33,149 bases of DNA from a virus. Within the stretch, counting starts at the first letter, position 1; each line of letters starts with the position of its first letter. The stretch spans positions 1 to 33,149 of the IMG/VR virus record IMGVR_UViG_3300010400_000042. One strand, written 5' to 3'. Below the pieces are notes generated by a model, which saw nothing but the letters and a program-made list of their open reading frames with translations, was not told the DNA's origin and ran no database searches. This document shows, in pieces, positions 1 to 33,149 of this stretch. Both the position numbers and the translations under genes were made by a program.

Positions 1-885
1 CCGCAGGAATCAGTCACGGTGCCGGCGAGCGAAATCATCCACGACATCATGTGCGCGCTCTACCATCCGCTCATCGGCGTGACGCCGATCTACGCCGCCG
101 GGATGGCCGCCGCGCAGGGACTCGCGATTCAGAACAACTCCACCAAGTTTTTCGGCGTGGGCTCGGCGCCGAGCGGCATCCTCACCGCGCCAGGATCGAT
201 CAGCGACGAGACCGCCGCCCGGCTCAAGGCGTACTTCGAAACGAATTTCGCGGGCGACAACATCGGGAAGGTCGCTGTCGCCGGGGACGGCCTCAAGTAC
301 GAACAACTGACGATGAAAGCGATCGACGCGCAACTCATCGAGCAGTTGAAGTGGACGGCCGATACGGTGTGCTCCTGCTTCCATGTGCCGCCCTACATGA
401 TCGGCGTCGGGCCGCCGCCGCCGTACGCGAACGTCGAACCGCTGGTGAAGCAGTACTACGCGCAGTGCTTGCAATCGCTCATCACCGCTCTGGAATCCAC
501 GCTCGATGAAGGACTCGCGCTCGGGCCGCAGTTCGGGAACCGGTACGGCACCGAATTCGATCCCGATGACCTCATTTGGCTCGACACGCAGACCAAGAGC
601 GCCGCGGCGCGCGATGGTGTCGGCGGGGCAATGTCCCCGAACGAAGCGCGGAAGAAGTACTACGGCCTCGGCCCGGTCAAGGGCGGGGAAGTGCCGATCC
701 TCCAGCAGCAGTACTGGCCGATCGATCAGCTCGCCGAGCGGCAGACACCGGGGATCCCGGCGGCGCCGACTGTCACGCCACCGAATGACGAGCCACCGGA
801 TGACGCTGCGGACACGGAGGACATGACCGCGAGCTTATCCGCGGCGCTCTTCCGCAAGGCGAGCGAGGAACTCTATGCCGCTTGA
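1..885 (+). CDS. Phage portal protein, HK97 type (5' end missing)
   Basis: This is the C-terminal part of an HK97-family portal, the dodecameric ring at the capsid vertex through which DNA is packaged and ejected. The frame is open from base 1, so the true start lies outside the window; a GTG at 19 is internal and should not be taken as the start. Family-typical segments are the helical stretch IIHDIMCALYHPLIGVTPI, the SDETAARLKAYFE helix, and the CFHVPPYMIGVG segment followed by a long alpha-helical stem (QYYAQCLQSLITALESTL). The C-terminus is Pro/Asp-rich and probably flexible. Its last 11 bases overlap the next gene. The portal assignment is solid; the missing N-terminus prevents a length comparison. 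Confidence 0.9.
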   Translation, partial: PQESVTVPASEIIHDIMCALYHPLIGVTPIYAAGMAAAQGLAIQNNSTKFFGVGSAPSGILTAPGSISDETAARLKAYFETNFAGDNIGKVAVAGDGLKYEQLTMKAIDAQLIEQLKWTADTVCSCFHVPPYMIGVGPPPPYANVEPLVKQYYAQCLQSLITALESTLDEGLALGPQFGNRYGTEFDPDDLIWLDTQTKSAAARDGVGGAMSPNEARKKYYGLGPVKGGEVPILQQQYWPIDQLAERQTPGIPAAPTVTPPNDEPPDDAADTEDMTASLSAALFRKASEELYAA

Positions 886-1156
886 TCCGGAGCGGCTCGC
901 CGCCGATGTCGTGACGATCGTCAAGGGCGCGCTCGCGCCGATGCAGACGCGCGTGAAGGATCTCGAAACGAAGGTCGCCGCGATCCCCGCGCCGGTCGTC
1001 GAGGACGAACCGGACGCCCTCGCGGCGAGTTTCACCGGGTTGCTACAGAACGAACTCACGGCGCTGGAATTGGCGGCGCCGACGCAGAAACGAGTCGTTC
1101 GGGATGCCCAGGGCCAGATTGCCCGGGTGGTTGAGGAGCCGGTCGCAGAACCGTAG
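875..1156 (+). CDS. Small protein following portal, coiled-coil-like
   Basis: Encodes 93 residues and overlaps the portal 3' end by 11 bases (the ATG lies inside the last portal codons), so translation is probably coupled. The N-terminal half is amphipathic helix/coiled-coil (residues 5-38). An acidic Pro/Ala linker follows, then a C-terminal segment with a charged VVRDAQGQIARVVEEP motif. No catalytic motif is visible. A short protein directly after portal could be a scaffold, head-assembly cofactor or remnant of one. It is too short to be a protease or major capsid protein. Function unknown. Confidence 0.75.
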   Translation: MPLDPERLAADVVTIVKGALAPMQTRVKDLETKVAAIPAPVVEDEPDALAASFTGLLQNELTALELAAPTQKRVVRDAQGQIARVVEEPVAEP

Positions 1157-1176
1157 GAGTGCGGCGAAGGGCGACG

Positions 1177-1201
1177 CCGGACCCGTCGAAATCGGGTTCG
1201 G
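1177..1201 (+). other. Hairpin 1 of the post-portal gap (terminator-like)
   Basis: CCGGACCCG pairs with CGGGTTCGG: a 9-bp stem including one G-U pair, with a 7-nt loop. It is followed by GATTTAT, a weak T-run, so an intrinsic terminator or mRNA-processing structure between portal and the next genes is possible. It is the first of three consecutive hairpins with 7-nt loops in the gap 1157-1311. Confidence 0.45.
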
Positions 1202-1219
1202 GATTTATCGCCCAACGTC

Positions 1220-1238
1220 GCGTGAAGGGTACTCACGC
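1220..1238 (+). other. Hairpin 2 of the post-portal gap
   Basis: GCGTGA pairs perfectly with TCACGC around a 7-nt loop (AGGGTAC). It sits in the same untranslated gap as the neighbouring hairpins at 1177-1201 and 1255-1273. Role unknown. Confidence 0.35.
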
Positions 1239-1254
1239 CAGCGGTTGAACGTCG

Positions 1255-1301
1255 CCCGGAGGGATTGTCCGGGACACACCGCCTCGGCGTCTGTCGGACA
1301 G
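1255..1301 (+). other. Hairpin 3 and two short palindromes upstream of gene 1312
   Basis: CCCGGA (1255-1260) pairs with TCCGGG (1268-1273) around a 7-nt loop. Overlapping it is the 11-nt palindrome TGTCCGGGACA (1266-1276), and 14 nt further the related palindrome CTGTCGGACAG (1291-1301), just 10 nt before the ATG at 1312. Such repeats could bind a late regulator or fold in the mRNA leader. No good promoter was seen. Confidence 0.35.
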
Positions 1302-1311
1302 GGGCGGACAG

Positions 1312-1728
1312 ATGGCGATTACCGCCGCCGTATGCAACTCGTACAAGCAGGAGATTCTTGCCGGCGTCCATCTCTCAGGCGATACCTACAAGATCGCGCT
1401 CTACACGTCTGCCGCGACGCTGTCGAAGGCGACGACGGCCTACAGCGCGACCAACGAAGTCTCTGGCGCCGGCTATACCGCCGGTGGCGCGACGCTCACC
1501 GGGTTTGCCAACGGCCTCGATACCGATACGGCGACGCTCGACTTTGCCGATGCGAGCTGGCCGAGCGCGACCATCACCGCCCGCGGCGCGCTCATCTACA
1601 ACTCGAGCCGGTCGAACAAGGCGGTCTGTGTCCTGGACTTCGGGGCCGACATCACGAGCACGAACGGGACATTTACAGTGACCTTCCCGGCCGCGACCGC
1701 AGGGGCCGCGACGGTGCGGATTACGTAG
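1312..1728 (+). CDS. Conserved phage virion-type protein
   Basis: A 138-residue, beta-rich protein of a family often found among phage structural genes. Recognisable segments are the start AVCNSYKQEILAGVH, then DTYKIALYTSAATL, TNEVSGAGYTAGGATLTG and ITARGALIYNSSRSNKAVC. No signal peptide, membrane helix or catalytic motif is present. It is the first gene after a 155-nt structured gap. The next gene starts immediately after its TAG (TAGATG). The family has no established function known to me; position and composition suggest a virion surface or head-decoration role, which is inference. Confidence 0.7.
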   Translation: MAITAAVCNSYKQEILAGVHLSGDTYKIALYTSAATLSKATTAYSATNEVSGAGYTAGGATLTGFANGLDTDTATLDFADASWPSATITARGALIYNSSRSNKAVCVLDFGADITSTNGTFTVTFPAATAGAATVRIT

Positions 1729-2406
1729 ATGGCCGCCCCCGTCGCCAGCAAGATCATCCTCCCGGTCGATACGGGCAACAGCGGCCCGAAGGTCCGCACC
1801 CAGACGCGGGTCGTCGGCGCGGACACCGTCCACGAACATTTCTTCATCCCGGAAACGCGACGCTCGCGGCTGGGGATTTACTACGCCGCCTCGGGCACGC
1901 TGACGATTCCCACGAGCGCGCAGAACGGGACCACGACGGGCCTGTTCTGGATCTACAACCCCGTGGGCTCGTCGGTGAAGATGGCGATTCGCCGCTTCGC
2001 GACGCAGATCCAGTTTGCCGTGACGAGCGCGATCGACGTCTCGATCCCGCGCCTCGCGTTCTCGCTCTTCACGTTCACGGGCACGGGATCGGGCGCACAG
2101 GTGACGCCGGCCAAGCGCTCCTCGGGCGACGCGAGTCCGGTCGGCAATCTGCGCACCGCGTCGACCGGCTTGACGGTGACGCTCGGCGCGATGATCAAAA
2201 GCGATTTCCCCGGCATCAACGCGACCGCCTCCAGTACGACGGTGCAATCGAACTTTCTGCCGGCGATTTCCAACGACTGGGATCCGCCCGAAGAGGAGCA
2301 GCCGGTCCTCCTGGCCGGCGAGGGCATCGTCTGCTGGGCTGCCGACGCGTCGACCACATCCAACCGGCGCACGTCGACGGATCTCATCTGGGAAGAGTAC
2401 GAGTAG
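1729..2406 (+). CDS. Putative virion structural protein
   Basis: 225 residues, rich in Thr, Ser and Val with alternating hydrophobicity typical of beta-sandwich virion proteins. The start abuts the previous stop. A segment near residues 25-50 (TRVVGADTVHEHFFIPETRR) and the C-terminal PVLLAGEGIVCWAADAST followed by LIWEEYE look like conserved blocks of phage structural proteins I cannot name. There is no transmembrane segment. It could be a minor head, decoration or fibre-base protein. It does not resemble an HK97-fold major capsid in length or in having an N-terminal delta domain. Confidence 0.6.
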   Translation: MAAPVASKIILPVDTGNSGPKVRTQTRVVGADTVHEHFFIPETRRSRLGIYYAASGTLTIPTSAQNGTTTGLFWIYNPVGSSVKMAIRRFATQIQFAVTSAIDVSIPRLAFSLFTFTGTGSGAQVTPAKRSSGDASPVGNLRTASTGLTVTLGAMIKSDFPGINATASSTTVQSNFLPAISNDWDPPEEEQPVLLAGEGIVCWAADASTTSNRRTSTDLIWEEYE

Positions 2407-3555
2407 ATGGCTGAGAACGCCTGGCTGCTGAACGACGTCGCGCCGGTCCCGCTGGCGCAGGAGTTTGCAGCGGCGGAAGCGCCGTCGACTGCGGTGTATT
2501 GGGGCGGGCCAGCCTCGATGGAATTCGCCGCGGGCGGCGCGGATGCGACTGCGACACCGTCCGGCGTCTCCGGCGTCACCGCCGTCGGCACCGTCAGCGC
2601 GAGCGGATCAGCCGCCACGACGCCGACCGGACAAGCCGCAACCGCCGCCATCGGCACGGCGACCGCCGGCGTCTCCGTCACGGCCCTCCCGTCCGGTGTC
2701 TCAGCCACCAGCGCGAACGGGTCACCCGTCGCGTCAGGCGCCGCGCTGACGCCGCCATCCGGGGTGCCGGCGGCGAGTGCCGTCGGGGCGCCCGCGTCCA
2801 CGGGCGGGGCGGGTAGCCAGCCGGTAGGGGTGCCTGGGGCGAGCGCGGTCGGATCGGCCTCAGGCGTCGGCGATGCGCGCTCGGCGCCGTCCGGCGTCTC
2901 GGCGACGTCCGCCGTCGGCACGGCCTCGGCGACCGGTGGAAACGCCGGCGACACCGACGCGCTGCCGTCGGGTGTCTCGGCCGTGGTGGCGGTGGGTAGC
3001 CCGCAAGCGATCGGGGATGCGCAGGCGGAACCCGCCGGCGTCAGCGCCTTCAGCTTCGTCGGGCGCGTGTTCGAACCCGTCGAAAGTCCACAGGACGCGG
3101 TCGTGGGCTGGGGCTACGCCTTCACGGTCCGCTCAACACCGTCGATCGCCGCTACGGCCCAACCGCGCGGCGTCACGGCCCGGGCCTCGGTGGGCCGCGT
3201 CACGGTCGATACGACCGCCCAGGCGATACCGGCCGGCCTCTCGGCGCACGCCGAGGCAGGAACACCCACCGCGACCGGGGATGTGCGGCTGGACGTGGTC
3301 GGGGCCTCCCTCCGAACCGCCAGCGGCGACGCCGACGCGTGGGACGTGCACGTGATCCCAGTCCGGCCCTATACGCCCGCCGAACGGCCTGGGACAGCGA
3401 CGCCGACCGGCGTGATCGCCCGCACCGCGTCCGGGCACGTCTGGGCAGAACCGGACGCCATCGATCGGGCCTGGACCGCGCTGCAGCAGGCGACGCCGAC
3501 GCTCGTCATCGATGACGAAGACGAGCTGCTCCATGACTGTGGAGCCTTCAAATGA
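2407..3555 (+). CDS. Virion-type protein with 22-residue Gly/Ala/Ser/Thr repeats
   Basis: 382 residues. A 46-residue head is followed by tandem repeats with consensus xPSGVSAxxAVGxxxAxGxA. The P-S/T-G-V/Q anchors fall at residues 51, 73, 95, 117, 139, 161, 187 and 209, a 22-residue period with one 26-residue step. Degenerate copies continue to about residue 350. The tail is acidic (DDEDELLHD). Such short beta-strand repeats are seen in phage and bacterial surface proteins and probably form an extended filament. The ATG follows the previous TAG directly, and its stop overlaps the collagen-like gene (ATGA). The Ser/Thr-rich exposed repeats would be plausible acceptors for the downstream sugar-transfer genes (inference). 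Confidence 0.7.
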
Positions 3556-4097
3556 CCGTGAAAGATCTGGCGCTTCTCGCGAAGGGTCTGGCGCCGGTGC
3601 TCTGGGATCTCAAGCAGCGCCTCCTCGCGGTCGAACGGAAGGAACGCGGGCTGGACGGCAAGGACGGGCCGACCGGACCACCCGGACCACCAGGACCGCC
3701 GGGACGGGATGGGCGCGACGGCGTGCCGGGCGCGCCAGGGATCCCCGGCGAGAAAGGCGTCGACGGGCGGCACGGGCAGGACGGCCTCGGCTTCGATGAC
3801 TTGGCCGTACTCCACGACGGCGCGCGCGGGGTGACGTTCCGGTTCATCAAGGGCGACCGAATCAAGGAATTCCACGTCACCATCCCGGCGGTCATCTATC
3901 GCGGCGTCTATACCGATGGGAAGACCTACGACGTCGGGGATACCACGACGTGGGGCGGATCGCTCTGGCACTGCAACGAACCAACGACGACCAAGCCCGG
4001 CGAAGGATCGAAGGCGTGGACGCTGACGGTCAAGCGCGGTCGGGATGGGAAAGATGGGCAGGACGCGCCGAGCCTGCCGGTGGTGAAGGTGCGATGA
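3552..4097 (+). CDS. Collagen-like fibre protein with carbohydrate-binding-like C-terminal module
   Basis: 181 residues. After an N-terminal helix (about 1-35) comes a Gly-X-Y tract (about 36-78, [16 protein letters not shown] and continuing) expected to form a trimeric collagen-like helix. A linker leads to a module around residues 115-155 containing [26 protein letters not shown] and W-x-L. This pattern resembles the CBM5/12-like (chitin/cellulose-binding) modules seen in phage tail and virion proteins. A second short GRDGKDGQD tract follows. Translation is coupled to the repeat protein (ATGA) and to the next gene (ATGA). The likely role is a trimeric virion fibre that binds surface polysaccharide. 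Confidence 0.75.
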
Positions 4098-4300
4098 GCC
4101 TGCAACTCTGGCAAATCGTGACGGCCGTCATCACTGTTGCGGCTGTCCTGACACTCCTCTTTGGAATCGAAGCGCGCGCAGAACGCCGCGTGCGCCGCGA
4201 GAACGAGCGGCGAGAGCGTGAGTATCAACACGCCGTTGAACAGGCGCGACGGGATCGCACGCAGCCGCCGGTCCCGCCGAATCGGGTGGTGCGTCGATGA
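4094..4300 (+). CDS. Small single-pass membrane protein
   Basis: 68 residues. The start is the ATG at 4094, which overlaps the previous stop (ATGA). One hydrophobic helix lies at residues 6-25 ([20 protein letters not shown]). A strongly charged, Arg/Glu-rich helix follows, and the Pro-rich end overlaps the next start (ATGATG). N-out/C-in or the reverse cannot be decided. It could be a membrane anchor for the adjacent sugar-transfer enzymes or a lysis accessory. Function unknown. Confidence 0.65.
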
Positions 4301-4923
4301 TGCCCGCCGCCGCTGTCACGCCGCCGCCCGCCGTTGTCGAGCAGCGCTGGCCGGGATCCACGATCACGATCCTTGGCGGCGGGCCGAGCCTGACCGAAGA
4401 GGACGTGCGCTACGTCGGCGAGCGCCCGCACCTCACGCGCACGATCGCCATCAAAGACGCCTATCTGCTCGCGCCGTGGGCCGATGTGCTCTACGCGTGC
4501 GACGTCTCCTGGTGGCGCTACTTCAACGGGGCGCCGACGTTTCGCGGGCTCAAGTACACGCTCGAAGCGCCGTATCCAGGCGTGGTGCAGCTCCGGAATA
4601 CCGGCATGGAAGGCCTTGAACTCGATCCCTCCGGGCTGCGCACGGGACAGAACTCCGGCTATCAGGCGATCAACCTTGCCGTCCACTTGGGCGCGACCCG
4701 CGTGTTGTTGCTGGGATACGACTGCTGGCCGGCGCCCGATGGACGGCAAAACTGGTTCCCGAAACAGCGGCCACATCTTGACTCGCCGTATCCGATCTTC
4801 CTGCAACTGTTCGGGACGATTGTCGATCCGCTCAGGGCGGCGGGCGTCGAGGTGATCAACTGCTCCCGGACGACGCTGCTCCGGGCGTTTCCGCGGATGC
4901 CGCTCGAAGAGGTGCTGCTGTGA
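4297..4923 (+). CDS. DUF115/MAF-like sugar-transferase-related protein
   Basis: 208 residues. Near the N-terminus, residues 21-31 read STITILGGGPSL, the glycine-rich nucleotide-binding loop of DUF115/motility-associated-factor and sialyltransferase-like folds. The later block TGQNSGYQAINLAVHLGATRVLLLGYDC carries the N-S-G helix and the strand ending in GYD that are typical of this superfamily. Known relatives transfer nonulosonic or other sugars, or bind phosphorylated sugar nucleotides. It is the first of four sugar-transfer-type genes within the late operon. The exact donor and acceptor cannot be read from sequence. Confidence 0.65.
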   Translation: MMPAAAVTPPPAVVEQRWPGSTITILGGGPSLTEEDVRYVGERPHLTRTIAIKDAYLLAPWADVLYACDVSWWRYFNGAPTFRGLKYTLEAPYPGVVQLRNTGMEGLELDPSGLRTGQNSGYQAINLAVHLGATRVLLLGYDCWPAPDGRQNWFPKQRPHLDSPYPIFLQLFGTIVDPLRAAGVEVINCSRTTLLRAFPRMPLEEVLL

Positions 4924-5162
4924 GCCGAGTCGGATTCGTCACGGCCCAGACGCATCCGATGGCGAAGGTGCGACTCGATGGCGTCGACGTGTCGGCGCGA
5001 AGTTTCGCGGCCGACGACATCGAAGGATTCGTCGACGTCTACAAGATCAATCAGGACGGGAAGAAGTATCTGGTTGAAGGGCCAGACGGTCAGCGGGTCG
5101 TGGCACAAGAGCGACTGCGCGGCGTAGTCGAGATCGAGCTTCCAGAGAAGGTGCGCGCGTGA
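4920..5162 (+). CDS. Small hypothetical protein in the sugar-transfer cassette
   Basis: 80 residues. It starts at GTG 4920, which overlaps the upstream stop (GTGA), and its own stop overlaps the GTG of the next gene. It is predicted beta-rich, with a KKYLVEGPDGQRVVAQERLRG segment suggesting a small SH3-like or KOW-like barrel. Phage transferase cassettes often carry such small proteins; the function is unknown. Confidence 0.6.
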   Translation: MSRVGFVTAQTHPMAKVRLDGVDVSARSFAADDIEGFVDVYKINQDGKKYLVEGPDGQRVVAQERLRGVVEIELPEKVRA

Positions 5163-5950
5163 TCCCCGTCTCCTACTACGCGCCGGACGAACTCACCTCG
5201 CCGAAGTTCGCCTACGCCTTCGCCAAGGGCTGTCACGGCAGCATGACGACCGCCGACGTGTTACCGGAGCATCTGCGGATCGATGGCCGTCGGTTAGGCG
5301 CGGCCCCGGTGGCCTTCTTCGGCTCGCCCTCGCAGTGGCCGGTGTTGCGAAAAGCGCAAGCGGTCGGGCGCGACTGGTACTACGGCGATCACGCGTACTT
5401 CGGGCGGAAGACGTTTTACCGGATCACGAAGAACGCCTACCAGCACGACGGGACGGGCGACGCCGGCCCGGAACGCTTCGCCGCCTTCGGCCGCGAGGTG
5501 CAACCGTGGCGCGCGACCGGCCGCCACGTTCTCGTTTGCCCGAACAGCAACATCCATTTCGCCCTGCACGGGGAGGACGGCGACCTCTGGCTGAAGCAGG
5601 TCATCGCGACGCTGCGCACCGTGACGGATCGCCCGGTGCGTGTCCGGTGGAAGCGCGGCAACCGCGTCCGCATCATCGAAGACCTGAAAGACGCCTGGGC
5701 GGTCGTGGTCTACAGCAGCGCCGCGGCGCTCGACGCGCTCATCGCCGGTGTCCCGGTCTTCGTCACCGCGCCCTTCGCGGCGGCGTACCGCATGGGCCTC
5801 GCGGATGTGCAGTCCATCGAGTCGCCGATCTATCCCGACGGCCGCGAGCCGTTCCTCTGGAACCTCGCGGCGCACCAGTGGACGCTCTCGGAAATCTATC
5901 GCGGGATGGCGTGGCGATCGTTGACGGCGGAGGTGCCCCTTGCTGCTTGA
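5159..5950 (+). CDS. GT-B-like phage glycosyltransferase-type protein
   Basis: 263 residues with a GTG start in a GTGA overlap. The C-terminal half has the look of a Rossmann-type donor domain: GRHVLVCPNSNIHFAL, then RPVRVRWKRGNRVR, DLKDAWAVVVYSSAAALDAL and AGVPVFVTAPFAAAYRMGL. The last two segments are reminiscent of the conserved Ser/Asp-containing donor loop of capsule and glycerol-phosphate transferases and related GT-B enzymes. The C-terminal FLWNLAAHQWTLSEI is conserved in phage relatives as I recall them. It is probably cytosolic (no membrane helix) and acts with the adjacent enzymes. Substrate unknown. Confidence 0.6.
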   Translation: MIPVSYYAPDELTSPKFAYAFAKGCHGSMTTADVLPEHLRIDGRRLGAAPVAFFGSPSQWPVLRKAQAVGRDWYYGDHAYFGRKTFYRITKNAYQHDGTGDAGPERFAAFGREVQPWRATGRHVLVCPNSNIHFALHGEDGDLWLKQVIATLRTVTDRPVRVRWKRGNRVRIIEDLKDAWAVVVYSSAAALDALIAGVPVFVTAPFAAAYRMGLADVQSIESPIYPDGREPFLWNLAAHQWTLSEIYRGMAWRSLTAEVPLAA

Positions 5951-6698
5951 TCCCCCCTATCGGCTCTTCATCGGCGCGGATGCGCACGAAGACCGCGCGG
6001 TCGCCGTGGCGCTGGCGTCGATGGCCCAGTACACCAATCCGCACGACGTCGAGGTGACGCACCTCAATCGCCAGATGCTCGGCGCGCTCTATCACCGCCC
6101 GACGACCACCATGCCGAACGGGCAGTTGTTCGACGACATCTCCGACGCGCCGATGTCGACCGATCACGCCATCGCCCGATTCTTTGTCCCGTATCTGTGC
6201 GGGTATCAGGGCTGGGCCGTGTTCGTCGATGGGGACGTGCTGTTCCGGGAGGATCTCCGGCGGCTGTTTCAGATGGCCGATCCGCGCTACGCCGTGAAAG
6301 TAGTGCAGCACCCGCCGTTGCTCGTGGAAGGGGCGAAGAAAGCCGGGCATGTCCAGCAGGTGTATCCCCGGAAGAACTGGTCGAGCGTGGTGCTCTGGCA
6401 CTGCGGCCATCCGGCCAATCGGGCTTTGACGATCGATGTGCTCAACACCTGGCCGGGGCGCGATCTGCACGCGTTCAGTTGGCTCCCCGACGACCGGCTC
6501 ATCGCCAGCTTGCCCGACCGGTGGAATTACCTACTGGGCGTCTCCCAGCCGAATCGGCTGCCGGCCTTGGTGCATTTCACCTTGGGCACGCCGGACCTGC
6601 GGGAGTACGAGGAACCGGAACACTTCTGGTGTGACCAGTGGCACGCGGTCGCACGACGGATCGAACAGGAGGCGGTACGGGCTACGGTGACGAAATAG
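5940..6698 (+). CDS. GT8-like (GT-A fold) glycosyltransferase
   Basis: 252 residues. The start is TTG 5940, supported by GGCGGAGG at 5926-5933 six bases upstream; no ATG or GTG fits. The fold is GT-A: RLFIGADAHEDRAVAVALAS at the nucleotide-binding strand, then FVDGDVLF (DGD at residues 97-99), the metal-binding DxD motif, and WSSVVLWHC. The C-terminal ALVHFTLGTPDL block with its His matches the HxxGxxKPW-like site of GT8. It transfers a hexose from a UDP-sugar in known relatives. The 5' end overlaps the previous gene by 11 bases. Confidence 0.75.
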   Translation: MLLDPPYRLFIGADAHEDRAVAVALASMAQYTNPHDVEVTHLNRQMLGALYHRPTTTMPNGQLFDDISDAPMSTDHAIARFFVPYLCGYQGWAVFVDGDVLFREDLRRLFQMADPRYAVKVVQHPPLLVEGAKKAGHVQQVYPRKNWSSVVLWHCGHPANRALTIDVLNTWPGRDLHAFSWLPDDRLIASLPDRWNYLLGVSQPNRLPALVHFTLGTPDLREYEEPEHFWCDQWHAVARRIEQEAVRATVTK

Positions 6699-7465
6699 TC
6701 GCGGCGGGACAGGCGCAGCGGATTCACGACACGTACGGGTCGAGAGTTCAGATCTGCGGCCTCGACGGCACACCTCGGTGGCACCCGATCTGGGAGGGCA
6801 ATCCCATCATCGCGCGCCCAGAGGAGCCGTTTGTCCACGGCCAATTCCTGGAGAGTGGACCGGGCTGCCGGCCGTACATCGTGTATCCGTTCGATGAACG
6901 GACCGGCTGGACGTTCAATAAAGACTTCAAATGCCGGGACCACATCGCGAAGCTGTACCTCACCGATCCGGAACGACAGCGCGGCGAGCAGGCGCGCGCG
7001 CGCTACGGGCCGCATGTGCTCATCGAGCCCTACACCAAGCATCAGAACTTCCGCTGGCCGATCGAGCGGTGGGATGCGCTCGTGAAGGCGTGCCCGGACC
7101 TGACGTTTGTGCAGCACACGCACCGGGAGTCGATTCCGGTGATGGGCGCGCATCAGGAACCCGCGACCTTCCGTGAGGCGTGCGGGCTGCTGACCGGCTG
7201 CGACCTCTACGTGCGATCGGAAAGCGGCCTCTGTCACGCCGCGGCCGCGCTCGGGATTCCCCAGGTGACGCTCTTCGGCGGCTGCATGGATCCGGACGTC
7301 ATGGGCTACTACCCGCAGCAGACCGTGATCGCCGATACCGGCGAGGGGTCGCCCTGCGGGCGGTGGTTGCCCTGCGCGCATTGTCATGAGGCGATGCGGC
7401 GGATCACGGTGGAGCAGGTGGTCGAGGCGATGCGTCAGCAGCTCGCGCAGCGGAGGGCCGCATGA
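6638..7465 (+). CDS. GT9-like (heptosyltransferase-type) glycosyltransferase
   Basis: 275 residues from the GTG at 6638, which would overlap the previous gene by 61 bases. A strong AGGAGG at 6667-6672 sits five bases before an in-frame ACG (6677), after which the protein reads GYGDEIVAAGQAQRI, the expected N-terminal motif of this family. Initiation at ACG is therefore possible. The C-terminal domain resembles the ADP-heptose transferase donor domain: LIEPYTKHQNFRWPIERW, then CDLYVRSESGLCHAAAALG and PQVTLFGGCMDPD. Two late Cys pairs are present (GSPCGRWLPCAHC). It is the last enzyme of the cassette and couples to the next gene (ATGA). Confidence 0.7.
   Translation: MARGRTTDRTGGGTGYGDEIVAAGQAQRIHDTYGSRVQICGLDGTPRWHPIWEGNPIIARPEEPFVHGQFLESGPGCRPYIVYPFDERTGWTFNKDFKCRDHIAKLYLTDPERQRGEQARARYGPHVLIEPYTKHQNFRWPIERWDALVKACPDLTFVQHTHRESIPVMGAHQEPATFREACGLLTGCDLYVRSESGLCHAAAALGIPQVTLFGGCMDPDVMGYYPQQTVIADTGEGSPCGRWLPCAHCHEAMRRITVEQVVEAMRQQLAQRRAA
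6667..6672 (+). promoter_or_regulatory. Ribosome binding site AGGAGG with no standard start downstream
   Basis: A perfect AGGAGG lies inside the end of the GT8 gene. The only codon at the right spacing in the GT9 frame is ACG 6677-6679; no in-frame ATG, GTG or TTG follows before the conserved GYGDE motif. The site therefore bears on the start choice for the GT9-like gene. Confidence 0.5.
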
Positions 7466-7683
7466 ATCGGCGCGAAGCCATCGCGGCGCTCGTCGCGCTG
7501 CCGGAAGTGGCTCGCATCTCCGCGGTGCCAGCCAGCGCCGATGACGTGATCGTCGTGGAATGCGATGGCGTGTTGGCTTCAGAAAGCGTCGCGCGCATCA
7601 AGGCGCAACTGGAGCAGGTGTGGCCTGACCGGACAATCGTGGTGCTGTCCGGCGAACTGCGGATCAAGGTGGCTCCGAAATAA
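7462..7683 (+). CDS. Small conserved phage protein
   Basis: 73 residues with an ATGA overlap upstream and a TAATG overlap downstream. The N-terminus MNRREAIAAL resembles a twin-arginine leader start but lacks a proper hydrophobic core and cleavage site. The rest is a compact alpha/beta unit (DDVIVVECDGVLASESVARIK, then DRTIVVLSGELRIKV), a pattern I associate with small proteins encoded near phage structural genes. Function unknown. Confidence 0.6.
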   Translation: MNRREAIAALVALPEVARISAVPASADDVIVVECDGVLASESVARIKAQLEQVWPDRTIVVLSGELRIKVAPK

Positions 7684-8219
7684 TGGCCGCGCTCGTCACC
7701 CTCACCGAAGCGTATACGCACCTGCGATTGTCGTTCGTCCTGAACACGTCACCGGTGGATCCGCGGCAGACCGACCTCGACGCCAAGCGGCTGCAGGCGT
7801 CCGACATCGTGCTCGATTACCTGAAGGGCCGGCCGATTCCGCTCACCTCCATCACGAGCAGTGGGGGCATTGCGACGGTGACCACGCCTTATCCGCACGG
7901 CCTGACGACCAACGATGTCGTGCGGGTCATCGGGACGGCGGAGCCGGAATACAGCGGCTCGTTCGTCTCGACGGTGACGAGCACGACGACCTTCACCGTC
8001 CCGATCAGCGGCTCGCCCGCGAGTCCTGCGACTGGCGGACGGCTGTTTGCGAATTTCACCTGGACGGACGTGACGGTGCCGACGCCGGTGAAGGCGGCGA
8101 TCCTGCTGGTCCTCACGCATCTCTGGGATCACCGCGGCGAGGACATGGCCGCCGACGAGAACCTGTGGAATGCCGTCGGGCGCCTGCTCGCCCGGATGCG
8201 GGATCCGGCGGTGGCCTGA
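7683..8219 (+). CDS. Head-tail connector (HK97 gp6-like)
   Basis: 178 residues. The N-terminus (LVTLTEAYTHLRL, then DAKRLQASDIVLDYLKG) and C-terminus (PVKAAILLVLTHLWDHRGE, then LLARMRDP) are the helices of the gp6/gp15-type adaptor ring that docks under the portal. Between them (about residues 58-125) is a Ser/Thr/Val-rich insertion with the pattern GGIATVTTPYPHGLTTNDVV, likely a small beta-domain also found in other phage proteins. It is the first of four head-tail joining genes in the usual order. Confidence 0.8.
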   Translation: MAALVTLTEAYTHLRLSFVLNTSPVDPRQTDLDAKRLQASDIVLDYLKGRPIPLTSITSSGGIATVTTPYPHGLTTNDVVRVIGTAEPEYSGSFVSTVTSTTTFTVPISGSPASPATGGRLFANFTWTDVTVPTPVKAAILLVLTHLWDHRGEDMAADENLWNAVGRLLARMRDPAVA

Positions 8220-8557
8220 TGGGGCGCAGCGACTATCGCCACCTCGTGACGTTGCAGGGGCCGACGACGACGGTGCCCGATGGACAGGGCGGGTATACGC
8301 AGACGCCGACGGCATTCACCCCGCCCACCTGGTACTGCTCGATTCGTCCGGCCTCGCAGCGCGATCTCGAGCGGGTGACTTCTGGGACCGCGCTCACGGT
8401 CGCGACGCACATCGTCGAGGGCGACTGGCGGGCGGATATCACCACCGCGACGCAGATCGTCTTTGGGACGCGCACGCTCTACGTCAACGACGTCAAGAAT
8501 CCGGAAGAGCGGAACATCACGCTGGTCCTGCTGTGTAACGAGGTGGTGTCGCCATGA
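8219..8557 (+). CDS. Head closure/head-tail joining protein (SPP1 gp16-like)
   Basis: 112 residues; the ATG at 8219 overlaps the previous stop (TGATG). The pattern is that of Phage_H_T_join proteins: HLVTLQGPTTTVPDGQGG at the N-terminus, W-x-C-S-I-R-P-A-S followed by ADITTATQIVFGTRTLYV and a terminal NITLVLLCNEV strand. It forms the stopper ring between connector and tail in SPP1-like phages. Assignment rests on pattern, size and position. Confidence 0.75.
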   Translation: MGRSDYRHLVTLQGPTTTVPDGQGGYTQTPTAFTPPTWYCSIRPASQRDLERVTSGTALTVATHIVEGDWRADITTATQIVFGTRTLYVNDVKNPEERNITLVLLCNEVVSP

Positions 8558-8706
8558 GCCTGCTCGAAATCCTGATCGTCATCCTGCTGGTCGCGTGGCT
8601 GTTCGGGGGCGTCATCTTCCCGGTCGGCACGTCGCTCGTGCATCTGATTCTCGTCGTCATCCTCATCCTGATCGTGGTGCGGTTGCTGCAGGGCCGATCG
8701 CTATGA
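8554..8706 (+). CDS. 50-residue membrane protein, Lmo0937/DUF5670-like
   Basis: The start is ATG 8554 (ATGA overlap), and the stop overlaps the ATG at 8703. Two hydrophobic helices (about residues 2-20 and 27-44) are separated by GVIFPVGTS, with LVHLILVVILILIVVRLLQG at the end. This matches the general layout of tiny Lmo0937/DUF5670-type membrane proteins of bacteria. Finding one between head-closure and gp10-like genes is unusual. It could be a small holin, an inner-membrane factor or a cargo gene. Confidence 0.6.
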   Translation: MSLLEILIVILLVAWLFGGVIFPVGTSLVHLILVVILILIVVRLLQGRSL

Positions 8707-9122
8707 GCACGAGCGTGACATGGACCGGGATTGACGAGTTTCGCGAGTGGCTGCGCAGTCTGCCCGTGGATGCCCCGCGCGAGGCGGAGAAGATCATCCA
8801 GGGCGAAGCCAATGCGGCGGCCTTCGCGATTCGCTCGCGCTATCCGGCCCGCACAGGAAACCTCCGCAGCAAGGTCGTCGTGCAGCGGCGGGTCAATCGC
8901 GCGGGCGTCGTGTCCTACGTCGTGAAGAACACCGCGAAGCACGCAGCGATCTTCGAGTACGGGACGCAGGCCCGGCACACGCGCATCGGCGCGAACCGTG
9001 GCTCGATGCCGTCTGGGCATGTCTTCATTCCGATTGTGCTGCAACGGCGGCGCACGATGTTTCTGCTCCTGAAGGATCTGCTGGTGCGGTTCGGGTTCAC
9101 GCGGGTGTTTGGCGATGCCTGA
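8703..9122 (+). CDS. HK97 gp10-like tail completion protein
   Basis: 139 residues with an ATGA overlap. The N-terminal helix with E-x-x-K-I-I-Q-G-E-A-N-A-A-A is followed by SRYPARTGNLRSKVVV, the hallmark P-x-x-T-G-x-L-R-x-x segment of HK97-gp10 family proteins. A later AAIFEYGTQARHT (usually x-x-x-E-x-G-T) confirms it. These proteins join tail tube and head completion ring. An Arg-rich stretch near the C-terminus reads LQRRRTMF. Confidence 0.8.
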   Translation: MSTSVTWTGIDEFREWLRSLPVDAPREAEKIIQGEANAAAFAIRSRYPARTGNLRSKVVVQRRVNRAGVVSYVVKNTAKHAAIFEYGTQARHTRIGANRGSMPSGHVFIPIVLQRRRTMFLLLKDLLVRFGFTRVFGDA

Positions 9123-9543
9123 TTCGCAGGACATCGACACGGCGCTGCTGACAAAACTCAGTAGCGATGCGACGCTGCTGTCCTATGTTCCGAACGGCGT
9201 CTACTTCGATGAAGCGCCGCCGAACTCGACACAGTTTGTGATCATCAGCCTGGTCGACGAGGCGGACGACGCGATTTTCGGCGGGCGCAAATTTGAGGAC
9301 GGGCACTATCTGATTAAGGCGGTGGCGCGCACGACCGCCATCAACGCCGCGTCGAACGTCCGCAGCGCCGCGGCCAGGATCGATGCGCTGCTCGAGGACA
9401 CGACGCTCACCGTGAGCGGCTATACGACGTTTGAAGTCTCGCGCGAGTCGCGGATTCGGATCACGGAAGTGGACGACGCCGATCCCACGATTCGCTGGTA
9501 TCACCGCGGCGGGCAGTACCGCGTGCAGATGACGCTGACCTAA
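9115..9543 (+). CDS. Tail terminator-like protein (DUF3168)
   Basis: 142 residues from ATG 9115; a TTG two codons upstream is less likely. The sequence fits DUF3168/gpU-type tail terminators: a short helix DTALLTKLSSDATLLSYV, then VYFDEAPPNSTQFVIIS and FEDGHYLIKAVART, a helix SAAARIDALLED, and a final strand YRVQMTL. It caps the tail tube and sets length together with the tape measure. The N-terminus overlaps the gp10-like gene by 8 bases. Confidence 0.7.
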   Translation: MPDSQDIDTALLTKLSSDATLLSYVPNGVYFDEAPPNSTQFVIISLVDEADDAIFGGRKFEDGHYLIKAVARTTAINAASNVRSAAARIDALLEDTTLTVSGYTTFEVSRESRIRITEVDDADPTIRWYHRGGQYRVQMTLT

Positions 9544-9568
9544 CCGGGCTGACGAAGGAGAAGACCAC

Positions 9569-9994
9569 ATGGCGATTAAGACGGGACGCTACGGGCGGGT
9601 GCGGTACAACGCGGCCGGTGCGGTATCTCCGCCCGCGCTCGTGGCCATCATCGGCCTCAACGCGTGGACGCTGAGTCTCAAGCAGGACTACGAAGAGGTG
9701 ACGCAGTTCGGCGACACGAACAAGGTGTATGTGCCGGGGATGCAGGACATTCAGGGCACGCTCGCCGGGCACTACGACGGCACCGACACGACGCTCGTCG
9801 CCGCGTCTCATGCCGCCACGCCGGGGATGCTGGAGCTCGCCTACAACACGACCGACACGCTCGGCAGTCCCGCGGCGGCGCAGACCTTCTCCGGGCTCGC
9901 CTATCTCGACGCGGAGATCAACGCGGCCGTGGCGAACGCGCCGAAAGTCTCGGCGACGTTCCGAGCGGCCGGCAGTTGGACGTTGCCTGCGTAA
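9569..9994 (+). CDS. Major tail tube protein
   Basis: 141 residues, preceded by a good ribosome binding site (GAAGGAGAAG), one of few genes here with its own 25-nt leader, in keeping with high expression. The N-terminus is KTGRYGRVRYNAAG. A mid segment with VTQFGDTNKVYVPGMQDIQG and GTLAGHYDG matches tail-tube proteins that wind around the tape measure, where DxK/VPG and the ITG-like strand form the inner barrel. Position between terminator and tail assembly chaperone supports the call. Confidence 0.75.
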   Translation: MAIKTGRYGRVRYNAAGAVSPPALVAIIGLNAWTLSLKQDYEEVTQFGDTNKVYVPGMQDIQGTLAGHYDGTDTTLVAASHAATPGMLELAYNTTDTLGSPAAAQTFSGLAYLDAEINAAVANAPKVSATFRAAGSWTLPA

Positions 9995-9997
9995 GGC

Positions 9998-10279
9998 ATG
10001 TTTGACCGGCTCACGCTGCGCGGGGCGCGAGCCTCGATTGTCTGGGGCTATCGCACGGCGGCGGCGCTCTCGTCGTGGTCGATTTCCAAGGAAGCGACGG
10101 GCTGGGTGCTGCGGGCGACGTGTGAAGGCGCGATCGATCGGTTCATGCTGCGGCAGACCCAGCCGACGCTGATCTTCACCGCGCCGCGGCACTACGGGCA
10201 GTCCTGCTGGCCGATTGTGGGGGCTGTGCAGGTGGGAGACACGACACTGGTTGCCACGCTCGGGCCGCCCGAGCAATGA
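9998..10279 (+). CDS. Small tail-region protein, function unknown
   Basis: 93 residues between tail tube and tail chaperone genes, starting 3 bases after the previous stop. It is a beta-rich small protein with WSISKEATGWVLRATCEGAI and a C-terminal VGAVQVGDTTLVATLG. It may be a minor tail tube or tube-cap protein. No motif identifies it. Confidence 0.6.
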   Translation: MFDRLTLRGARASIVWGYRTAAALSSWSISKEATGWVLRATCEGAIDRFMLRQTQPTLIFTAPRHYGQSCWPIVGAVQVGDTTLVATLGPPEQ

Positions 10280-10291
10280 GGAGACGAGTCG

Positions 10292-10675
10292 ATGGGGATT
10301 CGGTTTGTCGTGCCGGAGACGATCACGTTGCCCCTGAGCGACGGGGATGCTATCCAGGTGAAAAAGCGGCTCTCCCACGGCGAGCGTGACGCGATGTTCA
10401 AGCTCGCCCGGGAGTCCGGCAATCTGCGCAGCGCGGAGCTCGTCGCCTACGTGGTGGGGTGGTCCTCCGCGACGCCCTACACGCTGGCGATGTCCGAGCG
10501 GGAACGGCTGGACATCATCAACGGGCTCGACCCGGACAGCTTCGACGAAATGCAGGCGGCGCTGCTCGCGCATCTCGAGGCACAAGCCCAGGAAAAAAAA
10601 CGCCGGAATGGCGCGAGCGCGTCCGAGCCGACCTCCGACTCGCGGCCCGTTTTGGTTGGCGCTACGAGTGGGTGA
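10292..10675 (+). CDS. Tail assembly chaperone, short form (gpG-like)
   Basis: 127 residues. It starts with ATG 10292 after a GAGGAGACGAG ribosome site. The N-terminal domain has VVPETITLPLSDGDAIQVKK and RLSHGERDAMFKL, followed by a helix-rich body. In lambda-like phages the G protein coats the tape measure during tail assembly. The A-run at 10593-10600 near its end provides a -1 slippery site that would give a longer G-T fusion. The residues downstream of the run in this frame (ASASEPTSDSRP) are low-complexity, as expected when the reading frame in use switches. Confidence 0.75.
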   Translation: MGIRFVVPETITLPLSDGDAIQVKKRLSHGERDAMFKLARESGNLRSAELVAYVVGWSSATPYTLAMSERERLDIINGLDPDSFDEMQAALLAHLEAQAQEKKRRNGASASEPTSDSRPVLVGATSG

Positions 10676-10737
10676 GGGCGCTCGATGCGGACGTGCATGA
10701 CGTGGCGGTGGAGTTGATTCTCACAGGCGAACTGTAG
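10292..10737 (+). CDS. Tail assembly chaperone, frameshifted fusion (gpGT-like)
   Basis: A -1 shift at A-AAA-AAA (10594-10600) joins the N-terminal domain to the frame ending at the TAG 10735-10737. This gives about 148 residues ending in TPEWRERVRADLRLAARFGW, then YEWVRALDADVHDVAVELIL. That C-terminal domain resembles T-domain ends (Y-x-W-V-x-x-L-x-x-D-V-x-D-V) of known gpGT proteins. The T domain has no start codon of its own near the junction. The tape measure ATG follows the stop at once (TAGATG). Confidence 0.8.
10594..10600 (+). promoter_or_regulatory. -1 ribosomal frameshift slippery heptamer A-AAA-AAA
   Basis: Eight adenines (10593-10600) are placed so that zero-frame codons are GAA AAA AAA CGC. 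The X-XXY-YYZ heptamer A-AAA-AAA starts at 10594, and slipping back one base enters the T frame. This is the standard arrangement for tail chaperone genes of siphoviruses. The stimulatory downstream structure could not be folded by eye. Confidence 0.8.
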
Positions 10738-12051
10738 ATGGCGATCCAGGGCATCTTCCTCGCGGACTTCTCGCAGTACAACGCCGCCGTCGACCAGGCG
10801 GATGCGAAACTGCGCAAGTTCACGTCCGCGACGACGACACATGATGCCGCGGTCACGCAGTTCACCCACGGCACGGCGACCGCGACCAACGCCTTCGGCT
10901 CGCTCTCGACCGGCCTCGCGGCGGCGGACAAGACGCTCGCGGCCTTCGGCGTTCACATCGGGCCGGAGATTCACGCGCTCGAGGAAATGTCGCAGGCCGC
11001 CGGCAAGACGGCCAGCCAGATCGGCCTGATCGGCACGGCCAGTCTCACGGCCGCGGCGGCGCTCGGGGGCTTCGAGATCGGGAAACTGATCAACCAGTTC
11101 ACCGGGTTGGACGAGGCGGTGTCGCGCTGGATCGACCGCACGTTTGATCTCGCGGTCGCCCAACAGGAAGCAGGCGCGAAGCAGGACGTGATCAATCGGG
11201 CGATCAAAAACGGGGCGGACTCGACCATCACCTATACCGAAGCGGTCCAGTTCAACATCGAGGCGGAGAAGAAGCGCATCGAGACGCTCGGCGAGAGTGC
11301 GAAGGCGCAGAAGAAAGCCGCGGACGAACAAGCGGCGGCGCTGGAAAAAGAGCGCGCGGCGACGGAAGCCTACGCCAAGAAACTCAGCGACATTGAAGCC
11401 CGCTTGTTCGGCGGCGACGCCATCGCGAAGGCCAAAGATTACATGGCCACGCTGATCGACGTGAAGAACGTCACCGGCCTGAACACCGACGCGCTCGCCG
11501 AGTTGAACACGGTCCTGACAGAAGGCTTCGGCCGGTTGGTCGAGCAGGGCGGCGCGGCGACCGACCTGGCGACCAAGATGAACGAATGGCGGCTGGCCGT
11601 CCTCGCCGCCCAGCAGACGCACACGGTGGCCACGACCCAGATGGAATCCGACGAAGCGCGGCTCGCGCGCGAATCCGACGAACTCGCGCGGGCGATGAAA
11701 GAGAACTTCGTCATCATCGGCCAGTCCGCCCAGGAGGCGGCACAGAAGACGGCCATGTCGTGGAATGACGCGATGGCGGCGGTGCGCGCGGGACAGGGCA
11801 CGCTGGGCGGCTCTTTTCAGAGCGTGGCCCCTGGCACCGCGGGATCGTCCATTCGGTACGACGACTACGGCAACCCATACGGCTACATCCCGGGCGTGAA
11901 CCTGCCTGGCCGGACGTCGCCCAGCGGCGGCCATAACATCTTCGTCGACGCGCGGGAATCGATGTTCGACACGCCAGCCGGGATGCAGCGGTTGGCGGAG
12001 AAAGTGGTCACCGCGCTCGGGACGCAGTCCGCCAGCCGAGGGGGCCGCTGA
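10738..12051 (+). CDS. Tape measure protein (short)
   Basis: 437 residues, alpha-helical, directly after the tail chaperone genes. The N-terminal region has alternating helices. A hydrophobic segment at about residues 95-125 (QIGLIGTASLTAAAALGGFE) is followed by a long coiled-coil at about 165-225 rich in Lys/Glu/Ala. A Gly-rich C-terminal part carries SSIRYDDYGNPYGYIPG and a final helix. Tape measures fix tail length at about 0.15 nm per residue, so this predicts a tail near 65 nm. This is short for the class, and no peptidase domain is visible. Stop and next ATG overlap (TGATG). Confidence 0.8.
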   Translation: MAIQGIFLADFSQYNAAVDQADAKLRKFTSATTTHDAAVTQFTHGTATATNAFGSLSTGLAAADKTLAAFGVHIGPEIHALEEMSQAAGKTASQIGLIGTASLTAAAALGGFEIGKLINQFTGLDEAVSRWIDRTFDLAVAQQEAGAKQDVINRAIKNGADSTITYTEAVQFNIEAEKKRIETLGESAKAQKKAADEQAAALEKERAATEAYAKKLSDIEARLFGGDAIAKAKDYMATLIDVKNVTGLNTDALAELNTVLTEGFGRLVEQGGAATDLATKMNEWRLAVLAAQQTHTVATTQMESDEARLARESDELARAMKENFVIIGQSAQEAAQKTAMSWNDAMAAVRAGQGTLGGSFQSVAPGTAGSSIRYDDYGNPYGYIPGVNLPGRTSPSGGHNIFVDARESMFDTPAGMQRLAEKVVTALGTQSASRGGR

Positions 12052-14624
12052 TGCTGCGCGAAGCCCGGCTCGGCATCGCGCGGCTCGGGGCCACGCGGCT
12101 CGGGGATTACCGGCCGTATGTGTTCCTGTCGGTCGATGGCGTGGCGAGGCGGTTGCGGATCGATCACCTGACGGTGCGGGACACCGAAGGCGGCATCCCG
12201 AATACCGCGACGATGCGCGTGTCGGGGTTCGACCCGCAAGAAGGGCAGGCCGTCCGGCTCGGGCTCGGGGCGCTCGATGCGGCGCATTCGATCTTCGCCG
12301 GACACATCCTCAAGACGTCGCGCATCTACGAAGCGGACAACGTCGAGAACGTCGCCTACGACTTGACGTGCATCTCGTACGAGTGGCGGCTCAATCGGCA
12401 CAAGGTGAACGCGCGGTTCATGAGCCAGTCGGCGACGACGATCGCGACGAGCCTCATCGCGAGTTACGCGCCGGACTTCACCGTGGCGAACGTCGCGGCC
12501 GGCTTGCCGTCGCTCGAGGAATTCACGCTGACCAATGAAGACCTCACCGATGCGCTCGACCGCTTGACCGACCGGATCGGCGGGGCGTGGTACGTGGACG
12601 AGTCGAAAGACCTGCATCTCTTCCTCAGCGAAACCCTCACGGCGACGGCGATTGACGATACGCACCGGGGCGCGAGTCAGGTGCGGTGGGACCGGGATCT
12701 CTCCCCGGTGCGGACCCGCGTGGTCGTAGAAGGCGGCGGGTCGACGGCGCTCACTTCTGTCGTGGCCGGGGAAACCATGCTGCCCGTCGATGACAGCACA
12801 TGGTATGAGCCGAGTGGCGGGACGGTCGTCTCCGGTCCGCAGCGCATAACCTACACCGGCGTGCAGACCGGGGCGGGCGGCGGGCTGGTGGGGCCTGGTG
12901 CGGCTCCGTCCGGCACGCCGACGTTGGCCCTGGCGGCCGGGTCTGGCGTCGAGAGCGGCAGCCACGGATACGCCGTCACCTTTGTAACCGCGGCAGGCGA
13001 ATCGATTGCGGGACCGACCGCCAGTATCACCGTCGGGCTAACGTCGGCTCCGGGCGCAGCGCCCACGGCCGGGAGTGCGACCGCGGGCGGCAGTGTCGAC
13101 GCCGGCGCGCACGATTACGAAGTCACCTTCGTCACCGCGAGCGGGGAAACCACGCCCGGGCCGACCAGTAATCAAGTGACCGCGACGGCGGCACTCTCAA
13201 CGCCGTCATCGGCGATTGGTGCCACCTCGACACTCACAGCGGGTTCGATGGCTGCCGGTCATTACTGGTACATCACGACGTTTCTCAGCGCGACGGGCGA
13301 AACAGAATTCTCCAACGCGCACGTGGCGGACTTCTTTGTGATTTCAGGTCATAGTGCATTAGATCTCAACAGCATCCCGACTGGGCCATCAGGCGTGACG
13401 GGACGCCGAGTGTACCGCACGTTTGTCGATGGCCCCACGGGCGCGAGCGCCGCCACAGACTTCTGGCTCCTCACGACGATCAACAACAACACGACCACGA
13501 CGTATACCGATACCAAAGCGGACGGGAGTCTCGGCGGACATCCGCCGACATCAAACACCACGGCGGCACAGACGATTCCGCTGACGGCGATCCCTCTTGG
13601 CGGCACGCTCGTCACGGGACGCAAACTGTATCGGCGATTCAATGGAGCCGGCACCTATAAGCTCGTCACGACCATTGCCAACAATACGGCCACGACGTAC
13701 AGCGATACCGCCGCGAATGCGAGCTTAGGGGCCGACGCGCCCTCCAGCAACACCGCCACCGCGAACCAAGTCGCGCTCTCGGCGATTCCGATCGGCGGCG
13801 CGAGCGTCACGCAGCGCAAGATTTACCGCACGACGGCCGGCGGCAGCCAACTCAAGTTGCAGTCCACCATCGCCGACAACACGACAACGACCGCCACCGA
13901 CAGCACGGCCGATGCGAGCCTCGGCGCGAACGTCCCGACGTCCGACACGTCCGGGTTGGCGCAGCCAGCGGGTCAGGTCACGGCTGGGAGTACGTCGCTC
14001 ATCATTGCGGGGCTCAGCGCGTTTGCCTCGGGCGGGGGCTGGGCGGTCATCGGCAACGGGCAACAGGTGATTCGCTATACCGGGCTCACCAGTACCGCGC
14101 TGACCGGCATCCCCGCAACCGGGGTTGGAGCCATCGAAGCGAGCATCAGCTACAACTCCACGGTCACGCCCGCGTCGGCGCTGACCGGCATCCCGGCGAA
14201 TGGGGCGGGATCGATCCTCTACGACATCACGACCGGTGACGACGTGAACCTGCTCGTCACGGTGGACGATGCCGGCGCGCAGGCGACACTGGCGGCGCTG
14301 GTCGGTGGGGACGGCGTCATCGAGGAGTACATCCAAGACCGCCGGCTGTCCTCGACGGAAGCGACGGCGCGCGCCCAGGCGCAACTGGACCTCGTCAAGG
14401 ATCCGCTCGTCTCCGTGCGCTATGAGACGCGGGATCGCCACACCCGCGCCGGGCGCGAAGTCACGTTCACATCGACCCTGCTCGGCCTGACCGGCACCTT
14501 CAAGATCCAGAGCGTGACGATTAGTGACTTCGACGGCCTGCAGCGCACCTGGCCCCGGCGCCAGGTGGACGCCAGCTCGCGCCGGTTTACGTTTGAAGCC
14601 TTGCTGAGACAGGGAAGGGCCTAA
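12051..14624 (+). CDS. Baseplate/tail-tip hub protein with inserted Fn3-like repeats
   Basis: 857 residues. Residues 1-235 look like the N-terminal domains of a tail hub (gp27/gpD-like): YRPYVFLSVDGVARRL, IFAGHILKTSRIY, YDLTCISYEWRLNRHKVN and WYVDESKDLHLFL. The hub fold resumes at about 725-857 (TGDDVNLLVTVDDAGAQATL, LVSVRYETRDRH, GTFKIQSVTISDFDG). Between them lie two Fn3/Ig-like units (GYAVTFVTAAGES at 307; DYEVTFVTASGET at 355), a related unit at 404, and three 65-72-residue repeats beginning VTGRRVYRT (449), VTGRKLYRR (521) and VTQRKIYRT (586). A related motif ending QRITYTGV / QVIRYTGL flanks the insertion on both sides (238-271, 643-679). Confidence 0.75.
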   Translation: MLREARLGIARLGATRLGDYRPYVFLSVDGVARRLRIDHLTVRDTEGGIPNTATMRVSGFDPQEGQAVRLGLGALDAAHSIFAGHILKTSRIYEADNVENVAYDLTCISYEWRLNRHKVNARFMSQSATTIATSLIASYAPDFTVANVAAGLPSLEEFTLTNEDLTDALDRLTDRIGGAWYVDESKDLHLFLSETLTATAIDDTHRGASQVRWDRDLSPVRTRVVVEGGGSTALTSVVAGETMLPVDDSTWYEPSGGTVVSGPQRITYTGVQTGAGGGLVGPGAAPSGTPTLALAAGSGVESGSHGYAVTFVTAAGESIAGPTASITVGLTSAPGAAPTAGSATAGGSVDAGAHDYEVTFVTASGETTPGPTSNQVTATAALSTPSSAIGATSTLTAGSMAAGHYWYITTFLSATGETEFSNAHVADFFVISGHSALDLNSIPTGPSGVTGRRVYRTFVDGPTGASAATDFWLLTTINNNTTTTYTDTKADGSLGGHPPTSNTTAAQTIPLTAIPLGGTLVTGRKLYRRFNGAGTYKLVTTIANNTATTYSDTAANASLGADAPSSNTATANQVALSAIPIGGASVTQRKIYRTTAGGSQLKLQSTIADNTTTTATDSTADASLGANVPTSDTSGLAQPAGQVTAGSTSLIIAGLSAFASGGGWAVIGNGQQVIRYTGLTSTALTGIPATGVGAIEASISYNSTVTPASALTGIPANGAGSILYDITTGDDVNLLVTVDDAGAQATLAALVGGDGVIEEYIQDRRLSSTEATARAQAQLDLVKDPLVSVRYETRDRHTRAGREVTFTSTLLGLTGTFKIQSVTISDFDGLQRTWPRRQVDASSRRFTFEALLRQGRA

Positions 14625-15958
14625 TGGCGCTCAGTCGCACCTACTACAACACGCTTGTCGACGACACCGGCGTGGGCGACGGCACGCCCGTCGACAAGGC
14701 GATGATCGACGCGATCTATGACGACGTCGACAACGTCCTCGATGCGATTGACGACAACGGCGCCCTGAGTTTCGCGGCGTCCACCGAACTCACGATCGCC
14801 TCCGATGCCGTCACGCTCACCGCCGGGAAGAACGTCTACAGCATCGACACGGAAGCCAACGCCGCCTCCGACAATCTCGCCACGATCACGCTGGACAGCG
14901 GCGGACGGGAAGCGCGATTCCTGATCCTGAAAGCAGAAAACGTCGCGCGCGTCGTGACGGTGAAGCACGGCACCGGGAACATCCATCTTAAGGGCGGCGA
15001 CTTCGCGATGAGCGATGCCGACCACCGGCTGATGCTCTACCGGGACGGGACAACGTGGTACGAACTCGCGCGCAGCAGCGCGGCCGCGGCGGGTGGCGGG
15101 ACCGTAGACCCGGCGACCAACGGGTTCCGCCTGACGCTGACCACCAACGTCCCGGTGACCGACTCGGACGTCACGGGCGCCGGCACGCTCTACCTCACGC
15201 CGTTCAAGGGCAACGCCATCGCGCTCTACGACGGCGCCGCGTGGAACGTGCGGCAAGCCGCGCAGCAGTCGCTGGCCCTGACGCTCACGAGCGGCAAGCC
15301 CTACGACGTCTTCGTCTACGACAGCAGCGGCACACCGACCCTCGAAGTCCTGGTCTGGACCAACGACACGACACGGGCGACGGCGTTGGTGCTGCAAGAT
15401 GGCGTGCTCGTGAAGTCCGGCGCGACGACGCGGCGCTATGTGGGCTCGCTCTATGCGAGCGGCACGAACACGACTGAGGATTCAGCGGCGAAGCGGTATC
15501 TCTTCAACTACTACCACCAGGCGCCCCGGCATCTGCGACGGATCGACACGACCGACTCGTGGACGTACACGACGGCGACGTGGCGGCAGGCGAACAACTC
15601 CACCGCGAACCAAGTCGAGATCATGAACGGCTACATCGTCGGCAGCGTCGATGTGATGCTGTTTACCTATGTCTCGAATTCCTCGGGGAATGTGAATCTC
15701 TATTGCGGGATCGGGGAAGACACGGTTTCGGCGCCGACCGGCACCGGCTCGACGCAGGTCGGGAATCAGGTCGCCAAGTCCGCCGCGAGTCCGGCGACAC
15801 AGCTCCTGCAGGCGATCTCGCGGTTGCACAAGACACCCGCGGTCGGGCGGCACTACTACGCGGCGCTTGAGAACAGCGGCGCCGTCGGGACGACAACGTG
15901 GTATGGCGACAACGGCGGCGAGCTGGGCTCGGGGCTGGTCGGGATGTGGCACTGCTGA
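14624..15958 (+). CDS. Tail fibre/tip protein, widespread phage family
   Basis: 444 residues, TAATG start overlap. The N-terminus (SRTYYNTLVDDTGVGDGTPV, KAMIDAIYDDVDNVL) is an attachment-like segment. Residues about 40-145 form a beta-strand region. Residues 165-310 form a beta-rich module with RLTLTTNVPVTDSDVTGAGT, PFKGNAIALYDG, SGKPYDVFVYDSSGTPTLE and WTNDTTRATALVLQDGVLVK. I recognise this block as common in phages and prophages. The C-terminal region has HQAPRHLRRIDTTDSWTYTT. No enzymatic motif is visible. It probably forms a receptor-binding or tail-tip fibre. Confidence 0.7.
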   Translation: MALSRTYYNTLVDDTGVGDGTPVDKAMIDAIYDDVDNVLDAIDDNGALSFAASTELTIASDAVTLTAGKNVYSIDTEANAASDNLATITLDSGGREARFLILKAENVARVVTVKHGTGNIHLKGGDFAMSDADHRLMLYRDGTTWYELARSSAAAAGGGTVDPATNGFRLTLTTNVPVTDSDVTGAGTLYLTPFKGNAIALYDGAAWNVRQAAQQSLALTLTSGKPYDVFVYDSSGTPTLEVLVWTNDTTRATALVLQDGVLVKSGATTRRYVGSLYASGTNTTEDSAAKRYLFNYYHQAPRHLRRIDTTDSWTYTTATWRQANNSTANQVEIMNGYIVGSVDVMLFTYVSNSSGNVNLYCGIGEDTVSAPTGTGSTQVGNQVAKSAASPATQLLQAISRLHKTPAVGRHYYAALENSGAVGTTTWYGDNGGELGSGLVGMWHC

Positions 15959-15969
15959 AGGGACGGCGT

Positions 15970-16311
15970 ATGGCACTCGCAGAATGGCTCGACCGCAAAC
16001 TGAAAGCCTCCGGTGTCGCGATTACCGGCGTGGCGATCGGGAACCCCAGCGACAAGACGACCTGGAAGGTCTCGCCCGTCTCTCTGCAGCCGCAGGCGCA
16101 ACCGATCATCGACGCGTTCGATCCGAACGACCCGACCAACGTCGACACCGATCTTGATAGCGAAGTGAAACAGGCGCTAGATACCGAGCGGCTCATCTCG
16201 GCGGTCGTCTGGGCGATCATCGACACCTACAGTGCCCCGGCGAGTAAGGCGAAGTACGGCACGGCGCGACAGAAAATCATCGACGCGTACAAGGCGCGTC
16301 CGTGGATCTGA
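15970..16311 (+). CDS. Small tail-associated protein (XkdW-like)
   Basis: 113 residues; ATG 15970 chosen with AAGGGACGG upstream. The start LAEWLDRKLKASGVAITGVAIG and the downstream TWKVSPVSLQPQAQPIIDAFD fit the XkdW-type module (helix, short strand, W-x-V) found next to tail fibre genes. The remaining helical part reads EVKQALDTERLISAVVWAII. It might be a fibre accessory or chaperone. Moderate support only. Confidence 0.5.
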   Translation: MALAEWLDRKLKASGVAITGVAIGNPSDKTTWKVSPVSLQPQAQPIIDAFDPNDPTNVDTDLDSEVKQALDTERLISAVVWAIIDTYSAPASKAKYGTARQKIIDAYKARPWI

Positions 16312-16362
16312 TCGGATGCGGGCGAGGACGGACGGTGCGCGACCGTGGGGGCGGGCTGAGTC

Positions 16363-16866
16363 GTGACGGACGCCACGATTCAGGCCATTGTGGTGGCTGC
16401 CTTGACGGCCTTGCCGCCAACGATCGTGGCGTGGGGGGCCTTGCGGCAGGGGCAGAGCAATGGCCGAAAAGTGGATCAGGCCGCGAGCAGCGCGGACGCT
16501 GCCGCGATGAAGGCGGAGACGGCCGCCACGCACGCGAGCGACACCGCCGCCAAGGTGGAAGCCGTCCGCATGGCGACGCAGGACATCTCGACGCAGAGCG
16601 ACAAGATCGCCGCGCAGACCAATGGCCATCTGACGAAACTGACCGACGAAGTGAACCAATTGATGGCCCGGAACGAGGGCCTTGAAAAGACCGTGACCAC
16701 GCTCGTCAACATCCTCACGGCCACACGCGTGCTCGAGGCGAGTGCGGACCGGAAGGAAACGATTACGGTCCCGGCGGTCCGGACGGAAGACCTCAATCAA
16801 GTCATTGACACCATCCAGTCGATTCATGACAAGAATGCCGACGGCGAGCGGCCGAAGGATTCCTGA
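16363..16866 (+). CDS. N-terminal membrane helix plus coiled coil, lysis-region protein
   Basis: 167 residues from GTG 16363 after a 51-nt gap. A single hydrophobic helix at residues 6-27 (IQAIVVAALTALPPTIVAWG) precedes an Ala-rich coiled coil (about 35-135). It lies directly before the propeller and endolysin genes. A holin-like or spanin-like role is possible, but there is no lipobox and only one helix. Other possibilities are a membrane tether for virion release or a tail-tip membrane-interacting factor. Confidence 0.55.
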   Translation: MTDATIQAIVVAALTALPPTIVAWGALRQGQSNGRKVDQAASSADAAAMKAETAATHASDTAAKVEAVRMATQDISTQSDKIAAQTNGHLTKLTDEVNQLMARNEGLEKTVTTLVNILTATRVLEASADRKETITVPAVRTEDLNQVIDTIQSIHDKNADGERPKDS

Positions 16867-16868
16867 CG

Positions 16869-18059
16869 ATGCCGCTCGTCACGACCCCGGACGGTCGCTA
16901 CACGCACGCCATCACCACCGAAGGGGAAGGTGACGGGAACGACGTCGTGTACGACAACTGGATCGTGCCGGGGCAGATGACGCCGGTGTGGGATAAGTTC
17001 TCCTATGAAGCTGGGCTCGGGGCGAGCCGGCCGCCCGTGGTGCTGCCGCCGGTGGAGCCACGGCCACCGGCCCCGGTGCCTGAGCCGCCGGCCCCCGGGC
17101 CCGCCTCGTCAGCCACGCCGCGAGTCATCCGCGTCACCGATGCCAGCGATGGGGACTTCGTCCCTCGCATGTACAGCTACTGGAGCAACGCCTGGATCCA
17201 CGGCAATGCCGCCTACGTCTTCGCGGGGCACGTCGACGGCTTGCCGCGCTTCTTCAAGGTCGACCTGACGACCGGCGCGGTAGAACGGCTCGGCCCGATG
17301 CTCGGCTTTGTCGGCACGACCGAAGGGTGGTACTGGGACGCCAACGGCTGGATCTATCTTCTCGACGGGACGCGGCTGATGCGCGTGAGTCCCTTCACCA
17401 ACGAAGCGCGCGTCGTGTTCGATCTCGCGGACACGCATCCCGGCTGCATCCTCTGGCAAGCGCACAGTTCCGATGACGGGCAGACGCACTCGGCGACGGT
17501 GAAACGGGTGGTCAGCGACGGGGCCTATCCCGCGCTCGGTACGGTCGTCTTCCGCAAGGGACGCCAGGAATACTTCCCAGCGCAAGGCGAACTCGATGAA
17601 TCCCAGGTGACACCGGACGGCGGCTGGCTGGTCATCAAGGAAGACGACGACAACCGCGTCATCAACCTGGACACCCGGCACACGCAGATCCTGCGCGACG
17701 CCGACGGCGCGGTGGGGCATTCCGACTGCGGGCCGCATCTGCTGGTCGGCGAAGACAACATCCACGGCGCGTGCGTCCTCTGGGATCTCACTCAGCCGCT
17801 CACGCCCGGGCGGCGGCGGGATTTGTTCCCGACGTGGAATATGGGCTACGTATCGATCCGCGGCGGGCGGTGTCTCCATAGCGGCGAGACGCACTTGAAT
17901 CTCGTGGCGCTCGACGGGTCCGGGGAGACGCCGCTCATTGACCACGGCGTGCGGAGCAACGACTACGACGCCCGCGTCAAAGCGAATCTCGATCCGAGCG
18001 GGCGCGTCGCGACCTACATGGTCGACGGGCAGGTGTATCTGTTGGTGCTCCCGGCATGA
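16869..18059 (+). CDS. Beta-propeller-like protein (oligogalacturonate-lyase/PD40-like)
   Basis: 396 residues. An N-terminal 50-residue unit (TPDGRYTHAITTEGEGDG) joins by a Pro-rich linker (about 55-82) to a domain of repeated four-stranded units: AYVFAGHVDGLPRFFKVDL, GWIYLLDGTRLMRVSPFT, then DDDNRVINLDTRHTQILRD and THLNLVALDGSGETPLIDHG. The pattern is that of TolB/PD40 beta-propellers. The histidines and the NIHGACVLWDL, FPTWNMGYVSI blocks recall oligogalacturonate lyases. It may be a tail-spike-like polysaccharide binder or depolymerase. Catalytic competence cannot be judged. GTG/ATG overlap couples it to the endolysin gene. Confidence 0.55.
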   Translation: MPLVTTPDGRYTHAITTEGEGDGNDVVYDNWIVPGQMTPVWDKFSYEAGLGASRPPVVLPPVEPRPPAPVPEPPAPGPASSATPRVIRVTDASDGDFVPRMYSYWSNAWIHGNAAYVFAGHVDGLPRFFKVDLTTGAVERLGPMLGFVGTTEGWYWDANGWIYLLDGTRLMRVSPFTNEARVVFDLADTHPGCILWQAHSSDDGQTHSATVKRVVSDGAYPALGTVVFRKGRQEYFPAQGELDESQVTPDGGWLVIKEDDDNRVINLDTRHTQILRDADGAVGHSDCGPHLLVGEDNIHGACVLWDLTQPLTPGRRRDLFPTWNMGYVSIRGGRCLHSGETHLNLVALDGSGETPLIDHGVRSNDYDARVKANLDPSGRVATYMVDGQVYLLVLPA

Positions 18060-18604
18060 TCGATCACATCCACCGCTTCACGGTGCCGGCGGCCTACGCG
18101 CTCCTCCCGCCGGCGATGGCGTCGGATCGCGCGACAGCGATGCTCCTCGCCATCGGCTTGCATGAAGGCGACGGCTTCACCGCCCGGAAGCAGTACCACG
18201 GCGGACCGGCACATAGTTTCTGGCAGCTCGAGCCGGTGGCCGTGCGCGAAGTGCTCGAGCACGCGCGCACGAAAGCCGCGGCGGACAGCGTGGTCGATGC
18301 GCTCTGCTACCGGGTGCCGAAGGCGACGATCGCGAGACAGACGCTGGAACTCTGGGAAGCGATGACGCACAACGATACGTTGGCGTACTGCCTGGCGCGG
18401 CTGAACCTGTGGACGTTTCCCCCGGCGCTGGCGGGTCCGGACAATCCCGACTTGGCGTGGCGGCAATACCTCGCCATTTGGAAACCAGGGGCCTATACCC
18501 GAGGGACCGAAGAGCAGCGGCAGCAACTGCGGACCGCCTGGAATCACCACTACGCGGAAGCGTGGAGCCGCGTGCAGGCCGGCACCGCCGCGGATGCTAC
18601 ATGA
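18056..18604 (+). CDS. Endolysin, lysozyme/transglycosylase-like
   Basis: 182 residues with ATGA overlaps on both sides. The N-terminal region AMLLAIGLHEGDGFTARKQ carries a Glu (residue 37) in the setting of the catalytic Glu of lysozyme-like muramidases. GGPAHSFWQLE follows, the GGPAxGFWQFE motif of phage transglycosylase-like endolysins. Later blocks are KAAADSVVDALCYRVPKAT and YCLARLNLWTFPPALAG (lysozyme helices). There is no signal peptide, so release needs a holin. Length fits single-domain phage endolysins. Confidence 0.7.
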   Translation: MIDHIHRFTVPAAYALLPPAMASDRATAMLLAIGLHEGDGFTARKQYHGGPAHSFWQLEPVAVREVLEHARTKAAADSVVDALCYRVPKATIARQTLELWEAMTHNDTLAYCLARLNLWTFPPALAGPDNPDLAWRQYLAIWKPGAYTRGTEEQRQQLRTAWNHHYAEAWSRVQAGTAADAT

Positions 18605-18846
18605 CCGGCGTCGTCTTCAACCAGCCGCCCGACCATCTCATCCCCGACATCGCGGCGTCGATTCAGCGAGCCGTGGCCGCCTTACCGCAGGGCAAGTCCG
18701 GGGCGATCGTGGGCGTGGCGACCGATGCCGGCGTCAACGCCGCCGTCGTTGCCAAACTGAACGAGACGTGGACCGTCCAGGCCTGGGTGGGGAAGACCTG
18801 GGGCGGGTCGGTGACCGGCGGCGCGCAGATCCTGGCGACCTGGTGA
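18601..18846 (+). CDS. Small protein following endolysin
   Basis: 81 residues, ATGA overlap with the endolysin. The N-terminal half is helical (IAASIQRAVAALPQGKSGAI). The second half reads VGVATDAGVNAAVVAKLNET, then WTVQAWVGKTWGG, a pattern I associate with small proteins of late phage regions. It ends 4 bases before the convergent lipoprotein gene. Function unknown. Confidence 0.6.
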   Translation: MTGVVFNQPPDHLIPDIAASIQRAVAALPQGKSGAIVGVATDAGVNAAVVAKLNETWTVQAWVGKTWGGSVTGGAQILATW

Positions 18847-18850
18847 CGGA

Positions 18851-19552
18851 TCACAGCGAGGAGACGAGAATCTCGACGCGGCCGGCGGCGCGCGTGCTGC
18901 CATCCTGAAGTTTTGCCGTCGCCGTCACGACGTAGACGCCATTCTGCTGGTAGTGATGCGTCACCGCCGAGGCGGGACCGTTGATGAGCCCGGCGCTGCC
19001 ATCGCCGAAGTCCCAGGTGATCGAGGAGACGGGGCCGACGGTCGTGGGCGTGAACGTCCACCGTTGCACGCCGCCTTCCGGCACGGCTGACGCCACGGCA
19101 ATATCCACCGAGACGAGATCCGTCACGACGATCGGCGGCTCGACGTGCAGGGGCAATTGCGCGCTGGTCGTCACGCCGTTCTGCGCTTCGACCACCGCCC
19201 GCACGACGACATCTCCGGCGGTGGCCCACCGACAACTGAAGCGGATATCGGAGCCGATCCCGGCGCCCAGATTGATCACGGTGCCGTTGCCGCAGTCCAC
19301 CAGCACGCGGCTCGGCGTCGTGATGAGCGCGCCTTCGTGCGGCAGGACGGAGAGGAAGCCCAGCCAGGCGCTATCGGCAATCGCGAAGGTGGTGCCGTTG
19401 CGCAGCGTCACGTCAAAGGCGGTGAATTGGGGCAGGCGCGGCCCCGTGGAGGGCGCTCCCGGTGTCGTCGCGGACGGGGCGACCGGTGTTAGTTGCTCGG
19501 CGTTGCAGCCGGCAAGGAACAGGGCGACGGCCAAGGGGATGAATTTCGCCAT
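18851..19552 (-). CDS. PKD-domain lipoprotein (probable moron)
   Basis: 233 residues on the opposite strand from the late genes. The signal peptide MAKFIPLAVALFLAGC ends in a lipobox (LAGC, Cys16). An Ala/Pro/Thr linker is followed by two PKD-like units. The first is degenerate with Cys pairs (VLVDCGNGTVINLG, RFSCRWATAGDVVV). The second is canonical with WDFGDGSAGLINGP, then HHYQQNGVYVVTAT. It is expected on the outer face of a Gram-negative outer membrane or in the periplasm. It is isolated, with a 212-nt gap upstream. Surface lipoproteins in prophages often block superinfection; that is inference here. Confidence 0.7.
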   Translation of the reverse strand: MAKFIPLAVALFLAGCNAEQLTPVAPSATTPGAPSTGPRLPQFTAFDVTLRNGTTFAIADSAWLGFLSVLPHEGALITTPSRVLVDCGNGTVINLGAGIGSDIRFSCRWATAGDVVVRAVVEAQNGVTTSAQLPLHVEPPIVVTDLVSVDIAVASAVPEGGVQRWTFTPTTVGPVSSITWDFGDGSAGLINGPASAVTHHYQQNGVYVVTATAKLQDGSTRAAGRVEILVSSL

Positions 19553-19764
19553 ACCTAATCACTGTATCGGACGGTGCAAGATAAATCGTGTGCTGTCAGA
19601 CGATCGCGGACAAGAATTGCGCGTCTCGGAGAACAATTACGATCTCCGCTCTTGCGCTCAGTAAAGTGGGCCCACTAGTATGCCCGCGCCGTACGGACCT
19701 CGGCCCCACACGAGGATGAAATTACGCATGGCGCGCGTGCTCCCGTTCACGCTGACGGCGACGG
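19553..19764. other. Intergenic region between lipoprotein and repressor
   Basis: 212 bases, more A/T-rich than its surroundings. On the minus strand this lies between the repressor stop and the lipoprotein start, so it should hold the lipoprotein promoter. CTGACA and TTGCAC occur on that strand but without convincing -10 partners. It contains the 12-bp palindrome AGTGGGCCCACT at 19665-19676. No tRNA or tRNA fragment was recognised. Confidence 0.4.
19665..19676. other. 12-bp palindrome AGTGGGCCCACT
   Basis: A perfect 12-bp dyad with no loop. It may be a regulator site for the lipoprotein promoter, or part of the repressor mRNA 3' end; it lacks a T-run and so is a poor intrinsic terminator. 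Confidence 0.3.
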
Positions 19765-20313
19765 TTACTTCGGACGCTTCCGCCCGCGTGCTGGAGCGTG
19801 AGTTGTTGGCCCACTTCCGCGGACTAGGCTCGACAGATCGTCAAGGTTTGGCGCTTCTGGCGCGTGCGCTCCACGCGGACCGGCAATGTGCATCACATGG
19901 ACCCACCGGCGGATCTGCGCCTGCTGGTCGTCTCCCAGGTCCCGGAACTCCTCTAAAAGTCCGACCTCCTCGGGTAGCACGCCGACCAAATACTCGGTGA
20001 GGGTGACCAGGTAATCCTGAATCACCGGGGGCAACAGGCGCAGTGCGCGAACGAGGCGCGCCTCTGACGGCCGTAAATCGTATAGCTCGTCGCCCCGCCG
20101 TATCAGGTCGCCGGCGGTCGTGCGCAGGTGAAACGCCGCACGGTCCAAGTCTTCTAACTGCAGGGCATTACGCCCATCCTTGATCGCGTTGATCCAGCCG
20201 TCCTTGTAGCCCATCTTCCGCGCGAAGGCTCGGGCGTTCATGCCTAACTCGTCGAGGCGTTCCTTGATCCGTTGGCTGACTCGCTCTTTGGCCGTCGCGT
20301 CGGAGGCGGTCAT
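19765..20313 (-). CDS. CI-like phage repressor, XRE HTH
   Basis: 182 residues from ATG at 20313 (minus); a GTG 39 nt upstream would add 13 residues. An N-terminal XRE helix-turn-helix spans about residues 8-68: RVSQRIKERLDELGMNARAF, then ARKMGYKDGWINAIKDGRN, EDLDRAAFHLRTTAGDLI. The C-terminal part is helical (ALRLLPPVIQDYLVTLTEYL) with a basic Pro/Arg end. There is no LexA/S24 peptidase site (no Ser/Lys dyad), so RecA-stimulated self-cleavage is unlikely. It is divergent from a Cro-like gene, as in lambda immunity regions. No ribosome site is visible before the ATG, and the promoter spacing suggests a leaderless mRNA. Confidence 0.75.
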   Translation of the reverse strand: MTASDATAKERVSQRIKERLDELGMNARAFARKMGYKDGWINAIKDGRNALQLEDLDRAAFHLRTTAGDLIRRGDELYDLRPSEARLVRALRLLPPVIQDYLVTLTEYLVGVLPEEVGLLEEFRDLGDDQQAQIRRWVHVMHIAGPRGAHAPEAPNLDDLSSLVRGSGPTTHAPARGRKRPK

Positions 20314-20321
20314 GGGATACC

Positions 20322-20330
20322 CGTATATCA
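20322..20330 (-). promoter_or_regulatory. Predicted repressor promoter (extended -10, minus strand)
   Basis: On the minus strand TG-A-TATACG forms an extended -10 with 8 nt between the hexamer and the repressor ATG at 20313. This places the transcription start at or within 1-2 nt of the start codon. The -35 is weak (GAAAGT at 17-nt spacing), consistent with a promoter needing activation. Confidence 0.5.
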
Positions 20331-20406
20331 CTGGTTTTACTGCTACTTTCACGTTTCTGCCGCGCGTATACAGAAAGCACTTGATCCGTTCACTCTTAGT
20401 GATATA
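20324..20406. promoter_or_regulatory. Nested dyad operator region of the divergent switch
   Basis: TATATCACT (20324-20332) and AGTGATATA (20398-20406) are perfect 9-bp inverted repeats. TTTCTG (20354-20359) and CAGAAA (20371-20376) form an inner pair. Both pairs share the exact centre 20365, between the two promoters. The outer half-sites overlap the two -10 regions, so a bound repressor could silence both directions, possibly by looping. Confidence 0.5.
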
Positions 20407-20408
20407 GT
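20381..20408 (+). promoter_or_regulatory. Predicted early (PR-like) promoter
   Basis: TTGATC (20381-20386), a 16-nt spacer, and TATAGT (20403-20408) match a sigma-70 promoter well. The expected start is near 20415, two bases from the GTG of the Cro-like gene at 20417, so the mRNA would be leaderless or nearly so. Confidence 0.6.
20390..20402. promoter_or_regulatory. Candidate operator TCACT-CTT-AGTGA
   Basis: A perfect 5-bp dyad with a 3-nt spacer lies within the -35/-10 spacer of the early promoter. Its right arm overlaps the outer half-site AGTGATATA. This position suits a Cro- or CI-type repressor site. Confidence 0.5.
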
Positions 20409-20416
20409 TCCGATTC

Positions 20417-20728
20417 GTGAAGCGAAGACGACCCTATACCTCACTGCAAGATTGGATGGAGCGGACCGGCACAAACGGTCTTACGCTCCTGGCGCTGGTC
20501 AAGGCGCAGACCGGCCATGTCATTTCCCAGTCCTTGCTCTCAATGATCCTGAGCCGCTCGCGGCGATGCTCACGCGTCAACGCGTACGCGCTCCACATGG
20601 TGACCGGCGTGGACATGGACGTCTTGACCCGCTGGGATGACGCGCGGATTTCACGAATACAAGAGACTTTCAGGCGCACGACCAAGGCTCGGCGCAGAAT
20701 GGTTCGGGAAAATGCCAACGTCGTATAG
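20417..20728 (+). CDS. Cro-like HTH regulator
   Basis: 103 residues, GTG start, divergent from the CI-like repressor. The core is DWMERTGTNGLTLLALVKAQ, then TGHVISQSLLSMILSRSR (recognition helix region) and CSRVNAYALHMVTGVDMDVL, a five-helix Cro/C1-type HTH. The C-terminus is Arg/Lys-rich. No Shine-Dalgarno precedes the GTG, in line with a leaderless transcript. It presumably opposes the repressor at the shared operators. Confidence 0.7.
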   Translation: MKRRRPYTSLQDWMERTGTNGLTLLALVKAQTGHVISQSLLSMILSRSRRCSRVNAYALHMVTGVDMDVLTRWDDARISRIQETFRRTTKARRRMVRENANVV

Positions 20729-21275
20729 TAGATGTTCCACTAACGTCACAAACCGTGAAACATCGTCTGATTTCACGACAGCGGACGCGCGTCGATTCTG
20801 GTCCAGGGTGGACCGCGGCGTCGGCCGTGACGACTGCTGGGCCTGGCTCGGATCGAAGAACGGGCCAGACGGCTATGGCGGCATCAATGTAACACGCACC
20901 GCCCGCGACGGACGTCGTTACCGCGGGCCGGAATACACCCATCGTTACGCCTACCTGTTGACGCATGGCGCGATCCCTGACGGGATGAGCGTCCTGCATC
21001 GCTGCGACAACCCTATCTGCGTCAATCCATCGCACCTGTTTCTCGGCACGCAGGCCGACAACATGAAGGACGCGGCGGCGAAGGGGCGGCTCCACGTCCC
21101 GCGCCCGCGCGGTCAGAAGTTGTCCGCCGCCCAGTTGCGTGAGATCGACGCCCTCTATGCCGGCGGGGCGACACAGGTCGCCATCGCCACGCACCTCGGC
21201 GTATCGAAAGGATTTGTCTCGCTCTACCTGCGCGGAGAGCGGCGGCAGCTGGCCCAGAAGCACGCGGCGGCCTAA
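20712..21275 (+). CDS. HNH homing-type endonuclease with C-terminal HTH
   Basis: 187 residues from ATG 20712, overlapping the Cro-like gene by 17 bases; an upstream in-frame ATG at 20637 is less likely. The HNH_3-type core reads THRYAYLLTHGAIPDG, SVLHRCDNPICVNPSHLFLG and ADNMKDAAAKGR, with a zinc- or metal-binding His/Cys set. The C-terminus (SAAQLREIDALYAGGATQVA, HLGVSKGFVSLYLRG) is a resolvase-like HTH. This architecture is typical of phage-borne free-standing homing endonucleases, and it sits in the immunity region as a likely insert. Confidence 0.75.
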   Translation: MPTSYSRCSTNVTNRETSSDFTTADARRFWSRVDRGVGRDDCWAWLGSKNGPDGYGGINVTRTARDGRRYRGPEYTHRYAYLLTHGAIPDGMSVLHRCDNPICVNPSHLFLGTQADNMKDAAAKGRLHVPRPRGQKLSAAQLREIDALYAGGATQVAIATHLGVSKGFVSLYLRGERRQLAQKHAAA

Positions 21276-21279
21276 GTCC

Positions 21280-21681
21280 ATGTCCAAGTCTCAACTGAAC
21301 CTGCCGCCGTCGCTAGTTGCGAATCCTTCGGGCAAGGCGACGTCACGAACATCTTTAGAGAGCGAGCGCGCCGGCCGAACAAAAGATTCGCAGCCGGACG
21401 CCACGACCATCCTCGCGTCTGAATTGTTCGACCGCGCGCTGGATGACGCCCGCGTGACGAGCGCTGAAGCCGCGCATCTGGTCGGCGTCTCCGAATCGCT
21501 CATCAACCGGATGCGCTCGCCGAACTACCGCGAGTGCGTCTCCCTCGTGCAACTCCTGCGCTGCGGACCCGTGGTGGTGTGGAAGTTCCACGTCGCGCTG
21601 CATCACAAAGAACAGTTCGGTCAGCGGGCGTTGCGGGAAGCGATGCAGGCGTTGAGTCTGATCGCGGTGGGGATCGATTGA
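21280..21681 (+). CDS. HTH (XRE-like) protein
   Basis: 133 residues. A low-complexity 45-residue leader precedes an HTH (DDARVTSAEAAHLVGVSESL, INRMRS; about 57-80) and a helical domain (WKFHVALHHKEQFGQRAL). Its last residues (REAMQALSLIAVGID) resemble the end of the next protein. ATG 21280 follows the HNH stop by 4 bases. It may be a CII-like or second early regulator. The start and end couple to neighbours (TGATG with the next gene). Confidence 0.55.
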   Translation: MSKSQLNLPPSLVANPSGKATSRTSLESERAGRTKDSQPDATTILASELFDRALDDARVTSAEAAHLVGVSESLINRMRSPNYRECVSLVQLLRCGPVVVWKFHVALHHKEQFGQRALREAMQALSLIAVGID

Positions 21682-22034
21682 TGAAGCTCTCAGAAGCGAT
21701 CCGACTTGGTTCGATGATGAAGCCGCAAGCGTTCGATGGCACGTCCGTTATTGCCAGTTGCGCGCTCAGGGCTGCGTGTGAGGCCACTGGGATCTGGTGC
21801 TGGGGCTCGGGCATCAACTACCACGGGTTGCAGCAGTCATGGCCGTTCTTAACGGCTTCGGTTCCGATGCCGACTGATGGTGTTGCTGTCACGCTTTTAC
21901 AGGCCATCTTCACGCTCAACGACGAGCATCGCTGGACCCGCGAGCGGATTGCCGATTGGGTTGAGTCCATCGAACAGCAACAAGAGCGCGATGCCGTGCA
22001 GTCGCTGAGCCTGCTGGCGGTGGGGATCGAATGA
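21681..22034 (+). CDS. Conserved early phage protein with WTRERIADWV motif
   Basis: 117 residues. It has a recognisable N-terminal MKLSEAIRLGSMMKPQ, a Cys/Trp-rich middle (CALRAACEATGIWCWG), and a C-terminal helix LNDEHRWTRERIADWVESIE. I have seen this start and end pattern in many phage-associated proteins of unknown function. The stop overlaps the next ATG. The final 15 residues mirror those of the preceding HTH protein. Confidence 0.6.
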   Translation: MKLSEAIRLGSMMKPQAFDGTSVIASCALRAACEATGIWCWGSGINYHGLQQSWPFLTASVPMPTDGVAVTLLQAIFTLNDEHRWTRERIADWVESIEQQQERDAVQSLSLLAVGIE

Positions 22035-22375
22035 TGTATCGCCTCGGCACCTTGCACGAACGGCGGACTGATGCGCAGCAGGCGCGGCGCGTGCGGAAGG
22101 TTCAGCGTCGAGAGATTCGCCGCGCTCCGCGCGTGGTACGTGACGAGTCCCGCGTCTCGCTTGTGACACGCGCCAAGGCGTGGTTCGCCAGCCTGCGCAT
22201 TCAGCAGCCGCAGATCAAGATCGCGCCGCGCTGCCAGTTCGTCGTCGAGCCCTCAAAAAAGAATCCGCAACCAGCCCCGTGTGGTGGACGGCTGCGACGA
22301 GTCAACGTGACCGTAGACGGCCGCATCGTCGTTCAGCACGAGTGCAAGACCTGCGGCCGGAGGGTTGCTGCGTGA
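22031..22375 (+). CDS. Small basic protein with zinc-ribbon-like end
   Basis: 114 residues, very Arg-rich over the first 50. A second part holds CQFVVEPS, CGGRLRRVNVTVDGRIVV and C-terminal HECKTCGRR. The four Cys (C-x(n)-C and C-x-x-C) could bind zinc. Nucleic-acid binding is plausible. ATGATG start overlap; GTGA overlap at the end. Confidence 0.55.
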   Translation: MMYRLGTLHERRTDAQQARRVRKVQRREIRRAPRVVRDESRVSLVTRAKAWFASLRIQQPQIKIAPRCQFVVEPSKKNPQPAPCGGRLRRVNVTVDGRIVVQHECKTCGRRVAA

Positions 22376-22578
22376 CGACGCTCTTCCACGCGCTCGAGCA
22401 CGTCTCCGCGCTCATCGGCTTGCTCGTCCTGCTGGTCTTTGCTTGGGCCCTCGTGAAGTTACGCCATCATCGGCTGAGCGAAGCCGAACGCGACCGCCTG
22501 CGTCGTGACTACGCCGCGCGCCGGCCGATGTGGACCACCCCCGGCGATTCTGATGAGGAGTATCCCCGTGTCCAATAA
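22372..22578 (+). CDS. Small single-pass membrane protein
   Basis: 68 residues from GTG 22372 (GTGA overlap). One transmembrane helix spans residues 9-28 (HVSALIGLLVLLVFAWALVK). A charged cytosolic-type tail follows (SEAERDRLRRDYAARRPMW). It is one of two adjacent tiny membrane genes in the early operon. Function unknown. Confidence 0.55.
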   Translation: MTTLFHALEHVSALIGLLVLLVFAWALVKLRHHRLSEAERDRLRRDYAARRPMWTTPGDSDEEYPRVQ

Positions 22579-22753
22579 CCTGCCGTACCTGATGCTGGCC
22601 GTCGCCATCCTGCTGTCCCTGTGGCTCGTCTCGCCGATCGTCGCCGACATTCGCGCCGCGTTCATCAAGCGCCGTCTGCGGCGACGCATCCACCAGGAGC
22701 AGATTGCATGGCCAGAGCGGCGCGCGCGACGGATGCGCGAGGCGCTCCGGTGA
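22568..22753 (+). CDS. Small single-pass membrane protein
   Basis: 61 residues from GTG 22568, supported by GAGGAG at 22555-22560. One hydrophobic helix (NLPYLMLAVAILLSLWLVSP) is followed by a highly basic tail (FIKRRLRRRIHQEQ). It overlaps the previous gene by 11 bases and the next by 4 (GTGA). Function unknown. Confidence 0.5.
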   Translation: MSNNLPYLMLAVAILLSLWLVSPIVADIRAAFIKRRLRRRIHQEQIAWPERRARRMREALR

Positions 22754-22887
22754 ATCGGTGGACGTGGCTGTGGGTGAATCTCGCGACGCGGTGGAACGAG
22801 CGGACCGATCGGCGCCGCCTGCTCGGCGATCAGTTGCTCGACGCGATTCGAAACCGCTGGGACACGTCAGCGCGCCAGCGGTCATGA
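22750..22887 (+). CDS. Very small basic protein
   Basis: 45 residues, GTGA overlap with the previous gene and ATGA with the next. Trp- and Arg-rich (NRWTWLWVNLATRWNERTDR). The coupling on both sides is the main argument that it is translated. Function unknown. Confidence 0.4.
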   Translation: MNRWTWLWVNLATRWNERTDRRRLLGDQLLDAIRNRWDTSARQRS

Positions 22888-23249
22888 CTGGCGGCGTGCT
22901 GCAGATCGTCGACCCGAACCAGTACGCGCGCGATCTGCGGCAGATGCGGATCGGCGAGGGGGAAGAGCTCGAGATTCGCGTAAGCCGTGCGGCGGACGCG
23001 AAGCAGTACTGGCAACTCAAATGGTACTTCGGCTGGATCGTCCGTCCGTGCTGTGAAGCGACCGGCTATTCACTCCGCGAGATGGACGCGATCTTCCGCA
23101 CCGAGTGCTTATCGCCGGGCGTGGTGACGCTCTCGGACACCACCTATGAGGAGATGCGCGACTTTCTCCAGGCCTGTGAGGTCTACGCGGCGCAGACGAT
23201 CGGCGTCGTGATCACCGGGCCGGAGGAGCTTCGGAAGAAAGCGGCGTAA
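22884..23249 (+). CDS. NinB/Orf-like recombination protein (putative)
   Basis: 121 residues. The body shows RAADAKQYWQLKWYFGWIVR, EATGYSLREMDAIFR, then LSDTTYEEMRDFLQACEVYA and GVVITGPEELRKK. This follows a phage family whose pattern is YYWGxVIPxI... LSTxEFxEYLExxRxxAAxxxGIxIPxP, which in my recollection links to NinB (lambda Orf), a recombination mediator. It lies immediately before the Sak4-like ATPase, which supports the role. Alternatively it is an uncharacterised nuclease accessory. Confidence 0.5.
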   Translation: MTGGVLQIVDPNQYARDLRQMRIGEGEELEIRVSRAADAKQYWQLKWYFGWIVRPCCEATGYSLREMDAIFRTECLSPGVVTLSDTTYEEMRDFLQACEVYAAQTIGVVITGPEELRKKAA

Positions 23250-23259
23250 ACACACGAAA

Positions 23260-23284
23260 GGCCGCACGCGGTGAACGTGCGGCC
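23260..23284 (+). terminator. Strong hairpin, attenuator/terminator-like
   Basis: GGCCGCACG pairs perfectly with CGTGCGGCC (9-bp stem, 7-nt loop), preceded by AAA but followed only by CTGTTGG, so it lacks a proper U-tract. It lies in the only sizeable gap of this operon (23250-23316). It may be a weak terminator, an antitermination site or an RNA-processing element. Confidence 0.5.
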
Positions 23285-23316
23285 CTGTTGGCGGACTCAG
23301 AAATGGAGTCGAACCA

Positions 23317-23508
23317 GTGACACCCAAGGATACACCGAAACCACTCCCCGTGATCCCCTACGACGACGATCCCCTCCTGGCGGGTCTGCGGATCGGCAAT
23401 GCCATCTGGCGCACGGTCTACGGGACGCCGCCGCTCTCGGAGCGCGAGGTGCCGGAGCCGTTGCGGATCTCACGCACGCTGAAAGCGATCAAGGGAGGTC
23501 GCTCATGA
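23317..23508 (+). CDS. Small protein before Sak4-like gene
   Basis: 63 residues, GTG start with ATGGAG upstream, and an ATGA overlap with the Sak4-like gene. The N-terminus is Pro/Asp-rich (KPLPVIPYDDDPLLAGL), the middle helical. No motif is recognised. Confidence 0.5.
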   Translation: MTPKDTPKPLPVIPYDDDPLLAGLRIGNAIWRTVYGTPPLSEREVPEPLRISRTLKAIKGGRS

Positions 23509-24440
23509 AAATCATCAAGGCGACCGAACCCATCACCGTCGAGCACCCCGTGTTCCTCATCTTCGGCCAGCCGGGCATCTGTAAAAGTTCGCTCGGCTAC
23601 TCGACGAAGGATGGGTTGACGCTCGACTTCGACAAGGGCGCGCACCGGGCGGCCAACCGGAAAGACACGCTCGTCATCGACAAGTGGGCCGACGTCATCG
23701 AGTTGATGGAGTCACCGGACGTGCTCGAGCCCTACGCCTCGCTCACGGTCGACACCGTCGGGCGCTGTCTCGACGTGATGATCGCGCACCTGGCGTCGGC
23801 CGATCCGAAGAAGTTCCCCGGCGGCAATCCCAGCCAGCAGGGCTGGGGGCAGTTGAAGAACACCTTCCGGACGTGGATGTCGAACCTTCGCGCGAAAGGC
23901 AAGGACGTCCTGCTCATCGCGCACGACAAGGAAGACAAGGACGGCGACACGCGCGTGGTACGACCGGAGATCGTCGGCGGCAGCTACGCCGAAGTCATGA
24001 AGGTCAGCGACTTCGTCGGCTACTGCTACATGAACGGGCGGGAGCGGGTGCTCGATTTCAACCCGACGGACCGGTGGATCGGCAAGAACCCGGCGGGGTG
24101 GAAGCCGCTCGTCGTCCCGCCGGTGGCGAAGGCGCAGACGTTTATGGCGGACCTGTTCGACCACGGGCGGATGGCGCTCGGGGCGATCTCCGAGGAGAGC
24201 GCGGCGATCACGGCAGCGGTCGCGGACTGGCGCACGAAGATCGAGAACTGCTCGAAGGCGGACGAATGCACGGCGCTGGTGGAGCCGATCAACGCGGTCG
24301 GCAAGCCGCTCATCGTCGCGCCAGTCAAGGGCCTCCTGCGGGACCGGGCCAAAGCGCTCGGGCTGACCTATGACACGGCGAAGAAAGCGTTTGTGAAGGC
24401 GCCGAAGACGGCCGCGGAGCCGGCGGCGGTGGGGGCGTAG
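23505..24440 (+). CDS. Sak4-like RecA-type ATPase (phage recombination)
   Basis: 311 residues. Start ATG 23505 with GGGAGG upstream. Walker A is GQPGICKSSL at residues 21-30. DFDKGAHRA follows the next strand, and the Walker B-like strand ends LTVDTVGR (82-84 VDT). A region around residues 142-148 (VLLIAHD) forms the sensor strand. These are features of the phage AAA_24/Sak4 family, single-strand annealing or recombinase-like ATPases. The C-terminal part (residues 225-311) is helical with a Lys/Pro/Ala tail. It is flanked by NinB-like and PD-(D/E)XK genes, forming a recombination module. Confidence 0.8.
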   Translation: MKIIKATEPITVEHPVFLIFGQPGICKSSLGYSTKDGLTLDFDKGAHRAANRKDTLVIDKWADVIELMESPDVLEPYASLTVDTVGRCLDVMIAHLASADPKKFPGGNPSQQGWGQLKNTFRTWMSNLRAKGKDVLLIAHDKEDKDGDTRVVRPEIVGGSYAEVMKVSDFVGYCYMNGRERVLDFNPTDRWIGKNPAGWKPLVVPPVAKAQTFMADLFDHGRMALGAISEESAAITAAVADWRTKIENCSKADECTALVEPINAVGKPLIVAPVKGLLRDRAKALGLTYDTAKKAFVKAPKTAAEPAAVGA

Positions 24441-24443
24441 GTC

Positions 24444-24698
24444 ATGGCGGTCAACGTGAGCGTGGGCCTCTACGACGCGAAGGACGCGCAGCCGGAGGCG
24501 GTCATGCGGCAGATGGCCAACGAAGGGCCCGACGGCGGCAAGCGTTTCATCGTGCTGCGCCTGGGCACCGACGTGTCCATCTTCCTGCCGGGATTCGATG
24601 CGGAGTCGGTCGCGTACGCCCGGGCCTTGGCCGATGCGCTGATCACGGTCATCACCACGATGGAGGGCCTTGTCATCGTGGCGGGTGATCGGCCGTGA
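24444..24698 (+). CDS. Small protein between Sak4-like and exonuclease
   Basis: 84 residues of mixed alpha/beta character (KRFIVLRLGTDVSIFLPGFD, YARALADALITVITTMEG). It may be a subunit or regulator of the recombination module because of its position and coupled ends (GTGA with the exonuclease gene). Function unknown. Confidence 0.55.
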   Translation: MAVNVSVGLYDAKDAQPEAVMRQMANEGPDGGKRFIVLRLGTDVSIFLPGFDAESVAYARALADALITVITTMEGLVIVAGDRP

Positions 24699-25354
24699 GG
24701 ATCTCGACCACGGTCCTCGAATCCTTCCGGCTGTTCATGGAGCCCGAGCAGGAATGGATGGAAGAGTCGGAACTCCTCGACACCATCTGCAATCGGTGGA
24801 CACCGAATCACTTAGTGAACATTGGCCAAGCCTTCGGTCTTGTCCTGCGCGACCCGGAACGTTTCAAGGTATCCGGTGGCTATCGCGTGACCCCGCGTGG
24901 CACGACGGACGTCATCGAGCTGGACGATGACGTGATGGATCCGGCGCTCGCATTGATCGACCGCGCGCACGCCGTGTTCGAACCCAAGGCGGTGGGCGTC
25001 TACGCCGGACACGACGTGGTCACGAAGGCAGATCAACTGGTGGGGGCGCAAATCATCGAGACGAAGGCGCGGCTGTCGTCGTTCGACTTTGACAAGTATG
25101 CAGCGAGTTGTCAGTGGCGTTACCTGCTCGATACCTTCCAAGCGAAGGCGCTCACCTACCAGGTGTACTGCTTGCACGAAGCCACCAACAACGTCATCAG
25201 CCTCAACAGCATCGAGACGTTCACGCTGTATCCCTACGCTGGGATGCGGCAGGACTGCGAGCGGTTGGTGCGTGACTTCGATGCCTACGTGACGGCCAAG
25301 GGGCTCAAGGACGCGTTGGATGCGCGGCAGGTCGAATTGGCTGGGGCCTTCTGA
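24695..25354 (+). CDS. PD-(D/E)XK exonuclease-like protein
   Basis: 219 residues from GTG 24695. The N-terminal half is a wHTH-like helical domain (ESELLDTICNRWTPNHLVNI, then FKVSGGYRVTPRG). The second half has the nuclease core: KADQLVGAQIIETKAR with Asp113, Glu122 and Lys124, then DFDKYAASCQWRYLLDTF where Gln140 matches the QxxxY-type motif of RecB/Cas4-like exonucleases. It probably supplies the 5'-3' resection that generates single strands for the Sak4-like protein. A fused N-terminal DNA-binding domain is an inference. Confidence 0.7.
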   Translation: MRISTTVLESFRLFMEPEQEWMEESELLDTICNRWTPNHLVNIGQAFGLVLRDPERFKVSGGYRVTPRGTTDVIELDDDVMDPALALIDRAHAVFEPKAVGVYAGHDVVTKADQLVGAQIIETKARLSSFDFDKYAASCQWRYLLDTFQAKALTYQVYCLHEATNNVISLNSIETFTLYPYAGMRQDCERLVRDFDAYVTAKGLKDALDARQVELAGAF

Positions 25355-25551
25355 TGCCGGCCGTCTATCGGAAAGCGATCTGTGACCGCTGCGGCAAGGC
25401 GAAGGACGACTGCATCTGGGTGCGTCCGGAGGCGGACGGCCGACGCGACGAGGAGTGGTGTCTGTGCGGCAGCTGCCGGACGCGGGCGGTCGCGATGGGC
25501 CTGACGCTCACCAATATCGATGTCGATTTCCCGAGCGTGGCCGTCGCATGA
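25354..25551 (+). CDS. Small zinc-ribbon-like protein
   Basis: 65 residues with two CxxC knuckles: CDRCGK at residues 10-15 and CLCGSC in the second part, spaced by about 25 residues. It is coupled to the exonuclease stop (TGATG). Zinc binding is likely; role unknown. Confidence 0.55.
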   Translation: MPAVYRKAICDRCGKAKDDCIWVRPEADGRRDEEWCLCGSCRTRAVAMGLTLTNIDVDFPSVAVA

Positions 25552-25814
25552 CTGAGCCTGACGGCGGCCCCGCGTTTCCGTGCGAGCGAACTAAGCGTGT
25601 GCGGTATGTCGCTGAGGGTGTGTTTGAGCCAGACGATCCGCGAAACTTTGCCACAGCCGAAGCGAGGCATAGCGGCATGTCGCTGCGTGACTACTTCGCC
25701 GGGCAAGCGCTCGTCGGATTCCTGCTGGTGAGCGATTGCCGCGACAACCCGGCGAAGGCTGCGGCGTGGTCGTATGAGCAAGCCGACGCCATGTTGAAAG
25801 CGAGAGAGCCATGA
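25548..25814 (+). CDS. Conserved phage protein with GMSLRDYFAGQAL motif
   Basis: 88 residues; ATGA overlap upstream. The N-terminal PDGGPAFPC, the central HSGMSLRDYFAGQALVGFL and the C-terminal YEQADAMLKARE define a family very common in phages and prophages, of unknown function. The end couples to the next gene (ATGA). Confidence 0.7.
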   Translation: MTEPDGGPAFPCERTKRVRYVAEGVFEPDDPRNFATAEARHSGMSLRDYFAGQALVGFLLVSDCRDNPAKAAAWSYEQADAMLKAREP

Positions 25815-25996
25815 CGGCTGCTCACCGTTTACGGCTGGAGCACATCGCACACGGCCATCCCTGCGCCTCAGACCCGACACCAGCCGACATTCGTGTGCTG
25901 CTGGTGGAGATTGCACGGCTCGAGGCGGCACTGGATGCGGCGGTCAAGACCGCGGCCGATCAGATCTGCGAGCGGCTCTTGGAGAGACGGTTGTAA
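25811..25996 (+). CDS. Small helical protein
   Basis: 61 residues, ATGA overlap and TAATG overlap with the HNH gene. The sequence is helical (VLLVEIARLEAALDAAVKTA) with a likely coiled coil. No known motif. Confidence 0.5.
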   Translation: MTAAHRLRLEHIAHGHPCASDPTPADIRVLLVEIARLEAALDAAVKTAADQICERLLERRL

Positions 25997-26313
25997 TGGC
26001 GACTCCAGCAGGTCCGACGGCGCGAGCGCGGCGCGCCAAGCGTGCGAAACGCCAGCGCGTGTATCGGGCTGTCTGTGCGGAGATTGATCGTGAGCACGGC
26101 GAGAACGGCTACGTCGAGTGCGCCACGTGCGGCCGGTGGGTCACGGGCATTCACCACGATCACATCAGGCCGCGGTCATTAGCTCCGGAGTTGCGCACGG
26201 TGAAGGCGAACATTCAGCCGCTCTGCGCCGATTGCCATCTGGCCGAGCATGCCTCACAGGATTGGTCGAGGGGTCATGTAGTGCGCGTGACAGACAGGAT
26301 CGAGCGGGAATGA
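25996..26313 (+). CDS. HNH endonuclease (zinc-type)
   Basis: 105 residues. The basic N-terminus (about 1-22) precedes ECATCGRWVTGIHHDHIRPR (Cys42, Cys45, His53-Asp55-His56) and NIQPLCADCHLAEH (Asn72, Cys77, Cys80, His81), the HNH core with a four-Cys zinc site. It may nick phage or host DNA, or act in recombination. It is the second HNH gene of the window. TAATG start overlap. Confidence 0.75.
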   Translation: MATPAGPTARARRAKRAKRQRVYRAVCAEIDREHGENGYVECATCGRWVTGIHHDHIRPRSLAPELRTVKANIQPLCADCHLAEHASQDWSRGHVVRVTDRIERE

Positions 26314-26314
26314 G

Positions 26315-26491
26315 GTGCCAACGGATCCGCCGCGATTCCGGTGCTGCTATTGCCATCAGCCACTCGCGGACCGCGAGGACATTCCACGGCATGAAGCGAA
26401 ATGCGAATTGAAAGAAGCGAAACGGGTGCTCTGGAATCTGATGATCCACGTCGCGTATGCGCGGGAACGAAGCAACGGAAAGACGAAGTGA
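26315..26491 (+). CDS. Small C2H2-like zinc-finger protein
   Basis: 58 residues from GTG 26315, two bases after the HNH stop. The sequence CCYCHQPLADREDIPRHEAK gives Cys-x-x-Cys and later His/Cys (HEAKC), a zinc-finger-like layout, followed by a Lys/Glu helix and Arg-rich end. The open frame and the zinc motif support translation. Start codon uncertain; a possible ATG at 26310 is in another frame. DNA or RNA binding is inferred. Confidence 0.5.
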   Translation: MPTDPPRFRCCYCHQPLADREDIPRHEAKCELKEAKRVLWNLMIHVAYARERSNGKTK

Positions 26492-26492
26492 G

Positions 26493-26681
26493 ATGACCAT
26501 CAACGACCTGATCGAGCAATTGCAGCGATTGCCGATGAAGGACCGGCCGATCTACATCGAGCGGTTCGAGCGCAGCGCCCAGTGGGGCCTCGCGACTCAT
26601 CCCTGCCATCTGGAAGCGGCCATTGATGAGGGTCCGCACGCTGTCATTCGGCCACGCGACAGATGGATGGCGCGCGACTAA
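26493..26681 (+). CDS. Small conserved phage protein
   Basis: 62 residues from ATG 26493, one base after the zinc-finger stop. The beginning MTINDLIEQLQRLPMKDRPI resembles small phage proteins that begin with a similar 20-residue helix and strand. Function unknown. TAATG overlap with the next gene. Confidence 0.55.
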   Translation: MTINDLIEQLQRLPMKDRPIYIERFERSAQWGLATHPCHLEAAIDEGPHAVIRPRDRWMARD

Positions 26682-26836
26682 TGGATCGCAATCTCTTCGG
26701 CGACGTCGTGACGCCAGCGCCAGAGAAGATGCCGCTCGAAGTAGCGCTCGCTCGTTGGGTGATGCGCTGGGTGCCACGCGTGCAGCAGGCGAGCGCGTTG
26801 CGCGAACTTGACGAGTTACTGAAGCCGCACCGATGA
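26681..26836 (+). CDS. Small protein, function unknown
   Basis: 51 residues from ATG 26681 (TAATG) to the TGA at 26834-26836, overlapping the next ATG (ATGA). The two junctions support translation. It is helical with Trp and Arg (RWVMRWVPRVQQASALREL). No motif. Confidence 0.5.
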   Translation: MDRNLFGDVVTPAPEKMPLEVALARWVMRWVPRVQQASALRELDELLKPHR

Positions 26837-27108
26837 AACAACAGGCCCTGATCGACACGGAGCATCTCGCGGAGATCGATCCCGACGCCGCCGCGCTCGA
26901 TGCCGCCTATCGCCGGATGCACGACGACCCGCGCGTCCAGCATGAGCACTGGGCCATCGAGCGCGTGACGACGGACGACGCGTGCGCGGCGCGGCTCAAT
27001 GAGATCGCGCGGATGCCCCACGCGCACGTCGAGGCCATTCAACTGATCGAACCCGACACCTACGTCCTGCTCTGGTACCGCTACGTGACGACGGAGGCGA
27101 CGCGATGA
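26833..27108 (+). CDS. Small protein, function unknown
   Basis: 91 residues with coupled ATGA ends. The body reads DPDAAALDAAYRRMHDDPRV, ACAARLNEIARMPHAHVEAI and a final YVLLWYRYV strand. No catalytic or binding motif was recognised. Confidence 0.55.
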   Translation: MKQQALIDTEHLAEIDPDAAALDAAYRRMHDDPRVQHEHWAIERVTTDDACAARLNEIARMPHAHVEAIQLIEPDTYVLLWYRYVTTEATR

Positions 27109-27308
27109 CGACCGGCTTGATTCAACGGCTCTACACGGAGAAAGGCTTCGGCTTCCTGCGCAATCCCGACACGGGGGAAGAATTCTTCTTCCATCGATCG
27201 GTCGTGAAAGGCGCGCGGTTCGATGACCTGCGAGAACAGCAGACGGTGCAGTTTGAAGCCGGGCAGGGGCCGAAAGGGCCGCGCGCGGACTCGGTGTACG
27301 TGGCGTAG
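27105..27308 (+). CDS. Cold-shock-domain protein
   Basis: 67 residues. It matches the CspA fold: LIQRLYTEKGFGFLRN with RNP1 (KGFGF, residues 13-17), GEEFFFHRS with RNP2-like EFFFH (26-30), and a final QTVQFEAGQGPKGPRADSVY. Length is normal for the family. It binds single-stranded nucleic acid and may melt mRNA structure or protect ssDNA in replication. Located directly before the replication protein; ATGA start overlap. Confidence 0.85.
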   Translation: MTTGLIQRLYTEKGFGFLRNPDTGEEFFFHRSVVKGARFDDLREQQTVQFEAGQGPKGPRADSVYVA

Positions 27309-27323
27309 CAAAGGCGGCAACTG

Positions 27324-28094
27324 ATGGCGGAAGCGGAGAAAGCGAGTCCGGCCTTTCAGTTCTACCCGAAGGAATTTCTGTCTTCGTCGAAAGTGATGGC
27401 GATGAGTCTCACCGAGCGCGGGGCCTACATCACGCTGCTGTCGGTCGAATGGTTGGACGGGAGTCTCCCGAATAGTCCGGGCGGCCTGGCCCGCATCCTC
27501 GGCCTTTCAGAGCCGCGCTTTCGGAAGCTGTGGGGCGGCGTCCTCTCGGCCTGTTTCATCGAGCGCGACGGCCGGCTCGTCAACGCGCGGTTGGAGGACG
27601 AGCGGCGCAAACAGATTGCCTTTCGGCAGCGCCAGTCGGAGAACGGAAAGAAGGGTGGCCGGCTAACCCAACCCCTAAGCCAGATCGAAGCCACTGGTAG
27701 CCCACCGCTTAACCCGCGCGTAATGGAGAGTGCAGATAGCAGACTGCAAAGCTCTTTCAAAGAAAAAGAGAACGACGTCGCGTTTGCGGAATTTCGGGAC
27801 GCGTATCCGCGGTCGCGGCGCAAAGGCGGTCCGCTGGTCGAGCAGAACTTCTTGCGCGCGCTCGACTTAGCGGGAGGGTTCGCCGCCTTGATGGCAGCGC
27901 TGGAAAATCATCTTGTGTCTGAGCAGTGGGCCAATCCCCGCATGATTCCGGGCATGGACGTCTGGTTCGAGGAGGAACGCTGGCGACAGGAATTACCAGC
28001 GGCGGCGGCGCCCGCGCGCAAGGCTCCGTGGCCGTCGCGGCTGGCCGAGTGGCAGCAGTTGGAAGCCGCCCGCGCGGGGAAGGCCAAGCCGTGA
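27324..28094 (+). CDS. DUF1376 replication-initiation-like protein
   Basis: 256 residues. The DUF1376 domain occupies about residues 8-90: AFQFYPKEFLSSSKVMAMSL, ERGAYITLLSVEWLDGSLPN and a helical wing FRKLWGGVLSACFIERDGRL. The middle is Gln/Ser/Pro-rich linker. A C-terminal helical domain (FAEFRDAYPRSRRKGGPLVE, NPRMIPGMDVWFEEERWRQE) resembles that of phage replisome-organiser proteins. DUF1376 proteins are thought to initiate phage replication and load the helicase. No phage helicase or polymerase is visible, so host enzymes are presumably used. Confidence 0.7.
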   Translation: MAEAEKASPAFQFYPKEFLSSSKVMAMSLTERGAYITLLSVEWLDGSLPNSPGGLARILGLSEPRFRKLWGGVLSACFIERDGRLVNARLEDERRKQIAFRQRQSENGKKGGRLTQPLSQIEATGSPPLNPRVMESADSRLQSSFKEKENDVAFAEFRDAYPRSRRKGGPLVEQNFLRALDLAGGFAALMAALENHLVSEQWANPRMIPGMDVWFEEERWRQELPAAAAPARKAPWPSRLAEWQQLEAARAGKAKP

Positions 28095-28606
28095 CGGCGG
28101 CCCATTGCGACCAGCAGATCGACCGGTTGCGCGTGCTGCGCGGCGTCCCTGGTGACGTGGTCGAGTATTTCGCGGCGCTCCAAGACGTGCCGGACGATCT
28201 GTTTTCCCGCGCCGTGAACCACGCCATCCGGACCCGGCAGTGGTTTCCGACGCCGGCGGAGTTGCGCGCCGATTGCGACGCCGTCAACACGCTGCCCCTG
28301 CCGCTGCCCGAGCCGCACGTCGAAGACCTGGTCGGCCGCGGACGCGAGCTCGTCCTGACTAATCCGGCGAGCGGGATCGACATCCGGATCCCGATTACCA
28401 GGCTCTGGCGGTTCGACTGTGCGACGTGCGGGGACAGCGGCTGGCACCCGCGGGCGTGTCCGGTCGAGCCGTGCGGCCGAGACTTCGAGCACGCGGCGCA
28501 CGAATGGGTCGAACCCTGTGCCTGTCGATCGTGGAACCCAACGCTGCGGCGACGCCGCGAGGCAAATGCGAAGTACGCGCAGCCACCGGAGAAGGTGGGC
28601 ACGTGA
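28091..28606 (+). CDS. Replication-partner protein with Cys-rich module
   Basis: 171 residues from GTG 28091 (GTGA overlap). The N-terminal helical unit has VEYFAALQDVPDDLFSRAVN, then RQWFPTPAELRADCDAV. The C-terminal part carries Cys110, Cys113, Cys123, Cys128, Cys143 and Cys145 (CATCGDSGW, CPVEPCG, CACRSW), probably zinc-binding. The pairing after a DUF1376 gene and the WFPTPAELR motif resemble proteins that may help load host helicase. Function inferred from position. Confidence 0.55.
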   Translation: MTAAHCDQQIDRLRVLRGVPGDVVEYFAALQDVPDDLFSRAVNHAIRTRQWFPTPAELRADCDAVNTLPLPLPEPHVEDLVGRGRELVLTNPASGIDIRIPITRLWRFDCATCGDSGWHPRACPVEPCGRDFEHAAHEWVEPCACRSWNPTLRRRREANAKYAQPPEKVGT

Positions 28607-28941
28607 GGCGAGACGTATTCGTCTACCTCTCCGGGCCGATGACGGCGAAGCATGGCTTCACCGTCGAAGAGAACGTCGCCGCTGGTCTGCGTGTGTTTCT
28701 CGATGCGCTGAAGCGCGGGATCCCAGTGTTCTGCCCGCATCTGTCGGGTGCCTTTCCGTCCGCGTGGTCGGATGTGCCGTGGGATCGCTGGCTCGACTAC
28801 GACCTCGCGGTGATCGATCGCTGCACCCACGTCCTGATGTTGCCGCGCTGGGAGACGAGTGCCGGTGCGCTCAAGGAACGAGAGTACGCCGTGTCGATCG
28901 GCAAGCCGATCATCACATCGCTCGATGACCTCGCGTCGTGA
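28603..28941 (+). CDS. DUF4406/nucleoside 2-deoxyribosyltransferase-like protein
   Basis: 112 residues from GTG 28603 (GTGA overlap, with GAAGGTGGG upstream). VYLSGPMT (residues 6-13) and LDYDLAVIDRCTHVLMLPRW, followed by EREYAVSIGKPII, match the DUF4406 branch of nucleoside deoxyribosyltransferase-like folds. The acidic and Tyr positions could support nucleotide binding; a nucleotide-pool role or base transfer is a possibility, not proven. Confidence 0.7.
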   Translation: MRRDVFVYLSGPMTAKHGFTVEENVAAGLRVFLDALKRGIPVFCPHLSGAFPSAWSDVPWDRWLDYDLAVIDRCTHVLMLPRWETSAGALKEREYAVSIGKPIITSLDDLAS

Positions 28942-29369
28942 CAAGTTGGGCCTGGTGGGAGAACAAGGACGGCCATGAGCAGTGGGTGTCAGGTCCGGCC
29001 GACTCAGGGGAGACGGCGGAGGGAGACTCTCATCAGGCCCGTGAAATGAAAAGAGCCGCAGTCCCGTTGGCGATTCAATGCCGGCTGGCCGCCTTGCCGG
29101 AGCCGACTGCGGAGTACAGGTTTGCCCCTCCGCGGCGCTGGCGATTCGATTACGCGTGGCCGAAGGTCGAACCGCCAGTCGCGCTCGAGGTGGAAGGGGG
29201 CGTGTTCGTGGCGGGGCGGCATTCACGAGGCGCGGGGATGGTCAACGACATGGAGAAGTACAACACGGCGACGCTCGCCGGGTGGAAAGTGCTGCGGGTG
29301 ACGCCGAAGCAGATCGCGGATGGCTCGGCGTTGACGCTCGTCGAGCAGGCGATTAAGGGCATCGTATGA
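28938..29369 (+). CDS. PD-(D/E)XK nuclease, phage resolvase-like
   Basis: 143 residues from GTG 28938. Residues 67-110 read RRWRFDYAWP, VALEVEGG, then GRHSRGAGMVNDMEKYNTAT and GWKVLRVTPKQI. Asp71, Glu84 and Glu86 fit the PD-(D/E)XK core (D...ExE) found in phage Holliday-junction resolvase/Vsr-like nucleases. The first 60 residues are variable. It could resolve recombination intermediates. The end is coupled (ATGA) to a tiny ORF. Confidence 0.65.
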   Translation: MTSWAWWENKDGHEQWVSGPADSGETAEGDSHQAREMKRAAVPLAIQCRLAALPEPTAEYRFAPPRRWRFDYAWPKVEPPVALEVEGGVFVAGRHSRGAGMVNDMEKYNTATLAGWKVLRVTPKQIADGSALTLVEQAIKGIV

Positions 29370-29476
29370 ACAGCGCATACGTCTCTGATCGGGCGACGTG
29401 TCAAGCGAGGGCGAGTCAATTGCAGCCGATGTCCAGTTTCGCCATGGCGACGTCGGCGAGTGGGGATTGTCTGTGA
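29366..29476 (+). CDS. 36-residue micro-ORF (translational coupler?)
   Basis: An ATG at 29366 overlaps the nuclease stop (ATGA) and its TGA at 29474-29476 overlaps the GTG start of the acetyltransferase-like gene at 29473 (GTGA). The two perfect junctions fit the style of this genome, though the peptide is low in recognisable motifs. It may exist mainly to pass ribosomes to the next gene. Confidence 0.4.
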   Translation: MNSAYVSDRATCQARASQLQPMSSFAMATSASGDCL

Positions 29477-29916
29477 AATACGACGTGGTGCCGCTGCCGC
29501 TGGCCGAAGCCAACGCCTTCGTGCAGCAGCACCATCGGCATCATGGGCGCGTCGTTGGCCATCGGTTCTCGCTTGGCGTCGCTGACGTCACGCGGGAGAT
29601 TCGCGGCGTCGCCATCATCGGCCGTCCCGTGGCGCGGCATCTCGACGACGGGCTGACACTGGAGATTACGCGCGTGGCGACAGACGGCAGTAAGGACGCG
29701 TGTTCGGCGCTCTACGGGGCCGCGAGGCGTGCGGCATTCGCGCTTGGCTATAAGCGGCTCGTGACCTACACGCTGCCGTCAGAGAGCGGCGCAAGCCTCC
29801 GTGGAGCTGGGTATCGGTGCGTCGGTGAGGCTGGGGGCGGATCATGGAACAAGCCCAGTCGGCCGCGAGTGGACAAGCATCCGACGCAAACGAAACTGCG
29901 ATGGGAAGCCGCGTGA
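29473..29916 (+). CDS. XF1762-type GNAT-like acetyltransferase protein
   Basis: 147 residues from GTG 29473; a longer GTG at 29398 would add 25 residues of poor quality. The family-typical start is YDVVPLPLAEANAFVQQHHR, then GHRFSLGVAD and a segment ITRVATDGSKDACSALYGAA, which corresponds to the acetyl-CoA loop and helix of GNAT enzymes. The C-terminus has SESGASLRGAGYRC and SWNKPSRPRVDKHPTQ, well known in phage XF1762-type proteins. The substrate is unknown; phage DNA or protein modification is possible. Confidence 0.7.
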   Translation: MKYDVVPLPLAEANAFVQQHHRHHGRVVGHRFSLGVADVTREIRGVAIIGRPVARHLDDGLTLEITRVATDGSKDACSALYGAARRAAFALGYKRLVTYTLPSESGASLRGAGYRCVGEAGGGSWNKPSRPRVDKHPTQTKLRWEAA

Positions 29917-30076
29917 TCGTGGAGTCATCGAGTGGAGAGGTCTCCTGAAGCAGGCAGAGGAAGAAGAACGACGAAGAGGATGCGCGCGGGCGTACCCAGT
30001 GGTGACTCGTGGCGACAGGAACTACCGCGCAGTAATCAGAAAGCTGATTCGTGGCACGTAATTCGGAGGACGGACG

Positions 30077-31099
30077 TTGACGGAGTGGCGGGTGATCGTC
30101 GGTGACGTGCGCGAGAAGCTGGCTGAATTGCCGGACGGCTCCGTGCAGTGCTGCGTCACGTCGCCGCCGTATTGGGGTCTGCGCGATTACGGCACGCGCG
30201 GGCAGCTCGGCGTCGAGCAGACGCCGGCGGCGTACGTCGCCGCGATGGTCGATGTATTCGCCTCCGTCCGCCGCACGCTTCGCGCTGACGGCACGTTGTG
30301 GTTGAACCTTGGCGACTCCTACCAGAACGCGAAGGGGCAGGCGCATGGCATTGATCCGAAACAGCCGGCTCGCCGGCACGGCCTGCGACCACAGGATGTA
30401 TCCGTGCCGGGGCTGAAGCCGAAAGACCTGGTGGGGATTCCGTGGATGGTGGCGTTCGCCCTCCGCGCCGATGGGTGGTATCTCCGCGCTGACATCATTT
30501 GGTCGAAACCAAACCCGATGCCTGAATCAGTGCAGGACCGGCCGACGAAGGCGCACGAATACATCTTCCTGCTGTCGAAGCGGCGGCGGTACTTCTACGA
30601 CGCGCCCGCCATCCGCGAGATGTATGCGGCTTCAACGCTCCGCGAATTCAGCGACGGCTACGACGGCAAGGCGCGCAAGGCGTACGCGGGCACTGGCGCG
30701 CAGAACGCCAGCGATGTGAAGCGGCGCATCTGCGACAAGCAGCGCGGCCACGGACGCCGCCACGCAGGATTTAATGACCGGTGGGACGCGATGCCGAAGG
30801 ATGAGCAGCGGATGGGCGGTTCGAATTGCCGGAGCGTATGGTCATTCGCGCCGGCTCAGTATCCCGAGGCGCACTTTGCCACGTTCCCAGAAGCGATTCC
30901 TGAACGCTGTATCAAGGCTGGCTCGAGACTCGGTAATACCGTGCTCGATCCGTTCTGCGGCAGCGGCACCACTGGCCAGGTAGCGATTCAGTGCGGGCGG
31001 TCGTTTGTCGGGATTGAACTGAATCCGGCGTATGCGGAGCTGGCCCGCCGGCGGATTGGGACTGCCGCGCCGCTCTTTGCGACAGAAGCCGCGAGTTAG
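30077..31099 (+). CDS. DNA methyltransferase (beta class, likely N4-cytosine or N6-adenine)
   Basis: 340 residues from TTG 30077 with CGGAGG ahead. Motif IV is TSPPYWGLRDY (residues 28-38) and the SAM-binding motif I is LDPFCGSGTT (about 290-299), so the order IV...I marks the beta class. SPPY is most common in N4-cytosine enzymes. A target-recognition stretch of about 100 residues lies between. There is no restriction gene beside it, so it is an orphan methylase that could protect phage DNA. 160 bp upstream carry no clear gene. Confidence 0.8.
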   Translation: MTEWRVIVGDVREKLAELPDGSVQCCVTSPPYWGLRDYGTRGQLGVEQTPAAYVAAMVDVFASVRRTLRADGTLWLNLGDSYQNAKGQAHGIDPKQPARRHGLRPQDVSVPGLKPKDLVGIPWMVAFALRADGWYLRADIIWSKPNPMPESVQDRPTKAHEYIFLLSKRRRYFYDAPAIREMYAASTLREFSDGYDGKARKAYAGTGAQNASDVKRRICDKQRGHGRRHAGFNDRWDAMPKDEQRMGGSNCRSVWSFAPAQYPEAHFATFPEAIPERCIKAGSRLGNTVLDPFCGSGTTGQVAIQCGRSFVGIELNPAYAELARRRIGTAAPLFATEAAS

Positions 31100-31113
31100 G
31101 GAGACTCACATCG

Positions 31114-31209
31114 ATGGGAACCAGCCACGTCGTGTTTTACGCGGAGATCGATGAGCACCTCGCACGTCAGGCGGTGGGACTCGCGACTGATCTCCTGTCA
31201 TTTCTTTGA
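31114..31209 (+). CDS. Possible 31-residue micro-gene
   Basis: An ATG at 31114, with a GGGAG 12 bases upstream, opens a frame reading GTSHVVFYAEIDEHLARQAV and ending LLSFL. The region between the methylase and the next membrane peptide has no other credible gene. The size and uncertain ribosome site make this a weak call. Confidence 0.25.
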   Translation: MGTSHVVFYAEIDEHLARQAVGLATDLLSFL

Positions 31210-31261
31210 CTTCCAGGATCGATCCGATGACGCAGGAACGCCAAGAGAAGGACAAAACCAA

Positions 31262-31363
31262 ATGACCTATGGACGGTGGATTCTGGCCGCGCTCATCGCC
31301 GCCCTGGTGCTGTCGAGCGTGTCCGTCATGCTTCACGCGTGGTTGTTGTTGGCCACCCGATGA
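31262..31363 (+). CDS. 33-residue single-helix membrane peptide
   Basis: ATG 31262 with AAGAGAAGG upstream; the stop overlaps the ATG at 31360 (ATGA). The peptide is one hydrophobic helix (WILAALIAALVLSSVSVMLH and beyond) after a short polar start. Function unknown; tiny membrane peptides of early operons sometimes regulate or inhibit host enzymes. Confidence 0.45.
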   Translation: MTYGRWILAALIAALVLSSVSVMLHAWLLLATR

Positions 31364-32070
31364 CCTCTCAGGATCGCTCCGTGAAGGCCGAGATCGAACG
31401 GCTGACTACAAGATTGCGAGCGTTAGCTGCGCAGCGTCAAACGGAATCGCGTGAAGCGAATCATGCTGGCAATCAAGAGATGGACGCCTATCGAGACGGG
31501 CAGTGCATGGCGTTGAAGGATTGCATTTACGAACTCGAATCCCTCCTCTCCGCCCTGATCGCCGAGGCACCGAGCCAACAGGAATTAGCGGAGGAGTTGG
31601 TGGAAGCGAGAGAGCAGCGGGACGAGGCGGAGGCGAATGCCATCGAATCGGTCGTGTCGCACTGGTTTATTCAAGGCGGCGCATCGCAGTTTGGGCCCAT
31701 CGATGAACCCGACACGCCGTCAAGTCCTGACGAGGTGATCGCCGCAATCCTTAGAGTCGTGCGCGCGCAGGCGTCTCCCCGTTCAGCGCCAGCGACCGCA
31801 GAAATGAAGTTGTGTCAAATCTGTGGCGTCGTGCAGCCGTGTCATGTGCATGGGCGCACTCCGGTGACGGCGGAGGATTTTGCGGAACTGTCGCGCGAAG
31901 TGAGCGAAGCTCTGACTGTACAGGAGGAACAAGGCAACGAGCGGCAGATATTTGAGCGGTTGTCTCAGGTATTAACGGGCGGCAATGCGGCCACCTGGGA
32001 TCAGGTGATTGATGCGGCTGAACGACTCGCCGAGGTTCATTCACCAGCGCCAGCGACCGCAGAGGAGTAG
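31360..32070 (+). CDS. Coiled-coil protein with Cys-rich insert
   Basis: 236 residues. The first 115 residues are coiled coil (AEIERLTTRLRALAAQRQTE, QELAEELVEAREQRDEAEAN). Residues from about 145 contain MKLCQICGVVQPCHVHG, a likely zinc-binding knuckle, followed by another helical part. APATAE occurs twice (near 143 and at the end) and is encoded by a 19-bp direct repeat 261 bp apart, suggesting a duplication or inserted unit. Function unknown. Confidence 0.55.
   Translation: MTSQDRSVKAEIERLTTRLRALAAQRQTESREANHAGNQEMDAYRDGQCMALKDCIYELESLLSALIAEAPSQQELAEELVEAREQRDEAEANAIESVVSHWFIQGGASQFGPIDEPDTPSSPDEVIAAILRVVRAQASPRSAPATAEMKLCQICGVVQPCHVHGRTPVTAEDFAELSREVSEALTVQEEQGNERQIFERLSQVLTGGNAATWDQVIDAAERLAEVHSPAPATAEE
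31784..32063 (+). repeat. 19-bp direct repeat pair flanking an 87-codon unit
   Basis: CAGCGCCAGCGACCGCAGA occurs at 31784-31802 and again at 32045-32063. The spacing of 261 bp is exactly 87 codons, so both copies are read in the same frame (APATAE). The region between contains the Cys-rich unit of the coiled-coil protein. Confidence 0.7.
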
Positions 32071-32072
32071 AC

Positions 32073-32624
32073 ATGAAGGAAGAGGATACGCGCGTGGACA
32101 CGATGGGCGAAGGGAGCCATATCCCTACCGCATCGACGGTTCAGGCCGGTAGCGGAGAGCCGATTACTCCCACATCCGCCCTCACCCTCCACGACCACCT
32201 GATGAGCGGATACGCGACGACCGAGGTAGTTCGGTTCGCGGCCAACCGCCTGCGCCGATTTGGAGAAACGATTGACGCCCTGCGGGCGGACCTGTGGAAC
32301 ATCGCCGGCACCATCGTGGCAGCGTGCGACAGCCAGAAGGAGCACATCGCCTCCGTCGCCTGCATGGAAGGCTCGCCGCTGGTCGATCATGCGCGTGCGG
32401 TGATTCGACGCTACGACCTCCGCAACGAGACGGCAGGTGGCGGGAACCAGCAACTAAGCGATTTACGCGGAGATCCAGGGGCACCCCGTACTGTGAATGG
32501 TGAGGCTCGCGACAAGTCCGCGTCCGCAGAAGGAAGAATAGTTGGGCCGCATCCTGCTCGGCGGTTGTCCTCTGCCCGTGTATCTTGCATATCCCCTAAG
32601 GTGAAGGGAGAACGACATGGCTGA
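32073..32624 (+). CDS. Hypothetical protein
   Basis: 183 residues starting at ATG 32073, two bases after the previous stop. A middle helical part (TEVVRFAANRLRRFGETIDA, LWNIAGTIVAACDSQKEHIA) looks genuine. The last 55 residues are Arg/Gly/Ser-rich and look less like folded protein, so the frame may be altered near 32450. It overlaps the proline-rich micro-gene by 8 bases. Function unknown. Confidence 0.45.
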   Translation: MKEEDTRVDTMGEGSHIPTASTVQAGSGEPITPTSALTLHDHLMSGYATTEVVRFAANRLRRFGETIDALRADLWNIAGTIVAACDSQKEHIASVACMEGSPLVDHARAVIRRYDLRNETAGGGNQQLSDLRGDPGAPRTVNGEARDKSASAEGRIVGPHPARRLSSARVSCISPKVKGERHG

Positions 32625-32730
32625 TCCGAATCCGACCAATCCGACACCACGACCACCGTCTACTCCTCAGCCGCAGGGGAATCCGCAGCCTCAGACGGGT
32701 ACCAACATCCCGACGCAGCCGAAGCGCTGA
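32617..32730 (+). CDS. 37-residue proline/glutamine-rich micro-protein
   Basis: Starts at ATG 32617 with AAGGGAG upstream and ends at TGA 32728-32730. The composition (NPTNPTPRPPSTPQPQGNPQ) predicts a disordered peptide. Similar short Pro/Gln-rich proteins are common in phages; role unknown. It overlaps the end of the previous gene. Confidence 0.45.
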   Translation: MADPNPTNPTPRPPSTPQPQGNPQPQTGTNIPTQPKR

Positions 32731-32752
32731 AGGGAATCATCGGACTGTCAGG

Positions 32753-33094
32753 ATGTCCATCGCTCCACTTCGCCCCTGTCCTGGCAGTCCGACGTGTCCG
32801 CACCGCGTACGGTCAGGGATGTGTCCTGACCACGCACGCCAGCAGGAACGCACGCGCTACAACAGAGACGTCCGGAAGTGGTACTACACCGAACGGTGGA
32901 AAGCCCTGAGACGTCAGGTCATGCTCGACCAGCACTACACCTGCGCAGAACCGGGATGTGCACACGTCGAGTTGTCCTTAGACATCGACCACATCGAGCC
33001 GCACCGTGGAGATCCGGCCAAGTTCTGGAATCGGGCCAATCTCCGAGGACTCTGTCATTCCTGTCACGCGCGAAAAACTGGGCGCGGCGCCTGA
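32753..33094 (+). CDS. HNH endonuclease, packaging type
   Basis: 113 residues. Cys-rich N-terminus (CPGSPTCPHRVRSGMC), then WYYTERWKALRRQVMLDQHY, C64 and C69, DIDHIEPH (Asp79-His80), NRANLRG, and LCHSCHARKT. This is the HNH core with zinc-binding Cys pairs. In many phages a protein like this lies immediately before small terminase and aids cos cleavage with the terminase large subunit. Its position at the right end of the window fits that order, but terminase itself is outside the window. Confidence 0.8.
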   Translation: MSIAPLRPCPGSPTCPHRVRSGMCPDHARQQERTRYNRDVRKWYYTERWKALRRQVMLDQHYTCAEPGCAHVELSLDIDHIEPHRGDPAKFWNRANLRGLCHSCHARKTGRGA

Positions 33095-33149
33095 CCGATA
33101 CTCCGAGGGGGGATATGTGAATGTTCCTCGTAAGTGACAGGAGCCAAAC

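Follow-up and report, generated by a model that had tools for sequence, protein, structure and literature searches.

A cassette of four putative sugar-transfer enzymes is inserted between the head genes and the head-tail connector gene of the phage analysed here, and glycosylation of the virion by a pathway starting with a Maf-like enzyme is the explanation that we favour, with about as much doubt as confidence. A custom sugar chain would probably be attached to the phage's own particle; attachment to the host surface is less likely. The stretch of DNA under study (the window) is a linear IMG/VR virus record of 33,149 bases, to which neither a near match nor a near-identical cultured phage was found among 50,697 phage records. 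Its 5' end lies inside the portal gene (PF04860), and the terminase and protease-capsid gene upstream of the portal are supplied by an overlapping contig, L097, whose portal is 100% identical to that of the window. The portal is followed by three small genes, a 22-residue-repeat protein, a collagen-like protein, a 68-aa ORF and the cassette, after which come a 73-aa ORF, the connector, a head-tail adaptor, a gp10-like protein and a tail-tube-like protein. Elsewhere, positions 28504-31099 likely hold a DNA-modification group (nucleoside 2-deoxyribosyltransferase-like, phrog_355; Mom-like, phrog_1384; N6/N4 methylase), and two genes on the minus strand (18851-20352), for a PKD-domain protein and a repressor-like HTH protein, form a possible lysogeny or moron pair. 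The features around the cassette are as follows.

2407..3555, plus strand: 22-residue-repeat protein, proposed acceptor; not found in cassette-bearing relatives
3552..4097, plus strand: collagen-like virion protein with a CBM5/12-like domain at its C-terminus; frequent in relatives, whether or not they carry the cassette
4094..4300, plus strand: 68-aa protein with an N-terminal hydrophobic segment (from sequence); 4-nt overlap with both neighbours
4297..4923, plus strand: DUF115/Maf-like transferase consisting of the catalytic domain alone; probably performs the first step
4920..5162, plus strand: 80-aa ORF coupled between the DUF115 and GT-B genes
5159..5950, plus strand: small GT-B protein with the predicted KpsC/WbbB (CMP-Kdo transferase) fold; Asp and HP motifs not kept in its subclade
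5940..6698, plus strand: GT8-like GT-A enzyme with an invariant DxD (97-99) and His212
6638..7465, plus strand: GT9 (heptosyltransferase-like) enzyme
7462..7683, plus strand: 73-aa ORF between the GT9 and connector genes
7683..8219, plus strand: head-tail connector; its homologue in L099 lies directly 3' of the collagen gene (empty site)

A preliminary description of this DNA had placed a four-gene cassette of DUF115-like, GT-B-like, GT8-like and GT9-like enzymes, coupled head to tail, at 4297-7465. All four are there, within a span that holds five ORFs rather than four, the extra one being the 80-aa ORF, and the small ORFs of 68 and 73 aa adjoin the block on either side. Coupling is evident, with successive ORFs from 2407 to 7683 overlapping by at least 4 nt throughout and the ORF at 4094-4300 bridging the collagen and DUF115 genes; no sigma-70-like promoter was found in positions 1-12000. 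The enzymes would be produced together with the virion proteins.

The cassette is an accessory insertion. Among the portal-anchored loci (the best 80 of 594 matches, not fully independent of one another), 51 show both portal and connector, and 49 of these have no DUF115 gene in between. The gap between the two genes has a median of 784 bases in those 49, against about 4 kb in the two loci with DUF115. Further loci (L334, L338, L341 and L356) carry DUF115 with the connector out of view or undetected. In L099, whose portal is 63% identical to that of the window, the end of the collagen gene is the start of a 170-aa connector homologue. Dozens of contigs have a DUF115 gene flanked by portal/collagen or capsid genes on one side and by the connector on the other.

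What accompanies DUF115 varies widely among the 46 loci, window included, in which the stretch from DUF115 to the adaptor is unbroken. We scanned 133 non-redundant ORFs from 32 of these intervals against Pfam, leaving out DUF115 itself, and used 133 other ORFs of the same loci as a control. The interval ORFs matched GT2 (15), Glyco_trans_1_2 (6), GT-D (4) and GT9 (2), i.e. about 27 of 133 if these families are summed as non-overlapping, versus one glycosyltransferase match (GT2) in the control. Three FkbM methyltransferases, other methyltransferases (up to 12 members in one family), a GDP-mannose-dehydratase-like epimerase and radical-SAM proteins were also detected, as compared with about two methyltransferase matches in the control set. 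In L021 (532-2522), such an epimerase and a radical SAM/SPASM protein follow DUF115. In relatives lacking DUF115, sugar genes of other kinds occur in this operon, namely one for a TylF-like methyltransferase, which precedes the portal gene, and those for a methyltransferase and a Glyco_trans_1_2 protein ahead of the tail-tube gene; in L099, L101 and L103, a different set of glycosyltransferases and methyltransferases is split over two places of the structural operon. The window would thus carry one allele of an accessory glycan cassette whose enzymes are exchanged in other phages for different glycosyl- and methyltransferases, and the coat would therefore differ between phages, probably allowing evasion of recognition or tuned adsorption.

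The DUF115 protein matches phrog_4603, 'alpha-2;3-sialyltransferase' (E 2.4e-36), and Pfam MptE-like/DUF115 (PF01973; E 2.7e-4) at 21.2 bits, below the curated cut-off of 34.6. Its best sequence-profile matches, to Cst-II sialyltransferases, are weak (E 0.02). In the PDB, the AlphaFold model (pLDDT 95) convincingly matches one structure only, that of the flagellin glycosyltransferase Maf (5mu5; E 2.5e-5, probability 1.00, query TM 0.62), the other match below 0.001 aligning poorly. Maf O-glycosylates flagellin Ser/Thr residues with nonulosonic acids, its central domain is PF01973, and the Maf of Clostridium botulinum also accepts CMP-Kdo (PMC11339370). The window protein shares the predicted fold of that central catalytic domain and differs from Maf in having one domain of 208 aa instead of three, without the N- and C-terminal domains, and in not lying beside flagellin genes; the His of the family's HW motif is replaced by Asn in it and in a few relatives. 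Judging from the model, it is probably related to the catalytic domain of Maf, stands alone and performs the first step of the pathway.

No significant sequence family was found for the GT-B protein. Its model (pLDDT 82) matches KpsC, WbbB and KrkA, all Kdo transferases, with E values down to 2.6e-7 (6mgc; probability 1.00, TM about 0.5), and thus has the predicted GT-B fold of the beta-Kdo transferases KpsC and WbbB. Unlike these, the window subclade lacks the catalytic-type Asp motif: the GQVxxDxS and RPHP motifs of KpsC and WbbB are kept in seven other members of the GT-B family, whereas the window protein has CPNSNIHFAL and VRWK in their place and its near relatives lack them too. By chain count, the phage Asp lies one position off that of the WbbB entries, and the correspondence concerns the motif, not the residue. 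Because the motifs are missing, the activity of the window GT-B protein is uncertain, and it may be inactive or altered.

The GT8-like protein scores below the Pfam cut-off for GT8 (PF01501; E 0.018, 15.1 bits versus 24.3), but its profile matches the GT8 enzyme 5gvv and WbbM (E 0.0015), and the DGD motif at residues 97-99 (D97, D99) and H212 are invariant in 12 aligned relatives. Its subfamily (L113-L192) occurs at no fewer than 556 places in bacterial genomes, often without other cassette genes and many of them in Mesorhizobium. The GT9 protein exceeds its cut-off (PF01075; E 3.2e-11, 43.4 bits versus 22), with a profile match to heptosyltransferase II (E 2e-5). The set resembles enzymes for the transfer of Kdo or nonulosonate, heptose and hexose from host donors, in support of the earlier proposal that the structural operon contains a cassette for sugar transfer whose donors would come from the host. 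In the mechanism that we propose as the simplest, DUF115 would act in the cytoplasm, transferring a CMP-activated ulosonic acid (host Kdo or nonulosonate) to a Ser or Thr residue of a virion protein, and the KpsC/WbbB-like GT-B, GT9 and GT8 enzymes would extend it with host sugars (Kdo-like, heptose and hexose).

The proposal that the virion is glycosylated gains a concrete first step from the Maf-like fold of DUF115, while the acceptors named for it, the two proteins encoded just upstream, are not supported. The 22-residue period of the first is real (P.G at residues 51, 73, 95, 117, 139 and 161), but the label 'Ser/Thr-rich' is weak, as S+T amounts to 20% overall and 26% in the repeat core versus 21-25% in several other window proteins. 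When co-occurrence with the cassette was checked, no counterpart of this protein was found in cassette-bearing relatives, the closest of them included, L013 (portal 92% identical), in which the stretch from portal to DUF115 is too short to encode it; only six weak repeat-type matches (30-32% identity) were recovered. The collagen-like gene is often found without the cassette (20 of the 22 collagen-bearing loci among the best 80 of 594 portal matches) and went undetected in roughly half of the loci anchored on DUF115. Nor does composition single it out, S+T being 3-11% in all collagen-like proteins, the same with or without DUF115, and Thr being rare in Gly-X-Y. Collagen-type proteins of 732-966 aa with DGxDGKDADPExxRSLV-type repeats and short Gly-X-Y runs only were observed in L006, L107 and L111. 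Rank correlations of DUF115 with portal and with collagen were weak (0.27 and 0.16) and uninformative as to co-evolution. Neither the repeat protein nor the collagen is a supported acceptor, and either could still serve in this phage; by analogy with mycobacteriophages, a capsid or tail-tube protein is a possible one.

That no acceptor was identified counts against virion glycosylation, as do the loss of the GT-B motifs, the His-to-Asn change in DUF115, the absence of the other two Maf domains and the position of a related block near lysis genes in phage CcrColossus. Several members of the set, moreover, resemble LPS or capsule enzymes, so that a surface acceptor fits too. The main rival, which we consider possible but rather unlikely, is that the enzymes alter the host LPS core or capsule late in infection, which would block superinfection or keep progeny from re-adsorbing to debris. 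GT9 and GT8 count among the classic families of LPS-core enzymes, the fold predicted for the GT-B protein is shared by Kdo transferases of LPS and capsule, modification of the LPS core draws on enzymes of these classes, and soluble glycosyltransferases can still act on a lipid-linked core; the named hosts of cultured DUF115 phages are also Gram-negative, except for records labelled as algal viruses. However, the cassette occupies a late structural position in many phages, which would be a poor site for superinfection exclusion, no membrane partner resembling a flippase or Gtr protein was seen, and the DUF115 fold points to an enzyme with a protein acceptor.

A protein acceptor could also be a host surface protein (flagellin or pilin), used or masked as a receptor. 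Maf naturally glycosylates flagellin (PMC11339370), and phiCbK-type Caulobacter phages, to which CcrColossus is related, have a head filament associating with the flagellum (PMC3556154), but phages whose genome types differ greatly share this type of cassette and its DUF115 stands alone without the Maf accessory domains, making this reading improbable. Less probable still is that some cassette proteins, above all DUF115, are virion components and not working enzymes: DUF115 homologues bear the label 'structural protein' in the PAJU2 and Eowyn records and the catalytic-type motifs differ in the window, yet those labels come without a stated basis, the GT8 and GT9 motifs are conserved and the slot also accommodates many sugar enzymes that are unrelated. 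Glycosylation of hypermodified phage DNA, of which phage glycosyltransferases are capable (PMC12619734) and with which the Mom-like, nucleoside-deoxyribosyltransferase-like and DNA-methylase genes of the window would be in keeping, is very improbable, given that these genes lie ~20 kb from the cassette, that no hydroxymethyl-pyrimidine synthesis gene was seen among the proteins scanned and that the DUF115 fold is Maf-like.

Virion glycosylation, the reading that we prefer, has been documented in very few phage groups, and none of the literature searched joined DUF115, glycosyltransferase and phage. More tentatively, and with the balance tilting against it, the window may exemplify a widespread, O-antigen-like variable locus of tailed-phage structural operons, in which a Maf-type initiator and interchangeable enzymes would build lineage-specific virion glycans, here an LPS-core-like (Kdo-heptose-hexose) mimic. 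The cultured phages CcrColossus, D3 and PAJU2 would allow a direct test of whether such a swappable glycan locus recurs at the head-tail junction, with a Maf-like enzyme as its probable initiator. If real, the locus would have implications for how hosts and immune systems recognise phages, for adsorption and for the interpretation of the many 'alpha-2,3-sialyltransferase' annotations in phage genomes.

Comparable gene sets recur in phages and bacterial genomes. Phage-like loci were found in Mesorhizobium jarvisii (L113: terminase, capsid, DUF115, GT8, GT9, GT-B, portal) and in a Hyphomonadaceae MAG (L147: collagen, DUF115, GT8, GT9); it is therefore plausible that the window phage infects an alphaproteobacterium. 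In Caulobacter phage CcrColossus, a tail gene is directly followed by genes for putative enzymes of the same four families in unchanged order (gp126-gp131: DUF115, GT-B, GT-B, GT8, methyltransferase, GT9; annotated as sialyltransferase-like, NDP-sugar transferase and GT9), but it is a giant siphophage with two GT-B copies, a methyltransferase and a block near lysis genes. The detreviruses D3 (orf7) and PAJU2 (ORF010) likewise carry DUF115 among head and head-tail (connector) genes, and PAJU2 also has the pair of portal and collagen-protein-type C-terminal domain; the accompanying set is different ('alpha-2;3-sialyltransferase', hypothetical protein, methyltransferase), with no GT8 found. In mycobacteriophages (Che8 and others), phage-encoded glycosyltransferases are associated with virion-protein glycans, as in the system proposed here, and the glycans are located on capsid and tail-tube subunits (Freeman et al. 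2023, as cited in PMC11256854 and PMC12619734), whereas the glycans of the window system are predicted, with donors that would be of Gram-negative types and a Maf-like first enzyme.
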